From Nitrosospira sp. (GTDB taxonomy: Bacteria > Pseudomonadota > Gammaproteobacteria > Burkholderiales > Nitrosomonadaceae): a DNA stretch of 63,798 bases. Each line of letters opens with the position of its first letter. The first letter of the stretch is position 1. The translations under genes were made by a program, and so were the position numbers. The DNA is taken from assembly GCA_026399575.1 (NCBI GenBank), contig JAPLQS010000026.1, positions 1 to 63,798 of the forward strand, in the 5' to 3' direction. Below are positions 1 through 63,798 of the stretch, in pieces. A model generated the notes under the pieces. It searched no databases and was not told the DNA's origin. It was given only the letters and a program-made list of their open reading frames with translations.

Positions 1-1
1 C

Positions 2-427
2 GATCTGGAACGCATCGGCGATGAAGCGGCAAAAATCGCACGCATGGCAAAGTTGATATACGCCGCTGGTCGCACGCACATGCCACGTTTCATCGAGATC
101 AGGCATGTTGCCAACATCGCACTGGAAATGTTGCGCAAATCGTTGGATGCTTTCGCCCGACTGGATCTGGCGGCGGCGGCCCAGGTTGTGCGGCAGGATG
201 AACTGGTGGATGAAGAACTCCGTTCCATCATACGGCAACTGATCACTTTCATGATGGAAGATCCGCGCAAGATCTCCACCTCGCTGGAAATTCTATTTGC
301 GGCGAAGGCCATTGAGCGCATTGGCGACCATGCCAAGAACATATCGGAATATGTGGTCTACCTGGTCAAGGGCAAGGATGTGCGGCATGTGACCGTCGAG
401 GAGATCGAGCGCGAAGTACGGGAATAA
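2..427 (+). CDS. phoU: Phosphate uptake regulator PhoU, C-terminal part (truncated by window start)
   Basis: PhoU is a cytoplasmic negative regulator linking the Pst phosphate transporter to the PhoR/PhoB two-component system. The reading frame is open from base 2 and enters with a helix containing DLERIGDEAAKIA, the metal-binding PhoU repeat signature; a second copy (AIERIGDHAKNISEY) lies near the C-terminus. These paired E/D-rich helices are characteristic of the family's two three-helix bundles. About 141 residues are present of the usual ~235, so the start lies upstream of the window. It ends 35 bases before a stump of ppx, a common partner. The family call is firm; the N-terminus cannot be judged. 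Confidence 0.95.
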   Translation, partial: DLERIGDEAAKIARMAKLIYAAGRTHMPRFIEIRHVANIALEMLRKSLDAFARLDLAAAAQVVRQDELVDEELRSIIRQLITFMMEDPRKISTSLEILFAAKAIERIGDHAKNISEYVVYLVKGKDVRHVTVEEIEREVRE

Positions 428-462
428 GCAATTTAGTCTCTATTGGATTCAACCCGAAAGCC

Positions 463-573
463 ATGTCCGGATACTTCACCCCTGCCGCAATTGACCTTGG
501 CTCCAATAGTTCTCGCCTGCAAGTGGCACGAATCGCGGGCGAACAGACTTATCCGCTGGACTGGAAAACGTAG
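463..573 (+). pseudogene. ppx: Remnant of exopolyphosphatase gene (N-terminal 36 codons only)
   Basis: A 36-codon open frame starting at ATG 463 reads as the beginning of a Ppx/GppA phosphatase: it contains AAIDLGSNSSRLQVARI, matching the conserved first phosphate-binding strand (AIDxGSNSxRL) of the ASKHA fold. Similarity stops after YPLD and a TAG follows at 571. Full Ppx proteins are about 500 residues, so more than 90% is missing and no later Ppx motif appears downstream before yggX. The position just after phoU is the ordinary location of ppx. I infer a deletion or replacement event whose right border lies somewhere in 573-783. Confidence 0.8.
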
Positions 574-783
574 GACGCTGATTGACGGATCGAGTCTCCT
601 GAACACCTTGATTATCTGAATAAATTGGACATGTTATCGGTCGACCAGTCACCAATCAGTAAAGCTGCCAGCTTTTGTTTTGTATTGTGTTAATAAAAGC
701 TTAATAAAACCTTCATCAGAAGGCAATCTTTCACAGTTAGTCTGAAATCCTCTAAAAAGTATCTCTTACTGGAGGATCTTCTC

Positions 784-876
784 ATGAAATCTACCCGCAA
801 CATTATCATGGCTGCAACCCTGAGTGCTGGCCTCATTCACGCGACCTCTTCATCCGCTACACACTTAGAGCCATGA
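784..876 (+). CDS. Very short secreted-type peptide, first gene of a four-gene overlapping operon
   Basis: A 30-codon frame with a good ribosome binding site (GGAGG 7 bases before ATG 784). The product starts MKSTRNIIMAATLSAGLIHA, which has the charged n-region and hydrophobic h-region of a signal peptide, and stops shortly after a possible A-x-A-like site. The TGA overlaps the ATG of the next frame (ATGA at 873-876), suggesting translational coupling. It may be a leader peptide or the truncated start of a former periplasmic protein gene. No function is recognised. Confidence 0.4.
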   Translation: MKSTRNIIMAATLSAGLIHATSSSATHLEP

Positions 877-1292
877 GCGGATCTTACATGATGCTTATCT
901 ATCTCAATCTCGTCATCATTGTGTTTTTGGGATTCTATGTATCGATTACTCAGAGGAACGGAAAGTCAGTGCGTCCCGGAAAAAAACATCCTCAGGGCAG
1001 GTTTGATCTAAACAAAATCCCTGGTCAGCTAGTGACGCAAGGCCACGCAGCCTGGGTGGACCCAATAATGGTCGATGCCACTTTTGTCGAAGTTTCCAGA
1101 TTACACAGCAGCCAGGAGAGGGGTACCCAAACCAAGACAGGTGTAACGCCGACAGCCCGGCAAGAAAAATCAACGCAGTCCAAATTTCACCCGAAGGATG
1201 TGGATGCATGCTGGATCAAGAAGAGAAGAGAAAGCCATCACTACAGCGGCCCCTTCAGCCAAGACAATAATACATCGAGTATTAGAGGGTAA
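873..1292 (+). CDS. Hypothetical single-span membrane protein
   Basis: A 139-residue frame beginning in the ATGA overlap with the preceding short frame. Residues about 5-27 form one hydrophobic segment (MMLIYLNLVIIVFLGFYV), followed by a hydrophilic, basic tail rich in K, R, Q, S and T. No family is recognised. Support for it being a real gene is its packing: overlap at the start, and only two bases between its TAA and the TTG start of the next frame. Codon use is not persuasive and an antisense frame of 87 codons also exists here, so confidence is moderate to low. Confidence 0.4.
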   Translation: MSGSYMMLIYLNLVIIVFLGFYVSITQRNGKSVRPGKKHPQGRFDLNKIPGQLVTQGHAAWVDPIMVDATFVEVSRLHSSQERGTQTKTGVTPTARQEKSTQSKFHPKDVDACWIKKRRESHHYSGPFSQDNNTSSIRG

Positions 1293-1294
1293 TA

Positions 1295-1459
1295 TTGGAG
1301 CGATTGTACGAACGGGCAAGCAAGTTGTGCGATTGCATTGCGAAGGGGCTAGATGATAGCATTGCAGAGTTGGCCGGACTCTCTAATCCTAGCCGAATGC
1401 GTGTGGTTGCCCTCACTGCAGTCCTGCTCAACTTTCCCAAATGGAAGTACGGCACATGA
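1295..1459 (+). CDS. Small hypothetical protein coupled to the following lipoprotein
   Basis: A 54-residue frame starting at TTG 1295 with GAGGG five bases upstream. The product is cysteine-containing and amphipathic (LCDCIAKGLDDSIAELAGL), ending in FPKWKYGT. Its TGA overlaps the ATG of the lipoprotein gene (ATGA at 1456-1459). This overlap is the main evidence both that it is translated and that the lipoprotein starts at 1456 rather than at the upstream ATG 1441. No homologous family is recognised. The pattern resembles a small accessory protein made together with an exported partner. Confidence 0.45.
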   Translation: MERLYERASKLCDCIAKGLDDSIAELAGLSNPSRMRVVALTAVLLNFPKWKYGT

Positions 1460-2661
1460 ACATCCTTCACCCTCTATGTTTACTGCGCTTGCCGCTGTGC
1501 CTCTTGGCCTTGTTCGTACTCTCCGGTTGTGTATCGCCCATGGCACTCAACCGCGCGGTCATAGCTTATGATGAAGCCGTCACCGACGCTGGGTCTCAAC
1601 AGCTGCTGATCAATATCGTCCGCGCTCATCACCGTCAGCCCATTCATTTCACCGGGGTTTCAAATATCGCAGCGACATTCAATTTTCAAGCGAATGCGGG
1701 GGCCATGCCTGCGCTAGGGGGGCTCGCCGGGGCAACAATGATGCCAGTATTCGGCGGGAGCGTTTCGGAAAACCCGACCATCAGCATCGTCCCGATCGAA
1801 GGGGAAGAATTCACCAAGCGGCTCCTCACGCCGTTTCCGCAAAGCAAGCTTACCCTGTTGCTGCGTCAACGCTTTGATGTCGATCTTTTGTTACGGATGA
1901 TGGCGCAGGAAGTACGCTTGCAGCACTCTGAACAGCAAGGCGCTTATCGCAACAGCCCATTGGATCGACCCGGTTACACGATGTTTCGTCGCGTGGTGTT
2001 GCACCTTTCGGCCATTCAAGATCAAAATCAGCTTTACGCCGAACCGCTTCCCCTCGTAAGCACTTGGACCATTCCTGCCAGCTCGATTGCAACAGAGGGC
2101 TTTCAGGCCCTGCAGAAAGAGTTTGCTGTGCTTTATAACCAGCAAGACAATACCTATACGCTCCGTAAACATGTGCCCGGACCGATCCTCATCACCAACT
2201 ATGATCCCAATACGCTATCCGCCGAAGAGCGAGCGCAGTTGAACGACCTGGTGGCAGATTTGAATGCCAGCGATGTTGCCTTCGATATCCGCCCCGACAG
2301 TTACGGAGGGGAATGGCCCATGAGAGGGGTTTTCCGGCTCAGGAGCTTCCACTCGATTCTCGGTTTCCTCGGAAAAGCTCTTGGAGAAGAGCCGGGGTTT
2401 CATGTCGAAAAAGACCCGCGCACCCCACCCATCCTCGGAAACGAAAACCCTGACCTTACGATGGAACTGGTCGTGTCGGAATCGCCCCTCCCGAAAGCTG
2501 ATCTCTCAATTCGCCGGAATGACCGGTACTATGCAGTAAACACCACAGGGCCGCTCGCCCGCTGGAACCGGGATGCTTTCCAGTTATTGCACCTCTTGTT
2601 TCAAATGACCATCACCGAAATGCCGCGTACTGGCGTACCAAGCATCACCATCGCCAAGTAA
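1456..2661 (+). CDS. Predicted outer-membrane or periplasmic lipoprotein, function unknown
   Basis: About 401 residues from ATG 1456. The N-terminus is a type II signal peptide with a lipobox ending LFVLSGC, so the mature protein would be lipidated at that cysteine. The mature start, with YDEAVTDAGSQQLLINIVRA, precedes a Gly/Ala-rich stretch around residues 75-105 and a mixed alpha/beta body with no enzyme motif that I recognise. It is the last gene of the overlapping operon 784-2661 and is followed by a long perfect inverted repeat that could terminate transcription. ATG 1441 is in frame but would put five extra residues before the signal peptide and destroy the ATGA coupling. Localisation is well supported; function is unknown. 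Confidence 0.75.
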   Translation: MNILHPLCLLRLPLCLLALFVLSGCVSPMALNRAVIAYDEAVTDAGSQQLLINIVRAHHRQPIHFTGVSNIAATFNFQANAGAMPALGGLAGATMMPVFGGSVSENPTISIVPIEGEEFTKRLLTPFPQSKLTLLLRQRFDVDLLLRMMAQEVRLQHSEQQGAYRNSPLDRPGYTMFRRVVLHLSAIQDQNQLYAEPLPLVSTWTIPASSIATEGFQALQKEFAVLYNQQDNTYTLRKHVPGPILITNYDPNTLSAEERAQLNDLVADLNASDVAFDIRPDSYGGEWPMRGVFRLRSFHSILGFLGKALGEEPGFHVEKDPRTPPILGNENPDLTMELVVSESPLPKADLSIRRNDRYYAVNTTGPLARWNRDAFQLLHLLFQMTITEMPRTGVPSITIAK

Positions 2662-2667
2662 TCTACT

Positions 2668-2715
2668 AAGGAACCGCTGAACAAATCCCGCGTGGGATTT
2701 GTTCAGCGGTTCCTT
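2668..2715. repeat. Perfect inverted repeat, 22-bp arms with 4-base loop
   Basis: Arms 2668-2689 and 2694-2715 are exact reverse complements around the loop GCGT. The left arm contains GAACAAATCCC and the right GGGATTTGTTC. There is no clear U-tract, so it need not be an intrinsic terminator, although its place right after the lipoprotein stop would suit one. The core (TGAAcAAATCCCGCG) is nearly repeated at 33498-33512, suggesting insertion-sequence end material or a small palindromic interspersed repeat. Confidence 0.85.
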
Positions 2716-3001
2716 GATTTGGGGCGAAGCATGACGACTAACGGTGGAACCACCATTAAAACAAAAATTACAACGGAACCAGTGCCGATACCACTGGCGG
2801 CGGATAATGCACCCGGGCCAGGGATTAAAGCAGTAGCCCCCACAGCAGCGGGCGTCAAAATAGTCAACAAATAACCGGCACCAACACCCCAGTTACTGCA
2901 TTTGCATGCCTCTTCCATTCTGCACCAGGCTGTCATAATTTATTCATCTTGCTTCTCTATACTTCATGCTGTCGACCTGATTTCAGACTAGGAGATACTT
3001 G

Positions 3002-4837
3002 ATGGCGGCAGGTGCAAAGAAAGTTTCAGCGGATGGACTGGCGGAATGCTGCGCCCTAACAATGCCTGAGCCCAATCGCAGCGAATTACTTCCGCTACTC
3101 GTTGAAATTATCGAGAAGCGTCGGCTGACCGCTAATTTCCAGCCAATCATTGCGATGGCCGCGGGCGAGATCGTCGGTTACGAAGGGTTGATACGCGGAC
3201 CGTCCGACAGCCCGCTACATTCACCGTTCTGCCTGTTTAAAGCCGCTGGGCAATTTGGGTTGATGCCGAAAGTGGAGCGACTGTGCCGCCAAGCCACGCT
3301 GGATGCTTTCGTCCAGCTAAAGCTCGTCGGCAAGCTGTTCCTGAACGTAAGCCCAGAGTGTCTGCTCGACCCAGACTTCAGGAGCGGAGAGATTCTGAAT
3401 TACATGCGCTCGATTGGCTTGGATCCGCGCCGGGTTGTAATCGAATTGACTGAAAATCAGCCCACCTACGACTACCTCAAGCTGCTCGAAGCCGCGCGGT
3501 ATTATCGCTCGATGGGACTGGAAATCGCCATTGACGATTTGGGTGAGGGATTCTCCAGTCTGCGCCTGTGGTCCGAACTGAGGCCAGAATACGTTAAAAT
3601 TGATCAGCACTTCATCCAGAACATCAACCAGGATCCTGTCAAATTACAGTTTGTGCGATCCATCCAGCAAATCGCGGAAAATTCGAGCACCCAGATAATT
3701 GCGGAAGGCATCGAAACTCATGCCGAGTTTATGATAATTAAGGATCTTAGTATCATTTTCGGGCAAGGTTATTACATTGCCCGCCCCAATGCCATTCCCA
3801 CTACCGTCGTCTCGACAGACGCCACTAGCAGCCTGCGTCAAAATGGCATTTCGGTTTATCCCCGAAACAGTATGGCCGTCAAGAAAACTTTATCTGCCAT
3901 GAAGCTGCTGATTTCGGTGATCCCCGTCACACCGAAAATGGATAACGATGCGGTCTATCGCCGCTTCAGCGAGGAGCCGACCCTGGAGTCCCTGCCGGTA
4001 GTCAAGGAGGGTGTACCGCTCGGGCTAATCAACCGCAATACGTTGATTGACGGTTTTGCACGGCCTTACCGGCGGGAACTGTATGGCAAGAAATCCTGCA
4101 CTCAATTCATGGATTCATCGCCTTTAGTGGTGGATAAGCACATCAGTCTGCAGGATTTGAGTAATGCAGTGGTTGCCGCTGGGCAACGTCATTTGTCGAA
4201 CGGCTTCATCATCACTGACCAGGATGAATATCTCGGCATCGGCACGGGTCACGACCTGATGCGCGAAATTACCCAGATGCAGATCAGTGCAGCGCGCTAT
4301 GCCAACCCGCTCACCCTGTTGCCGGGTAATGTGCCGATTGACGAGCACATTGACCGCTTGCTGGAAAATCAGGTTGGGTTTTGCGTTTGCTATTTCGACC
4401 TGGATGCATTCAAACCATACAATGATATTTACGGCTACCGCAAAGGCGATGAAGTCATTCAGGCTACCGGCAATATTTTGTTACATGCGTGCGACGTGGA
4501 GCAGGATTTTGTCGGGCATATCGGTGGAGATGATTTCATCATTTTGTTCCAAAGTCATGACTGGGAGCTTCGTTGCCGTGATGTGCTGACGAACTTTGCG
4601 CGCGAGATCGTACCGTTTTTCAAGCCGGAACATTACGCCCAAGGCGGATATTTTTCGATGGATCGCAAGGGGCAGAACGTGTTTCATTCCCTTGTTACAC
4701 TTTCCATCGGCGCAGTCCTGGTGAGTCCAGGAAGATTTAGCTCGCACCATGAAATTTCGACTGCTACAGTAACTGCCAAGCATCAAGCAAAACAAATGGT
4801 TGGAAACAGTCTGTTCGTCGAACGGCGAGAGCACTAA
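3002..4837 (+). CDS. EAL-CBS-GGDEF cyclic-di-GMP turnover protein
   Basis: About 611 residues; ATG 3002 is preferred over TTG 2999 because AGGAGA lies 8 bases upstream. Domain order is EAL (about 35-270), a CBS pair (about 290-425) and GGDEF (about 435-600). The EAL domain has EGLIRG in place of ExLxR, NVSP, ELTE, DDLGEG, VKID, EGIE and GQGYYI, so the metal-binding and catalytic residues of a phosphodiesterase look intact. The cyclase motif is GGDDF, a permissive variant, but the product-inhibition RxxD site five residues upstream reads VEQD and has lost its arginine. There is no signal peptide or membrane span, so it is probably cytosolic, with the CBS pair sensing a nucleotide. It may be bifunctional or mainly a phosphodiesterase. 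Confidence 0.9.
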   Translation: MAAGAKKVSADGLAECCALTMPEPNRSELLPLLVEIIEKRRLTANFQPIIAMAAGEIVGYEGLIRGPSDSPLHSPFCLFKAAGQFGLMPKVERLCRQATLDAFVQLKLVGKLFLNVSPECLLDPDFRSGEILNYMRSIGLDPRRVVIELTENQPTYDYLKLLEAARYYRSMGLEIAIDDLGEGFSSLRLWSELRPEYVKIDQHFIQNINQDPVKLQFVRSIQQIAENSSTQIIAEGIETHAEFMIIKDLSIIFGQGYYIARPNAIPTTVVSTDATSSLRQNGISVYPRNSMAVKKTLSAMKLLISVIPVTPKMDNDAVYRRFSEEPTLESLPVVKEGVPLGLINRNTLIDGFARPYRRELYGKKSCTQFMDSSPLVVDKHISLQDLSNAVVAAGQRHLSNGFIITDQDEYLGIGTGHDLMREITQMQISAARYANPLTLLPGNVPIDEHIDRLLENQVGFCVCYFDLDAFKPYNDIYGYRKGDEVIQATGNILLHACDVEQDFVGHIGGDDFIILFQSHDWELRCRDVLTNFAREIVPFFKPEHYAQGGYFSMDRKGQNVFHSLVTLSIGAVLVSPGRFSSHHEISTATVTAKHQAKQMVGNSLFVERREH

Positions 4838-5075
4838 TCACAGAAGGATCTGGTGAGTGCAATCAGTGAGTGCACCAGTATCTGATTTTATGCTGATGAT
4901 GGCGCGAACTGGTCGACCAGAGTTGTCTTTACGGCAATTATCTATTTGATCCAACGACATATTGTATGCGGAGTTCTGTAATGCGCGAGTATTCAAGCCG
5001 GCAGTTTACTTGACTGGCGAGAATGGCCATAATGGAGTCGTAGTTTTCCCTGTTACTCTGGTTGGAGAAGATTAA

Positions 5076-5348
5076 ATGACAAGAATCGTCAAATGCGTCA
5101 AGCTCGGACACGAAGCGGAAGGGCTGGATTTTCCGCCCTATCCGGGCGAACTGGGCAAGCGCATTTTTGAAAATGTATCGAAAGAGGCCTGGGCCGGGTG
5201 GCTCACACACCAGACCATGCTGGTCAATGAATATCGCCTGAATCTGTCTGATATCAAGGCACGCAAATACCTGGCGGAGCAACTGGAGGCAAATTTTTTT
5301 GGCAGCGGAGCGGAGAAGCCTATGGGCTATGTGCCGCCAACGCAGTAA
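5076..5348 (+). CDS. yggX: Oxidative damage protection / Fe(II)-trafficking protein YggX
   Basis: Exactly 90 residues, the family's usual size. It starts [11 protein letters not shown] and carries the conserved single cysteine at position 7, the [12 protein letters not shown] segment, [18 protein letters not shown] and the C-terminal MGYVPP. YggX is a small cytosolic protein that protects Fe-S enzymes from oxidants and helps handle ferrous iron. GGAG occurs about 8 bases before ATG 5076. It stands alone between the c-di-GMP protein and ppk. Confidence 0.96.
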
Positions 5349-5441
5349 AGCAAAGCCAAAAAATAAGGCGTCTTCCGCCGCAGTCTGCGGGAAGCGCGAT
5401 ACTTGCGAGCAACCCAAGGTGTGTAACCTAGCCTGCCTTTC

Positions 5442-7523
5442 ATGATCAAACTTCCCACTTCCAGTCTATTTCTCAACCGCGAACTCGGCCAGATCGAGTT
5501 CAACCGGCGGGTGCTTGCCCAAGCCGAGAACAGGGACAATCCGCTGCTGGAACGGCTGCGGTTCTTGTGCATAGTCAGCAGTAATCTTGATGAGTTTTTC
5601 GAGATTCGTGTTGCCGGACTGAAGGAGCAGATCAAGCTGGGCGCACCCGGCTTCGAACCCGATGGGATGGCGCCGCACCAGGTATTCAAGCTGGTCTCTG
5701 AGCAGACTCATCTGCTGGTGGCACGCCAGTACCAGTTGCTGAACGAGGACATTCTGCCAGGGCTGGCAAGCGAAGGCATCAACTTCCTGCGTCGCGCTGC
5801 CTGGAATGACATCCAGCGCGAATGGATCAAGGTTTTTTTCTTTCGCGAATTGATGCCGGTACTGACTCCCATCGGCCTTGATCCATCACACCCTTTCCCG
5901 CGCGTGCTCAATAAGAGTTTGAATTTTGCGGTAGAATTGGAAGGCAAGGATGCTTTCGGGCGTAGTTCCGGTGCAGCTATTGTGCAGGCACCACGGGTGC
6001 TGCCACGTGTGATTCTGCTACCCAGGGAAATCAGCACCAGCGAGTACAATTTCATATTCTTGTCGTCGATCCTGCATGCCCATGTTGGTGAACTATTCTC
6101 TGGCATGAATGTGCTGGGTTGCTATCAATTTCGTGCTACCCGCAACAGCGATCTGTTCGTCGATGAGGAGGAAGTCAAGAACCTGCGCATTGCGCTGCAA
6201 GGTGAGTTGCCGCAGCGGCATTTTGGCAATGCCGTGCGGCTGGAAGTGGCGGACAATTGCTCGCCGCGCATGGCGGATTTTTTACTAGAGCAGTTTGACC
6301 TGGTGCGTGAAGATTTCTATCAGGTGGAGGGGCCGGTAAATTTGGTGCGGTTGATGCAGGTTCCGGATCGTATTGAACGTCCTGATCTGAAATATCCACC
6401 CTTCATTCCCGGCCTGCCGGCAACGCTGCAGAAAAAGAAGGCCACGGATATTTTTCAGATGATACGCAAGAACGATATCCTGTTGCACCACCCGTATCAA
6501 TCGTTCCAGCCGGTGATCCATTTCATCCAGCAGGCGGCGGCGGATCCCGGCGTGGTGGCCATCAAGCAGACGGTTTATCGTACCGGCACTGATTCGGTGG
6601 TAATGGAAGCGCTCATCGCTGCGGCAAGCAGAGGCAAGGAGGTGACGGTAGTGGTGGAACTACTGGCACGCTTTGACGAGGAAGCCAACATCAACTGGGC
6701 CAGCCGTCTGGAAGAAGTCGGCGCGCATGTGGTGTATGGCGTAGTAGGTCACAAAACCCACACCAAGATGGCAATGATAGTGCGGCGTGAAGGAGATAAG
6801 CTACGCCGCTATGTGCACTTGGGCACCGGCAACTACCATCCCAGCACGGCCCGGCTCTATACTGATTTTGGCCTGTTCACCTGCAACGAAGAAATCTGCG
6901 CCGATGTGAATGAAGTGTTCATTCAGTTGACCGGCCTTGGCAAGGCCGGAAAACTGAAACATCTATGGCAGTCGCCGTTCAGCTTCCACAGCCAGGTGCT
7001 TAAAGCCATCAACAACGAGATGCAGATTGCCGAAGCCGGAAAACCGGCGCGTATCATCGCCAAAATGAACGCGTTGCTGGAGCCGCAAATCATCCGGGCG
7101 CTCTACGCTGCTTCTGCTGCCGGGGTGAAAATCGATCTGATTGTGCGAGGCGTGTGTGCCTTGCGTCCCGGCATCGCGGGACTGTCGGAAAATATCCGAG
7201 TGCGGTCGGTGATCGGACGCTTCCTCGAGCACAGCCGTATTTTCTATTTCCGTAATGATGGTGCCCACGATATCTATCTTTCCAGTGCTGACTGGATGGA
7301 TCGAAATTTTTTCCGGCGCATCGAAATATGCTTTCCGGTTCTGGATGCGCGGCTGAAAAAACGCGTACTCGCCGAAGGTCTGAATCCCTATCTCAAGGAT
7401 AACAGTCAATCGTGGGAAATGGATGCGGACGGTCATTACCACCTCAGAGCAGCCCGCAGCAGCAAGAAACTCTGCGCCCAGGAAGCGCTGCTCATGGAGC
7501 TGGCAGCGGCAAAGCAGGACTGA
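5442..7523 (+). CDS. ppk: Polyphosphate kinase 1
   Basis: 693 residues, typical for PPK1, which reversibly adds the gamma phosphate of ATP to polyphosphate at the inner membrane or cytosol. The N-terminal domain includes FLNRELGQIEFNRRVLAQA and SSNLDEFFEIR. The two phospholipase-D-like C-terminal domains hold the catalytic histidine in GHKTHTKM (His440, CAC at 6759) and the second histidine in LEHSRIFYF. The start at ATG 5442 matches the usual N-terminus. With the downstream CYTH-CHAD gene and the upstream phoU it forms a polyphosphate locus, in which the exopolyphosphatase gene is reduced to a stump. Confidence 0.97.
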   Translation: MIKLPTSSLFLNRELGQIEFNRRVLAQAENRDNPLLERLRFLCIVSSNLDEFFEIRVAGLKEQIKLGAPGFEPDGMAPHQVFKLVSEQTHLLVARQYQLLNEDILPGLASEGINFLRRAAWNDIQREWIKVFFFRELMPVLTPIGLDPSHPFPRVLNKSLNFAVELEGKDAFGRSSGAAIVQAPRVLPRVILLPREISTSEYNFIFLSSILHAHVGELFSGMNVLGCYQFRATRNSDLFVDEEEVKNLRIALQGELPQRHFGNAVRLEVADNCSPRMADFLLEQFDLVREDFYQVEGPVNLVRLMQVPDRIERPDLKYPPFIPGLPATLQKKKATDIFQMIRKNDILLHHPYQSFQPVIHFIQQAAADPGVVAIKQTVYRTGTDSVVMEALIAAASRGKEVTVVVELLARFDEEANINWASRLEEVGAHVVYGVVGHKTHTKMAMIVRREGDKLRRYVHLGTGNYHPSTARLYTDFGLFTCNEEICADVNEVFIQLTGLGKAGKLKHLWQSPFSFHSQVLKAINNEMQIAEAGKPARIIAKMNALLEPQIIRALYAASAAGVKIDLIVRGVCALRPGIAGLSENIRVRSVIGRFLEHSRIFYFRNDGAHDIYLSSADWMDRNFFRRIEICFPVLDARLKKRVLAEGLNPYLKDNSQSWEMDADGHYHLRAARSSKKLCAQEALLMELAAAKQD

Positions 7524-7570
7524 GATCGAGCATGGGGTAACGCGGATAATACTAAGGAACTTTTGCAGCC

Positions 7571-9118
7571 ATGCCCACCGAAACTGAACTCAAGTTGCGT
7601 CTGCCGGCTGATTGTGTCGCACGGCTGCAGCGTAGTCCGCTGCTGAAGTCATCGAGTATTTCCAGACCGGTCACGCAGAAACTCTACAGCGTCTATTACG
7701 ACACTCCCGCTTTCGATCTCAAGCGGCATGGCGTTGCACTACGCTTGCGCCGCAGCGGCAGAAGCTGGGTGCAGACCATCAAGGGTGGCGGCAGCGTTGC
7801 AGCAGGGCTGCATCAGCGCGATGAATGGGAAGCCCCGGTGCTGAGAGCGCACCTTGATTTCACCAAAATCACCGATCCCGCTCTCATCAAGTTGTTTGCT
7901 GCCACCGATCTGCGCGCGCGATTGCAACCGGTGTTTACCACCGAGTTCACCCGCAGCATCCGCATGCTGCGGCTTGCCGACGACGGTGAAGCAGAATTCT
8001 GTCTCGACCGGGGACAAGTCATTGCCGGTGATGCCAGTGCCCCAATTTGCGAAATCGAACTGGAATTGAAATCCGGCAACCCCGGACAACTGTTTCAGTT
8101 CGCGCTGGAGTTGCTGCACAGCATTCCCCTCAGGCTGGAGAATGCGAGCAAAGCGGAGCGCGGCTACTTGCTTTATCCCGACGGCAAGTCACCGCCGCTT
8201 AAAGCTGCATCAATCGAACTTGATGCTGAAATGAGTGTGAGCGCAGCCTTCGCAGCCATCAGCTGGAATTGCCTCAATCATTTGCATAGCAATGAAACCG
8301 GTATGCTGGCAGGCCATGACATCGAATACCTGCACCAGATGCGCGTCGCCTTGCGGCGGCAGCGCTCAGCCCTGAGCATTTTTTCCAGAATATTTTCCAA
8401 GGCTGCATTTGCTCCGGTTGCACAGGAACTGAAATGGCTTACCAGCCAATTCGGCCCAGCCCGCGATTGGGATGTATTTATGACGGAAACATTAGCCCCG
8501 GTTTGCGCCAGCTTTCCCGATCATCCAGGGATAATGGCGCTACAGGATAAGTGCAAGCAATTGTGCCACCTTCACAATGAAGCCGCGCGCCGCGCCGCCG
8601 AATCTGCCCATTATGCGGAATCGATGTTGCAGCTGGGCGCCTGGTTAAGCGCAGAAGCCTGGCTCGGCCAGCCTGACGCGGCATCAGTTAAACCGGCTGG
8701 AATCGGAGCCAAAGCGCCGGTGAAGAAATTCGCCACTGCCCTGCTGGCGCATCGTCACCGGCAATTGAAGAAATATGGCAAGGAACTGACGAATTCCAGT
8801 GTGGCAGAATTGCATGCTCTGCGTATCGTCGTCAAGAAACAGCGCTATACCGCTGAATTTTTCGCCGGATTTTATCCGCGCGGGGAAACGAGGCGCTACA
8901 TCCGGACAATGTCCGTGCTGCAAGATATCTTGGGGGCAATGAACGATACCGCCAATGCCAAACGACTGTTGGGTGAAGTGTCTATCGCCGGAGATGAAGG
9001 CAGTCAGCAGGAAGCGGTCGGTATGGTTCTGGGTTGGAGCGCAAGCCGGGCTGCACTGACGAAGCTGGAACTGGAGCAGGCTTGGGCACGTTTCAATAAA
9101 ATCAAGCCGTTCTGGTAA
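7571..9118 (+). CDS. CYTH-CHAD domain inorganic triphosphatase-like protein
   Basis: 515 residues. The N-terminal CYTH domain (about 1-205) starts with PTETELKLRL, giving the defining ExExK motif at E4-T5-E6-L7-K8, followed by YYDTPAFDLKRHGVALRLRR. This is the tunnel fold of triphosphatases such as YgiF. The C-terminal CHAD domain (about 220-510) is helical, with conserved histidines and arginines (LHQMRVALRRQRSALSIF and LHALRIVVKKQRYTAEFF) expected to bind polyphosphate. It lies 47 bases after ppk, so the two are probably co-transcribed, fitting a role in tripolyphosphate or polyphosphate handling. Confidence 0.93.
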   Translation: MPTETELKLRLPADCVARLQRSPLLKSSSISRPVTQKLYSVYYDTPAFDLKRHGVALRLRRSGRSWVQTIKGGGSVAAGLHQRDEWEAPVLRAHLDFTKITDPALIKLFAATDLRARLQPVFTTEFTRSIRMLRLADDGEAEFCLDRGQVIAGDASAPICEIELELKSGNPGQLFQFALELLHSIPLRLENASKAERGYLLYPDGKSPPLKAASIELDAEMSVSAAFAAISWNCLNHLHSNETGMLAGHDIEYLHQMRVALRRQRSALSIFSRIFSKAAFAPVAQELKWLTSQFGPARDWDVFMTETLAPVCASFPDHPGIMALQDKCKQLCHLHNEAARRAAESAHYAESMLQLGAWLSAEAWLGQPDAASVKPAGIGAKAPVKKFATALLAHRHRQLKKYGKELTNSSVAELHALRIVVKKQRYTAEFFAGFYPRGETRRYIRTMSVLQDILGAMNDTANAKRLLGEVSIAGDEGSQQEAVGMVLGWSASRAALTKLELEQAWARFNKIKPFW

Positions 9119-9158
9119 CGGCGCTGAACGGTCTCACAGCTATTCGCATTTACGGAAA

Positions 9159-9191
9159 ACAGAAAGGCAGCCACCAGGGCTGCCTTTCTGT
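9159..9191. terminator. Bidirectional intrinsic terminator between CYTH-CHAD gene and fba
   Basis: Perfect 14-bp stem, arms 9159-9172 and 9178-9191, with a 5-base loop. The stem contains AGAAAGGCAGCC and its complement. It lies between convergent genes ending at 9118 (+) and 9213 (-). Short A and T runs flank it on the two sides, suiting termination in both directions. Confidence 0.85.
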
Positions 9192-9212
9192 TTACTCTGA
9201 CTCGTTGTGGGT

Positions 9213-10261
9213 CTACTTGATGACGGCTCTCAATTCGCCCTTGGCGTATCTGGTCGCCATGTTATCCAGCATGATCGGCTTGATCTTGCCAGCCTGACCG
9301 GCACAGCCGAATGCCTCGAAACGCGCTTTGCAGATGTCCCTGGCGGCGGCGGTTGCATCCTTGAGAAATTTGCGCGGATCGAACTCGCTCTTATTCTTGG
9401 CCAAGTGGCGGCGGATTGCACCGGTCATGGCGAGACGGATGTCGGTATCGATATTGATCTTGCGCACGCCATGCTTGATTCCTTCCTGGATTTCTTCCAC
9501 TGGTACTCCGTAGGTCTCTTTCATTTCACCACCAAATTCGCGGATGATGTCGAGCCACTCCTGCGGCACGGAACTGGAGCCATGCATCACCAGATGGGTA
9601 TTGGGGATGCGCTGGTGTATCTGCTTGATGCGCTCGATGGCGAGTATGTCGCCGGTGGGCTTGCGCGTGAATTTATAAGCACCGTGCGAGGTGCCGATGG
9701 CAATGGCCAACGCATCCACGAGTCGGCGGCCTGCTCCGGGTCGGTCAGCAATTGGTCATGGGACAGCTTGCCTTCGGCACCGTGACCGTCTTCTGCTTCA
9801 CCCATGCCGGATTCGAGCGAGCCTAGGCAGCCCAGTTCACCCTCGACAGAAACACCGACGGCATGTGACATCTCCACCACCTTGGCAGTGACTTCGACGT
9901 TGTATTCGTAGGATGAGGGCGTCTTGGCATCGGCTTCCAGCGAACCGTCCATCATGACGCTGGAAAAACCGCTGCGGATGGCATTGATGCATACCGATGG
10001 GGATGCGCCATGGTCCTGGTGCATGACGATGGGGATATGCGGGTAAGCTTCCACCGCCGCCGCGATCAGGTGGCGCAGGAAGGCTTCACCGGCGTATTTG
10101 CGCGCGCCGGCGGAGCCTTGCATGATCACCGGGCTGTTGCACTCATCTGCCGCCTGCATGATGGCCTGAATCTGCTCCAGGTTGTTCACATTGAAAGCGG
10201 GCAGGCCATAGCCATTTTCCGCTGCATGATCCAATAGTTGCCGCAATGATACGAGTGCCAT
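9213..10261 (-). pseudogene. fba: Class II fructose-bisphosphate aldolase, interrupted by a ~16-base deletion
   Basis: Two overlapping frames together read as one class II (zinc) fructose-bisphosphate aldolase, which interconverts fructose-1,6-bisphosphate with DHAP and GAP. The N-terminal part starts [10 protein letters not shown] at ATG 10261 (GAAGGAGG upstream) and contains the zinc and substrate segments [10 protein letters not shown] and [12 protein letters not shown]. The C-terminal part carries [27 protein letters not shown] and [11 protein letters not shown]. The frame changes near 9718-9724, after TDPEQAAD. The segment FVKxTG expected there is missing, and restoring 16 bases would give exactly 354 codons, the normal length. 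As read, the product would stop early and lose the catalytic second half. Either the gene is broken or the assembly is wrong. Confidence 0.88.
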
Positions 10262-10366
10262 TTGAGCCTCCTTCAAGTAAGAATATACGTATGCCGAACT
10301 GAATATTGAATTGTTGCTGGTACATGGTACGGAGTTGCTGCTTGTTGTTTCCGGTTCATGTCCTGT

Positions 10367-11715
10367 TTATGCCTTTCTGTGTTCTCCAACTTTAACAATC
10401 TTCATGGTGTTGGTGCCGCCTGCCTTGCCAACCGGCTCACCGATGGTCATGATGATAAGGTCGCCGTTACGCACTGCACCACGTTTGAGCAATTCGCTCT
10501 CTGCCAGATCCAGAATGGTCTCGGGATCATTCGAGCCACCGCCGAATTTTATTGGGTAGACGCCGCGAAACAGAGTCATTTTGCGGCGGGTATCTTCCTG
10601 TGGACTCAAAGCGAATATGGGCACATTGGAGTTTCTGCGCGACATCAGCAATACCGTCCGGCCGCTTTGCGTAAGCGCGGCAATGGCGCGGATCTTCAGG
10701 CTGCTGGCAGTGAACATGGTAGCGCGGGCAATCGCTTCCTCAATGGTATCCGGAAGGCCGGACTGTATGCGTCGTTGCTCCTGACTTGCCAGAAATTCTT
10801 TTTCCGCTTCCAGGCATACCCTGGCCATGGCCTCGACCGCTTCAATCGGGTACTCCCCCGCAGCGGATTCCGCCGACAGCATTACCGCATCGGTGCCATC
10901 CAGCACTGCATTGGCTACGTCAGATACTTCCGCCCGGGTCGGGATCGGACTGGTGATCATTGATTCCATCATCTGTGTAGCGGTCACCACCAGTTTGTTG
11001 CTGAGGCGAGCCGCACGTATCATGCGTTTCTGCAATGCCGGCACCACCGCGTCGCCCACTTCCACCGCCAGATCACCGCGTGCCACCATGATGGCGTCGG
11101 AGGCTTGCAAAATATCGTCCAGCGCCATGATTGCTTCCGAGCGCTCAATTTTTGCCATCATCAGACTTTTGCCGCCAGCCTCACGCATCAAATCACGTGC
11201 CCAGCGCATGTCTTCACCGGTGCGCGGGAAAGACACTGCCAGATAATCCGCTTTGAGCGCTGCGGCAGTCTTGATGTCTTCCATATCCTTGCTGGTCAAG
11301 GCCGGCGCACTGAGTCCGCCGCCTTTGCGGTTGATGCCTTTATTGTTGGACAGCACTCCGCCTTGTTCCACCACGCAATGCACCTGGTGTCCCTTGACTT
11401 GGGAAACGCCCAGCACGATGCGGCCATCATCCAGCATCAGGGTTACGCCGGTTCCTACATCATTCGGCAGTTCTTTGTAATCCAGCCCGACTTTTTCCTG
11501 ATCGGTCCCTGCAGATCTGCCAGTACGCCTACAGTCTGACCGGCGGCACGGGCCAGCGAACGAGCCAGCTCGGCATGTTCGATGTGTTCCTCTCTGGTGC
11601 CATGGGAAAAATTAATGCGGACTACGTCAACCCCGGCATTGATCATGCGCTCCAGAACTTTGGGATCGCTGGATGCAGGACCGAGAGTTGCGACGATTTT
11701 TGTTCTTCGGATCAT
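10367..11715 (-). pseudogene. pyk: Pyruvate kinase, interrupted by an internal out-of-frame deletion
   Basis: Pyruvate kinase makes pyruvate and ATP from PEP. The N-terminal frame (11715-11455) begins MIRRTKIVATLGPASS and includes VVRINFSHGTREEH up to VGVLADLQGP. The second frame continues with VGLDYKELPND, LDDGRIVLGV, IERSEAIMALDDIL, MVARGDLAVE, ATQMMESM and MLSAESAAGEYP. The frames switch at about 11490-11503. The expected GPKIR lysine and most of the lid (B) domain start are missing, about 30 codons and not a multiple of three. Total length is 1349 bases against about 1437 for a usual 478-residue enzyme. All catalytic-barrel motifs after the break are intact. It lies 32 bases after pgk in the same operon. 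Confidence 0.88.
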
Positions 11716-11747
11716 TTTATGAATGGGGCCAAGGTGTGCCGCAGGCG

Positions 11748-12926
11748 TCAGTGTGCGCGCTGTTCCAGTATTTCCACGGCAGGCAGTTTTTTGCCTTCGA
11801 GAAATTCCAGGAATGCGCCGCCAGCAGTCGAGATATAGGATATTTTGTCATAGATGCCATATTTCTGGATCGCGGCGATGGTGTCGCCACCCCCCGCCAA
11901 GGTAAAGGCTTTGGTGTTGGCAATCGCCATGGCGATGGTTTTGGTGCCGGCGCCGAACTGGTCGAACTCGAACACGCCGACGGGGCCATTCCATACCACC
12001 GTGCCGGCCTGCATGATGATATCGGCCAGTTCCTGCGCGCTCTTGGGTCCGATATCGAAAATCATCTCGTCATCGGCGACCGCATCAGCATTTTTCAATA
12101 CCGCCGGTTCATTCGCATCGAATTTTTTACCCACCACGACATCCACTGCGATCGGAATGGAGGCATTACGTTTTGCCATTTTATCCATCAGCATGCGCGC
12201 GGTAGGAATCAGATCATCTTCGCACAGGGATTTGCCGATATTTTTGCCAGTGGCTTTAAGGAAAGTATTGGCGATGCCGCCACCGACCACCATTTGGTCA
12301 ACTTTCTCGGACAGGGATTCAAGTACGGTCAGCTTGGTCGAGACCTTGGAGCCGCCGACGATGGCAACCATCGGCCGTGCCGGACTCAGCAGCGCTTTGG
12401 TCAGTGCGTCCAGCTCTTGCGTCAGCAGGATGCCAGCGCAGGCAACTGGGGCGTATTTGGCGATACCGTGGGTTGAGGCTTCGGCACGGTGCGCGGTGCC
12501 GAAGGCGTCCATCACGAATACATCGCACAGCCGGGCATATTTTTGCGCGGTTTCATCGACATTTTTCTTTTCGCCTTTGTTAATGCGGCAATTCTCCAGC
12601 ACGACCAGTTCGCCTTCCGCCACTTCGAATCCGCCATCAATCCAATCCCTGATCAGGCGCACGGGTTTGCCCAGACGCGCGGCAATATTGTCAGCGACCG
12701 GCTTAAGCGAGTTTTCTTCGGACCACACGCCTTCTTCCGGACGGCCCAGATGCGAAGTCACCATCACTTTGGCGCCTTGTTGCAGACAGTGGTTGATAGT
12801 CGCCATGGAAGCGGTAATGCGCGCATCGGATGTGACCTTGCCGTCTGTGACGGGTACGTTGAGATCGGCGCGAATGAACACACGTCTACCCTTGAGATCG
12901 AGGTCGACTAGTTTGATGACGGACAT
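11748..12926 (-). CDS. pgk: Phosphoglycerate kinase
   Basis: 392 residues from ATG 12926 ([21 protein letters not shown] upstream), the standard size. Family motifs are RADLNVP, the substrate loop [22 protein letters not shown], the nucleotide segment [21 protein letters not shown] and the C-terminal GGGDTIAAI. It catalyses 1,3-bisphosphoglycerate + ADP to 3-phosphoglycerate + ATP, and in an autotroph runs in the Calvin-cycle direction. An in-frame ATG 27 bases upstream is less likely because it would add nine residues across the binding site. It lies between gap and pyk. Confidence 0.97.
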
Positions 12927-12949
12927 GGAAAGCTCCAAATTTGTAATGG

Positions 12950-12979
12950 GCAAGGGATGGCTTACGCGCCATCCCTTGC
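12950..12979. terminator. Hairpin between gap and pgk
   Basis: Arms 12950-12960 (GCAAGGGATGG) and 12969-12979 are exact complements with an 8-base loop. There is no clear T-run in the direction of the - strand genes, so it may stabilise or partly attenuate the gap-pgk transcript rather than end it. Confidence 0.55.
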
Positions 12980-13048
12980 ATTGCGCCGCATTTGCGACGG
13001 GAGAAGCATCAGGGGCATTCAGCGTATTCTCTTACGCTTCATAGCAAA

Positions 13049-16158
<3,110 letters not shown>

Positions 16159-16311
16159 GGACGCGGACTCCCTCGCTCAACTAGACATAAAAAAATAAAA
16201 AGACAGCATGCATCCGACCTAAACAGCGATGCGCGCCAGTAAAAACAATATTATCGCTTAAGATGCGGTGCCAGACAACTGCGAAAGACTCTTGGGCGTG
16301 TCTTTTTGCTG

Positions 16312-17562
16312 TCAGTGATTGCGTAGTTTGATGCCTAACAGCTTGAGTTTGCGGTAAAGATGTGTGCGCTCCAGCCCCGATCGTTCCGCTACTCGAGTCA
16401 TGTTGCCGTTTTCCTGCTCGATGAGCCGGTCAAAATATGTTTTCTCAAACAAGTCACGTGCCTCGCGCAGGGGAATGTTAAGCGGCACACTGGAGACGGC
16501 CTGAGCCGACATCGGAGAAGCCAGCGCCTGCAGCACATCATCAACTGAAATTTCATCACCCGTGCAGGTCAGCGCCAAAGAGCGCACCACGCCAGTCAAT
16601 TGTGCGAGATTACCGGGCCAGTCATAGTTGCGTAACGCATTGAGTGCGGCGGTGCTGAATTGCCGCAACGATACTTCGCCTGATTCAATGCTGCGCGAAA
16701 GTATTTGGCTGGCAAGCTCGGGAATATCTTCCCGATGCGCCTTCAGCGCAGGGATATTAACGCAGAGGCTGCTCAGAATCTCATATAACCTGGGGTCATA
16801 GGCGCCTTGTGTCGTCAGGTCCACCAGTGGCGTGGAGGTAACGCACACGAGCCGGACATTGTATTTTTCCAGTTTGCCCAACAGCAGCAGCAGGCCTTTC
16901 TGCTCCAGTCGGTTGAGTTTGTCGATCTCTTTGAGAAACAACAATCCGCCGCGCGCCTGCTCCAGCATGACAAACGGAGTGTCCGCAAGAGACGTGAGTG
17001 TCTCCGGCTCCACCCAGGGCGTATTGGGGCGGTGCAGGAAGCGTGCGCACAACTCCATCCCGGTTCCCGGTTCACCAGTGAGCAGCAGTGGCGTTTTCAG
17101 GTTGGCGATCTGTTCCAGGCGTTTTTTCAGATTGGCGATCATCGGCCCTTTGCCCAAGCCGGTGAGTGAAAGAGTGGAAGGCGGCTTGACCTGACCGCCG
17201 CGTAACGCGCGTCCTACCGTACTCAACAGTTTTTGCAGCGGTATCGGTTTTTCCAGATAGCCGAATGCACCAATACGTGTTGCCTCCACCGCAGTGTCAA
17301 TGGTGCCGTGTCCCGACATCATCACCACCGGCATGGTGAGCAGCCCGCTGCCCGCCCACTCTTTCAGCAGGGTGATGCCATCGGTGTCCGGCATCCAGAT
17401 GTCCAGTAGTACCAGATCCGGGCGCGTCTGGTTACGCCAGTTGCGGGCCTGGCCGGCATTCTCTGCCAGTGCCACGCGGTAACCTTCATCACGCAGGATT
17501 TCAGACAGCAGCTCGCGTATGCCGATTTCGTCATCAACGACAAGTATTGTATTGTTGGTCAT
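16312..17562 (-). CDS. ntrX: NtrX-like response regulator with degenerate sigma-54 activator domain
   Basis: 416 residues from ATG 17562 (an upstream in-frame ATG at 17580 adds six). The receiver domain is complete: VVDDE acidic pocket, phosphorylatable Asp54 in LLDIWMPD, and the late lysine in LEKPI. The C-terminus has a Fis-type helix-turn-helix (NMTRVAERSGLERTHLYRKL). The central AAA+ domain is unusual. Walker A reads GEPGTGME, with methionine where the lysine should be; the GAFTGA loop region is deleted; Walker B reads LLFLKEI instead of LFLDE. It is therefore unlikely to hydrolyse ATP or drive sigma-54 open-complex formation by the ordinary mechanism. It follows ntrY. Confidence 0.9.
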   Translation of the reverse strand: MTNNTILVVDDEIGIRELLSEILRDEGYRVALAENAGQARNWRNQTRPDLVLLDIWMPDTDGITLLKEWAGSGLLTMPVVMMSGHGTIDTAVEATRIGAFGYLEKPIPLQKLLSTVGRALRGGQVKPPSTLSLTGLGKGPMIANLKKRLEQIANLKTPLLLTGEPGTGMELCARFLHRPNTPWVEPETLTSLADTPFVMLEQARGGLLFLKEIDKLNRLEQKGLLLLLGKLEKYNVRLVCVTSTPLVDLTTQGAYDPRLYEILSSLCVNIPALKAHREDIPELASQILSRSIESGEVSLRQFSTAALNALRNYDWPGNLAQLTGVVRSLALTCTGDEISVDDVLQALASPMSAQAVSSVPLNIPLREARDLFEKTYFDRLIEQENGNMTRVAERSGLERTHLYRKLKLLGIKLRNH

Positions 17563-17628
17563 GTTTTCAGAATAGAACATCCGGTCATGCTGGACATAAC
17601 CCGGATGTTTATTTGTGGTTGGTCGTAA

Positions 17629-19800
17629 TCACACGGTTTCATGTTTAATTGTCGAACTGTTTTCCACCATTATGGGCAGAGTAATGGAGATGCGGGCGCC
17701 GTGGGGCAGAATATTTTCGATTTGTATCGTGCCGCTGTGTTCCTCAATGATTTTCTTGACGATGGGCAGCCCGAGTCCCGTACCCTTGGGCTTGGTGGTA
17801 ACGTAAGGCTCAAACGCGCGCGCCCTGACCTGATCTGGAAACCCCGCACCGTTGTCGCTCACACTGAGGCGCACCATACCCTGCGCCATTTCGGTGCGCA
17901 CTGTGATAGCGGGTTCCGTGATGCCAATCAGTGTGTCCTGAGCGTTTTGCAGCAGATTGTGGATCACTTGCCGCAAGCGTGCCGAGTCCCCCTTCACCAG
18001 TGGCAGGTCGGAAGCGAGCGCCAGTTCAATGCGTGGGGGCAGATCTCCCTCCGTCCCCGCGTTTTCTGTCTCATATAATGCCAGTACTTCCTGCACCAGT
18101 TTGTTGATGTCCAGCAGGTGTAATTCCAATTTCGGTGCACGTGCATATTCGCTGAATTCATTAACCATTCTCTTCAGCGCTTCCACCTGATTGACGATAA
18201 TTTCGGTTGAGCGCCGCAATATTTCCGCATCCTGCCCGTCAAGCTTCTCTGCAAGTTTGTGCTGCATGCGTTCGGCGGATAGCTGGATGGGGGTGAGCGG
18301 ATTCTTGATTTCATGCGCCAGACGGCGCGCCACTTCACCCCACGCCGCAGTACGTTGCGCTTGCAGCAGATTGGTGATGTCATCAAACACCACCACCCCG
18401 CCACCACCTGACGCATGTGGCAGACGCGTTCCGTGCAGCAGCAGCACTTGGTTGCCACCATCTCCCGGGCGCTCTACCTGGCGCTGCCACTCGCCTGTTT
18501 TCCCCGAATGGAATCCCCCCAGGATCGTAGCTTCGAGAGAATGCAGTTGCGGCTCCCGCGTTGCGCATTCTTCCATGGTCAGTCCTTCGAGGCCGCTCAA
18601 GGAAACCTTGAGGATTTGTTCTGCGCTAAGATTTGCGGTGCGCAGGCGCAAGCTTTCATCAAATACCAGAACGCCGGATGAAAGATTGGACAGTATGCTT
18701 TCCAGGTAGGCCCTGGCACTTTCCACCTCCTGCTGGTTACGTTGGGTCACCGTGCGCGCTTCCTCCAGTTGCTGGGTCATGAGGTTGAACGATTCGGTCA
18801 ACACTCCCAACTCATCTTTGCTTTGCACCGGGTGGCGCCTGCTGAAGTCGCCTTGAGCCACGGCGCGGGTGCCTTCCGCCAGCATGCCCAGCGGTGCGCT
18901 TAGTCGTTCGCTGATGAGGAACGCCGCCGCCAGCGCAGAAAGAAGCGAGAGCAGCAGTGCAAGTGTCAATGTCACTGCATAGAGCTCCTTCATCCCTTGG
19001 CGCGATAATGACAATGCCTGATAATCGCGATACACCGCCTGCACTATTTCCGCGTCTCCGGCCAGCTGTATCGGTACCGGCTGCACTAATTGCAGTATGT
19101 GACTGTCTCCCTCCGGGCCCAACTCATTGACCGGCATCACCACCCGTAAATACAAGCCCTTGCCGGGTATGGATTCAACTTCACTATAGACCCCCTGCAT
19201 TTTTGCCTGACTCAGCACCGCCGCATCTGGCATTTCTGCGAATAAACCGCTGCCATCGGTCCCAGAGAACGTGATTATTCCACCGTCTTGATTAAACAGC
19301 GTGGCTTCCTGCATCTGCGATCGGTCCAGCAGCTGGTCTAGTATTGGCAGTGGCGCAGCGGATTGCTTGGATAGCGCAAGTGCGGTGGTCTGAGTTTTCT
19401 CGCGCAATTCACCCAGTAGATTGTCGAGCACGGTACGCCCCAGGTTCAAACCACCTTCGAGCGCCCGATCTACTTTGACATCAAACCAGGATTCGATACT
19501 TTTCCCCAGGAACTGCACCGATACGCTATACACCAGCACACCCGGAAGAATCGCCATCAGCGAAAAGATCAGCAGCAGGCGCAATGCCAGTCTGGAGCCG
19601 AATACCCTGTCCTTGAGCCTGCGCCTGAGCCGCCACAGCAGGTACCCCACCATTGCCATGAGAAACAGTACAAAGCCGACGTTGAGCGCGATCAGGAGTT
19701 GATAGCGGCGTTCAAAGAATTCGGTACTGGCACCTGCAGTTGCGAGCAGCAATAACATCACCGCACCCAGCCCTGCGCCAATAATGATGATGTACTTCAC
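17629..19800 (-). CDS. ntrY: NtrY-like membrane sensor histidine kinase
   Basis: 723 residues from GTG 19800, chosen because GGAGG lies 7 bases upstream and the GTGA overlaps the stop of the DUF4390 gene; longer starts would run deep into that gene. N-terminal membrane segments at about 1-20, 35-57 and 80-105 are followed by a periplasmic or extracytoplasmic sensor region, a further span near residue 300 and a HAMP linker. A PAS region follows, then the HisKA box with the phosphoacceptor in HEIKNPLTPIQLSAERM, and a HATPase domain (NLLQNAQD, DNGAGFP, GTGLGLPIVKK). It pairs with NtrX just downstream; in other betaproteobacteria this pair affects nitrogen and respiratory gene expression. Confidence 0.95.
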   Translation of the reverse strand: MKYIIIIGAGLGAVMLLLLATAGASTEFFERRYQLLIALNVGFVLFLMAMVGYLLWRLRRRLKDRVFGSRLALRLLLIFSLMAILPGVLVYSVSVQFLGKSIESWFDVKVDRALEGGLNLGRTVLDNLLGELREKTQTTALALSKQSAAPLPILDQLLDRSQMQEATLFNQDGGIITFSGTDGSGLFAEMPDAAVLSQAKMQGVYSEVESIPGKGLYLRVVMPVNELGPEGDSHILQLVQPVPIQLAGDAEIVQAVYRDYQALSLSRQGMKELYAVTLTLALLLSLLSALAAAFLISERLSAPLGMLAEGTRAVAQGDFSRRHPVQSKDELGVLTESFNLMTQQLEEARTVTQRNQQEVESARAYLESILSNLSSGVLVFDESLRLRTANLSAEQILKVSLSGLEGLTMEECATREPQLHSLEATILGGFHSGKTGEWQRQVERPGDGGNQVLLLHGTRLPHASGGGGVVVFDDITNLLQAQRTAAWGEVARRLAHEIKNPLTPIQLSAERMQHKLAEKLDGQDAEILRRSTEIIVNQVEALKRMVNEFSEYARAPKLELHLLDINKLVQEVLALYETENAGTEGDLPPRIELALASDLPLVKGDSARLRQVIHNLLQNAQDTLIGITEPAITVRTEMAQGMVRLSVSDNGAGFPDQVRARAFEPYVTTKPKGTGLGLPIVKKIIEEHSGTIQIENILPHGARISITLPIMVENSSTIKHETV

Positions 19801-20375
19801 GGCTTGCCTCCATGCTGAGGCTTCTGCGCTGGCAGTCGCACATTCCATTGCAATGTGTCGGAGCTCAGATTCCACTCTTTGGAGCTGAGTGCCTCTACCT
19901 GGAATGGTTTGGGCAGGCGCGACAGGTCAAGCCACACGCGTAGTTCCGCAATGTACTCCGCCTCCTGGCTCAGTTCGGAATTTTCCACTATGGGGCGATT
20001 ACGCAAGCGTCCCAAGGCCTGCAGCGCCCCCTTCAGCGTACTGAAGTTCTGCGACAATGATCCGCGGCTCAAACGGTATTGGCGGGTGAGTGCGTAATAG
20101 CTCAATGCTTCGCGCTGCTTGCTCCGGGCGACTTTTTCGTCGAGCCAGTACCAGCGTGGACTCAACAGATTGAGCTCGCTCACGAAGTACAGCACGATCC
20201 CCCGCTCGAGTGCCCGCTCCAGCATGGGGTTGAGCGTAATCTCAACATCGGCGTTGAATTGGTAACCTTCATCCACCGCATCCAGCGCCACAGATTTTAT
20301 GCGTATGTCTTCAGCCTGGACAGGAGCAGTCAGCAATAATCCCGCGGCCAGCAGCAGCGTCGCGGCCACGCGCAA
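19797..20375 (-). CDS. DUF4390 family exported protein
   Basis: About 192 residues. The N-terminus LRVAATLLLAAGLLLTAPVQA is a signal peptide ending in A-x-A-like PVQA, followed by EDIRIKSVALDAVDEGYQFNADVEITLN and YFVSELNLLSPRWYWLDE, typical of DUF4390 proteins found before ntrY in betaproteobacteria. The start is uncertain: no ATG suits, and TTG 20375 or a downstream GTG would both give a signal peptide. It begins just after the rsmB stop and ends in a GTGA overlap with ntrY. Function is unknown; the context suggests a link to the NtrYX sensor. Confidence 0.85.
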   Translation of the reverse strand: MRVAATLLLAAGLLLTAPVQAEDIRIKSVALDAVDEGYQFNADVEITLNPMLERALERGIVLYFVSELNLLSPRWYWLDEKVARSKQREALSYYALTRQYRLSRGSLSQNFSTLKGALQALGRLRNRPIVENSELSQEAEYIAELRVWLDLSRLPKPFQVEALSSKEWNLSSDTLQWNVRLPAQKPQHGGKP

Positions 20376-20391
20376 CAGTCGTGTGATGGGG

Positions 20392-21678
20392 TCAGGTTTT
20401 ATGCAACAGGGTGTAGAAGAAACCGTCATGCTGGGAATCCGGCAACAGTTGTCCATCAATCGCTTCCATCCCGGAGAATGGCAGCGGATGGGCATCTGGA
20501 TGATGGCGCAAAAATTCAGCCACCTGTAGCTTGTTTTCCTCGGCGAATACCGAGCAGGTGGCATAGAGCAATTTACCATCTCTGGCCAGGGTCTGCCACA
20601 AGGCATCGAGTATTTTCTGCTGACTTGCGGCAAATTGGGCAAGGTCGCTTTCGCGCCGCAGCCATTTGATATCGGGATGACGACGTGCTACTCCCGAAGC
20701 GGAGCAGGGCACATCGGCCAGGATGCGGTCAAATGGTCTGCCATCCCACCACTCCGCCGGCTGCGCGGCATCGCCGCAGACGAGACGATGGGCTTTGAGT
20801 TCCAGCCGTGTGAAGTTTTGCGCTACGCGGGAAAGTCGCGCAGCATCGTGGTCGAGCGCGGTTAACTCCACCTCTGCCAATTCCAGCAGATGCGCGCTTT
20901 TGCCGCCGGGAGCCGCGCAGGCGTCCAACACATGCATGCCATCGTGCACGTCCAGCAACGGCGCAGCCAGTTGCGCGCCCGCATCCTGCACCGACACCAG
21001 TCCCGCGCTGAATCCAGGCAGCTTTTCCACTGCCACCGGCTGCGCCAGAATGAGAGCATCGTTCCAGAGCAGTTGTGCGGGCATGCCGCAGTCATTGAGT
21101 CGCTTCTGGTAATCCGCCACTTTCATCCTGCGCCGATTGACCCGCAGCGTCATTGGCGGGTGCTGATTGTCGGCTGCCAATACTGCTTGGTAGTTGTGGG
21201 GATATTGTGCGCGCAGTTTGTTTATCCACCATTGTGGATGGGAATGGCGCCCGACTTCACTCTCGCTCGCCTGTGCCAGTAAAGCTGTGCGTTGCCGCAT
21301 GAAATTGCGCAACACCGCGTTGACCAGTCCAGATGTCCCTTTGGCGCGCTTGCCGTCGTTCAGGCCAGAGGACGCAGACACGGCGTGGTCCACCACAGCA
21401 TGGGGTGAAGCCCTGCTATATTGCAGCTGATACAGGCCCACCAGTAATAAGCAGCGCAGACTCTGCTGCTGCAACGGCTTGTTCAGCAGCAGCGCGAGCA
21501 GCGCATCAAGTTGGCCATAGAAGCGCAGCACACCGTAGCTTATATCCTGGATAGCTCCGCGCTGCTGACTGGAAAGAGCGGGGTGGGCGCGCCAGGTTTC
21601 CTGCAGCACCGCAGTCAAGCTTGCGCCAGCCAGCACCTCGCCTACGACCGCAGTGGCCAGGTGCTGGATTTTAATCAT
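20392..21678 (-). CDS. rsmB: 16S rRNA (cytosine-967-C5) methyltransferase RsmB
   Basis: 428 residues from ATG 21678, which overlaps the fmt stop by eight bases. The N-terminal NusB-like RNA-binding domain (LVNAVLRNFMRQR) is followed by the Rossmann methyltransferase with the SAM site DACAAPGGKSAHLLEL. Both catalytic cysteine motifs are seen: DVPCSASGVARRHPDIKW and YATCSVFAEEN. It methylates C967 of 16S rRNA. An in-frame start 60 bases earlier is possible but would overlap fmt more extensively. Confidence 0.95.
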   Translation of the reverse strand: MIKIQHLATAVVGEVLAGASLTAVLQETWRAHPALSSQQRGAIQDISYGVLRFYGQLDALLALLLNKPLQQQSLRCLLLVGLYQLQYSRASPHAVVDHAVSASSGLNDGKRAKGTSGLVNAVLRNFMRQRTALLAQASESEVGRHSHPQWWINKLRAQYPHNYQAVLAADNQHPPMTLRVNRRRMKVADYQKRLNDCGMPAQLLWNDALILAQPVAVEKLPGFSAGLVSVQDAGAQLAAPLLDVHDGMHVLDACAAPGGKSAHLLELAEVELTALDHDAARLSRVAQNFTRLELKAHRLVCGDAAQPAEWWDGRPFDRILADVPCSASGVARRHPDIKWLRRESDLAQFAASQQKILDALWQTLARDGKLLYATCSVFAEENKLQVAEFLRHHPDAHPLPFSGMEAIDGQLLPDSQHDGFFYTLLHKT

Positions 21679-22609
21679 TCCGGCATTCAAAGCAATCGCC
21701 AGGCTGTAGCGGGTAACCTGCGAGAAACTCCCCCGCACTCATTTTTTTTCCACCCGGTTTCTGTATAATTTTCAGCAGCAGTGTGCTGTTGCCGCATGCC
21801 ACCGTGACACCTTCACGCCCGGTTGCAACGACCTCACCGGGGCTACCGGCAGCGCTCGCTGTCACTTCCGCCTGCCATATTTTCAGAGGGACTCCGCGTA
21901 TGCGGGAGTGTGCGCCGGGATGGGGGTTAAACGCGCGTACGGCACGATTGATTTGTTCCGCGTCCAGCCGCCAGTCAATTTCCGCTTCAGTTTTCTTCAG
22001 TTTGGGCGCGTAGCTGGCGGCTGTTTCATCCTGGGCAGTGGCAGCGAATCTTCCCTGTTGCAGAAACGTCAGCGCCTCCACGATGCAGTGTGCTCCCATT
22101 AAGGCGAGTTTGTCGTGCAGGGTTTGCGCGGTGTCATCCTGCGCGATGGGGATATTTCTCTGCAGCAGCATGGCGCCGGTATCGAGACCCTGATCCATTT
22201 GCATGATGGTAATGCCGGTTTCCCGGTCACCGGCCAGGATCGCTCGCTGAATTGGCGCGGCGCCCCGCCAGCGCGGCAACAGTGAGGCATGAATGTTGAG
22301 ACAGCCAAGGCGTGGAATGCTCAGAATGGCTGTGGGCAGGATCAGTCCATAAGCTGCGACTACCATTACATCCGCACCGATGGCAGCGAGTCGGGTATCC
22401 AGCCCGGCCTGTTTGAGCGAGTGCGGCTGCAACAGGGCAAGCTCATATTGTTGCGCCAGCATTTTGACTGTACTTGCCGTGGTCTGCATGCCGCGCCCGG
22501 CAGGACGGTCAGGTTGGGTCAGCACCAGCGCAACCTCGTGTCCGGCTTCCAGCAGAGCTTCAAGTGCACGCGCGGCAAACGCCGGAGTACCGGCAAAAAT
22601 AATTTTCAT
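21671..22609 (-). CDS. fmt: Methionyl-tRNA formyltransferase
   Basis: 312 residues from ATG 22609 (MKIIFAGTPAFAARAL). The hallmark formyl-donor segments are present: HASLLPRWRGAAPIQRAI with its asparagine/histidine pair just upstream (GCLNIHAS), and DTGAMLLQ. The C-terminal OB-like domain (FNPHPGAHS, QKPGGKKMSAGEFLAGY) binds tRNA. It formylates initiator Met-tRNA and works with the neighbouring deformylase. The longer frame to 22699 lacks a ribosome binding site. Confidence 0.96.
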   Translation of the reverse strand: MKIIFAGTPAFAARALEALLEAGHEVALVLTQPDRPAGRGMQTTASTVKMLAQQYELALLQPHSLKQAGLDTRLAAIGADVMVVAAYGLILPTAILSIPRLGCLNIHASLLPRWRGAAPIQRAILAGDRETGITIMQMDQGLDTGAMLLQRNIPIAQDDTAQTLHDKLALMGAHCIVEALTFLQQGRFAATAQDETAASYAPKLKKTEAEIDWRLDAEQINRAVRAFNPHPGAHSRIRGVPLKIWQAEVTASAAGSPGEVVATGREGVTVACGNSTLLLKIIQKPGGKKMSAGEFLAGYPLQPGDCFECRND

Positions 22610-22736
22610 GTCGAGTCTGATCCAAGGGATTTGTTCAGGGACTCTGTCGGATGCCTGCGCACGAGAAGCGTCAGCATGAGCCGCAAGTAGACAAGGCATG
22701 CACGGAATTGATTGGCTGCAAAGTAAGTGCCGTTTG

Positions 22737-23240
22737 TCACATGGTTTTGCGCTGCTGTTTTTTTAATCTGGCCTGGATGCGCGATTGTTTCAGTCGCGAC
22801 AGGTATTCAACAAAAACCTTGCCGAGCAAATGATCCATTTCATGTTGTATGCACACGGCCAGCAGGCCATCGGCTTCCAGCGCAAACGGATTGCCGTCAC
22901 GATCCCACGCCTTGACAGAGACTCGCTCGGCGCGCCTTACTTTCTCAAATATTCCCGGTACCGACAGGCAACCTTCTTCGTAGTCAGATTCACCGCTGCG
23001 GGCAGTGATTTCTGGATTGATCAACACGTGCAACTGGTCATGGGTATCGGATGTGTCGATCACGATCACGCGCTGGTGCACGTCAACCTGAGTTGCCGCC
23101 AGGCCAATGCCGGGAGCAGCATACATGGTTTCTGCCATGCTCTGCACCAGGGTGCGGATTTCGTCAGTCATTTCCGGAACCTTGGCTGCTATCGTATGCA
23201 GCCGCTCATCCGGGTATTGCAGTATCTTCAGGAGTGCCAT
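22737..23240 (-). CDS. def: Peptide deformylase
   Basis: 167 residues, normal length. All three metalloenzyme motifs are intact: [10 protein letters not shown] (GxGLAAxQ), EGCLSVPG (EGCxS, metal cysteine) and HEMDHLLG (HExxH). It removes the formyl group from nascent proteins. It is the first gene of the def-fmt-rsmB-DUF4390-ntrY-ntrX string on the - strand. The 250-base gap to the divergent LysM gene should hold promoters for both directions. Confidence 0.97.
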
Positions 23241-23490
23241 GGAAAGGCTTGCATATTTAACTAACTAACTGCAGAATCTAAAGTATCTTGTCAGAGCGCC
23301 GCTAAAATACCAGATTTCGTCACGAGTACTTCGCTGCCCACAAAAAATGTTTTTACCTGTCACGCATAGGCTGCGTCGATACTCTTGAACGCACCTCAGT
23401 TTGCATGGAATATTGAATTTTTAGAGGCACCCATTTTTTGATGGTACGCTGCCCGATGAACCGGGTTTCTTTCTGCAACTGAGGCCATTC

Positions 23491-24513
23491 ATGCGGAAAT
23501 CTATTATATCCGTGATTTTGTTCGTGAGCCTGTTTTTCAGCCTGTCGGCCAGAGCTGCCGACATCGAGCTGCAGAACAATATACCTGATCGCTACGTTGT
23601 TGTTCCCGGTGATACGTTATGGGGGATTGCTTCGCGTTTTTTAAAAGACCCCTGGCTCTGGGCGCAAATCTGGGGTCTGAACCGGGAGCAAGTGAAGAAT
23701 CCCCACAAGATCTATCCCGGGGACGTCATCATCCTGGAGAAAACTGCTGACGGCAGCAGGTTGCGGCTTGCCAGCGAAATCGCGGTGGTAAAACTGTCAC
23801 CCCAGGTGCGGATGGAAAAATCCGATGTTGCAGCCATCCCCAGCATTCCGGCTACCGCAATCGAGCCATTCTTGAGCCGGCCCCTGGTAACCGAGAAAGA
23901 AGGTCTTGCCAATGCTCCGCTAGTGCTGGGAACCAGCGACAACCGCGTGATACTGAATGCGGGCGATATTGTTTATGTCAGCGGCATGCCGAAAGACAAA
24001 GGCTCGGCGTGGCAATTATTTCGCCCCGGCAAGACTCTGACAGACCCTGATGACGGCCAGATTCTGGGCTATGAAGCTGTTTATCTGGGAGATGCGAAGG
24101 TAGAGAAATTCGCCGATATCAGTGCCATATCCATCGTCCGTTCAGTTGAGGAAATACTCAAGGGTGATCGACTGGTTCCCACTCCCGCCGCAGCGTTCAA
24201 TAACTACGCTCCCCATGCTCCGGATAAGGTTATCAAGGGGCGTATTATTTCCGTCTACGGCGGTGTTACCGAAATTGGCAGAAGCTCTATTGTCACGCTC
24301 AGCAAAGGTGCACGTGACGGATTGGCAGCAGGCAATGTTCTGGCTGTTTATCGCAAAAGCCAGACAGTGTCATCTGAACGAGAAGTCATGCAATTGCCCG
24401 ATGAGCGCACCGGTCTGGTTTTTGTGTTCCAAGTGTTTGAAAAGGTAGCCTATGCGCTGGTGATGCAAAGCACACAGCCGATTCAAGTACTCGACGCAGT
24501 ACAAACACCGTAA
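23491..24513 (+). CDS. LysM-domain exported protein
   Basis: 340 residues. Signal peptide MRKSIISVILFVSLFFSLSARA is followed by a single LysM domain (about 33-80: YVVVPGDTLWGIASRF..WGLNREQVKNPHKIYPGDVI), which binds peptidoglycan glycan strands. The remaining 260 residues are a beta-rich region with no recognised catalytic motif. This gene sits immediately upstream of dprA in many betaproteobacteria. It probably acts in the periplasm. Confidence 0.92.
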   Translation: MRKSIISVILFVSLFFSLSARAADIELQNNIPDRYVVVPGDTLWGIASRFLKDPWLWAQIWGLNREQVKNPHKIYPGDVIILEKTADGSRLRLASEIAVVKLSPQVRMEKSDVAAIPSIPATAIEPFLSRPLVTEKEGLANAPLVLGTSDNRVILNAGDIVYVSGMPKDKGSAWQLFRPGKTLTDPDDGQILGYEAVYLGDAKVEKFADISAISIVRSVEEILKGDRLVPTPAAAFNNYAPHAPDKVIKGRIISVYGGVTEIGRSSIVTLSKGARDGLAAGNVLAVYRKSQTVSSEREVMQLPDERTGLVFVFQVFEKVAYALVMQSTQPIQVLDAVQTP

Positions 24514-24535
24514 CTGTACTTGCAGGAGATGCGCC

Positions 24536-25618
24536 ATGAAGCTCTCGCCGGATATTGAATCCTGGCTCAGCCTTGGTTTGATCAACGGTCTCGGCGATGA
24601 GTCGGAGCGGCGCCTGCTGGTGGCTTTTGGCAGTCCCGCTGACATTCTTTCCGCAAATGTCGCTGCGTTGCAGCGCGTGGTGAGTAAACAGGCCGCAGAC
24701 AGCATTGCTCTGGGTGTGGACAAGAACAAGCTTGCCGCCGCTCTCAGATGGCTGGAACACCCGAGCAACTCGGTGATCACCCTGGCTGACTCCGACTACC
24801 CCAGTCTGTTGCTCAATATCCCTGACCCGCCACCTTTGCTCTATCTCAAGGGGCGGCGCGAACTGCTCAACTCTCCCGCACTTGCCATTGTTGGCAGCCG
24901 CAACGCGACGCCCCAAGGTCTCTCCAATGCTGAAGCCTTCGCTGCTGCTGCAAGCAATGCCGGGCTTTGCATTATCAGCGGGATGGCACTTGGCGTGGAC
25001 GCCGCCGCTCATCGCGGCGGTTTGCATGGTATCGCCGCCAGCATCGCAGTGGTAGGCACTGGCCTCGACATCATTTATCCGGCAAGAAACCGCGAGCTTG
25101 CTCACGAGCTGGCGGAAAAAGGCGCCCTTATTTCCGAATTCCCACTGGGCACTCCTGCCATCGGCAGCAACTTCCCGCGGCGCAACCGTATTATCAGCGG
25201 CATGAGTCGCGGCTGTCTGGTGGTGGAAGCAGCACTGCAAAGCGGGTCCCTTATTACCGCCCGTCAGGCACTGGAGCAGGGGCGGGATGTGTTTGCCATC
25301 CCTGGCTCAATCCATTCGCCATTGTCCAGGGGTTGCCATGCGCTGATCAAGCAAGGGGCGAAACTGGTGGAAAGCGCGCAGGATATTCTGGAAGAACTGG
25401 GATATCAAGTTACATCTGCCGCCACCAATGATGCCGCCAAGACAGACCTGGAAGACTCGGTGCTGCTCAGGCATCTGGGCCACGACGCCAGCGATATTGA
25501 TACCTTGTGTATCCGCAGCGGCTTGACGGCAGAAGCGGTATCCGCCATGCTGTTGGCGCTTGAACTGGACGGGGTGGTCGCCAATCTGCCGGGCGGGCGC
25601 TACCAGCGGATCAGGTAA
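24536..25618 (+). CDS. dprA: DNA-processing protein DprA
   Basis: 360 residues. DprA binds incoming single-stranded DNA and loads RecA during natural transformation. The extended Rossmann fold shows AIVGSRNATPQG, ISGMALGVDAAAHRGGL, VVGTGLDIIYPARN, LISEFPLGTPAIGSNFPRRNRIISG and SLITARQALEQGRDVFAIPGS, followed by a C-terminal winged-helix region. AGGAG precedes ATG 24536 and the gene lies 22 bases after the LysM gene, so they are probably co-transcribed. Confidence 0.97.
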   Translation: MKLSPDIESWLSLGLINGLGDESERRLLVAFGSPADILSANVAALQRVVSKQAADSIALGVDKNKLAAALRWLEHPSNSVITLADSDYPSLLLNIPDPPPLLYLKGRRELLNSPALAIVGSRNATPQGLSNAEAFAAAASNAGLCIISGMALGVDAAAHRGGLHGIAASIAVVGTGLDIIYPARNRELAHELAEKGALISEFPLGTPAIGSNFPRRNRIISGMSRGCLVVEAALQSGSLITARQALEQGRDVFAIPGSIHSPLSRGCHALIKQGAKLVESAQDILEELGYQVTSAATNDAAKTDLEDSVLLRHLGHDASDIDTLCIRSGLTAEAVSAMLLALELDGVVANLPGGRYQRIR

Positions 25619-25771
25619 TATTGCTTTGTAGCCGGCGCGCGGTGTTTACGATTCCGTTTGCTTATGACCCGAATAGTTTCTATCAACGTACTTATTCTTT
25701 GATTGCAGTGACTGGGGATATGCCCTTTTAAAAACGACCGTCAGCAATTTGCGGACGCTCACAGGAGTTGC

Positions 25772-28300
25772 ATGGGTAAAACCTTAATCATCGCCGAGAA
25801 GCCTTCTGTCGCCACAGACATTGCGCGGGTGTTGGGTGGCTTTACCAAGCACACCGATTACTTCGAGAATGATCAGTATGTGCTGTCGTCAGCCATCGGT
25901 CACTTGCTTGAACTGGCGGTGCCGGAACAATACGAAGTCAAACGTGGCAAATGGAGTTTTGCCAATCTGCCGGTAATTCCTCCACACTTTGATCTCCATC
26001 CCATCGAGAAAACCGAGCCGCGCCTGAAGCTCTTGACCAAACTGATCAAGCGCAAGGATGTGGATGCGCTTATCAACGCTTGCGACGCGGGACGCGAAGG
26101 GGAACTGATTTTCCATTATATTGCGCGCCATGTTGCAACCAAAAAACCGGTCAAGCGCCTGTGGCTGCAATCAATGACTCCCGCCTCGATCCGCGAGGGT
26201 TTTGCAAAATTGCTTGATGATGCTGCCGTGCAGCCGTTGGCCGAGGCTGCCGTGAGCCGCTCGGAAGCGGACTGGCTGGTCGGCATCAACGGTACTCGTG
26301 CCTTGACTGCGTTCAATTCTCAGGAAGGTGGTTTCCACAAAACCACCGTGGGGCGTGTACAAACCCCCACGCTGGCAATCCTGGTTGAGCGGGAAGAGAC
26401 AATCAAGAAATTCATCCCGCGCGATTACTGGGAGATACATGGAACTTTTGCTGCCAAGGCTGGCAGCTATAACGGGCGCTGGTTTGACGAGAAGTTTTCC
26501 AAAGAAAAAAAGGACGGCGAACAGAAGGCCGAGCGCTTGTGGGAGCAGAAAAAAGCCGAGATTATTCGCGCCAAATGTCAAGATAAGCCTGGTATTGTCA
26601 GCGAAGAAAGCAAACCCACTACAGAAATCTGCCCGTTGCTGTACGACCTCACCAGCTTGCAGCGCGACGCCAACGGCCGCTTCGGTTTTTCCGCCAAGAC
26701 CACGTTGGGGCTGGCTCAAGCCTTATACGAAAAGCATAAGGCGTTGACCTATCCGCGCACCGATGCGCGCGCGTTGCCGGAAGACTATATTGCAACCGTT
26801 GAGGATGCCCTGAGTTCGCTGGAAAGTACCCGCTATGGCGTGTTCGCCAAACAGATACTGAAAGCGGGCTGGGTCAAGCCTAACAAGCGCATATTCAACA
26901 ACGCGAAAATTTCTGACCATTTTGCCATTATCCCGACATCGATTGAGCCCAAGAACCTGAGCGACGCAGAAACCAAGCTCTACGATCTGGTTACCAAACG
27001 CTTTCTGGCAGTCTTTTATCCCCCCGCTGAATTTCTCGTCACTACTCGCATCACCCGTGTTGAAAACGAGCCTTTCAAGACTGAGGGCAAGGTGATGGTC
27101 AATCCCGGTTGGCAAGCGGTTTACGGCAAGGAGGCGCAGGCCGAAGGTGCCGATGACAATTCGACTCTGGTTGCAGTGGAAACAGGCGAGCCGGTTCTCG
27201 CTCAAGAAGTCAAAGTCGTTGCCAACCAGACCCGGCCACCGGCAAGATTCAATGAGGCCACGCTGCTGTCGGCCATGGAGAATGCTGGCAAACTGGTGGA
27301 AGACGAAGAGCTGCGTGAAGCCATGAGCGCGAAAGGGCTGGGCACACCTGCCACCCGTGCTTCGATCATCGAAGGTCTGGTGTACGAAAACTATCTGCAG
27401 CGTGTCGGGCGTGAACTGCACCCTACCGCCAAGGCATTCTCGCTGATTACGCTATTGCGTGGGCTGAAAGTGCCCGAGCTCACCTCACCTGAATTGACTG
27501 GTGATTGGGAGTTCAAGTTGCGCCAGATTGAGCAGGGCAAGCTCAAACGCAATTCTTTCATGGAAGAGATTGCTGCCATGACCCGCCACATGGTGGAGCA
27601 GGCGAAGAGCCACCGTGGTGAAACCATAAGCGGAGATTTCTCCACGCTCAAGTCTCCCTGCCCAAAATGTGGTGGCGTAGTGCATGAAACCTACAAAAAA
27701 TTCCAGTGCCAGAAATGTGATTTTGCGTTATGGAAAATTCTTGCCGGGCGGCAGTTTGAAATAGCGGAAATGGAGGCGTTGATTACCAAACGCGAAATCG
27801 GCCCATTGCAAGGCTTTCGCAGCAAAATGGGGCGCCTGTTCGACGCCAATATCAAGCTCACCGATGAGTTGGAAATGAAATTTGATTTTGGTAACAACGG
27901 CGAGGAGACGGCAGAGGAGGTAGACTTTTCCGGCCAGGAATCGCTGGGCAAATGTCCCCGTTGTGGCAGCGGGGTATTTGATCACGGTATGAGCTATACC
28001 TGCGAGAAAGCTGTCGGTACGGGACGGAGTTGCGATTTCAAGACCGGGAAAATAATCCTCAAGCGTCCCATTGAGCGTGAACAAGTCGCCAAATTATTGC
28101 GCACCGGTAGAACCGATCTGCTGACAAAGTTTATTTCCAAGAAAGGCCGGCCATTTTCAGCCTATTTGGTGGCGGGCGCAGACGGGAAAGTGGGATTCGA
28201 GTTTGAGCCGAGACAGGCAAAAGTAACAACGGAAACGAAGACAGCGAAACCTAAAGCCAGAGTGCCTGCCGTTAAAAAAGCGGCTGCCCGTAAAGCTTGA
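25772..28300 (+). CDS. topB: DNA topoisomerase III (type IA) with zinc-binding C-terminal repeats
   Basis: 842 residues. The Toprim domain begins LIIAEKPSVATDIARVLGG with the metal motif ACDAGREGELIF. The active-site tyrosine is Tyr327 in YPRTDARALPEDY. Two C-terminal four-cysteine modules (CPKCGGVV..CQKC; CPRCGSGVF..C) precede a lysine/alanine-rich tail likely to bind DNA. The overall plan fits the TopB-like enzymes encoded after dprA in betaproteobacteria; it is distinct from TopA. In many relatives a smg (DUF494) gene lies between dprA and this gene, but only 150 non-coding bases separate them here. Confidence 0.93.
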   Translation: MGKTLIIAEKPSVATDIARVLGGFTKHTDYFENDQYVLSSAIGHLLELAVPEQYEVKRGKWSFANLPVIPPHFDLHPIEKTEPRLKLLTKLIKRKDVDALINACDAGREGELIFHYIARHVATKKPVKRLWLQSMTPASIREGFAKLLDDAAVQPLAEAAVSRSEADWLVGINGTRALTAFNSQEGGFHKTTVGRVQTPTLAILVEREETIKKFIPRDYWEIHGTFAAKAGSYNGRWFDEKFSKEKKDGEQKAERLWEQKKAEIIRAKCQDKPGIVSEESKPTTEICPLLYDLTSLQRDANGRFGFSAKTTLGLAQALYEKHKALTYPRTDARALPEDYIATVEDALSSLESTRYGVFAKQILKAGWVKPNKRIFNNAKISDHFAIIPTSIEPKNLSDAETKLYDLVTKRFLAVFYPPAEFLVTTRITRVENEPFKTEGKVMVNPGWQAVYGKEAQAEGADDNSTLVAVETGEPVLAQEVKVVANQTRPPARFNEATLLSAMENAGKLVEDEELREAMSAKGLGTPATRASIIEGLVYENYLQRVGRELHPTAKAFSLITLLRGLKVPELTSPELTGDWEFKLRQIEQGKLKRNSFMEEIAAMTRHMVEQAKSHRGETISGDFSTLKSPCPKCGGVVHETYKKFQCQKCDFALWKILAGRQFEIAEMEALITKREIGPLQGFRSKMGRLFDANIKLTDELEMKFDFGNNGEETAEEVDFSGQESLGKCPRCGSGVFDHGMSYTCEKAVGTGRSCDFKTGKIILKRPIEREQVAKLLRTGRTDLLTKFISKKGRPFSAYLVAGADGKVGFEFEPRQAKVTTETKTAKPKARVPAVKKAAARKA

Positions 28301-28518
28301 TCGCATAAATCAGGGGCGTTCACAGCATGCTTTTTCTGGACCACTCCCGCTTCGGCAGATTGGGCTATGCCGCTGGATAGCGGCAATTACCCCCAATTAT
28401 TTGGGAAATTCACCGATTCCCTCTCATGCCTCGTAAATGCCAGGTCTGGCATGAGCCATGGAGAGTCGACTTCGCGCTCGCTGCCCTGCCATGCTTTTCC
28501 ACTCGACATCAGTCAATA

Positions 28519-28776
28519 CTACAGTTTCGTGCCAAATATGGCGGGGAACAGAAATCTTGCTAAGCCTCCCAGGATCCAGATAATGAGTACCAGACTCGCA
28601 ACTACGGCGAGTCCCTCGCCCAGTGTCGACATGAGCGTTTTAGAGAGGCTACTGAACTCCTGTTCCCCGGTTTCGTTGATCCGCTGGCGTCGACGCTGCC
28701 TCACCCAGATATTCAGCCCGATAACGACTGGAATAAGAGCAAGAGAGATCAGCAAGTTATATACGGGTTCTTCCAT
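28519..28776 (-). CDS. Small membrane protein, two predicted spans
   Basis: 85 residues beginning MEEPVYNLLISLALIPVVIGLN, with a first hydrophobic span at about 7-23, a basic loop (RQRRRQR) at 26-32 and a second span at about 55-75 (LAVVASLVLIIWILGGLARF). The loop charge predicts a cytoplasmic connecting segment. AGAGG lies 9 bases before ATG 28776. No family is recognised, but composition and binding site suggest a real gene, transcribed alone opposite to its neighbours. Confidence 0.65.
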   Translation of the reverse strand: MEEPVYNLLISLALIPVVIGLNIWVRQRRRQRINETGEQEFSSLSKTLMSTLGEGLAVVASLVLIIWILGGLARFLFPAIFGTKL

Positions 28777-29267
28777 TAATCAGCCTCTTAATAAAATGTG
28801 GTTAAAAATGTTAACTACTATCTGGTATTTTCCTCGGCGCAACGGATAAGTTCAGCCGCTAGCTCAACATACCGAAGCTGAAGCAGGATAAGTGACTGGA
28901 CCATCTTACTGGGCACAAGCTTCAGGGTGCATCAATTTGCTTCACCGGCGGTTGTCTGAATTACCGTCCAGAGTTGATGCAGCTGCAATGCAAGTCTATC
29001 AGCAAATGGCTTATCGTATTTTTTTCAGCATGACTCGTATTTCTGAGTGAGATCACTCTTTTGGCGGATACGAGTAACAGATCATCCCTTCTTGCATCCA
29101 ATATTCCGGCTGACTGGTACGCAACTTTATCGTACGTTCAGTTGGACTCCATGCATGCAATCATGGATGCGCAATATGATACCACCTGGAAACGAGTTAG
29201 CGCGCTTACGCATTGCAATAATATACAATACCCCTGTGTGGTTGCTCACATCTACCCATCCTCCACC
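28777..29267. other. 491-base intergenic stretch, no gene recognised
   Basis: A divergent region between the small membrane protein (-) and the lipid locus (+). An open frame continues upstream of the acyltransferase start to 29061, but the peptide it would add is not domain-like and has no ribosome binding site. Promoters for both directions are expected here; none is clear enough to place. Confidence 0.5.
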
Positions 29268-30422
29268 ATGAATGAAAATCAAAGCCAGTTAACGTCCGCA
29301 GCGGTTAGCGTGCGCCCGGTCACAAATTATCGTGAGATGGGAGTATTTATCGACCTCCCCTGGCGCATCTACGCAGATGACCCCATGTGGGTGCCGCCAT
29401 TACGTCTGGAACGGCGGCTGCACTTTTCCCGGTTTAACTCATTCTTCAAGCATGGAGAATGGCAAGCCTGGATCGCGTACCGGAATAATCAGCCGGTAGG
29501 AAGGATCAGCGCGCAGGTCGATCAACTTCACCGGCAACACCATGGTGCGGATACCGGCCACTTTGGCTCAATGGAATGTGTGGACGACACGGAAGTATGC
29601 GCTGCGCTGGTGGGTGTTGCCGAGGCATGGCTGGCTGCCCGCCATACCAGACATGTCAGCGGACCGTTCAACTTGTCCATCAATCAGGAATGCGGCATTC
29701 TGGTGGATGGCTTCGACACCCCGCCGATGGTAATGATGCCGCACTCACCAAAATGGTATGGCCGTTTACTCGAAGAACAGGGTTATCAACCGGTTAAGGA
29801 TCTGCTTGCCTACTGGGTAGACGTAGATTTTGAGGTGCCTCGAGTAATGCGTTCCCTGATCGGGAAATTTTCCAAACATATAAAGCTCAGGACGCTACGC
29901 ATGGATAACTTCAGTGCGGAGATGGAAATACTGCGTGATATATTCAACGATGCCTGGTCAGAGAACTGGGGCTTCATTCCTTTTACCGAGGCCGAGTTTG
30001 CCGAGCTGGGCAGTAGTCTGCGTCTGCTTGTGCCGGAGTATTTCATCCAGATTGCCGAAGTCGATGGTGTTCCGGCAGCATTCATGGTGGGATTGCCCAA
30101 TCTCAACGAGATCTTTGCCAAACTTGATGGAAGCTTGTTTCCATTTGGCTGGCTTCGGCTGATCCGGTGGTTTAGAGACCGTGCGGTTCGTACCGGCCGG
30201 ATACCCCTGATGGGGGTGCGCAAGCAATTTCAGAATACTCCCCTCGGTATGGCGCTGGCTTTCATGGTGATCGATGAGCCCCGGCAGTCGGCGCTTTCCG
30301 CAGGGATCAAGGAAGTTGAAATGTCGTGGATACTTGAGGATAACAAAGCAATGCGTTCAATTCTTGATCTCATTGGCAGCAGGCAGTATAAGCGTTACCG
30401 GATCTACGGCAAAACCCTGTAA
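29268..30422 (+). CDS. GNAT-like N-acyltransferase, candidate lipid (ceramide synthase-like) acyltransferase
   Basis: 384 residues from ATG 29268 (MNENQSQLTSAAVSVRPV). It belongs to a GNAT-fold group of about 380 residues often misnamed dATP pyrophosphohydrolase. Features include FIDLPWRIYADDPMWVPPLR, WIAYRNNQPVGRISAQ (acceptor beta strands), GPFNLSINQECGILVDGFDTPP, the central WSENWGFIPFTEAEFAEL and a C-terminal EMSWILEDNKAMRSIL acyl-CoA/ACP-binding region. Members of this group have been linked to bacterial ceramide synthesis. Here it opens a locus with a nucleotidyltransferase, LptF/LptG and a lipid kinase. The fold is well supported; the substrate is inference from context. Confidence 0.75.
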   Translation: MNENQSQLTSAAVSVRPVTNYREMGVFIDLPWRIYADDPMWVPPLRLERRLHFSRFNSFFKHGEWQAWIAYRNNQPVGRISAQVDQLHRQHHGADTGHFGSMECVDDTEVCAALVGVAEAWLAARHTRHVSGPFNLSINQECGILVDGFDTPPMVMMPHSPKWYGRLLEEQGYQPVKDLLAYWVDVDFEVPRVMRSLIGKFSKHIKLRTLRMDNFSAEMEILRDIFNDAWSENWGFIPFTEAEFAELGSSLRLLVPEYFIQIAEVDGVPAAFMVGLPNLNEIFAKLDGSLFPFGWLRLIRWFRDRAVRTGRIPLMGVRKQFQNTPLGMALAFMVIDEPRQSALSAGIKEVEMSWILEDNKAMRSILDLIGSRQYKRYRIYGKTL

Positions 30423-30467
30423 GCAGCATAGTGGGCAGACAAGACGACATCAGCAGCGGAATTTCAG

Positions 30468-31298
30468 ATGAATCAGACAGACCGATTTAGCGCTGTGGTA
30501 CTGGCAGCGGATCGCACAGCGCACGACCCGGTCGCCAGCAGGGCGGGTACGGCTTGCAAGGCGCTTGCACCGATCGCCGGAACGCCCATGATCATTCGGG
30601 TGCTGGATGCGCTGGAGGCGAGTGAGATGGTGGGGAAGATTGTGGTGTGCGGGCCACCCGCATCCATGCTCCCTGACTGTCCGGAGTTGCAGCGGCGGAT
30701 AGAATCGGGGCGTGTCACCTGGCTGCCGAACCTGAATTCGCCCAGCCGCAGTGCCAATAGCGGTCTGGCGCAGATGGATCATGACGCACCGGTATTGTTG
30801 ACGACAGCGGATCATGCGTTATTGACGCCTGCGATCATCCGCTATTTTCTAAGCGAGTCCCGCACGCTGGATAGTGATGCCACGGTGGGAGTAGTCAAAC
30901 ATGCAGATGTCGCAGCCGCATTTCCGGGCACCAAGCGTACGGCAATACGGTTGCGTGATGGAGGGGTTTGCGGCTGCAACCTCTATGCGTTTTTCAATCA
31001 TCGCGGACGTGATCTGGTTACATTCTGGCAACGGGCAGAAGATTTGCGCAAACGCCCCTGGCGCTTGATCGCACAGGTGCTTGGCCCAGGTGCCGTTCTC
31101 TCCTATCTGCTGGGATCGCTGACACTCGACCGGGCACTGAATACGGTCTCGGCCAGAGTCGGGGTCAAGGTACGGACCGTGTCTCTGCCTTACCCGCAGG
31201 CGGGTGTCGATGTCGACAAGGTCGAGGATATGCTGCTGGTGGAATCCATCCTGGCGAGAGCAGCGGCGTCTTCCCAGGATGACAGCGGGCCTACATAA
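30468..31298 (+). CDS. MobA-like NTP transferase domain protein
   Basis: 276 residues. Residues 8-40 (AVVLAADRTAHDPVASRAGTACKALAPIAG) match the nucleotide-binding loop of the MobA/GT-A nucleotidyltransferases, with the lysine before ALAPI and a TTADHALLTP metal-binding aspartate near residue 110. Such proteins couple CTP or another NTP to a phosphorylated small molecule. Position 45 bases after the acyltransferase and ahead of LptF suggests it activates a lipid headgroup. Molybdopterin biosynthesis is unlikely given the neighbours. Confidence 0.75.
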   Translation: MNQTDRFSAVVLAADRTAHDPVASRAGTACKALAPIAGTPMIIRVLDALEASEMVGKIVVCGPPASMLPDCPELQRRIESGRVTWLPNLNSPSRSANSGLAQMDHDAPVLLTTADHALLTPAIIRYFLSESRTLDSDATVGVVKHADVAAAFPGTKRTAIRLRDGGVCGCNLYAFFNHRGRDLVTFWQRAEDLRKRPWRLIAQVLGPGAVLSYLLGSLTLDRALNTVSARVGVKVRTVSLPYPQAGVDVDKVEDMLLVESILARAAASSQDDSGPT

Positions 31299-31351
31299 CG
31301 GTATCCGGTCGTATGAACACCGTTTTACTACGAGGGTAGCAAGGAAAATTC

Positions 31352-32428
31352 GTGAAAATAATAGAGCGCTATATCACACGTGAGTTGTTGATACCGTTTA
31401 CGGTGATTATCGTGATCCTGGCGGGACTCTACGCAAGTTTCATCAGTGGCCGTTTTCTGGCGGGGGCGGTGACCGAGTCGTTGGGTGTGATGGCCATGCT
31501 GAAACTGGTGTTGCTGAAGACTGTAATTTCCCTGGATGTGCTGATGCAGCTCGCTCTTTATGTTGCCATCGTCGTCGTTCTTGGCCGGTTGCACCGGGAC
31601 CAGGAGATCAATGTATTGCGCTCCGCCGGTGTCAGCGACCGTCGCATAATCTACGCCGTCCTGATGGTTGCCATCCCCATCGGAATCATCATCGGTCTGC
31701 TATCCATTTTTGTGCGTCCCTGGGCTTATCAAGAGAGCTTTGTTATGAATGCGCAGGCAGAGGCAGAGTTAAATACGGATCGATTTCAGGCCGGGCGTTT
31801 CTATGGGAGCGAAGGTAGCGGCAGAGTAATTTATATCCAGAGCAAGGATAACTCTGACAAGCAGATGAAAAATGTATTCCATTACGTCAACAAGGGCGAC
31901 AGCAGCGAAATCATCGTGGCCAAGGAAGCGGGCCAGCAGCAATTCCAGTTCGGGCAACGATCCCAGATTCATTTATCCGATGGTTTTGTCTACCGTTTCA
32001 TGCACGCCGCCACGAAAGACACTGTTGCCCAGTTCGACAAGCTGGTGTATTTCACTGATAAAGGCAGTGAAAGAGGCTATGCACGCAAGTCGGCCACCAG
32101 TCTGTTTCTGGCAGGGTCGGATCAGCCACGCGACATTGCCGAACTGCAATGGCGGCTTTCACGCCCTATCGGGACGATTCTGCTGGCGCTGATTGCCATC
32201 TCATTCACTCGCGCTTCGCCGCGCCAAGACAAGGGCGAAAGGCACTTGTTTGCTGCCGCCATGGTTTTCGCGATTTATTATATTCTGAGCGGATTGGCTC
32301 AAACCTGGGTGGAGCAGGGCACCGTAGGCAGCCTGCCCGGTGTCTGGTGGCTGTACGCATTGATGTTCATCACCGCGCTTGGTTTGCTGTCATCCAGCCC
32401 TCAACAGAGAATGCTTCTGCGTCGATGA
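31352..32428 (+). CDS. lptF: LptF-family lipid export permease
   Basis: 358 residues from GTG 31352 (AAGGAA 8 bases upstream). Typical YjgP/YjgQ architecture: three N-terminal membrane helices (MKIIERYITRELLIPFTVIIVILAGLY onward), a periplasmic beta-jellyroll of about 130 residues, then three C-terminal helices. LptF and LptG form the inner-membrane channel that, with the ATPase LptB, extracts lipopolysaccharide toward the Lpt bridge. Here the pair sits in a lipid-synthesis locus rather than beside pepA, its frequent betaproteobacterial location, so a dedicated role for another lipid is possible. Confidence 0.92.
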   Translation: MKIIERYITRELLIPFTVIIVILAGLYASFISGRFLAGAVTESLGVMAMLKLVLLKTVISLDVLMQLALYVAIVVVLGRLHRDQEINVLRSAGVSDRRIIYAVLMVAIPIGIIIGLLSIFVRPWAYQESFVMNAQAEAELNTDRFQAGRFYGSEGSGRVIYIQSKDNSDKQMKNVFHYVNKGDSSEIIVAKEAGQQQFQFGQRSQIHLSDGFVYRFMHAATKDTVAQFDKLVYFTDKGSERGYARKSATSLFLAGSDQPRDIAELQWRLSRPIGTILLALIAISFTRASPRQDKGERHLFAAAMVFAIYYILSGLAQTWVEQGTVGSLPGVWWLYALMFITALGLLSSSPQQRMLLRR

Positions 32429-33489
32429 CAATAATCAACCGTTACCTCGCGTTGCAGGTTTTCATCGGTCTGGTCGTTGCCACGGCGGTAATTTTGCCGG
32501 CATTCGCTTTTCTCGATTTGTTGGATCAGCTCGGTGACGTCGGCAAAGGAACATACCGCGTGCAGGATGCATTCCTTGACACCGCTTTGTTGTTGCCGCG
32601 CAGATTCATTCAGCTTGCACCATTTATCGCATTACTGGGAACTGTGTTTGCTTTGGGACGATTGGCGGTTAATCAGGAACTGACCGCGTTGCGGGTAGCG
32701 GGGCTTTCTCCTGTTCATATCAGCCGGGCCCCACTCGGGGTCGGACTGGCCCTGTTGTTATTCATTGCGGTACTGGAGCAATTTATTGCCCCACATTTTC
32801 AACAGAAAGCCATATCGCATCAGGCCGCTGCTCTCGGGAAGACTGCGGAACTGGGCAAGAATCTGGGTATCTGGACCCGGGATGAACGAAATATATTACG
32901 CATCGGTGAAATGCAGGGCGCCAAGAGAGCAGAGAATATCGAGCTGATGCACTTTGATGATAATGGTTTCCTGCGGACCTATACCCATGCCCAATATGCC
33001 AACATTCTTGATGACAATCTCTGGGAGCTGAATGATGTCGTCACCAAGACCTTTACCGGGGAACAAATCGAGTCGGTGAATGCGAGCTCGATGAACTGGA
33101 AATCATTCGTGAATCCGGGCGATATCTCGACCCTGACCAAGTCGCCGGAGAGCCTTTCACCTACTGAGCTGTTTCAGCATGTACGTTTTCTGCAGGCTAC
33201 GGGTCAGGAAGCGGATGCCTATGCGCTGGCTTTGTGGCGCAAGATTGGGGGAGCGTTGACAACCATCGCGATGCTGCTGTTTTCCATACCCTTTGTTCTC
33301 GGTTCGGTGCGCACAGGTCTCGGTAAACAGGTAGTGCTCGCTTCCTTGATTGGTGTGGGTGTTTATCTGCTTGATCAGATTATTGCCAATGCCGGTTTGC
33401 TGCTGCATTTCAATCCGCTGCTGACCGCGCTGCTCCCGGGATTGGCGCTGATTGCCCTGGCCAACCTCTGGCTGCGGCGAGTCTTTTAG
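32425..33489 (+). CDS. lptG: LptG-family lipid export permease
   Basis: 354 residues from ATG 32425, whose ATGA overlaps the lptF stop, so the two are translationally coupled. It has the same 3+3 membrane helix arrangement (TIINRYLALQVFIGLVVATAVILPAF; C-terminal IGGALTTIAMLLFSIPFVLG), with a periplasmic jellyroll at about 110-270. The longer open frame back to 32149 overlaps lptF and is not used. Partner of LptF in the ABC-type lipid extractor. Confidence 0.92.
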   Translation: MTIINRYLALQVFIGLVVATAVILPAFAFLDLLDQLGDVGKGTYRVQDAFLDTALLLPRRFIQLAPFIALLGTVFALGRLAVNQELTALRVAGLSPVHISRAPLGVGLALLLFIAVLEQFIAPHFQQKAISHQAAALGKTAELGKNLGIWTRDERNILRIGEMQGAKRAENIELMHFDDNGFLRTYTHAQYANILDDNLWELNDVVTKTFTGEQIESVNASSMNWKSFVNPGDISTLTKSPESLSPTELFQHVRFLQATGQEADAYALALWRKIGGALTTIAMLLFSIPFVLGSVRTGLGKQVVLASLIGVGVYLLDQIIANAGLLLHFNPLLTALLPGLALIALANLWLRRVF

Positions 33490-33492
33490 GGT

Positions 33493-33550
33493 GCCTCTGA
33501 ATAAATCCCGCGCGGCTATGATGGCGATCCAATCATGATTGGAGCATCGC
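33493..33550. repeat. Insertion-sequence-end-like segment with internal palindrome
   Basis: Right after the lptG stop lies TGCCTCTGAATAAATCCCGCG, cut short of any gene. Its core matches the arms of the inverted repeat at 2668-2715 (TGAAyAAATCCCGCG). It is followed by a 14-bp perfect palindrome at 33529-33542 (CCAATCATGATTGG) nested in a GCGAT..ATCGC stem (33524-33528 and 33546-33550). No transposase frame is present, so this is at most a solo end or remnant. Confidence 0.5.
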
Positions 33551-33704
33551 GCCTGCGCCGTTATTTCTGTGATACAGGGTGGTAATTGGCTGGTGTGCTT
33601 GGCGCAGTCATGGTACTTTACAGCGGCATTTGGAGAGAGCACTCCCGGTTGGGATCAAGAGAAACCACCCGTCCGGATTTTTAGCCGTGTACTGGTTGAG
33701 ATAG

Positions 33705-34721
33705 ATGGTAGAACAGTTGCAGATTGATAGACTGAGGATGGGAACGGCCAGGGTCGGGTTGCTTCTGAATCCTCTCAGCGGGCGTATCCGCAAGCATATC
33801 GACGTGATAAGACGTATGCTGGCCGAAATTCCCGCTGCAGTCTGCCGGGAGGTGACGAGCGCGTCGGAGATCGGCGCAGCGGCAGATGCTTTTCTGCAAG
33901 CTGATGTTGATTTGCTGGTAATCATTGGTGGGGATGGCACGGTGCAGGCGGTGTTGACTCACCTGTTCACCACCCGGCCCGAAAAATGGCCGGTTCTGAC
34001 CATCGTTCCCGGCGGCACCACCAACATGACCGCGCTGGATCTGGGAATACACGACAAACCCGAGATTATCCTGCGGCGGTTAAGCAATTGCCTGTCGCAA
34101 CAGATCTCGCCCATATTGTTGCAACGCCCGGTATTGTGTATTGAGCAGCCCGGTGCCAGCAAGATTTATGGCATGTTCTTCGGCGTCGGCCTCATCGCCC
34201 ATGCCGTAATATTCTCTCGCAGCAAGGTCAAACGGCTGGGTATCACCGGAGAAACCTATTCGGGCATCATCATGTTGGGCTATCTTGCCGGCGTGATTCT
34301 TGGACGCAAGCATGGACCATGGGCGCCGATTCAGATGACAATCACCGAGGCGAGTGGAGAAGTCCGCAATGGAACTTATCTGGTTCTTCTCGCCAGCGCG
34401 CTTGATCGCCTGCTATTTAACATGCGGCCCTACTGGGGACAGGAGCAGGAGCCGCTGCATGTCACGTTTGTTGAACAGCAGCGGAATCATCCGTGGCGTG
34501 CGTTATGGCTGCTGCTTTCCGGTCACAGCGATGCCATCAAGGAACAAGATGGTTACCACAGTCACAACACCAGTGTATTGGAACTGCTGATGGATGACGA
34601 TTACATCATTGATGGTGAATTCCATCGGGCGACAAGCCAGGATGGGCCGCTGCGTATTTCGGCAGCCGGACCGGTTACCTTTCTGGTACCCGGCGATAAA
34701 AATACAGACCCGCGACAATGA
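33705..34721 (+). CDS. Diacylglycerol kinase-family lipid kinase
   Basis: 338 residues. The catalytic domain shows GLLLNPLSGRIRKH (nucleotide-binding loop), VIIGGDGTVQAVL (the GGDGT motif of DAG/sphingosine/ceramide kinases) and TIVPGGTTNMTALDLG, with a C-terminal beta-sandwich. This family phosphorylates a lipid hydroxyl with ATP, giving phosphatidate or ceramide phosphate. It is translationally coupled to the next gene (ATGA, 34718-34721). Start may instead be ATG 33738 (MGTARVGLLL). Substrate is inferred from the neighbourhood. Confidence 0.88.
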   Translation: MVEQLQIDRLRMGTARVGLLLNPLSGRIRKHIDVIRRMLAEIPAAVCREVTSASEIGAAADAFLQADVDLLVIIGGDGTVQAVLTHLFTTRPEKWPVLTIVPGGTTNMTALDLGIHDKPEIILRRLSNCLSQQISPILLQRPVLCIEQPGASKIYGMFFGVGLIAHAVIFSRSKVKRLGITGETYSGIIMLGYLAGVILGRKHGPWAPIQMTITEASGEVRNGTYLVLLASALDRLLFNMRPYWGQEQEPLHVTFVEQQRNHPWRALWLLLSGHSDAIKEQDGYHSHNTSVLELLMDDDYIIDGEFHRATSQDGPLRISAAGPVTFLVPGDKNTDPRQ

Positions 34722-35689
34722 CGAACCATCTCTCGACATCTGCCCAGCGGCTCCCGGACGGCTTGATTGCCGAGATGGCATCCCTGAGTTCCAGGACGGT
34801 GCCGGCAGATTTTTCAGTCCTGGTCGAAGAGCTGAAGTCACGTTTCGGCGCATCGCTGGATGCCGTGATTCTCTATGGATCGTGCCTGCGTTCGCAGGAT
34901 GCTGCTGACGGAGTTGTCGATTTTTACGTGGTGGTGGACAGCTACAGCAACGCTTACCCGGAACGCTATTTACGGCATCTTAATGCGTGGCTGGCGCCGA
35001 ACGTTTTTTATCTGGAGGTATCCGGGCAGGAAAAGAAGTTCCGCGCCAAATATGCGGTGGTTTCAATGGCTGATTTTGAACAGGGCACCCGCTACTGGTT
35101 TCATCCCTATCTGTGGGCACGTTTTGCTCAACCCACGCGGCTGCTGCATGTGCGCGATGACATTGCCCGTCAGCGTATTCACCACGCGCTGGCCCAGTCG
35201 GTGGTGACATTTCTCGAGTCCAGCATCCCGGCGCTGGGCACATGCATGGTGAACGCAGAAGAAATCTGGACCAGGGGTTTGGCCCTGACCTATGCGGCAG
35301 AACTCCGGGCCGAGCGGGAAACGCGGGCGCGCCAGCTTACCCAGCTTAATCTGGATGACTATACCCGGTTGACGGCGCAGGCCGCACCGGCGCTGACGGG
35401 AAAACTGGAGGTTTTGCCGGACGGCAATTACCGCTGTCTGGCTGATGCGGCGGAGCAACAGCGTTCACTGCGGCACTGGCGGCTGCGCCGCTGGCAGGGG
35501 CGTATTCTGTCGGTGCTGCGGCTGACGAAAGCGGCATTTACCTTCCGCGATTGCGTAAGTTACGCCGCTTGGAAAATAGAGCGCCACACCGGGGTGCGTG
35601 TCGAGGTCACCCCCATGTTGCGACGCCATCCCGTGCTGTGGGGTTATAAGATTTTCTGGCAACTGTTGCGGCGCGGCGTGCTGCGTTGA
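34718..35689 (+). CDS. Tam41-like nucleotidyltransferase, candidate lipid-phosphate cytidylyltransferase
   Basis: 323 residues. The N-terminal third has the polymerase-beta-type nucleotidyltransferase signature ILYGSCLRSQDAADGVVDFYVVVD (GS..D-x-Y/D). It is followed by ANxFYLEV-like NVFYLEV, a lysine in RAKYAVVSMADFEQG, and WFHPYLWARFAQPTRLL. This order resembles Mmp37/TAM41, the mitochondrial CDP-diacylglycerol synthase. Overlap with the lipid kinase upstream suggests they act in sequence: phosphorylation, then CTP-dependent activation. The family call is from motif layout only and needs a profile search; a different polymerase-beta nucleotidyltransferase is the alternative. Confidence 0.65.
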   Translation: MTNHLSTSAQRLPDGLIAEMASLSSRTVPADFSVLVEELKSRFGASLDAVILYGSCLRSQDAADGVVDFYVVVDSYSNAYPERYLRHLNAWLAPNVFYLEVSGQEKKFRAKYAVVSMADFEQGTRYWFHPYLWARFAQPTRLLHVRDDIARQRIHHALAQSVVTFLESSIPALGTCMVNAEEIWTRGLALTYAAELRAERETRARQLTQLNLDDYTRLTAQAAPALTGKLEVLPDGNYRCLADAAEQQRSLRHWRLRRWQGRILSVLRLTKAAFTFRDCVSYAAWKIERHTGVRVEVTPMLRRHPVLWGYKIFWQLLRRGVLR

Positions 35690-35702
35690 TGCTTATCTAG
35701 GT

Positions 35703-36341
35703 TCAAGCGAGCAGTGAGCTCAGGTCGGCCACCGTTTCCACCTGTGGCGGGAAAGGATTATCGTCCCCAGCGCGTACCCGGCCCAGAAACGCAACGCCAT
35801 TCAACTGTGCACTCTGATAATCGATCAGCGCATCACCAATCATCAGCACACGCTCGGGAGCAAGGGCGTGGACTGACAGGATGTCCGCGATCAATGCCTG
35901 TTTCGATGTAGGGGAGCCACGTACTTCGGTAAAGTAGGGCGCCAGACCGCGCCGCATGACGATGCTGTTCAGTTCTGTTTCCGGTGTGCCGGAGGCGACG
36001 AACAAAGGTATGCGCGCTGCTTGCTGACGGATGAATTCGTTCGCGCCGGGTACCGCCTCGCCAGTAACGATGGCTTCGACCACCAGCTCTGAGAACTGCC
36101 GGTCCAGTCCCTGCTCTTCGTCCGGTGTCAGCGGCGGCTTGCCCAGCAGGTGTTGCTGAAAGTAGCGGAATTTCTGGTAGCGCGACATGCCGCCATTCAG
36201 TCTATGGTACTGCACCACTGCCGCTACTACCGTTTCACCATGAGGACGGTAGAGATCAGCGAAAGCCTGTGTCTTGATGTCCCCGGATTCGACCACCACC
36301 CCGTCAAAGTCAAAGATGATGGCTTGCCAATCTGTTGTCAT
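35703..36341 (-). CDS. HAD-superfamily phosphatase
   Basis: 212 residues. HAD motifs in order: IIFDFDGVVVES (motif I, nucleophile and acid aspartates), FVASGTPE (motif II serine/threonine), lysine in GSPTSKQALI (motif III), and VLMIGDALIDYQSA (motif IV). A helical cap follows motif I, as in beta-phosphoglucomutase-like phosphatases. Last gene of the five-gene - strand set, overlapping the epimerase by ATGA at 36338-36341. It likely removes phosphate from a sugar intermediate, by analogy with KdsC, although it is not KdsC by sequence. Confidence 0.85.
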   Translation of the reverse strand: MTTDWQAIIFDFDGVVVESGDIKTQAFADLYRPHGETVVAAVVQYHRLNGGMSRYQKFRYFQQHLLGKPPLTPDEEQGLDRQFSELVVEAIVTGEAVPGANEFIRQQAARIPLFVASGTPETELNSIVMRRGLAPYFTEVRGSPTSKQALIADILSVHALAPERVLMIGDALIDYQSAQLNGVAFLGRVRAGDDNPFPPQVETVADLSSLLA

Positions 36342-37270
36342 GCCCGGTTGTCGGATACCGCTGGTGTGGCGTCATCGTCTTCACTGGAGTGATGCAGCGC
36401 CGTGTGGATGTCCCTGAGGCAGTCGAGCAGGCCCTGACCCAGATCAACATGCTCGTTGAGCATCAGCTTGCGGCCAACACGCGGTTGAAACGCGTAGGGC
36501 GTTATTTCGTAATGGTGCACCGCATTGGCTTCATCAAAATGCAGCTCCACCTGCCACGGCATGATTTCCGAGATCATGGTCATGACTTCCTTGATGCGTA
36601 ACCGTTCCTGTCCGGTCAGGATTAAGTGGCGGTTGGCAAACTCGGGTGCCAGCACCTGCACACTCATACGTGCTGCATCCTCGACATGAATGTACTCACG
36701 GATCGCCTCGCCACTGCCCTGATAAGTGATCGAATGCCGTTCCACTGCCTCGTGCAGCATGCGATAGATGCCATTGCGGGTATCAGCGCGTCTGCCGTAG
36801 AGAGAGCCATAGCGCAAAATGCTGTAGTCCAGTCCATAGCGCTCGTGATAGGTTTCGATGAAGCGCTCTGCCGCCTGTTTGCTGGCACGGTAGAAGGAAC
36901 CGGATTCGGAGTAGACGTAAATGGTGCTGGCAAAGACGAACCGGCGAGCACCGGCAAGGCGCGCTGCTTCCAGTACGTGCATATTGCCCAGGACGTTGAT
37001 GGTTGCAGTGGCCAGTGGGTTATTATGGGCTTCATCAATATCGGCGATGGCGGCGAAATTGTAGACTACGCTGGCGCCACGGGCCGCTTCTACCACCTGT
37101 TCGAGGTTCATGATGTCACCGATGATCATCTCCTGATCGGGACTGCAGTAGGGTGACGGGCTGCGGTCAAACAAGCGCACCCGGTAACCGGCAGCCGACA
37201 GCGCATCAGCCACATGGCTGCCAAGAAAGCCGCTGGCACCGAACACAATGGCAATTTTGTCAGATATCAT
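36338..37270 (-). CDS. NAD-dependent sugar epimerase/dehydratase
   Basis: 310 residues of the extended short-chain dehydrogenase type. It has GASGFLGSHVADAL (GxxGxxG), the DxxD region (DIMNLEQV), VYNFAA, ASTIYVYSES and the catalytic YRASK (Y-x-x-x-K), then RYGSLYGRRAD. It is closest in look to UDP-glucose 4-epimerase relatives. It lies four bases after the dehydrogenase and overlaps the HAD gene, so one transcript is expected. The nucleotide sugar cannot be told from sequence. Confidence 0.87.
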   Translation of the reverse strand: MISDKIAIVFGASGFLGSHVADALSAAGYRVRLFDRSPSPYCSPDQEMIIGDIMNLEQVVEAARGASVVYNFAAIADIDEAHNNPLATATINVLGNMHVLEAARLAGARRFVFASTIYVYSESGSFYRASKQAAERFIETYHERYGLDYSILRYGSLYGRRADTRNGIYRMLHEAVERHSITYQGSGEAIREYIHVEDAARMSVQVLAPEFANRHLILTGQERLRIKEVMTMISEIMPWQVELHFDEANAVHHYEITPYAFQPRVGRKLMLNEHVDLGQGLLDCLRDIHTALHHSSEDDDATPAVSDNRA

Positions 37271-37273
37271 TAT

Positions 37274-38212
37274 TTATGTATTCTCCATTAAACCCGCCTT
37301 GATCAAACCCTGCAGCAGATTCTCCGCAGCCTCTATTTCCATGCGCTGGCGCGATTCTCTGGCAAGGGAACCGATGTGAGAGGTCAGAATTATGTTGTCA
37401 CATTTTAGCAGCGGACCGCGATAGGGTTCCTGCTCGAAAACGTCAAGTGCGGCCATAGCCAGCTTTCCGGAAGTCAGTGCCTCGCCCAGTGCGGTCTCAT
37501 CGATGAGACCGCCGCGCGCGGCATTGATCACCACGGCCCCCGGCTGCATGCGCGCAAACGCCGCGGCGTCCAGCAGGTGGTGGGTGCCGCTGCCATAGGG
37601 CAGGTGCAGGCTGATGACGTTCGCTTGCGCCAGCAATTTTTCCAGCGGCAGCAATGCTATCCCGTCGGGTGACTGAGTTATATAAGGATCATGCGCCACG
37701 ACTTCCGCGCCGAAGGCCTGGCACAAGCGGGCAACACGGCGGCCGATGTGCCCCAGACCAACGATGCCGACCACTTGGGCGGCGAGCAATTGCCCCTGTA
37801 TCCGTGGCCACTCGCCTGCGCGTAATTGCCGGTCGGTCTGGCATATCCGTCTCAGCGCGGCCAGCATCAGACCCAGCGTGAGTTCTGCGACCGCCTGGGA
37901 CGGAGCCTCCGGCGTATTGGAGACGGCAATGTTGCGCCGCTGTGCCGCTGCCAGATCGACACTGTCCAGCCCCGCACCGCAGCGTGCCACCACCCGCAGG
38001 CTGCTGGCGGATGCGAATACGTTTTCAGTCAATGGCTCTATGCCGGCGATCATGCCGACAGTATCGGTGCCCAGTAATCCGCTGATCTCTTCTTCGGTGA
38101 GTTTTCGTCCGTGGCTGTTGCTGACAATCTGCATCCCCGCTTTCAGCAGACGCTGGAGCGGAGGATTGTTGTCCACATCGAACGAGGAGGTGGAGATGAC
38201 AAGCTTGCTCAC
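37274..38212 (-). CDS. D-isomer 2-hydroxyacid dehydrogenase
   Basis: 312 residues from GTG 38212, chosen because its GTGA overlaps the aldolase stop and AGGGCG precedes it. It belongs to the phosphoglycerate dehydrogenase-like group: VGIVGLGHIGRRVARLCQAFG (NAD Rossmann), arginine in NAARGGLIDETAL, glutamate in DVFEQEP, and the catalytic histidine in LTSHIGSLARES. It lacks the C-terminal ACT domain of SerA. Probable role: oxidation or reduction of a 2-hydroxy/2-keto acid, which would fit the product of the adjacent pyruvate-type aldolase. Confidence 0.88.
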   Translation of the reverse strand: MSKLVISTSSFDVDNNPPLQRLLKAGMQIVSNSHGRKLTEEEISGLLGTDTVGMIAGIEPLTENVFASASSLRVVARCGAGLDSVDLAAAQRRNIAVSNTPEAPSQAVAELTLGLMLAALRRICQTDRQLRAGEWPRIQGQLLAAQVVGIVGLGHIGRRVARLCQAFGAEVVAHDPYITQSPDGIALLPLEKLLAQANVISLHLPYGSGTHHLLDAAAFARMQPGAVVINAARGGLIDETALGEALTSGKLAMAALDVFEQEPYRGPLLKCDNIILTSHIGSLARESRQRMEIEAAENLLQGLIKAGLMENT

Positions 38213-38970
38213 AGGTTCGCCCTGATATTTTGCATATGGCTGCGGCATAGGGAATCGAGAATGCGAATATCCAGGCCATAACCGAGAAAATTGAAACCGG
38301 CGGCAATACGCCGCTGCAACTCCTCCTGATCCGGTTCGATCACATGGATGCCCCCCGGCTTGCCCGAACGCTGTCCGGCTTCCAGTACCCGTGCTATTGC
38401 GGATTGCACGTCCGGGTGATTGAGCTCGCCGGGCCGTCCCATGGAACCGGATAAATCGTAAGGACCGATGATATAGGCGTCGATCCCGTCAACAGCGAGT
38501 ATCCCATCAATAGCCTTGACCGCATCCACATGTTCGATCATGGCCACAATGACGGCGTTATCCTCCAGCCAGCCACGGTATTGCTGGAACCGTGCGCCAT
38601 AACCCTGGGCGCGGGCCAGACCGACCCCGCGCTGGCCGCGGGGCGGGTAATAGACCGATTGCACGGCTGCTTTGGCATCGGCGGCAGATTTGACCATGGG
38701 CACCATCACGCCGGTTGCGCCCGCATCCATGACCCGTTTGATCTGGTCAGGATGGTTCGAAGTCAGCCGCACAATGGCCGGGCACTGCTGCCCGTCAAGT
38801 ACCTGGATCAGGGTTTGAATTTCGCTCAACTCCAGCACGCTGTGCTCCATATCCAGCACCAGCCAGTCAAATCCGGCGGCAGCCATGATTTCGGCTATCG
38901 CCGGGTGCCCCAACGTGATCCACGAGCCTATGGTCAATTCACCCTGGGACAATTTCGATTTCAATTGCAT
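38209..38970 (-). CDS. HpcH/HpaI-type class II aldolase
   Basis: 253 residues from ATG 38970 (MQLKSKL; AAGG 7 bases upstream), preferred to ATG 38976. Motifs of the pyruvate-dependent class II aldolases are visible: GSWITLGHPAIAEIMA, VLDMEHSVLE, VRLTSNHPDQIKRVMDAGATGVMVPMV, RGVGLARAQGYG, MIEHVDAV and GPYDLSGSMGRPG. These enzymes join or split pyruvate and an aldehyde, making or breaking 2-keto-3-deoxy acids. It lies between a CMP-sugar synthetase homologue and a 2-hydroxyacid dehydrogenase. Confidence 0.88.
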   Translation of the reverse strand: MQLKSKLSQGELTIGSWITLGHPAIAEIMAAAGFDWLVLDMEHSVLELSEIQTLIQVLDGQQCPAIVRLTSNHPDQIKRVMDAGATGVMVPMVKSAADAKAAVQSVYYPPRGQRGVGLARAQGYGARFQQYRGWLEDNAVIVAMIEHVDAVKAIDGILAVDGIDAYIIGPYDLSGSMGRPGELNHPDVQSAIARVLEAGQRSGKPGGIHVIEPDQEELQRRIAAGFNFLGYGLDIRILDSLCRSHMQNIRANL

Positions 38971-39022
38971 GAACATTCCTTAATAAAGGCCGCTGCAACG
39001 CACCCGCAGGCAGCGCCCGGTT

Positions 39023-39772
39023 TCAATAAGAGGCAAGCAGGGGATCTGTTGCCATCAGTCTGGCTACCCGCGCCAGATCGGCTTCGGTATCCACTGCTTG
39101 GGTGTCAAACCTGGTTTCCACCATTTTCACCCGGTAGCCGTGTTCCAGCAGTCGCAGCATGTCCACCGACTCCAGTCGTTCCAATGGCGTTGACGGCAAG
39201 CCGGTGTAGTCGAACAAGGTGGCGCGCCGGAATGGGATGATGCATACCTGTTTGTAGGCCAGAGTCTGGGCGAAACCTGATTTGGCCAGAGTCGGGATCG
39301 GTTGCCGTGACATATAAAGCGCATCGCCTTGCTGATTCATTACCACCTTAATGGTGTTGACATCGTGGAAATCAATCTCATTTTCGATGCGGCGCACCAG
39401 ATTCACACATCCCAGTTGCGGATCGTCGCGGAATGGCGCTACTGCTGCATCGATCATCTCCGGGCGCGTCATCGGTTCGTCGCCTTGCACCATGACGATG
39501 AGATCTGCATCAATCCCGGCGACCGCTTCGGCGACGCGGTCGCTGGCGCGCTCATGAGTGTCTGATGTCATGATCACGGCAGCACCGAAGCTCTGCGCTG
39601 CCTGACGGATCTCCTCATCGCAAGTGGCGATATAAGTGGCGTCGAGCGCATGGCTCAGGGTGACGCGCTTGTAGATATGTTCCAGCATGGTGCGCCCCAG
39701 CAGTTTTGCGAGCGGTTTGCCCGGGAAACGCGACGAGCCCATGCGTGCCGGTATCACAGCGATTGTTTTCAT
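39023..39772 (-). CDS. KdsB-like 3-deoxy-manno-octulosonate (CMP-keto-sugar) cytidylyltransferase
   Basis: 249 residues from ATG 39772 (MKTIAVIPARMGSSRFPGKPL); an upstream in-frame ATG at 39835 adds 21 non-domain residues. Signature IPARxGSxRxPGKPL, DTHERASDRVAEA, LIVMVQGDEPMTRPEM and DVNTIKVVM are those of CMP-Kdo synthetases. It activates a 3-deoxy-ulosonic acid with CTP. KdsB's usual operon partners are absent; instead it leads an aldolase-dehydrogenase-epimerase-HAD set, so the sugar may not be Kdo. Confidence 0.83.
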   Translation of the reverse strand: MKTIAVIPARMGSSRFPGKPLAKLLGRTMLEHIYKRVTLSHALDATYIATCDEEIRQAAQSFGAAVIMTSDTHERASDRVAEAVAGIDADLIVMVQGDEPMTRPEMIDAAVAPFRDDPQLGCVNLVRRIENEIDFHDVNTIKVVMNQQGDALYMSRQPIPTLAKSGFAQTLAYKQVCIIPFRRATLFDYTGLPSTPLERLESVDMLRLLEHGYRVKMVETRFDTQAVDTEADLARVARLMATDPLLASY

Positions 39773-40095
39773 TGGTAATTTAGATTTGTTGGCGTTTGTT
39801 GGTCGATTGGTACTCTGCTCTTGATTATTGGCCATTCAATCCAATAATGGGGATCAGGGATACGTGTTCTGAGGACGGATTTGTCCCACAAGCGCTATCC
39901 TACCACCAGCGGCGATACTCTGCGAGAAACTGGAGCAGCTTATACCGTTTGCGGGGTTGCGGAGCAGTGGCCCGACTGGCAATTGCACCCCTGCCGGTGT
40001 ACAATTGCGCGCGTTTTCACCCCCTGAGCTCAGCTCTGGAATACTCAACAAATGATTGATACGCTGCTCGTTTTTAACTCCCCAAGAATAAGGGT
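39773..40095. other. Divergent intergenic region, 323 bases
   Basis: Lies between the KdsB-like gene (-) and the first glycosyltransferase (+). It should hold both promoters. I see no RNA gene, terminator hairpin or conserved frame here beyond the 21-codon upstream extension of the KdsB-like frame. Confidence 0.5.
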
Positions 40096-42570
40096 ATGAA
40101 GGCCCTTTTCTTTCTGCGTCATTACAACGATGTAGATCACATTACCCCGGTCATCTCCAAATGGGTCGATTCCGGCCATAGCTGCGATGTCGTCCTGATC
40201 GGTTTCGAGTATTTCCGCAACGATTTCCGCATCGAATTTCTGAAGAAACTGCCGGGCGTGCGCGTGGCGCATATTCAGGAGTTGCTGCCACTGTCCGAGT
40301 TCATCAGGTGGCGGGGGCAGATGTTGCTGTTGATCCGCGGTTTGCGGCTGCCGCTGTTGGGTCCGATCGTCAATGCAGTAGCCCAGTTTTATGATGCCAA
40401 ACGGCGCGAGCCGATCTGGCGCCGCACCACCCAGCGCTTGCTGACACGTACATTCGAGGGGGCTGACGGGGGCGTGGTGGCGTTTGACTGGGTTGAAAGA
40501 AATTCGACCATCAGCGTGGAGTGGGTCGAAATCGTGGTATCGATGGCGCATGCTGCAGGCCTCGGCATCGTGTCGCTGCCGCATGGCGACAGCCCGCATG
40601 CCAGTCAACTGATACGGCGCAACGAGCTGAAGCTCGGACCCGATGCACTGTTTTCCGCCGGACGCATGTTTGACAAGCTGGTGGTGCCAAATGAATTATG
40701 CGCCGGACGCTTCCGTCCGTTCATGGACAACCAGAAAATCGCCGTACTGGGTTCGCCGCGCTATTGCGATGAATGGCTGACCAAGCTCGCTACGTTGTTG
40801 CCGCCTTCGCCGCTGCCTCGCTCCGACAGTCGGCTCAAAGTGCTGATGTTTCTGAGAAAGAGCAATTTCACGACATTCTGGGAGGAAGTCGGTTATGTGG
40901 TGCAGTTGATCGCCTCTTTCCCTGGCGTGGAACTGATGATCAAACCACATACACGCGGTGGCTGGCAGCAGACCTTGACCAGGGATTCCTCATTGCGGCG
41001 CTTGCCGAACGTGAGCGTGGCGGGCGGCGGCATTCATTCCGCTCATTTATTGGACTGGGCGGATGTCATTGTCGATCTTGCCACCTCGGTTTCGTTTGAG
41101 GCGGTCAAGGAGGGCAAGCCGGTACTGGCGGCCGATTACCTGATTGCGGGGCGTTCCACGGTGGCGCATTACATGCCCGAGACAGAACTGCGCTGCCGGG
41201 ATGACGTGTACGAAAAGATTGACGGGCTTCTGCGCAACGGTTGCGGCTCCTTCTATGTCGAGGAACACCGGCAACGTTTCATCGACGAAATGCTCCATGT
41301 CGGCGGGCCGGACGTATTGCCGCGTTTTGTGGCTTTGCTGGAGTCGCAGGTACGGGCAAAACCCGTAGCGGATCGGATCCAGCAGGACGATCATGTTCCA
41401 GTCGAAAAATCAGCGCAAGACGCGCAGCAGGCAACGGCGCTTGCGGAAATTCAGGACTCCAGGCCAGTTCATTTGCCAACTGAGTTGCCAATCGAGTCAC
41501 TAGCTGAGTCATCTGCCAAGTTACCAGCCGAAATAAACGAATCGGCAATACCGTCCGTCGATGTGGTGATCCCGGTCTACAACGCGCCTGAGTTAACGCG
41601 GCGCTGCATTGACTCCGTTGTTGCCCGCCTCGGCCATTCCATCAGATATATTTATGTCCAGGACGATGCTTCCGACGCCGAGACGCGCGAGATGCTCGAT
41701 CAGTTGCCGTATGAATGCGTGCGTATCCATCACGCACCGAAGAACCAGGGTTTCGGTCTGTCGGTGAACGAGGCAGTCGGCCGCTCCGACGCGTCCTACG
41801 TGCTGGTGCTCAATTCCGATACCGAAGCGAGCGATGACTTTCTGCCGCCGTTGTGTGCCGCGATGGCAGCCGATCCGAAGCTGGCGGTCATCATCCCCTC
41901 CGGCAACTACTACGCCACTTATGACCTCAACCAGTATCCGCGGCAGCCGGGCGGCTATATCCTGACCCACCGCTTGCGCGGCCACGCGTTTCTGATCCGG
42001 CGCGATGTGTTCCAGGAAATCGGCGGCTTCGATCCGGTGTTCGGCCGCGGCTATTACGAAGATATCGACCTGGGCCGTCGGCTCGACCTGCTTGGCTGGC
42101 GCATCGGCGTGCATCCCACCGCGAGCATCTATCACAAGGGTGGCGGCTCGTTTGGCCGCAGCCTGTCTTATCTGGAACTGGTGCGGCACAACCGCAACCT
42201 TTATTTCTCACGCTATCCCAATGCGCGACGCAATATCCTGCTTTTCTCAGGCCACCGCCCGCTGGAAAATCTCCCGCCGGATCTTCTTGACGCGATCGAG
42301 ATCGTGTTTCGCGAAGGGGGGTGTGTCCATTGGCTTACGCGCAAACCGGTTCCCCAGCTTTTCTGTCTGCATATGCCCAACCGATCCATGAGCCTGGGCG
42401 TGGTGATCAGGCTTTCGCTGCACGGCTGGCTGCGGCCCGACAAGCGCGTCTCAGAAATATGGCTGCTGCCCGATGTTTCGGGTCCGCTGCGCGCTTCGCT
42501 CATGTTCTGGGGTCGAACGAACGGCATCAAGGTGCTCGCGTGGGACGACAAGGCTGCGGCAGCAGCGTAG
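40096..42570 (+). CDS. Two-domain glycosyltransferase (GT-B-like plus GT2)
   Basis: 824 residues. The first half (about 1-420) is a Kdo-transferase/CDP-glycerophosphotransferase-like GT-B region, with LPHGDSPHASQ, ELMIKPHTRGGW and a late DVIVDLATSVSFEAVKEGKPVLA. A low-complexity linker rich in P, E, L and S (about 440-490) joins it to a GT2 domain starting PSVDVVIPVYNAPELTRRCI, with VLNSDTEASDDF (DxD) and FGRGYYEDIDLGRRL (ED motif). The fusion implies one protein adding two sugars. It is the first gene of a three-gene + strand glycan block. Confidence 0.85.
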   Translation: MKALFFLRHYNDVDHITPVISKWVDSGHSCDVVLIGFEYFRNDFRIEFLKKLPGVRVAHIQELLPLSEFIRWRGQMLLLIRGLRLPLLGPIVNAVAQFYDAKRREPIWRRTTQRLLTRTFEGADGGVVAFDWVERNSTISVEWVEIVVSMAHAAGLGIVSLPHGDSPHASQLIRRNELKLGPDALFSAGRMFDKLVVPNELCAGRFRPFMDNQKIAVLGSPRYCDEWLTKLATLLPPSPLPRSDSRLKVLMFLRKSNFTTFWEEVGYVVQLIASFPGVELMIKPHTRGGWQQTLTRDSSLRRLPNVSVAGGGIHSAHLLDWADVIVDLATSVSFEAVKEGKPVLAADYLIAGRSTVAHYMPETELRCRDDVYEKIDGLLRNGCGSFYVEEHRQRFIDEMLHVGGPDVLPRFVALLESQVRAKPVADRIQQDDHVPVEKSAQDAQQATALAEIQDSRPVHLPTELPIESLAESSAKLPAEINESAIPSVDVVIPVYNAPELTRRCIDSVVARLGHSIRYIYVQDDASDAETREMLDQLPYECVRIHHAPKNQGFGLSVNEAVGRSDASYVLVLNSDTEASDDFLPPLCAAMAADPKLAVIIPSGNYYATYDLNQYPRQPGGYILTHRLRGHAFLIRRDVFQEIGGFDPVFGRGYYEDIDLGRRLDLLGWRIGVHPTASIYHKGGGSFGRSLSYLELVRHNRNLYFSRYPNARRNILLFSGHRPLENLPPDLLDAIEIVFREGGCVHWLTRKPVPQLFCLHMPNRSMSLGVVIRLSLHGWLRPDKRVSEIWLLPDVSGPLRASLMFWGRTNGIKVLAWDDKAAAAA

Positions 42571-42598
42571 GCTAGCGGAGTGACTGGAGCATGGCATC

Positions 42599-43549
42599 TT
42601 GTCTGTGAAGTGGGCGATCAAGACGGTAATCAGGGATCTGCAATACCTGTGTAATTTATCGCTCTATGCGCTCACACAACAGAAGGTAAGCGCAAAACCC
42701 CAAGTCAGATATTCCAAAGAAGGAGCGCTAGCGCCGAATCACGCCAAGCCAATATGCCTCTTCTGCAGCTATGATAACGAGAGCATAGTCAGGCAGAACG
42801 TGTACTATTATCTCAAGCAACTTGCGCTGGCAGGATTCGATGTTGTATTCATCAGCTCGAGCGATACGATTTCGGATGCGGATCTGCAGAAACTGGCGGG
42901 GTACTGCACCAGGATAATCAGCCGGGAGAACAAGGGTTACGATTTCTATGGCTGGAAAACAGGGCTGGAGCAATATCCCCAATACCATGCACACCCTGGA
43001 CTCTTGCTGGCCAATGACAGTGTGCTCGGGCCGCTGTTCAACTTCAGCGACATCATCGCGAGGCTGGAGAATTGCGATGCCGATATCGTCGGCATGACGG
43101 ACAACTTCCGCTTTTATCCTCATCTGCAATCCTATTTTCTCTATTGCAAGAAACCCGTGATCTTGTCTGAAGAATTCATTGGCTTCTTTGATCAGATCAA
43201 AGTAGTAGGATTCAAGATCGCAATAGTCCGGAAATATGAAGCCGGTTTTTCCCGCTTGCTCGGTCAGCGCTTTCGCCTGGCGGCACTCTATAGTCTGGAG
43301 CGTGTGCTTGACCAGATTCAGTATCTGGAGCGGCCGAAGGAGTGGATCGATCCGACTTTCCGTCTGTGGGAGCCACTTATCACCGAATTCAAGTTTCCGT
43401 TTCTGAAGAAAAGTATCCTGACAAGACGAGAGGTGAGCATGCAAGAAGTTGCGGCAGTACTTGCCGGAAGCAGTTCCACCTTTGATGTTGGCATGTTGGC
43501 CGACTGGGTTGCAGAGATCGCTCCGGAGTCCCGGGTTGGATCGAGATGA
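42599..43549 (+). CDS. Rhamnan synthesis F-like (RgpF) glycan protein
   Basis: 316 residues from TTG 42599 or GTG 42605. Shows KPICLFCSYDNESIVRQNVYYYLKQL, SRENKGYDFYGWKTGL, LLLANDSVLGPLF and ADIVGMTDNF, features of rhamnan synthesis protein F, a group of glycan-modifying or transferring proteins. The usual FPFLK-type tail is present, but from residue 274 it carries a module (LTRREVSMQEVAAVL..TFDVGMLADWVAE) that recurs in the next protein. Consistent with polymer containing rhamnose, whose dTDP precursor genes lie at 58.7-62.8 kb. Confidence 0.8.
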   Translation: MSVKWAIKTVIRDLQYLCNLSLYALTQQKVSAKPQVRYSKEGALAPNHAKPICLFCSYDNESIVRQNVYYYLKQLALAGFDVVFISSSDTISDADLQKLAGYCTRIISRENKGYDFYGWKTGLEQYPQYHAHPGLLLANDSVLGPLFNFSDIIARLENCDADIVGMTDNFRFYPHLQSYFLYCKKPVILSEEFIGFFDQIKVVGFKIAIVRKYEAGFSRLLGQRFRLAALYSLERVLDQIQYLERPKEWIDPTFRLWEPLITEFKFPFLKKSILTRREVSMQEVAAVLAGSSSTFDVGMLADWVAEIAPESRVGSR

Positions 43550-43603
43550 GAGGCTGCTGATGATCTGTGAACCCAGCACTGCAATCACACGGCGGCACCT
43601 CAA

Positions 43604-45781
43604 ATGAGTGCACGGCTATCCTTGTCTATTGCATTGGCCACATATAACGGCGAGCGTTTTGTCGGCGAGCAACTGGACAGCATCGCACGCCAGACTCGCC
43701 TGCCAGACGAGCTGGTGATCTTTGATGATGCTTCGACCGATGCCACAGTATCTGTGGTACAGGATTTCGCCCGGCGTGCGCCCTTTCCGGTGCGACTGCA
43801 GGTAAATCCTGAACGCCTCGGCTCGACTCGTAATTTCGGGGCAGCGATCTATGCCTGCGGCGGCGAGATCATCTTCCTATGTGATCAGGATGACATCTGG
43901 TACCCGGATAAGATTGCTCGTATCGAAGAGCAGTTCGTACGCAATCCGGAGACTGGTGCCGTTTTCACCGATGCTGATGTGGTCGATCGAGATCTCAATC
44001 CCCTCAGGTTGCGGTTGTGGGAGGAAATCAGGTTCAGTTCGCGGGAGCAGGCACAGATTGTAGCTAGCGATGCAACCACGGTATTGCTCAAGCACCCTGT
44101 GGTAACCGGCGCGACCATGGCTTTTCGTTCCGCCTATCGTGACCTTGTGCTGCCGATACCGGATGTATGGGTACACGATGCCTGGATATCGCTATTGATT
44201 GGCGCTGTCTCGCAACTGACCGCGTTGCCGGCACCACTGATAGCCTATCGTCAACACAGCGCCAATCAGATTGGTGCACTGCGGCGCAAGAAGAACCACA
44301 ACAAAAGCCTTGCCGAAATCCATGGAAAGAAGCTCCTCTTCTATGGATTGGCGCGAACACGTCTGCTGGAACTCGCCGATCGCTTTCCGGACACTGGGCA
44401 ACAGATTTGCCGTCTTGACGAGAAACTCACCTTCCTGCGCGCGCGAGTTGCCCTACCCACTGCTCGCTGGCGTCGCTTGCCCCACGCCCTGCGCGAACTC
44501 GCCGCGCAGCATTATCATTACTATGCCATGGGGCTGGAGAGTTTCGGCAGCGACCTGCTGCATGCGGAAGAGGCATCCCCGAATACAAACACCCTGACGA
44601 AGCGGGAGGTCGGCATACAGGAGACTCCGGCAGTGCTTGTCGAGATCGATCCCACTTTTGATGCTGGCAAGTTGGCTGAGCGGATTGCAGAACCAGTCGT
44701 AGAAAATCCGGATGCGCATAAAGACACCAGAGACCGTGCCTTGATAAATCCGAAACTATCTATTTGTATTGGAACCTACAATAGAGCGAAATTCATCGGC
44801 GAGACCCTGGACTCCATGCTGGTGCAGTTGGAACCCGGCGTTGAAATTGTCATCGTGGATAATGCCTCATCCGATAACACCACCGAGGTGATGGCGCAGT
44901 ATTCGTCACGCCACCCCGAAATTCGTTATTTCCGTAAGCCGGAAAATACAGGCTTTGACCGCAACTATGACGAGGCTGTCAGGTATGCAAGGGGCGAGTA
45001 TTGCTGGCTGATGTCTGACGATGACTTGCTATGCCCTGGTGCTATTGCCAGAGTGCTGTCTGTTCTTGGTGGCGAAGACGACCTGATTGTTGTCAACTCG
45101 GAAGTCAGGAATGCGGACTTATCTGTTGTACTCGAGAATCAGCTGATGAAGCTTGATATTGATAAGGTGTATCGCGAGGCTGATCACGAGAATTTCTTTG
45201 CCAGAACCGCCAAGCACCTTTCATTTGTCGGTTGTTTGGTTATTCGACGCACTTACTGGCTCTCCAAAAGCGCCCCTGCTTATTATGGAACGGGTTTCAT
45301 TCACGTTGGTGTAATCTTTCAGAGTCCACCTGTTGTGAATGTCAGGGTAATGGCTGAGCCTTCAGTCATTATTCGTCTTGGTAATGCAACGTGGAGTTCT
45401 GTCCGTTTTGAAATCTGGATGCTGTGGTGGCCGAAGCTGATCTGGTCATTCCCGGATTTCTCGGATACGGCCAAACGAAAGGTTTGCCCACGCGAACCGT
45501 GGCGGCGTTGGGACATACTGTTAAAACACAGGGCGCTGGGGGTCTATACAAAAGCCGAGTTCAACAAAGTCTGGCCGACTGGTAGTGGCGGGGTTGCACG
45601 TACGGCTGCCTATCTTCTGAGCATCTTCCCTGAATCATCGGCCAACTTCCTGGCGATGCTCTATCTCTCTTTGTTAGGCAAGAATAAAGCAAGAGTATTG
45701 CATGACTTGTTGCACAGTCCCCATGCAGGCGTATTGAGCCGTTCCTTGGCGCGGATTATGGGTAACAAAATCAGCTCGTGA
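43604..45781 (+). CDS. Double GT2-family glycosyltransferase
   Basis: 725 residues with two GT-A domains. Domain 1 (about 5-250): LSIALATYNGERFVGEQLDSI, LVIFDDASTDATV, FLCDQDDIWYPDK. Domain 2 (about 385-640): LSICIGTYNRAKFIGETLDSM, IVDNASSDNTTEV, GEYCWLMSDDDLL. Between them, from residue 331, lies a 34-residue segment also found at the C-terminus of the preceding RgpF-like protein (18 identities by eye). This suggests gene fusion or segment duplication. Both catalytic DxD-type motifs appear intact, so it may add two residues to the glycan. Confidence 0.85.
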   Translation: MSARLSLSIALATYNGERFVGEQLDSIARQTRLPDELVIFDDASTDATVSVVQDFARRAPFPVRLQVNPERLGSTRNFGAAIYACGGEIIFLCDQDDIWYPDKIARIEEQFVRNPETGAVFTDADVVDRDLNPLRLRLWEEIRFSSREQAQIVASDATTVLLKHPVVTGATMAFRSAYRDLVLPIPDVWVHDAWISLLIGAVSQLTALPAPLIAYRQHSANQIGALRRKKNHNKSLAEIHGKKLLFYGLARTRLLELADRFPDTGQQICRLDEKLTFLRARVALPTARWRRLPHALRELAAQHYHYYAMGLESFGSDLLHAEEASPNTNTLTKREVGIQETPAVLVEIDPTFDAGKLAERIAEPVVENPDAHKDTRDRALINPKLSICIGTYNRAKFIGETLDSMLVQLEPGVEIVIVDNASSDNTTEVMAQYSSRHPEIRYFRKPENTGFDRNYDEAVRYARGEYCWLMSDDDLLCPGAIARVLSVLGGEDDLIVVNSEVRNADLSVVLENQLMKLDIDKVYREADHENFFARTAKHLSFVGCLVIRRTYWLSKSAPAYYGTGFIHVGVIFQSPPVVNVRVMAEPSVIIRLGNATWSSVRFEIWMLWWPKLIWSFPDFSDTAKRKVCPREPWRRWDILLKHRALGVYTKAEFNKVWPTGSGGVARTAAYLLSIFPESSANFLAMLYLSLLGKNKARVLHDLLHSPHAGVLSRSLARIMGNKISS

Positions 45782-45849
45782 TTTTTCTGGTCATCGAGGT
45801 TTCTCATGCCACAACGCTAGGCTTCTGCAATTCCTGATTGGCACCAGTC
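45663..45849. repeat. Imperfect direct repeat, copy 1 (glycosyltransferase 3' end)
   Basis: Segments 45663-45684 (CTCTCTTTGTTAGGCAAGAA) and 45773-45849 correspond, in the same order and orientation, to 46892-46912 and 46918-46992. About 88 bases between the two blocks are absent from the second copy. The repeats bracket the AT-rich methyltransferase gene. Confidence 0.7.
45804..45849 (-). pseudogene. Fragment of a second DHQ-synthase-like 3' end
   Basis: On the - strand these bases read TGANQELQKPSVVA-stop, which matches TSTNQELQKLIGVA-stop at the end of the DHQ-synthase-like gene at 46949. Nothing further upstream in this copy is homologous. It is the remnant left by duplication of the junction between two convergent genes. 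Confidence 0.6.
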
Positions 45850-45893
45850 CAGCAGCAGACGGTGTGCAAGTATGGCCCTTACTGATGAATGAG

Positions 45894-46863
45894 TTATATT
45901 TTCATGAATAATCCAGAAATTATGTTTAATTCCATCCATTCGATATCAATTTTATTTTTTTCAACAACTAGCTCTTTGAGATCCAGGGAATTAGCAAGAG
46001 CCTTAATTGATTGTGTGCTGTAAAGATTCAGATGCTCATGAATTTTATGGCTTACGTTGGGGTTCGCTTTTACGAAACGCTGAATATCCTCCTCGGTTCT
46101 GTCTTGTGGCACTTCAAGGTAAAGATAGCCGCCTATCTTTAGATAAGATAGGACATTTCTTAAAAAATCGCGTGGGGAAGGAAGATGTTCAAGAACGTGA
46201 CAAATCTGGATAAAATCGAATTTTTCATCAGCAGCGGGCTGTTTTATCCGAATAAAGGTGTTATCGGCAAGTAACTCATTGGATACATCGAGAATAAAAA
46301 CTTTTTTATTGCGAAGTTCTTTGGGAATGAATTTGCCTTCCCCCCCCCCAATCTAAGACTGTTTCAATCGATTGCAATTCAACATATTTACTTATCAAAT
46401 TGCTCATGTTATTCAGCCTGTTATTAATTTCAATTCCGCTTTTGCCAACTAGGCTTTGTATGTTTTTATATTGTGGCTCAAAGAATTCTCTTTCTGAGTC
46501 ATATGAATCTGACCTGTAATCCTCATATAGACCGAATAGTTGAGAATCGTCATAATTATAATTAGGGCAAACAAATCCACAATCTGTGCATACACTGATA
46601 TTTGTTTTGGCTGCTGAGCGGAATTTATTTAACTGCTTTCCAATTGTGGTATTACTTAATACTTGGAAAACAGAATTGAGTGTTTTTTTAATGAGCGTAT
46701 CGGGAAGTTTGTCTAATTTTTGATTTATCTGTTCACCCAATGACATTAACTGGATACTGTGGACTCTCTTCAGGAAAAAGGGAGCTATGGTACCTTGGTT
46801 TAAAATTAAGGTATTGTGAGAGCCACAGTTACGGCACTCCAACGCATTCTGGGTAACTTCCAT
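45894..46863 (-). pseudogene. Class I SAM methyltransferase with zinc-ribbon start, frameshifted at a G10 tract
   Basis: Two frames read as one methyltransferase of about 320 residues. The first (from ATG 46863 or GTG 46866) has CRNCGSH and CTDCGFVCP pairs of a zinc-ribbon and runs to VLDWGGG, the SAM motif I. The frame then breaks within ten Gs (46340-46349). In the second frame it continues EGKFIPKELRNK, FDFIQICHVLEHLPSPRDFLRNV, LKIGGYLYLEVP to the stop at 45894. A tract of 12 (or 9) Gs would restore the frame; 12 gives DWGGGGEG-like glycine spacing. The gene is clearly more AT-rich than its neighbours, suggesting recent acquisition. It may be a phase-variable glycan methyltransferase or a homopolymer sequencing error. 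Confidence 0.85.
46340..46349. repeat. Homopolymer tract of ten C (G on coding strand)
   Basis: Ten consecutive Cs within the methyltransferase reading frame at its SAM-binding motif. Length change by slippage would switch the downstream frame on or off. Confidence 0.95.
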
Positions 46864-46891
46864 CACAAGGTGAGCTCCTATCGTAAGTTTC

Positions 46892-46992
46892 TTCTCTCTT
46901 TGTTGGGCAAGAAAGTCGGCTCGTAATCTTCCCAGTCAATGAACCTACTCACGCCACACCAATAAGTTTCTGCAATTCCTGATTGGTGCTAG
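46892..46992. repeat. Imperfect direct repeat, copy 2 (DHQ-synthase-like 3' end)
   Basis: 46892-46912 matches 45663-45684 with about one mismatch, and 46918-46992 matches 45773-45849 at roughly three-quarters identity by eye, rising to near identity over TCTGCAATTCCTGATTGG. Confidence 0.7.
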
Positions 46993-48028
46993 TCAATTCG
47001 TCATAGGACAGATCATCAGTTCTGATCAGTTTGAAACCATCAATCAACATGATAAGCACCAAGCCATCACCAGTTCGTTTTTTATCCATTTTCATTGCCG
47101 CAAACAGCGCATCAGTATCGAGTTGATGCCTGTTTGGTTTTGCTGTTAGTGCCGGCTGCAACGCATACTGGTATAGTTGTTCGAAAAGCGCAGAACTCAT
47201 CAAGCCACGATTCTTGGCGACAATATTAGCGAACAGCATGCCAATAACTACCGCCTGCCCATGGGGAATGTTAAAGCCTGAAGTGGATTCGACCGCGTGG
47301 CCAAAACAGTGTCCGGAATTGAGCAAGTTGCGCTTTCCGGTGTCGAACTCATCATCCTGCATGTAGCTGAGTTTGACCATTAGCGATTTTTCGATAGCGG
47401 ACAGCAATGCGGCAGAATCTTTACGACCAACCAGTGCCGGGAGACTTGACATTAGTTCATGAGCCAACTGCTCGCCACCCATCAGGTGCAGCTTGATGAT
47501 TTCTCCCAACCCGCTGAAATAATCTTCATTCTTTAATGTCTTGGTGAATCTGGGACAGAGGAAAATCTGATTCGGTGGAAAGAATGTTCCCACGAGATTC
47601 TTGTAGTTCTTATAGTTGAGGGAGGTTTTGCTGCCAATACAGCTATCAGCTTGCGCCAGCAAAGTTGTTGGTACAAAAATCCAGTTAATACCGCGGTACA
47701 GAGTTGAAGCGGCAAAGCCGGTAATATCCTGCACGATCCCGCCACCGATTGAAATCATTGTCATGTTGCGCTTGGCTGAGCGAGACATCAGCACCTCATA
47801 AATCTCCATGACCGTATAGAGATTCTTGCGATCTTCCTCAATCGGCAACACCATCACCAATTGGGGATCGAGACGAGAAAACAGGGAGTCGCGGTAGAGG
47901 CCCCACACGTTGCTGTCAATTATGTAGAACCGATTTGGAATCTCTTCGAATGCTTCAAGAAAATCAAATGTATCAGAGAACTGCACTTCGTAATCGCGAA
48001 TCGCGGAATGCACTTTGATTATCTGCAT
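46949..48028 (-). CDS. 3-Dehydroquinate synthase-like sugar cyclase/dehydrogenase family protein
   Basis: 359 residues. The fold and metal sites of DHQ synthase are visible: SIGGGIVQDITGFAASTLYRGI (NAD-binding GGG..D..GF), FVPTTLLAQADSCIGSKT, GLGEIIKLHL (metal Glu), NSGHCFGHAVES and IPHGQAVVIGM (metal histidines), and MKMDKKR. The housekeeping aroB is usually paired with aroK, so this copy in a glycan locus is probably a specialised sugar-phosphate enzyme. ATG 48028 overlaps the SDR stop by ten bases. The substrate is unknown. Confidence 0.82.
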   Translation of the reverse strand: MQIIKVHSAIRDYEVQFSDTFDFLEAFEEIPNRFYIIDSNVWGLYRDSLFSRLDPQLVMVLPIEEDRKNLYTVMEIYEVLMSRSAKRNMTMISIGGGIVQDITGFAASTLYRGINWIFVPTTLLAQADSCIGSKTSLNYKNYKNLVGTFFPPNQIFLCPRFTKTLKNEDYFSGLGEIIKLHLMGGEQLAHELMSSLPALVGRKDSAALLSAIEKSLMVKLSYMQDDEFDTGKRNLLNSGHCFGHAVESTSGFNIPHGQAVVIGMLFANIVAKNRGLMSSALFEQLYQYALQPALTAKPNRHQLDTDALFAAMKMDKKRTGDGLVLIMLIDGFKLIRTDDLSYDELTSTNQELQKLIGVA

Positions 48029-48687
48029 ACATAGCCCCCATCAACCACCAATACCTGCCCGGTCATATAGGAATTCTTTTCAGAACACAGAAAGACCGCC
48101 ATCTCGGCTATCTCCGCCGGTTCAGCCAAGCGATGTAACGGTATGCTATTGCTGATTAACTGGATCTGCTCCGGGGAATTGTTCTGACTTGTCAGTTCGG
48201 TATTAACATAACCTGGAGCTATCGCATTAACTAATATGCCGTGTTCCCCCAACTCTATTGCCAGCGTGCGTGTAACTCCGTTCATAGCCGACTTGCTTGC
48301 CGCATAAGCCAGTCGTCGCTCCTTGGCGACTACACTCCAGATCGAGCTGATGTTAACAACTCTACCATAGCGATTCGCCTTCATTTTTTTCGCTACCAGT
48401 TGGGTCAGTATGAGAGGGGCTACTAAATTAACTTGTAGGGTTTGTCCCAATACTTCTTGATCAAGCTCCTCCAGCCCCGCCAAAAAATTGATACCAGCAT
48501 TATTTACCAGAATATCAATTGAATCCTCCACGGAGGAGATATAGCGTTCGATTGAGGAGTTGTCCGACAAATCCAATTCAGAACGAGAAGGCGTCAGAAC
48601 TCTGGCCCCTGCTTTCTTAAAAAGTTCAGCAGTCGCCGCGCCGATTCCCCTGGATGCACCGGTTATTAGTGCGACACGTCCTTTCAT
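48019..48687 (-). CDS. Short-chain dehydrogenase/reductase (FabG-like)
   Basis: 222 residues of the classical SDR type: ALITGASRGIGAATAELF, LVNNAGINF, VNISSIWS (catalytic Ser), YAASKSAMNG (Y-x-x-x-K), APGYVNTEL and the C-terminal GQVLVVDGGY. It reduces a ketone with NAD(P)H. Overlaps both neighbours (ATGA with the aldolase, ten bases with the DHQ-synthase-like gene), so it is part of one transcription unit dealing with a sugar or keto-acid intermediate. Confidence 0.9.
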   Translation of the reverse strand: MKGRVALITGASRGIGAATAELFKKAGARVLTPSRSELDLSDNSSIERYISSVEDSIDILVNNAGINFLAGLEELDQEVLGQTLQVNLVAPLILTQLVAKKMKANRYGRVVNISSIWSVVAKERRLAYAASKSAMNGVTRTLAIELGEHGILVNAIAPGYVNTELTSQNNSPEQIQLISNSIPLHRLAEPAEIAEMAVFLCSEKNSYMTGQVLVVDGGYVCR

Positions 48688-49496
48688 CTAATAATTCCAT
48701 ATTCTGCCATGGCATTTTTGTAACGTGCTTCCAGCATTTCAATTCTGTGCGCGTCCTCCTCGAAGATCAGCCCATAGAAATCTCGTTTGTTCTTCAGCCA
48801 TAGCAATTCGAAATATACCGCTTTGAGAATGCCCGCTTCGGAACCTTCATTGAGTGCCTGCGGGCATTCAAAAATCACCTTGCGCGTCTCGTAGTAGTTA
48901 ATTGAGTCCTTAGGCAATCTTCTTAGGAATGGCAATGTGTCTGCAGATACTCCCCCACCTACGGCGGTCACCAGACCCTTGGCATGGGTTTTGGTTACGA
49001 CATCCTTTGTGATCTCGAACACTCTATCGCCATTTATATCGTCGCGACTTAGTCCTGCAGAACCGCTCATATCCACGCGTCCTATCACGATGCCATCCAA
49101 TTCTTCAATCTCAGGCAGGGCCAGCATCGCATCAAGATTTTTGCACGTGGTAACCGTCTCGACATTAATTACAAACTTGACCTGATCTCTCTCATCATCT
49201 GGAAACGCAAGCTTAATTGCAGCAAGGAACTTTTTAAGCGCATAAGGCGTTTCCACCATGGGAGCCACTATCCTGCTAACTCCAAGTACGCGCGCTTCAT
49301 ACATATCGCGAATCGCCTCGCATCCTCCGATTTTGAGCGTAAGGCCAAGCCCGGCAGCGCTGATCACCTCTTTTAAGCGCATTGCCTCTTCAAGGCGCGT
49401 ACCCTCCGCTTCAAATTCCGCTTTCACACCGATGACATGGTGATTTTTCTTCAAGTCACTCAGAACCTCGACCATTTGTCGTTCAATTTTGTTCAT
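48684..49496 (-). CDS. HpcH/HpaI aldolase/citrate lyase-family protein
   Basis: 270 residues from ATG 49496 (GGGAGA 6 bases upstream; a TTG one codon earlier is less likely). It has VIGVKAEFEAEGTRLEEA, LTLKIGGCEAIRDMYEA, VSRIVAPMVETPYALKKF, FVINVETVTT and LDGIVIGRVDMSGSAGLSRD, the glutamate and aspartate metal ligands of the TIM-barrel family. It is distinct from the aldolase at 38209. Followed by an SDR and a DHQ-synthase-like enzyme in one overlapping set, so it may supply a keto-acid or cut one from a sugar. Confidence 0.82.
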   Translation of the reverse strand: MNKIERQMVEVLSDLKKNHHVIGVKAEFEAEGTRLEEAMRLKEVISAAGLGLTLKIGGCEAIRDMYEARVLGVSRIVAPMVETPYALKKFLAAIKLAFPDDERDQVKFVINVETVTTCKNLDAMLALPEIEELDGIVIGRVDMSGSAGLSRDDINGDRVFEITKDVVTKTHAKGLVTAVGGGVSADTLPFLRRLPKDSINYYETRKVIFECPQALNEGSEAGILKAVYFELLWLKNKRDFYGLIFEEDAHRIEMLEARYKNAMAEYGIIR

Positions 49497-49695
49497 CAAA
49501 ATCTCCCAATTTCAGTGTAATAATCTGATCACGTCCAGTCTGTATTATTTTCATTGCGGTTAATCCCTCTTGTTCCTTCAAGCTTTATTTTTCGCTCATC
49601 AGATTTTGCACTTGCTTCTGTTGTCAGGCAATCCCATAAGCTCCTTGTGAAGGCTCGTAATTCCTGCATTAGCTTGCCGAAGCAGTCGGCTGCCG

Positions 49696-51513
49696 TTATT
49701 TACTGCTATCCCAGGGATCAATAAGCATATTCTCTAGAAACTCTGCACGATCGAGAAAAGGATACATGTCTTCTAGCGGCTTGGAGATCATGGTGCCGTC
49801 TGGCTTCACTTCGGATGCCAGTTTTGGATATAGAAGCTGATCGGGTGCCATCATGATCTCGCATAAAGCCGGCCCTGGCACTGCTAATGTCTGACAAATT
49901 TTCTCCAACAGTTCTTCATGATTGGCAGCCTGATTGGATTGAATGCCGTAAGCGGCGCAGATTTTTTGAATATCAGGAAAAGTTACGCCACTACTCGGAT
50001 CGGCTGCAACATAGCCACCCGGGAAATAAGCATCCTGGGTAAGACGTATGGAAGTATAGCCATTGTTGTTGAGCAGAAAAATCTTGATGGGCAGCTTGTG
50101 GTGAACAATAGTCTGCAATTCCTGCAGGTTCATCTGGATGCTGCCGTCACCGGCGATGCAAATAACCTGTTTGCGGTCATTGGCAAAGCACGCTCCGATA
50201 GCGGCCGGCAGGTCATAGCCCATTGCAGCGCAGCCCGTGTTGGTGAACAGACGCTGCCCTTTCTTGAGTTTGATGGCCTGGAAGGTGCAGGTATTTGCCG
50301 CTCCATTGGCAAGAACAATAACGTCGCTGGAAGACAGCTCACCGGAGAGAATGTCAACGAAATGGAATGAGTTGACGTAACCCTTTTGTGCGCGCCATTC
50401 CGGGGTCACACTAGGGTAGCGATGACGTCTTTCGCGACACCACCCAATCCATTTTTCCTTGCGTGGCAATGGGCTGCCACGCAGTTGCCGCGCCATTTCT
50501 TCCAGCAGGATCTTGGCATCGCAATGGACTGGCATATCGGGGAAAATAGTGGGCTTTTTGAGTTCGGCAGGATCGATGTCAACGATGATTTTGTACGCTG
50601 CACGAGCGAATGCTTTAAACAGGTAAGAAACGGTTCTAACCCCGAGCCGAACCCCGATGGTCAGCAGGACATCAGCGTTCTGGATGATGAAGTTGCTGGA
50701 TCGGTCGCCTGTGACGCTGGGGCGGCCGAAGAATAATGGGTGGTCGGAGTGAATAACATCATTGCCACCCATCCCCGTTTGCACGGGTACACCGAGCAGG
50801 TCGATCACTTCGTGAAAGAGGTCCATGGCTCCAGCAAGGCGAATGCCGTTGCCAGCCAGAAATACTGGTCGCTCGGCTGCACGAATACGCTCGATAATGA
50901 TTGCTGCCTGTGCCTTGACGGTTTCCAAGTCGAAGCAAATCCGATCCTCGGCCAGACTGTAGGGCAATAACTCATCCTCATCGATCATGGCCGCCTGGAC
51001 GTCCAGGGGAATGTCCAGCCAAACCGGGCCAGGCCGCCCATTGCGGGCAAGATAAAGAGCTTTTTCAAAGTGGTAGCAAATGCTCTTGGGGTCGCGCACC
51101 ATCACGGCATATTTGGTGATTGATCGGACAATGGCAATGATGTTGGCTTCCTGATCGCCGAGCTGACGCAGTGGTAATCCGGTACTCTCAACCGTCGTGC
51201 CATATTTTATCTGTCCGGAAATGAACATTCCGGGGATGGAGTCCAGCCATAGCCCCAATACGCCGGTAAGCGTATTGGTGCCACCTGGGCCGCTGGTAAC
51301 AATGGCTACACCCAGATTGCCTGTCGTGCGGGAGTAACCTTCAACAGCAATTGCACAAGCCTGTTCGTGGTGGTTGCAAACGTATTCCAGATCCTTATTT
51401 CTGCCGATGGCATCATTGAGGTGCATGGCTCCGCCACCGGAGATCATGAACACGTGGCGGACGCCCGCCTCGGCAATACGTTTTGCCAGATAATCCGCTA
51501 CTTTAATTTTCAT
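49696..51513 (-). CDS. Thiamine-diphosphate carboligase (acetolactate synthase-like)
   Basis: 605 residues from ATG 51513, whose ATGA overlaps the next gene upstream. Domains: PYR (VFMISGGGAMHLNDAIGR, catalytic Glu in CNHHEQACA), central domain, and PP domain with GDGSIQMNLQELQTIVHH..NNNGY (GDGx-NN TPP motif). No acetolactate synthase small subunit accompanies it. In CDP-3,6-dideoxysugar loci such an enzyme (YerE in yersiniose biosynthesis) transfers an acetyl unit to a 4-keto sugar to make a branched sugar. The neighbouring CDP-sugar genes fit that role; a link with the DHQ-synthase-like set is the alternative. Confidence 0.83.
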   Translation of the reverse strand: MKIKVADYLAKRIAEAGVRHVFMISGGGAMHLNDAIGRNKDLEYVCNHHEQACAIAVEGYSRTTGNLGVAIVTSGPGGTNTLTGVLGLWLDSIPGMFISGQIKYGTTVESTGLPLRQLGDQEANIIAIVRSITKYAVMVRDPKSICYHFEKALYLARNGRPGPVWLDIPLDVQAAMIDEDELLPYSLAEDRICFDLETVKAQAAIIIERIRAAERPVFLAGNGIRLAGAMDLFHEVIDLLGVPVQTGMGGNDVIHSDHPLFFGRPSVTGDRSSNFIIQNADVLLTIGVRLGVRTVSYLFKAFARAAYKIIVDIDPAELKKPTIFPDMPVHCDAKILLEEMARQLRGSPLPRKEKWIGWCRERRHRYPSVTPEWRAQKGYVNSFHFVDILSGELSSSDVIVLANGAANTCTFQAIKLKKGQRLFTNTGCAAMGYDLPAAIGACFANDRKQVICIAGDGSIQMNLQELQTIVHHKLPIKIFLLNNNGYTSIRLTQDAYFPGGYVAADPSSGVTFPDIQKICAAYGIQSNQAANHEELLEKICQTLAVPGPALCEIMMAPDQLLYPKLASEVKPDGTMISKPLEDMYPFLDRAEFLENMLIDPWDSSK

Positions 51514-52553
51514 GAGGGTTGCTCCCAGCCATGCCAACGGGCAGTTTTGATGATGGCCTGTTCCAAGGTGGTAGTTTGTGTGAGACCAAGTTCAGTTTCG
51601 GCACGCTTTACTGAAGGCACATACCGTTTGGGCACAGTTCCCGGCTGCGGTTGCTGCGTGATGTGAATACCACCACCGCCAAGCGTCGTGTTGACGAGTG
51701 CGGCAAGCTCTGCAATGCTGAGGGCTCGGCTTGAGCCAATATTGTAAGGGTGGGCTGTCTGACCACATAGCAGAACTGTCCATAGCCACAAAGTCAGATC
51801 TGCTGCATACAGGTAAGAGCGGTATGGCGTACCGTCACCACTGATGGAAATCGTATTCTTGGCCATGGCATCGCGGATGAAATTGCCAATCGCGAAGTGG
51901 CTATCGAGTGGCAAGTAAGGACCGACAAAGGCAAAGCAACGTGCCAGTTTGGTCTCGATACCATACTGCTTGGCATACAGAGCGCACAACATTTCTGCAG
52001 CACGCTTGCCTTCTGCATAAGCGGCTCCTGCATCGGAGCAGTCTGGACCGATAGTGTCGGATTCAGAGCTGTGGGATATGTGCGATGGTTGATCACCATA
52101 TACTGCACCCGAGCTGAGGAAAAGGAATTTTTTTGCTCCGGATTGCACGGCAATATCAAGTGCTCGCCGCGTTCCTGCCACAATAGTATCAAACATGAGG
52201 ATGGGGTCTTCTGCATTCAATTTGGCACTGGCATCGGTGGCGCCATGGATAACGAATGAAAAATCTTTCTCTGGGCAGGTGATGGCTCTTATGTCGCCCT
52301 GCAATAATTTAATGCTAGGGTGGTGCGCCAAATGAGGTATTTTTCTGCTAACAGCCTCAGCATTACGTGTCAGGACGACAGCGCTCATGTCCAGATCTAG
52401 GTGATCATTCAACCAGACAAAGCTTTCCAGCAGCCAAGTGCCGATAAATCCCGTGCCCCCAGTTATGAAGAATCGCGCACCTTTGAGATCGGGCCAAAGC
52501 ATCTGTCCACGATCAAGGATGCTATTGAGGTCTTCTGCCAGTCGGTTTTGCAC
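51510..52553 (-). CDS. NAD-dependent nucleotide-sugar reductase/epimerase
   Basis: 347 residues from GTG 52553. Extended SDR: FITGGTGFIGTWLLESF, VIHGATDASAK, SSGAVYGDQPSH, catalytic YAEGKRAAE (Y-x-x-x-K) and AFVGPYLPLDSHFAIGNFI. Placed immediately after the RfbH gene (six bases) and overlapping the TPP enzyme. In related loci this position is held by the reductase giving CDP-abequose, paratose or the branched sugar's final alcohol. Specificity cannot be read from sequence. Confidence 0.85.
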   Translation of the reverse strand: MQNRLAEDLNSILDRGQMLWPDLKGARFFITGGTGFIGTWLLESFVWLNDHLDLDMSAVVLTRNAEAVSRKIPHLAHHPSIKLLQGDIRAITCPEKDFSFVIHGATDASAKLNAEDPILMFDTIVAGTRRALDIAVQSGAKKFLFLSSGAVYGDQPSHISHSSESDTIGPDCSDAGAAYAEGKRAAEMLCALYAKQYGIETKLARCFAFVGPYLPLDSHFAIGNFIRDAMAKNTISISGDGTPYRSYLYAADLTLWLWTVLLCGQTAHPYNIGSSRALSIAELAALVNTTLGGGGIHITQQPQPGTVPKRYVPSVKRAETELGLTQTTTLEQAIIKTARWHGWEQPS

Positions 52554-52559
52554 GGCGTA

Positions 52560-53876
52560 TTACCAACCACTCACGCCGAAGAATGTCTCAATCCGGTCGC
52601 AGATGTAATCAAGCATTGCATCATTCAGTCCCGGATAAACGCCGATCCAGAAGGTGCTGTTCATAATGGCGTCGGTGTTAATGAGTTCACCACTGACACG
52701 ATACGTCCTGCCTTGAAAATAGGGCTGGCGGGTGAGGTTGCCGGCAAACAGCAGACGCGTGCCGACTTTGTGTTGATCAAGGTACTTGAGAAGCTCAACC
52801 CGCGCGATACCCGCTGAGTCTCGGACGGTGATCGGGAAGCCGAACCAGGATGGATCGCTGCCAAGTGTTGCCTCGGGCAGGATCAGAAATTCCTCACAAG
52901 ATTTCAGCCGGTCTTTGAGGAAGACGAAGTTGCGTTTGCGTGCCTCGATGAATCCAGGCAACCTGTCCATCTGCGCCAATGCGCAGGCCGCCTGCATATC
53001 TGAGATCTTGAGGTTGTAGCCAAGGTGTGAGTAGGTGTACTTGTGGTCATAGCCAAATGGTAGTGTACCGAGCTGCCAGCCGAAGCGCTTGCCGCAGGTG
53101 TTGTCCTTGCCGGGCTGACAGTAACAATCACGTCCCCAGTCACGAAAGGATTCGATGATACGTTTGAGGTCGTTATTGTTGGTGAAGATTGCTCCACCCT
53201 CGCCCATGGTGATGTGGTGCGCGGGGTAGAAGCTTAAGGTGCCGATGTCGCCGAAGGTGCCGACAAGCTTTTCGTCGTAAGTAGATCCAAGCGCATCGCA
53301 GCAATCTTCAATCAGCCAGAGGTTATATTTCTTGGCAATGTGGACGATTTTAGCGAGATTGTAGGGATTGCCCAGCGTATGGGCCAGCATGATCGCTTTG
53401 GTTTTATCCGATATCGCGGCTTCGATCAATGCCGGATCAATGTTGTAAGTGGGGATGTGCACGTCCACAAACACCGGCACCGCTCCGTATTGCAGAATGG
53501 GGTTAACCGTAGTGGGGAAGCCGGCGGCAACGCTGATGACCTCGTCACCCGGCTTGATAGCGCGTTCACCGAGTTGCGGCGAAGTTAATGCTGAAAAAGC
53601 CAGCAGGTTGGCGGATGAACCAGAATTGGTGGTGAGTACGTGTTTTACACCTAGGAAATCTGCCAAGCGCTGCTCGAAGGCCTCATTGAAACGCCCAGTG
53701 GTAAGCCATCCATCCAGGGATGCCTCGACCATATTTTTCAATTCGCTCGCTCCAAGTACTTTGCCAGATGGCGGGATAACGCTGGTGCCAGCTTGAAATG
53801 GCTTCTCCGCAAAATGCAACGCACTGTATTGTTCGACCAGATCGAATATCTGTTGTTTCAACTCTGCCTTATCCAC
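52560..53876 (-). CDS. rfbH: CDP-6-deoxy-4-keto-hexose 3-dehydrase (RfbH/DdhC)
   Basis: 438 residues from GTG 53876, chosen because AGGGG precedes it and the length then matches known RfbH (about 437); ATG 53915 would overlap the upstream gene. It is a PLP-fold iron-sulfur enzyme: [32 protein letters not shown] shows the hallmark replacement of the PLP lysine by histidine ([11 protein letters not shown]). The [16 protein letters not shown] segment belongs to the cluster region. It removes the C3 hydroxyl from CDP-4-keto-6-deoxyglucose, working with an E3 reductase not present in this window. Confidence 0.95.
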
Positions 53877-53889
53877 TTCAAACCCCTGC

Positions 53890-54981
53890 TTAGTGTTTTT
53901 GAGAACTATCGTCATATGCGCTGATCTGCTGTAGCGTTAGTTCACGCATGTTTCTTCCATCCCGATATGCGCGGTGCCAGTCGATAATTGCACTCAATGT
54001 GTCTTCGAGATGCCATTTTGGATGCCAGTCCAAGCGCGCTTTTGCTTTGGAACAATCCAATTTCAGGTAATGCGCCTCGTGCGGATGATCGCCCCCATCC
54101 AGCATCCAGCTCGCGCCTTCTCCCCACATGCCGGTTAGCCGCTCGGCGATCCATAATACCGGTTTGGCATCTTCATCGTTTGGCCCAAAGTTCCAGCCTT
54201 CCGCGTAACCTGCGCCCGCTTCATAGAGCTTTTGTGCGAGCAGCAGGTAGCCACTCAGGGGCTCCAGTACATGCTGCCATGGCCGGGTAGCGTGGGGGTT
54301 GCGAATGTTTACCGGCTTGCCTTGCATAATGGCATGCATTATATCCGGAATGAGCCGATCCTCTGCCCAGTCGCCGCCGCCGATCACATTACCCGCTCTT
54401 GCCGAAGCCAAAGCTAGGCCATGCTCTGCAAAATTATTTGGGTTGAAGTATGAGTTTCGGTAGGCAGATGCGACCAGTTCGGCGCAACCTTTGCTGCTGC
54501 TGTAGGGATCGTATCCGCCCATCGGTTCGTTCTCCCGATAGCCCCACACCCACTCGCGATTCTCATAGCATTTGTCGCTCGTCACGTTGACGATGGCCCG
54601 TACGCTACCGGTCAGTCTTGCGGCTTCCAGCAGGTGGACAGTGCCCATCACATTGGTGGAATAGGTTTCGATTGGGTTGATGTAGGAATAGCGTACCAAA
54701 GGTTGCGCAGCCATATGGATGACGATCTCAGGCTGGTGTTTCACGAATGTGGATGAAAGTGCAGGAAAGTCGCGTATATCCCCAACGAGACTGGTCATGC
54801 CTTCAGCAGCATTTGCAGCGATAAATAGACTTGGATCGGTGGGTGGTGGCAGTGCGTAGCCAACCACTTGCGCACCCATGGATTGTAGCCATAGAGAAAG
54901 CCAGCTCCCTTTGAAACCGGTATGACCGGTTAGCAGTACAACCTTACCTGCCCAAAATGATCTGTCTACCATGTTTTCCAT
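53890..54981 (-). CDS. rfbG: CDP-glucose 4,6-dehydratase (RfbG/DdhB)
   Basis: 363 residues from ATG 54981; alternatives are ATG 55002 and ATG 54972. Motifs: [17 protein letters not shown] (GxxGxxG), [41 protein letters not shown] (catalytic Tyr and Lys), and [21 protein letters not shown], specific for CDP-glucose dehydratases. It makes CDP-4-keto-6-deoxyglucose from CDP-glucose using bound NAD. Overlaps the end of rfbF. Confidence 0.96.
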
Positions 54982-55733
54982 GGCGCCTTGCCGCTTACCC
55001 ATAATTCTTCCAGATGGTTTTTGTCACGTAATGTGTCCATAGGCTGCCAGAAACCATGATGGAGATAGGCGGAGAGTTGGCCTGTCTGCGCCAAGCGTTC
55101 CATCGGTTCCTTTTCCCAGAGAGTGTGGTCACCCTCTATATAGTCGAACACCTTGGGGGAGAGTACAAAAAAGCCACCGTTGATCCAACTGCCATCGCCC
55201 CGGGGCTTCTCTTGGATATGCAGAATGTCGCTGCCAGATAGTTCCAATGCGCCAAAACGTCCCGGTGGTTGCGTTGCTGTCAACGTGGCAAGCTTGCCAT
55301 GTTGTTTGTGGAATGCGATTAAGCGCGTGATGTCAACATCACCGATGCCGTCGCCATAGGTGCAGCAAAAATCCTCATTCCCAACATAACTGGCGACACG
55401 CTTGATGCGACCACCGGTCATGGTTTCCTCGCCAGTGTCCACCAGCGTCACCCGCCAGGGTTCGGCGTTGCGCTGATGAACTTCCATTTTATTGGATTCC
55501 ATATCAAAAGTGACATCCGACATGTGCAGAAAGTAATTGGCAAAGTACTCTTTGATCACATAGCCTTTGTAGCCACAGCAGATAATGAAATCATGGATGC
55601 CATGGGCCGAATAGGTCTTCATGACGTGCCATAAAATTGGCTTGCCACCAATTTCAACCATGGGCTTGGGCCGAGTAGACGTTTCCTCGCTGATGCGAGT
55701 ACCGAGACCGCCTGCGAGAATGATTGCTTTCAT
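54966..55733 (-). CDS. rfbF: Glucose-1-phosphate cytidylyltransferase (RfbF/DdhA)
   Basis: 255 residues. Starts [18 protein letters not shown] with the activating [19 protein letters not shown] and the later [12 protein letters not shown] and [13 protein letters not shown] metal/sugar segments. It joins CTP and glucose-1-phosphate to CDP-glucose, the first step of the 3,6-dideoxyhexose pathway. GGGAG precedes ATG 55733. First gene of the long - strand transcription unit running to about 49.7 kb. Confidence 0.96.
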
Positions 55734-55970
55734 ATTACTCCCTCATATCATCATTGCGAGTTGCCAGACCACCCTGGCGGTCTATATTGTAACGCTGAAC
55801 AGGAATTAGCTTACTGCTGAGATCGTATACCACGATCAACTGTATGCTGGTCATATCCTCATCTCATATTTCGGAAAAAGTTGCACTTCGTCGTCGAATC
55901 CACGAAACTGCACGGATCTGACCCAGCCAGAGTCGAACAACAGCGGAATAACAGTGAGATAACAGCAAAC

Positions 55971-56741
55971 ATGTATTCATTTCTGAAGGATATTTTGTCA
56001 GTTTTCCTGGTGGCGCTTTACGGGCTAAAGGGCGGCTACACCAAAGTGAACGTTAGAGGTCAACCGATTCGTGTCGCCGTGGATCATTGGCGGACTCTGA
56101 TGCGGGCCAAAACCTACTCCATCAAGGAGCCGGATACGCTGGACTGGCTCGACAGCTTTGAGCCCGATTCATGCTATTTTGATCTGGGCGCGAATATTGG
56201 CCAGTATTCACTGTACCCGGCGAAGAAATATGGCGACAAGGTGCGGGTGTATGCCTTTGAGCCGCAGGGCCTCAATTACTATTCGCTGAACAGGAACATC
56301 TACTTAAACAAGCTTGAAAAGAACATCACGGCTTATTGCGTCGCCGTATCCGGTGAGAGTGGATTTTCCCAATTGTACATTCCCAAGTTCATCCCGGGCG
56401 GAAACCGTTCCCAGTTTGGTAGCGAAGACCTGAAGAACATGAAAAGACCGGCCAGCCATATTCAAGGCATGTTCGGGGTAACGCTGGATGATTTATGCGA
56501 CAAATGGGGGTTTCCGTTCCCCAACTACATCAAGATAGACGTTGACGGTATCGAGATTGCAATTCTCAAAGGTGCCGAGAAAGTGTTAAGAAATCCCGCG
56601 CTTAAGTCCATTACCATAGAACTGGGCACTGTTGAAGAGCAACAGGAAGCGGTCAGTCTGCTGGAACAGGCCGGATTCAAGGTGAAGTTCAAGACGACCG
56701 AGAATTGGGGCGAAACCTGCTTTGTATTTGATCGAATTTGA
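55971..56741 (+). CDS. FkbM-family methyltransferase
   Basis: 256 residues from ATG 55971; the frame is open back to a TTG at 55881. It shows the SAM motif FDLGANIGQYSLYPAKKYG, VYAFEPQGLNYYSLNRNIYLN and FPNYIKIDVDGIEIAILKGAEKVL, typical of FkbM sugar O-methyltransferases. It lies alone between the CDP-dideoxyhexose and rhamnose clusters, fitting O-methylation of the surface glycan. Confidence 0.85.
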   Translation: MYSFLKDILSVFLVALYGLKGGYTKVNVRGQPIRVAVDHWRTLMRAKTYSIKEPDTLDWLDSFEPDSCYFDLGANIGQYSLYPAKKYGDKVRVYAFEPQGLNYYSLNRNIYLNKLEKNITAYCVAVSGESGFSQLYIPKFIPGGNRSQFGSEDLKNMKRPASHIQGMFGVTLDDLCDKWGFPFPNYIKIDVDGIEIAILKGAEKVLRNPALKSITIELGTVEEQQEAVSLLEQAGFKVKFKTTENWGETCFVFDRI

Positions 56742-56806
56742 TTGGTAACCCAAGTTTCATCTTCACTCCCGTTCCTTCCTGTAGGGCGACTATCCCCATT
56801 ATTCCC

Positions 56807-57496
56807 TCAGTCCAGATAGGCGCGTTGGATAGGATGGAGGCTATCATCAAGTTCGTACACCAGTGGTCGGCCGGTGTCGATGGTCAATCTCATCGCCTGG
56901 GCAGCGGACAGGCTTTCCAGCAACAGCCGCAACGCGCGCAGAGCATTCTTGTGCGAGACAATCAGAACCCGCTTTCCGCACTGGATCTGGGGCACGATGG
57001 TTTCCTGCCAGTAAGGCTGTACGCGCAGCAGGGTCTGCTGCACACTCTCTGCCAGCGGCAAATCCTTTTTGCTGATGTTTGAATAACGCGGCTGGTTTCC
57101 CGGGCAGCGCACATCACTGGGATCAAGGGGCGGTGGTGCTGCGGCGAATTGCAATTGGCATTTGATTACCGGCCACAGACCAAATTGCCGGACAGCGCCC
57201 AGACGGCTGTATCCTTCCATGGCGCCAAAGTGGCGTTCGTTCAGGCGCCAGCTCTGCTGCACCGGCAGTTGGGCCAGCCCCATTGCTGTCAATACGATGC
57301 GTACCGTATCGGTGGCGCGCTGGAGTTCCGAGGTAAAACACAGATCAAACGCATGTCCCGTCTGCCTGAGCAGGCGGCCGGCCCGTTCCGATTCCTGTTC
57401 GCCTTGCGGGCTAAGTGCGCTATCGCTCCAACCGGTGAAACGTCCTTCCTGGTTCCAGATGCTTTGCCCGTGTCGCATCAGAACAAGTTGCGTCAT
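56807..57496 (-). CDS. gpmA: 2,3-Bisphosphoglycerate-dependent phosphoglycerate mutase-like protein
   Basis: 229 residues. LVLMRHGQSIWNQEGRFTGWSDSALS holds the phosphohistidine (RHG), TSELQRATDTVRIVL the base-binding arginine, RLNERHFGAMEGYSRLG the catalytic glutamate, and LIVSHKNALRALRL the second histidine (usual form HGNSLRA). It interconverts 3- and 2-phosphoglycerate. The FHG/SHKNA variants differ slightly from the textbook enzyme, so a related phosphatase is a minor alternative. Confidence 0.88.
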   Translation of the reverse strand: MTQLVLMRHGQSIWNQEGRFTGWSDSALSPQGEQESERAGRLLRQTGHAFDLCFTSELQRATDTVRIVLTAMGLAQLPVQQSWRLNERHFGAMEGYSRLGAVRQFGLWPVIKCQLQFAAAPPPLDPSDVRCPGNQPRYSNISKKDLPLAESVQQTLLRVQPYWQETIVPQIQCGKRVLIVSHKNALRALRLLLESLSAAQAMRLTIDTGRPLVYELDDSLHPIQRAYLD

Positions 57497-57544
57497 GCGC
57501 CGCCCTGCCGGTGCAGCATGCTGTCACTGGTCATAATTCGCCGG

Positions 57545-58622
57545 TCAACGTGTTGCTGCTGACGCTTCGCTCCAGATGCGCCGCAGCGCATCCCACAGGC
57601 CCTTGCGCAGGGTTTGCAGGTAAAGCGTGTTGTCACTCAGGCCGTTTACCAGACGACGCTGCGCCTTGCCGAGGTTGTGGTAGGGCATGCTCATGAAGAG
57701 ATGATGCGTGGCGTGATAGCGCAGACCCACCGGTGCCCATAAGCCGGTAATGAACAAGTTGCCAGGGACATTGATGGAATCGAGATACTGTTCGGCGAAC
57801 TCCATCTTGTGTTCACCGGGGTTGCGGTAGGCATGCGCGGCGAGCGTGCGCAGCGAGTTGAGAAAGAAAATGAACATGCCGATCACATACCAGAGAATCA
57901 GTGGCTGCGAACAGGAAAGTGGCGAATTCCTGCAGCCGCCAGTTTTTGTCATTGCGGATGGCGTTTTCCGCACGCTTGTAATTCATATCGATGGTGAGGG
58001 ACGACGCCCGTTCCCAGACAAATTTGCGCAGCGGCGGGATCAGATAAGACAGCGGCGTCAGCAGCAGAAAGCGGCCGATAAAGGCCAGCGGCAAAGCAAA
58101 CGACAGCAGCACGTAGCTGATCATCTCCGCCGGTTTGCGGGTGGCAAAGGGGACATACTCGCCATCCTTGCTGGTACCGTAGACATCGGGTTTGTGATGG
58201 TCGTTGTGTACGCCGTCATAGGTAAAGGATGGGATCAGCAGCGGGATGCCGCAAATGAGGTTCCACACCAGACGGAATGTCTGGAATGTGCCTTTTTTCA
58301 GGTGCGCCAGTTCGTGAATGAAAATCACCGCACGATAAAGGGCGAATGTTGCGACCACACAGGCCAGAATCTGCCACACAGAAAATAGCGGCGTGTACAG
58401 GGCGGTCGCAAAGGCGGCCCAGCCCAGGGTGATGTGAAAAAGAAAGTCCAGCCAGTAAATCCAGGGGTTGGGCGTCATCAGATCGCGCACCAGTTCATGC
58501 GCTTCGCGCAGCGGAAACTCCCGGGCAGCAGTCGCACCCGTCATTTTCTGTTTTTGCCCGGTGGCCGGTGTATCGTTATCCGGATCAGGGCTTTCATGTA
58601 TTTGTGATTGCGGTTGCTGCAT
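57545..58622 (-). pseudogene. Fatty acid desaturase family protein, frameshifted
   Basis: Two frames join into one membrane desaturase of about 355 residues. The first (from ATG 58622) contains HELAHLKKG and HNDHHKPDVYG, histidine boxes 1 and 2, with hydrophobic spans around them. It shifts frame near 57898-57903 after EFATFLFAAT. The second frame continues ILWYVIGMFIFFLNSLRTLAAHAYRNPG and holds the third box HATHH in GLRYHATHHLFMSMPYHNLG. The shift equals a loss of two bases (or gain of one). All iron-binding histidines are otherwise intact, so a recent mutation or a sequence error is likely. Confidence 0.85.
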
Positions 58623-58727
58623 GCCGTAGATTAAACCGTCAGGCGTACGCTAAGAATACAAATTTGCGAGTGTCTGCTGCGCTGTCCGCGTCTGCGGCAA
58701 ACCTGGCAGGTGATGCGCAATGCAGGC

Positions 58728-59273
58728 TCATGCGAATACCTCGGCATCGGTCAGACTCATTCCCTGCGCATCCTTGGTCGAGACGATGGGTTGCGTGGTG
58801 AGTGGCCAGGCAATCCCGATCTTGGGATCGTTCCAGACGAGGCTGCGCTCAAACTCGGGCGCGTAGTAGTCAGTGGTTTTGTACAGAAAGTCGGCACTGT
58901 CGCTCAGCACGTAAAAGCCATGGGCAAATCCCGGCGGAATCCACAACTGGCGGTGGTTGTCTTCGCTCAGTTCCACACCCACCCATTGGCCAAAGGTGGC
59001 AGAGGATTTGCGGATATCCACGGTCACGTCAAATACCGCGCCCCGCACCACGCGCACCAGTTTCCCCTGGGGTTGCTGGATCTGGTAATGCAGGCCACGC
59101 AGCACGCCCTTGGCCGAGCGGCTGTGATTGTCCTGCACAAAGTTCACGTCCAGCCCGGTAGCCTGGCTGAAAGCCCGCTGGTTGAAGCTTTCAAAGAAAA
59201 AGCCGCGGGCATCGCCAAAGACTTTGGGTTCAATGATCAGAACTGCGGGGATCGTGGTAGGGATTGCCTTCAA
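58728..59273 (-). CDS. rfbC: dTDP-4-dehydrorhamnose 3,5-epimerase
   Basis: 181 residues from TTG 59273, which overlaps the rfbA stop (TTGA). Cupin enzyme with [10 protein letters not shown], the catalytic-histidine region [34 protein letters not shown] and [29 protein letters not shown]. Third step of dTDP-L-rhamnose synthesis. Confidence 0.96.
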
Positions 59274-60205
59274 GACTGTATCCTTTCTTGCAGCAAGCGC
59301 AGCAGATATTGGCCATAGCCATTCTTGGCCAGGGGCTGAGCCAGTTTCTCAAGCTGTTCGGCAGTGATGAAACCCCGGCGATAGGCGATCTCTTCCGGGC
59401 AGGCGACCTTGAGACCCTGGCGGTGCTCAATGGTTTCGATAAAGTTGCTGGCTTCTATCAGACTCTCGTGAGTGCCCGTATCCAGCCAAGCATAACCACG
59501 CCCCATGATTTCGACGTTGAGCTGATCGCGCTGCAGATAGATGCGGTTGACATCAGTTATTTCCAGCTCGCCACGGACGGAAGGCTGGAGATGGGCGGCG
59601 ATATCGATGACCTGATTATCGTAGAAATACAGGCCGGTGACGGCATAGTTGCTCTTGGGTTGGGAAGGTTTTTCTTCCAGCGATGTGGCCCGGTTCTGGG
59701 CGTCAAACGCAACCACGCCGTAACGTCCTGGATCCTGCACATGGTAAGCGAATACTGTTGCACCTTCAGTTTCAAGCATGGCGCGTTCGAGCTGCATATG
59801 CAGATCGTGGCCATAAAAAATGTTATCGCCCAGCACCAGCGCACTGGGATGATGGCCGATAAAATCCCTGCCGATAATGAAGGCCTGGGCCAATCCGTCC
59901 GGACTGGGCTGCATGGCATATTGCAGATTAAGCCCCCAATCGCTGCCGTCGCCCAGCAGTTGTTCAAAACGCGGTGTATCTTGTGGCGTGGAGATGATGA
60001 GGATATCGCGTATGCCCGCCAGCATCAGGGTGCTCAGGGGGTAGTAAATCATCGGCTTGTCGTAAATGGGCAGCAGTTGCTTGGAGACTGCCTTGGTCAC
60101 GGGGTAGAGCCGGGTACCGGAACCGCCGGCGAGAATGATGCCTTTCCTGGTGAGTGGAGAGTGGCTAGTAGGAAGTGAGGAGTTGGAAGTAGTGAGTTGA
60201 GTCAT
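59270..60205 (-). CDS. rfbA: Glucose-1-phosphate thymidylyltransferase with repeat-derived N-terminus
   Basis: 311 residues. The body starts [26 protein letters not shown], then [38 protein letters not shown] and [19 protein letters not shown], as in RmlA, the dTTP + glucose-1-phosphate step. Before it are about 19 residues rich in S, T, L and P, encoded by the heptamer array at 60149-60197. Relatives begin with MKGIILAGG; here the codon at that Met position is AGG (Arg). The only start is ATG 60205, whose ATGA overlaps the stop of the four-helix-bundle gene. Confidence 0.94.
60149..60197. repeat. Degenerate heptamer array C, forming the rfbA 5' end
   Basis: Seven heptamers, GGTGAGT to AGTGAGT (GGTGAGT, GGAGAGT, GGCTAGT, AGGAAGT, GAGGAGT, TGGAAGT, AGTGAGT on the + strand). 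On the - strand they are translated as the extra N-terminal residues of RfbA. Confidence 0.85.
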
Positions 60206-60555
60206 ATTGTGCCCAATTTTTTGTGCAAACCAGTTAGTAACTTTCCGGTGCTATTGGCCAGTTCAAAGGCGGGGTGGTCTGGTGCGGCGAAGCCAAGCAT
60301 AGTTGCCAGTTGTAATTGGGTTTCAAGTTCGGCCAACGAGCCTCGCGCTATCCCAATGAAATTCAGGAACTCCTTTGCACCGTTCCGGCCCGCACCTTCG
60401 GCAATATTGCTCGGGATTGACACGGCTGCCCGTCTCATTTGCTGCGAGAGTCCATAACGTTCCTCTGCCGGGAAATCAGACGTCATTTGATATACAGCTT
60501 TTACCAGTTGCATCGCGAATTTCCAAGCTTCCAGTTGTTCGTGTGGTTTGGCCAT
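60202..60555 (-). CDS. S23 / four-helix-bundle family protein
   Basis: 117 residues, the usual size for the 23S rRNA intervening-sequence (S23) family, also related to the Avd accessory protein of diversity-generating retroelements. Shows [40 protein letters not shown] (the family signature SIPxNIAEG) and [17 protein letters not shown] strong AAGGGGGG site precedes ATG 60555. It interrupts the rfbBDAC order and is bounded on both sides by heptamer arrays; its stop overlaps the rfbA start. It has no recognised role in rhamnose synthesis. Confidence 0.9.
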
Positions 60556-60569
60556 TTACCCCCCCTTCT

Positions 60570-60648
60570 GGTGAGTAGCAAGTGGTGAGTAGTAAGTAGT
60601 GAATGGTGAGTGGTGAGTGGTGAGTGGTGAGTAGGAAGTAGGGAGTGG
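60570..60648. repeat. Degenerate heptamer array B, upstream of the S23 gene
   Basis: Eleven heptamers plus GG, reading GGTGAGT on the + strand, with six exact GGTGAGT units and variants such as AGTAAGT. It is inverted relative to array A (60701-60749) across a 52-base core (60649-60700), so the pair could form a large cruciform or RNA hairpin. Confidence 0.9.
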
Positions 60649-60700
60649 AAAAACAATTGTAGCCCATGCCACATGTACCTTGCACGTTGACCTACAGTTT

Positions 60701-60749
60701 CTCACTTACCACTCACCACTCACCACTCACCACTTACTATTTACCACTC
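60701..60749. repeat. Degenerate heptamer array A, covering the rfbD 3' end
   Basis: Seven heptamers of the complementary sense (ACCACTC type). The rfbD stop codon (60737-60739) and its last few codons (GSGK) lie inside this array. Confidence 0.88.
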
Positions 60750-61639
60750 CCCAGAATCTCATCCAGCATGCGCGCCACGCCAGTTTGCCACAACGGCAGG
60801 TGCAAATCGAAGCTGGTTTGCAGTTTGCCGGTGTCCAGCCGCGAGTTCAGGGGTCGCCGGGCGGGCAGAGGAAACGCGCTGGTCGGTACCGGGATCACAT
60901 TTTCCGCGGTGGTCTTGAGTTCAATTCCGGCTTGACGCGCGCGATCCAGCACAAAACAGGCATAACCGTGCCACGAGGTTTCACCTGCGGCAGCCAGATG
61001 GTACAGGCCGGACAGTTCCGGCCGCTGCCGGGCCGTGCGGATGGCATGGGCGGTGACATCCGCCAGCAGATCGGCACCGGTGGGAGCGCCGATCTGATCG
61101 TCGATGACGGTCAGACGCTCACGTTCCTGGGCCAGGCGCAGCATGGTCCTGGCGAAATTGCCGCCGCGTGCGGCATAGACCCAACTGGTGCGGAAGATCA
61201 GATGCTGGCAGCCTGCAGCACGGATGGCTTCTTCGCCCGCCAGCTTGGTGGAGCCATATACACTCAATGGTGCGGGGGGGTCGGTTTCCACCCAAGGCTT
61301 GCTGCCACTGCCGTCAAACACGTAGTCGGTGGAGTAATGAATCAGCCAGCTCCCCAGCTTGCGCGCTTCCTGTGCGAGTATGCCTGGAGCCAGCGCATTG
61401 ATGGTGCGGACCAGTTCCGGTTCGCTCTCGGCTTTGTCTACCGCGGTATAGGCAGCGGCATTGACGATTACATCCGGAGCAATTGTGCGCACGGTCTGGG
61501 CAATGTCGTCCAGACGGGTGAAGTCGCCGCACGGTTGCTGGCTATCGGCATCCAGTGCGATCAGTTCGCCCAGAGGCGCGAGACTGCGCTGCAGTTCCCA
61601 GCCTACCTGGCCACCCTTGCCGAACAACAGAATTTTCAT
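60737..61639 (-). CDS. rfbD: dTDP-4-dehydrorhamnose reductase
   Basis: 300 residues from ATG 61639, with AGGAG 9 bases upstream and one base shared with the rfbB stop. Motifs are ILLFGKGGQVGWELQRSL, VDKAESEPELVRTINALAPGILA, STDYVFDG, YGSTKLAGEEA (Y-x-x-x-K) and RTSWVYAARGGNFARTML. Last step of dTDP-L-rhamnose synthesis, NADPH-dependent. The C-terminus is contributed by heptamer array A. Confidence 0.95.
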   Translation of the reverse strand: MKILLFGKGGQVGWELQRSLAPLGELIALDADSQQPCGDFTRLDDIAQTVRTIAPDVIVNAAAYTAVDKAESEPELVRTINALAPGILAQEARKLGSWLIHYSTDYVFDGSGSKPWVETDPPAPLSVYGSTKLAGEEAIRAAGCQHLIFRTSWVYAARGGNFARTMLRLAQERERLTVIDDQIGAPTGADLLADVTAHAIRTARQRPELSGLYHLAAAGETSWHGYACFVLDRARQAGIELKTTAENVIPVPTSAFPLPARRPLNSRLDTGKLQTSFDLHLPLWQTGVARMLDEILGSGK

Positions 61640-62757
61640 CAACCGCGCTCCTGGTAATTCTTTTCGACCCATGTCCGGTAAGCGCCCGACTGCACATTAC
61701 TGACCCAGCTCTGGTTGTCCAGATACCACTGCACGGTTTTGCGGATGCCGGTTGCGAAGGTTTCAGCCGGCTTCCAGCCCAGTTCATGCTCGATCTTGCT
61801 GGCATCGATAGCGTAGCGGCGGTCATGGCCGGGGCGGTCGGTGACGTAAGTGATTAGGGAGCGGTAAGTGGGCAGTGGAGAGTGGGGAGTGGTGAGTGGC
61901 AAATGGGGAATGGTAAGTGGTAAGTGGGAAGTGGGAAGTGGGCGGAGCTCGTCCAGTAGCGCACAAACGGTATGGACGATTTCGATATTGGGTTTTTCGT
62001 TGCAGCCGCCGATGTTATAGACCTCGCCTACCCGGCCGGCTGCGAGCACGCGGCGGATGGCGCTGCAATGGTCTTTGACATACAGCCAGTCGCGGATTTG
62101 CTGGCCGTCACCGTAGACTGGCAACGACTTGCCTGCGAGCGCATTGACGATCATCAGCGGAATGAGTTTCTCCGGGAAATGGTAGGGGCCGTAGTTGTTG
62201 GAGCAGTTGGTGGTGAGTACCGGCAGGCTATAGGTGTGATGATAGGCGCGCACCAGATGGTCACTAGCGGCTTTGCTGGCCGAGTAAGGGCTGTTGGGTT
62301 CATAACGGCGAGTTTCACTGAAAGCCGGTTCATCCTTGGCCAGTGAGCCGTAGACCTCGTCGGTCGAGACATGAAGAAAGCGGAAGCTCTGTTTTGTCTC
62401 GTCGTTCAATCCATTCCAGTAGGCGCGCACGGTTTCCAGCAGCCGGAAGGTGCCGACGATGTTGGTCTGGATAAAGTCTTCCGGGCCGTGGATGGAACGA
62501 TCCACATGGCTTTCGGCGGCGAAATTGATGAGCGCCCGCGGCTGGTGCTGCGCCAGCAAGCCGGCTACCAGGGTGGAATCAGCGATGTCGCCGTGGACGA
62601 AGATGTGCCGCGGATCCGCTGTCAGCGAAGCGAGATTCTGCAAATTGCCCGCATAGGTGAGCGCATCGAGATTGACAATCGCTTCATCGGATTGTGTCAG
62701 CCAATCCAGCACAAAATTTGCGCCAATGAACCCGGCGCCGCCTGTTACTAGAATCAT
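61639..62757 (-). CDS. rfbB: dTDP-glucose 4,6-dehydratase with repeat-encoded insertion
   Basis: 372 residues from ATG 62757 (AGGAA upstream), about 20 longer than usual. Motifs: [53 protein letters not shown] (catalytic Y-x-x-x-K), [27 protein letters not shown]. Between LLDELRP and [10 protein letters not shown], about residues 273-299, a stretch rich in P, L, T, S and H is encoded by an 11-unit heptamer array (61863-61939). The frame is preserved. The insertion lies in a surface loop ahead of the RPGHDxRY segment, so activity may survive. Confidence 0.95.
61863..61939. repeat. Degenerate heptamer array D, inside rfbB
   Basis: Eleven heptamers of GGTAAGT/GGGAAGT/GGTGAGT type on the + strand, same sense as arrays B and C. 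Seventy-seven bases, fully within the rfbB reading frame. No four-helix-bundle gene accompanies it. Confidence 0.9.
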
Positions 62758-62883
62758 TCGCAATTCCTGAGTCGTATTGCATACGTTGCTGTTGCAGCGG
62801 ATGCGGTTTCGTTCTGGTTGATAATTTTACCTTACGTCAGGAGGTACAGGTTTTTTGTAGTTTCCATTTGCAACACAGCCTGA

Positions 62884-63615
62884 CTAGAACTCCTCGTTAT
62901 CCCGCAGATAACGCCATTTCCCCACGGGCAGATCGCCCAGTTTTATGCGGCCGATGCGGACGCGTTTTAACCCGGTGACTTTCAGTCCGACCAGTTCGCA
63001 CATGCGGCGGATCTGGCGCTTCTTGCCTTCCCGCAGAATGAAGCGCAATTGATCCTGATTCTGCCAGCTCACCTGCGCGTGTTTCAGCGCTGCGCCGTCC
63101 AGACTCAGACCATGATTCAGCAGATCCAACTGCTGCTTCGACAGCGTTCCTTGTACCCGCACCAGGTATTCCTTCTCGATCGCGGAATCGGCGCCAATCA
63201 GTTGTTTGGCGATACGGCCATCTTGCGTCAGTACCAGCAGACCCTGCGAATCGATATCCAGTCTCCCTGCCGGGGCCAGGCCTTTCAGGTGCATCGGGCT
63301 GAATCGTTGCGGCGATTGATCGCCATGAAAACGGGATTCCTCATTGATCAGAGTGACTGCCGGCTGATAACCGGGTTCCGGCTGTCCTGATACGTAGCCG
63401 ATGGGCTTGTTCAGCAGTATCGTCACCCGGCCATGCTGCTGCGCTTGTGCGGCCTTGTCGAGCTTGATTTTCTGCGCAGGATAAATCTTCGTGCCCAGCT
63501 CAGTGATGCGCTCGCCATCCACAAACACCCAGCCGCGTTCGATGTAGCTGTCCGCTTCTCTGCGGGAACAGAGACCTTGTGCGGACATGAGTTTGGACAG
63601 GCGGATCTTTTCCAT
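62884..63615 (-). CDS. RsuA/RluF-family pseudouridine synthase
   Basis: 243 residues from ATG 63615 ([14 protein letters not shown]); ATG 63639 adds eight. An S4 RNA-binding domain ([31 protein letters not shown]) is followed by the catalytic domain with [11 protein letters not shown], the active-site aspartate in [31 protein letters not shown] and [15 protein letters not shown]. It isomerises uridine in rRNA; resemblance is greatest to RluF, but the exact site is uncertain. Confidence 0.92.
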
Positions 63616-63707
63616 GAAAGGTGTTGTGGGGTTGTGCACGGCTTCAGTTGCGTCCGGGCATTATAATTTGAAGCCCTGTGCCGTTTCAGTTAAAATTCGA
63701 CCTTTCC

Positions 63708-63784
63708 AGGCGCGTAGCTCAGCTGGTTAGAGCACCACCTTGACATGGTGGGGGTCGTTGGTTCGAGTCCAATCGCGCCTACCA
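63708..63784 (+). tRNA. tRNA-Val, anticodon GAC
   Basis: 77 bases with a 7-bp acceptor stem (AGGCGCG with CGCGCCT), D-arm GCTC..GAGC, anticodon stem CCACC/GGTGG enclosing TTGACAT (anticodon GAC at 63742-63744), T-arm with GTTCGAGTC and encoded CCA at 63782-63784. Confidence 0.97.
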
Positions 63785-63798
63785 AAATATTGGTTAAA

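Follow-up and report, generated by a model that had tools for sequence, protein, structure and literature searches.

The six-gene cluster described here probably serves to make and export an anionic phosphosphingolipid in place of LPS, with an LPS-type Lpt system that no longer has lipid A to move as its carrier. The rationale for assigning this cargo to LptFG is the gene neighborhood together with the absence of two lipid A genes. The cluster (Table 1) lies in the window, by which we mean the whole stretch of 63,798 nucleotides analyzed; this is contig C39 of a draft genome (2.09 Mb in 93 contigs, 95% complete) whose host is taken for a Nitrosospira/Nitrosovibrio-like ammonia-oxidizing betaproteobacterium. 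In all counts below, "family" denotes the window's own family (f1). The six plus-strand genes that the initial annotation had described are all present where it placed them, with their families confirmed, and follow one another with spacers of 45, 53, −4, 215 and −4 bases. The cerS gene is given with its ATG start at 29268, and the mechanical open reading frame extends upstream to a TTG at 29061.

Table 1 Genes and gene remnant of the candidate phosphosphingolipid cluster, in positions of the window
Feature	Position	Strand	Basis or remark
cerS-type GNAT acyltransferase	29268..30422	+	GNAT fold and occurrence with spt in loci of other families
MobA/CofC-like nucleotidyltransferase	30468..31298	+	Family model and place beside cerS
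LptF, LPS type	31352..32428	+	GTG start; without arginine at E. coli position 212
LptG, LPS type	32425..33489	+	4-base overlap with lptF
cpgA 3'-end relic (CDP-alcohol transferase)	33555..33647	+	Within the lptG-kinase spacer
DAGK-type lipid kinase, likely ceramide kinase (CpgB type)	33705..34721	+	Family match; other cerS loci
Tam41-like nucleotidyltransferase, likely CC_1161/CpgC counterpart	34718..35689	+	Profile and predicted fold

The six-gene arrangement is not a chance one. Among 62 named relatives, gathered via the last gene of the cluster (Tam41-like), 46 loci carry all six genes in the same order and on the same strand, one of them (L024) with a nucleotidyltransferase match of only 84 residues. 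In ten of the 16 incomplete loci the sequence starts at most 4.3 kb from the first gene found, and the missing genes may lie beyond. Four others (L019, L021, L023 and L033) are without the nucleotidyltransferase and leave no room for it, the distance between cerS and lptF being 305–461 bases, and in two (L017 and L038) no lptFG lies in the 8 to 9 kb of sequence upstream. Both of these groups count against a fixed operon. The separation of the kinase and Tam41-like genes from lptFG in L017 and L038 is also an observation that counts against export of a phosphosphingolipid by LptFG.

The initial annotation had proposed sphingolipid synthesis, with serine palmitoyltransferase (SPT), its ACP and the reductase encoded elsewhere, and these genes are found in the same genome as an aasR-cerR-acpR-spt set on contig C49 (L070:8926-13182, minus strand). 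The SPT scores 599 bits against an NCBIfam cut-off of 500, and a gene of the same contig scores 853 bits with the fatty acyl-AMP ligase model, for which the cut-off is 600. An SPT of at least 74% identity is present in 35 of 37 family genomes, the two without it (G007 and G026) being 89% and 79% complete, and the best SPT identity in 24 other families of the order is 36%. CerS is likewise found in 35 of the 37 family genomes, G007 and G029 being the exceptions, and in none of the 24 others of the order; in a wider draw of 398 genomes from the phylum, 43 have it. The reading that the cluster and the C49 genes would together serve sphingolipid synthesis therefore holds at the level of gene content, and it is partly already in print. 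PMC11324152 credits Nitrosomonas eutropha, a betaproteobacterial ammonia oxidizer, with good orthologs of at least 13 of the 17 Caulobacter genes; ceramide genes of N. eutropha are given in PMC9386255, and orthologs in this species in Olea-Ozuna 2024.

The individual enzymes of the cluster are assigned with differing firmness. The window acyltransferase alone has no match in Pfam or NCBIfam, and querying the PDB with a profile of the acyltransferases gave no match. The GNAT family (PF00583) is matched by seven of 12 aligned members (best 2e-6), the window member not being among those shown to match. A structural model of modest confidence (mean pLDDT 71.7) has GNAT acetyltransferases, tandem GNATs included, as its best structural matches, and homologs in other families have an Spt of more than 400 bits nearby in nine of 20 loci. 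On these grounds the protein is predicted to be CerS, an N-acyltransferase of the ceramide-synthase type. The nucleotidyltransferase that follows is assigned at the family level (NTP_transf_3, 1.5e-16) and, judged by its position next to cerS, is likely the counterpart of CC_1153. The kinase, also assigned at the family level (DAGK_cat, 2.3e-17), has homologs in cerS loci of other families and is likely a ceramide kinase of the CpgB (CC_1160) type; more generally, profiles of the cluster enzymes match genes in such loci. The Tam41-like protein has no family match at default thresholds. When matches to Tam41 (PF09139) with E up to 1 are admitted, all 24 aligned members are recovered (best 4.5e-6), the window copy at 18 bits, below the curated cut-off of 24. 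In the PDB, the five structures that best match the model of this protein (pLDDT 82.4) are Tam41 proteins, with TM-scores of 0.45–0.50 by query length. A Tam41 fold would fit the CDP-lipid step that a passage of PMC11324152 proposes for CC_1161, described there as CDP-DAG-synthase-like, and by this published description the last gene is likely the CC_1161/CpgC counterpart.

From this gene content we infer each enzyme step, the headgroup and the LptFG cargo as follows, the order of the enzymes and the headgroup being modeled on Caulobacter. Ceramide would be built by AasR, AcpR, Spt and CerR from the other contig together with CerS from the cluster. The kinase would convert ceramide to ceramide-1-phosphate, from which the Tam41-like enzyme would form CDP-ceramide with CTP, and the MobA/CofC-like enzyme would contribute to synthesis or activation of the headgroup. 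The single LptFG pair would then draw the phosphosphingolipid from the inner membrane and pass it towards LptD, a cargo open to it because the cell would no longer make lipid A.

What headgroup would such a pathway yield? A CpgA-type CDP-alcohol transferase gene lies between lptG and the kinase gene in 47 of the 54 named loci that have both of these genes. In the other seven it is gone, leaving lptG-kinase spacers of 162–238 bases, as in the window. The window spacer holds a relic of 31 residues with 48% identity to the CpgA end and one stop, which scores 34.7 bits, a value to be compared with a maximum of 23.9 among 200 shuffles. This relic is also present in L003 and L004, is weak in L005 (26.9 bits) and was sought and not found in L006, L007, L008 and L009. 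A full cpgA match occurs in none of nine genomes of the window's genus, its own included, and in 14 of 16 other family genomes. According to PMC12275187, cpgA (CC_1159) is required in Caulobacter for the second phosphoglycerate. The loss of cpgA, taken with this role, suggests by analogy that members of the window's genus probably stop at ceramide phosphoglycerate, a lipid with one phosphoglycerate, or carry another headgroup.

The linkage of lptFG to these genes extends across the family. In all 35 family genomes where either is found, lptFG lies on the cerS contig, and the farther lpt gene starts 2.9 to 3.7 kb from cerS. One alternative hypothesis is that LptFG exports another glycolipid or a lipid-linked polysaccharide and that the sphingolipid takes another route; the MsbA-like exporter that adjoins spt would favor this. 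Directly after the cluster lies a set of CMP-sugar and polysaccharide/glycosyltransferase genes, which leaves room for a glycolipid cargo and counts against a phosphosphingolipid one. The linkage traced across the family is that to ceramide and headgroup genes, and we regard this alternative as unlikely.

Searches for lipid A genes and for the outer membrane component of the Lpt system bear on what else LptFG might carry. Neither LpxC nor LpxB was found in the window genome. Across the 25 family genomes searched LpxC is absent and LpxB is never over its cut-off (one weak match below it, in G016), whereas each of the 16 other families of the order that were searched has both; the loss of lipid A genes is thus read here from these two genes. 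Three one-contig genomes (G010, G015 and G019) each have one lptFG pair beside cerS and no LpxC or LpxB over the cut-off. LptD is found in all 41 genomes, fragmented in G020 and G042, and in the window genome at C60:8171-9328 with 337 bits. Lipid A gene loss in N. europaea was already noted in 2010, and the parts of PMC3087551 at hand report N. europaea with lpxK only and lpxA as the only such gene identified in N. multiformis, a pattern read there as genome reduction. The reports of these single genes count against a reading in which lipid A is lost.

These single lpx genes would also suit a second alternative, in which LptFG still exports LPS from a lipid A pathway too divergent to detect and the sphingolipid genes are mere neighbors. 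The retention of LptD favors it, as do the scores of LptF (298 bits) and LptG (310 bits), which exceed the LPS equivalog cut-offs of 230 and 240. Against it, the two committed genes went undetected in all 25 family genomes searched while all 16 other families have them, and LptFG is locked beside cerS in 35 of 35. Such an undetected pathway is quite unlikely on this evidence.

The initial annotation had further proposed that the cluster's LptFG is a private extra pair. One LptFG pair was found in the window genome (a draft, 95% complete), and LptF_LptG matches number exactly two in 34 of 37 family genomes, with three in G033, which has one additional LptF and is outside the set searched for Lpx genes, and none in G007 and G029. 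In the LptF tree a branch with support of 100/100 sets apart 11 LptF2 proteins encoded in the cerS loci of other families; on its other side the window family lies together with E. coli, L073 and 19 further families of the order. The LptG tree, made by a quick method, agrees with this split. Since the window pair groups with the LPS type in the trees, it is not a second pair of the Caulobacter type. Although LptF and LptG lie nearby in 12 of 20 cerS loci of other families, 11 of them divergent, a private second LptFG for the sphingolipid beside another for LPS, as proposed for Caulobacter LptF2G2, is very improbable for a genome with one pair, of LPS type by model and tree, and neither LpxC nor LpxB found; we reject it here. 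In the initial annotation, a sole lptFG pair together with a genome without sphingolipid backbone genes was the outcome that would speak against synthesis and export; the pair is indeed the only one found, and the backbone genes are present. As neither LpxC nor LpxB was found in the window genome or in 24 other members of its family, this one pair may nonetheless be what exports the sphingolipid.

Trees also bear on the history of the family's pair. The family LptFG is not nested among the 19 other families of the order and sits on a very long stem, and the tree program warned of meeting long branches. A locus from another order of the class (L073, genome G173) has the order cerS, nucleotidyltransferase, lptF, lptG, and its LptFG groups with the window family, also on a long branch. 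The family LptFG may be vertically inherited and fast-evolving, or it may have been acquired.

Do residues of LptFG point to a changed cargo? We considered LptG K34, R136 and R301 and LptF R33, R223 and R292, which we take to be the LPS-contact residues. All 15 family rows have aspartate in the LptG K34 column, and so do 18 of the 19 relatives of LPS type. LptG R136 and R301 are kept in 13 and 15 of 15 family rows, and LptF R33 and R292 in 14 and 15 of 15, while R212 and R223 are lost from the family LptF. Read from the alignment, the contact residues would be uninformative or would speak against a change of cargo. Arginine occupies the LptF 212 column, which has a small alignment gap nearby, in E. 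coli and 17 of the 19 relatives of LPS type; of the LptF2 proteins 2 of 11 have it, and of the family rows 0 of 53. In E. coli, LptC can be bypassed by substituting C, S or G for this arginine, as stated in PMC4986956, and the missing arginine would thus be a hint, suggestive only, of transport without LptC.

We tentatively extend the phosphosphingolipid reading to a cargo switch across the whole family, at chances we put slightly below even: lipid A would be gone, the outer leaflet would consist of phosphosphingolipid, and the sole, much-diverged LptFG, locked into the ceramide operon, would move it, possibly without LptC. Of most interest is the combination of LpxC and LpxB not being found, LptD being kept and a sole LptFG lying beside cerS. 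Among the literature matches listed, in a search with most subscription journals outside its scope, none joins lipid A loss, a sole LptFG and linkage to cerS. The route by which sphingolipids reach the bacterial outer membrane is, according to PMC11324152, unknown. In Caulobacter an LPS system that works alongside the proposed sphingolipid one obscures the issue. The searches in this family turned up a single LptFG pair set among ceramide genes and a single LptD, and neither LpxC nor LpxB; Nitrosomonas europaea is one of its cultured members. Should these cells prove to lack lipid A and to carry the sphingolipid in their outer membrane, a Lpt system of LPS type would have changed cargo; sphingolipid transport would become directly testable, and it would be explained how nitrifiers do without lipid A.

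Three known systems invite comparison. The Caulobacter crescentus region CC_1152-CC_1168 (CPG/CPG2), in which CC_1152 encodes the phosphoglycerate cytidylyltransferase CpgD, resembles the cluster in its ceramide genes, lipid kinase, CDP-DAG-synthase-like gene, nucleotidyltransferase, LptF and LptG. In contrast to that region, the LptFG of the window is sole and of LPS type, neither LpxC nor LpxB turned up in the window genome, and cpgA is lost in the window's genus. Canonical LPS export by LptB2FGC-A-DE is likewise matched by an LptF and LptG that pass the LPS equivalog models and by the presence of LptD; it differs in that the committed lipid A genes were not found here, the permeases lie in a ceramide operon and LptF arginine 212 is replaced. 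The envelope lipid of LPS-lacking Sphingomonas is a glycosphingolipid. Sphingomonas paucimobilis is given as an exception without LPS in a passage of PMC10094684, and the likeness would be that of a sphingolipid-making Gram-negative envelope without LPS, a description that for the window comes from its genes. Unlike the Sphingomonas glycosphingolipid, the product of the window would belong to a betaproteobacterial family, and from the kinase and nucleotidyltransferase genes a phospho headgroup would be expected.

Locus L073, from a genome of a different order in the same class (G173), carries cerS, the nucleotidyltransferase, lptF and lptG in the gene order of the ammonia-oxidiser family. In this locus aasR-cerR-acpR-spt adjoin the cerS-lptFG genes, and in the LptF and LptG trees its LptFG, carried on a long branch, groups with the proteins of the ammonia oxidisers. 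Within Nitrosomonas, the nucleotidyltransferase is missing between cerS and lptF in four loci (L019, L021, L023 and L033) and is reduced to an 84-residue match in a fifth (L024). This pattern reads as a lineage-specific loss of the putative headgroup gene.

The ABC exporter beside spt in the window's own genome is a candidate sphingolipid flippase; its score against the MsbA model is 242 bits, far below the cut-off of 602 bits. A close homologue of this exporter adjoins a solitary additional LptF of the family type in genome G033, distant from that genome's cerS cluster.

Features beside spt, in genome G033 and along the window
Feature	Location	Positions	Strand
MsbA-like ABC exporter, immediately downstream of spt	L070 (contig C49)	7048-8778	minus
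Solitary additional LptF with the adjoining exporter homologue	L113 (G033)	4192-7220	
HAD hydrolase, epimerase, 2-hydroxyacid dehydrogenase, HpcH/HpaI aldolase, CTP_transf_3 cytidylyltransferase, consecutive	window	35703-39835	minus
Surface-polysaccharide gene set	window	40096-56741	

The lipid cluster has as its neighbour the five-gene row running from HAD hydrolase to cytidylyltransferase. The surface-polysaccharide set includes glycosyltransferases, RgpF, a DegT aminotransferase, NTP_transferase and an FkbM methyltransferase. It also contains a second HpcH aldolase, which together with a TPP enzyme accompanies a dehydroquinate-synthase-like gene. The five-gene row looks like a candidate route to a CMP-activated keto-sugar-acid, and its HpcH/HpaI aldolase presumably belongs to a different family from that of KdsA.
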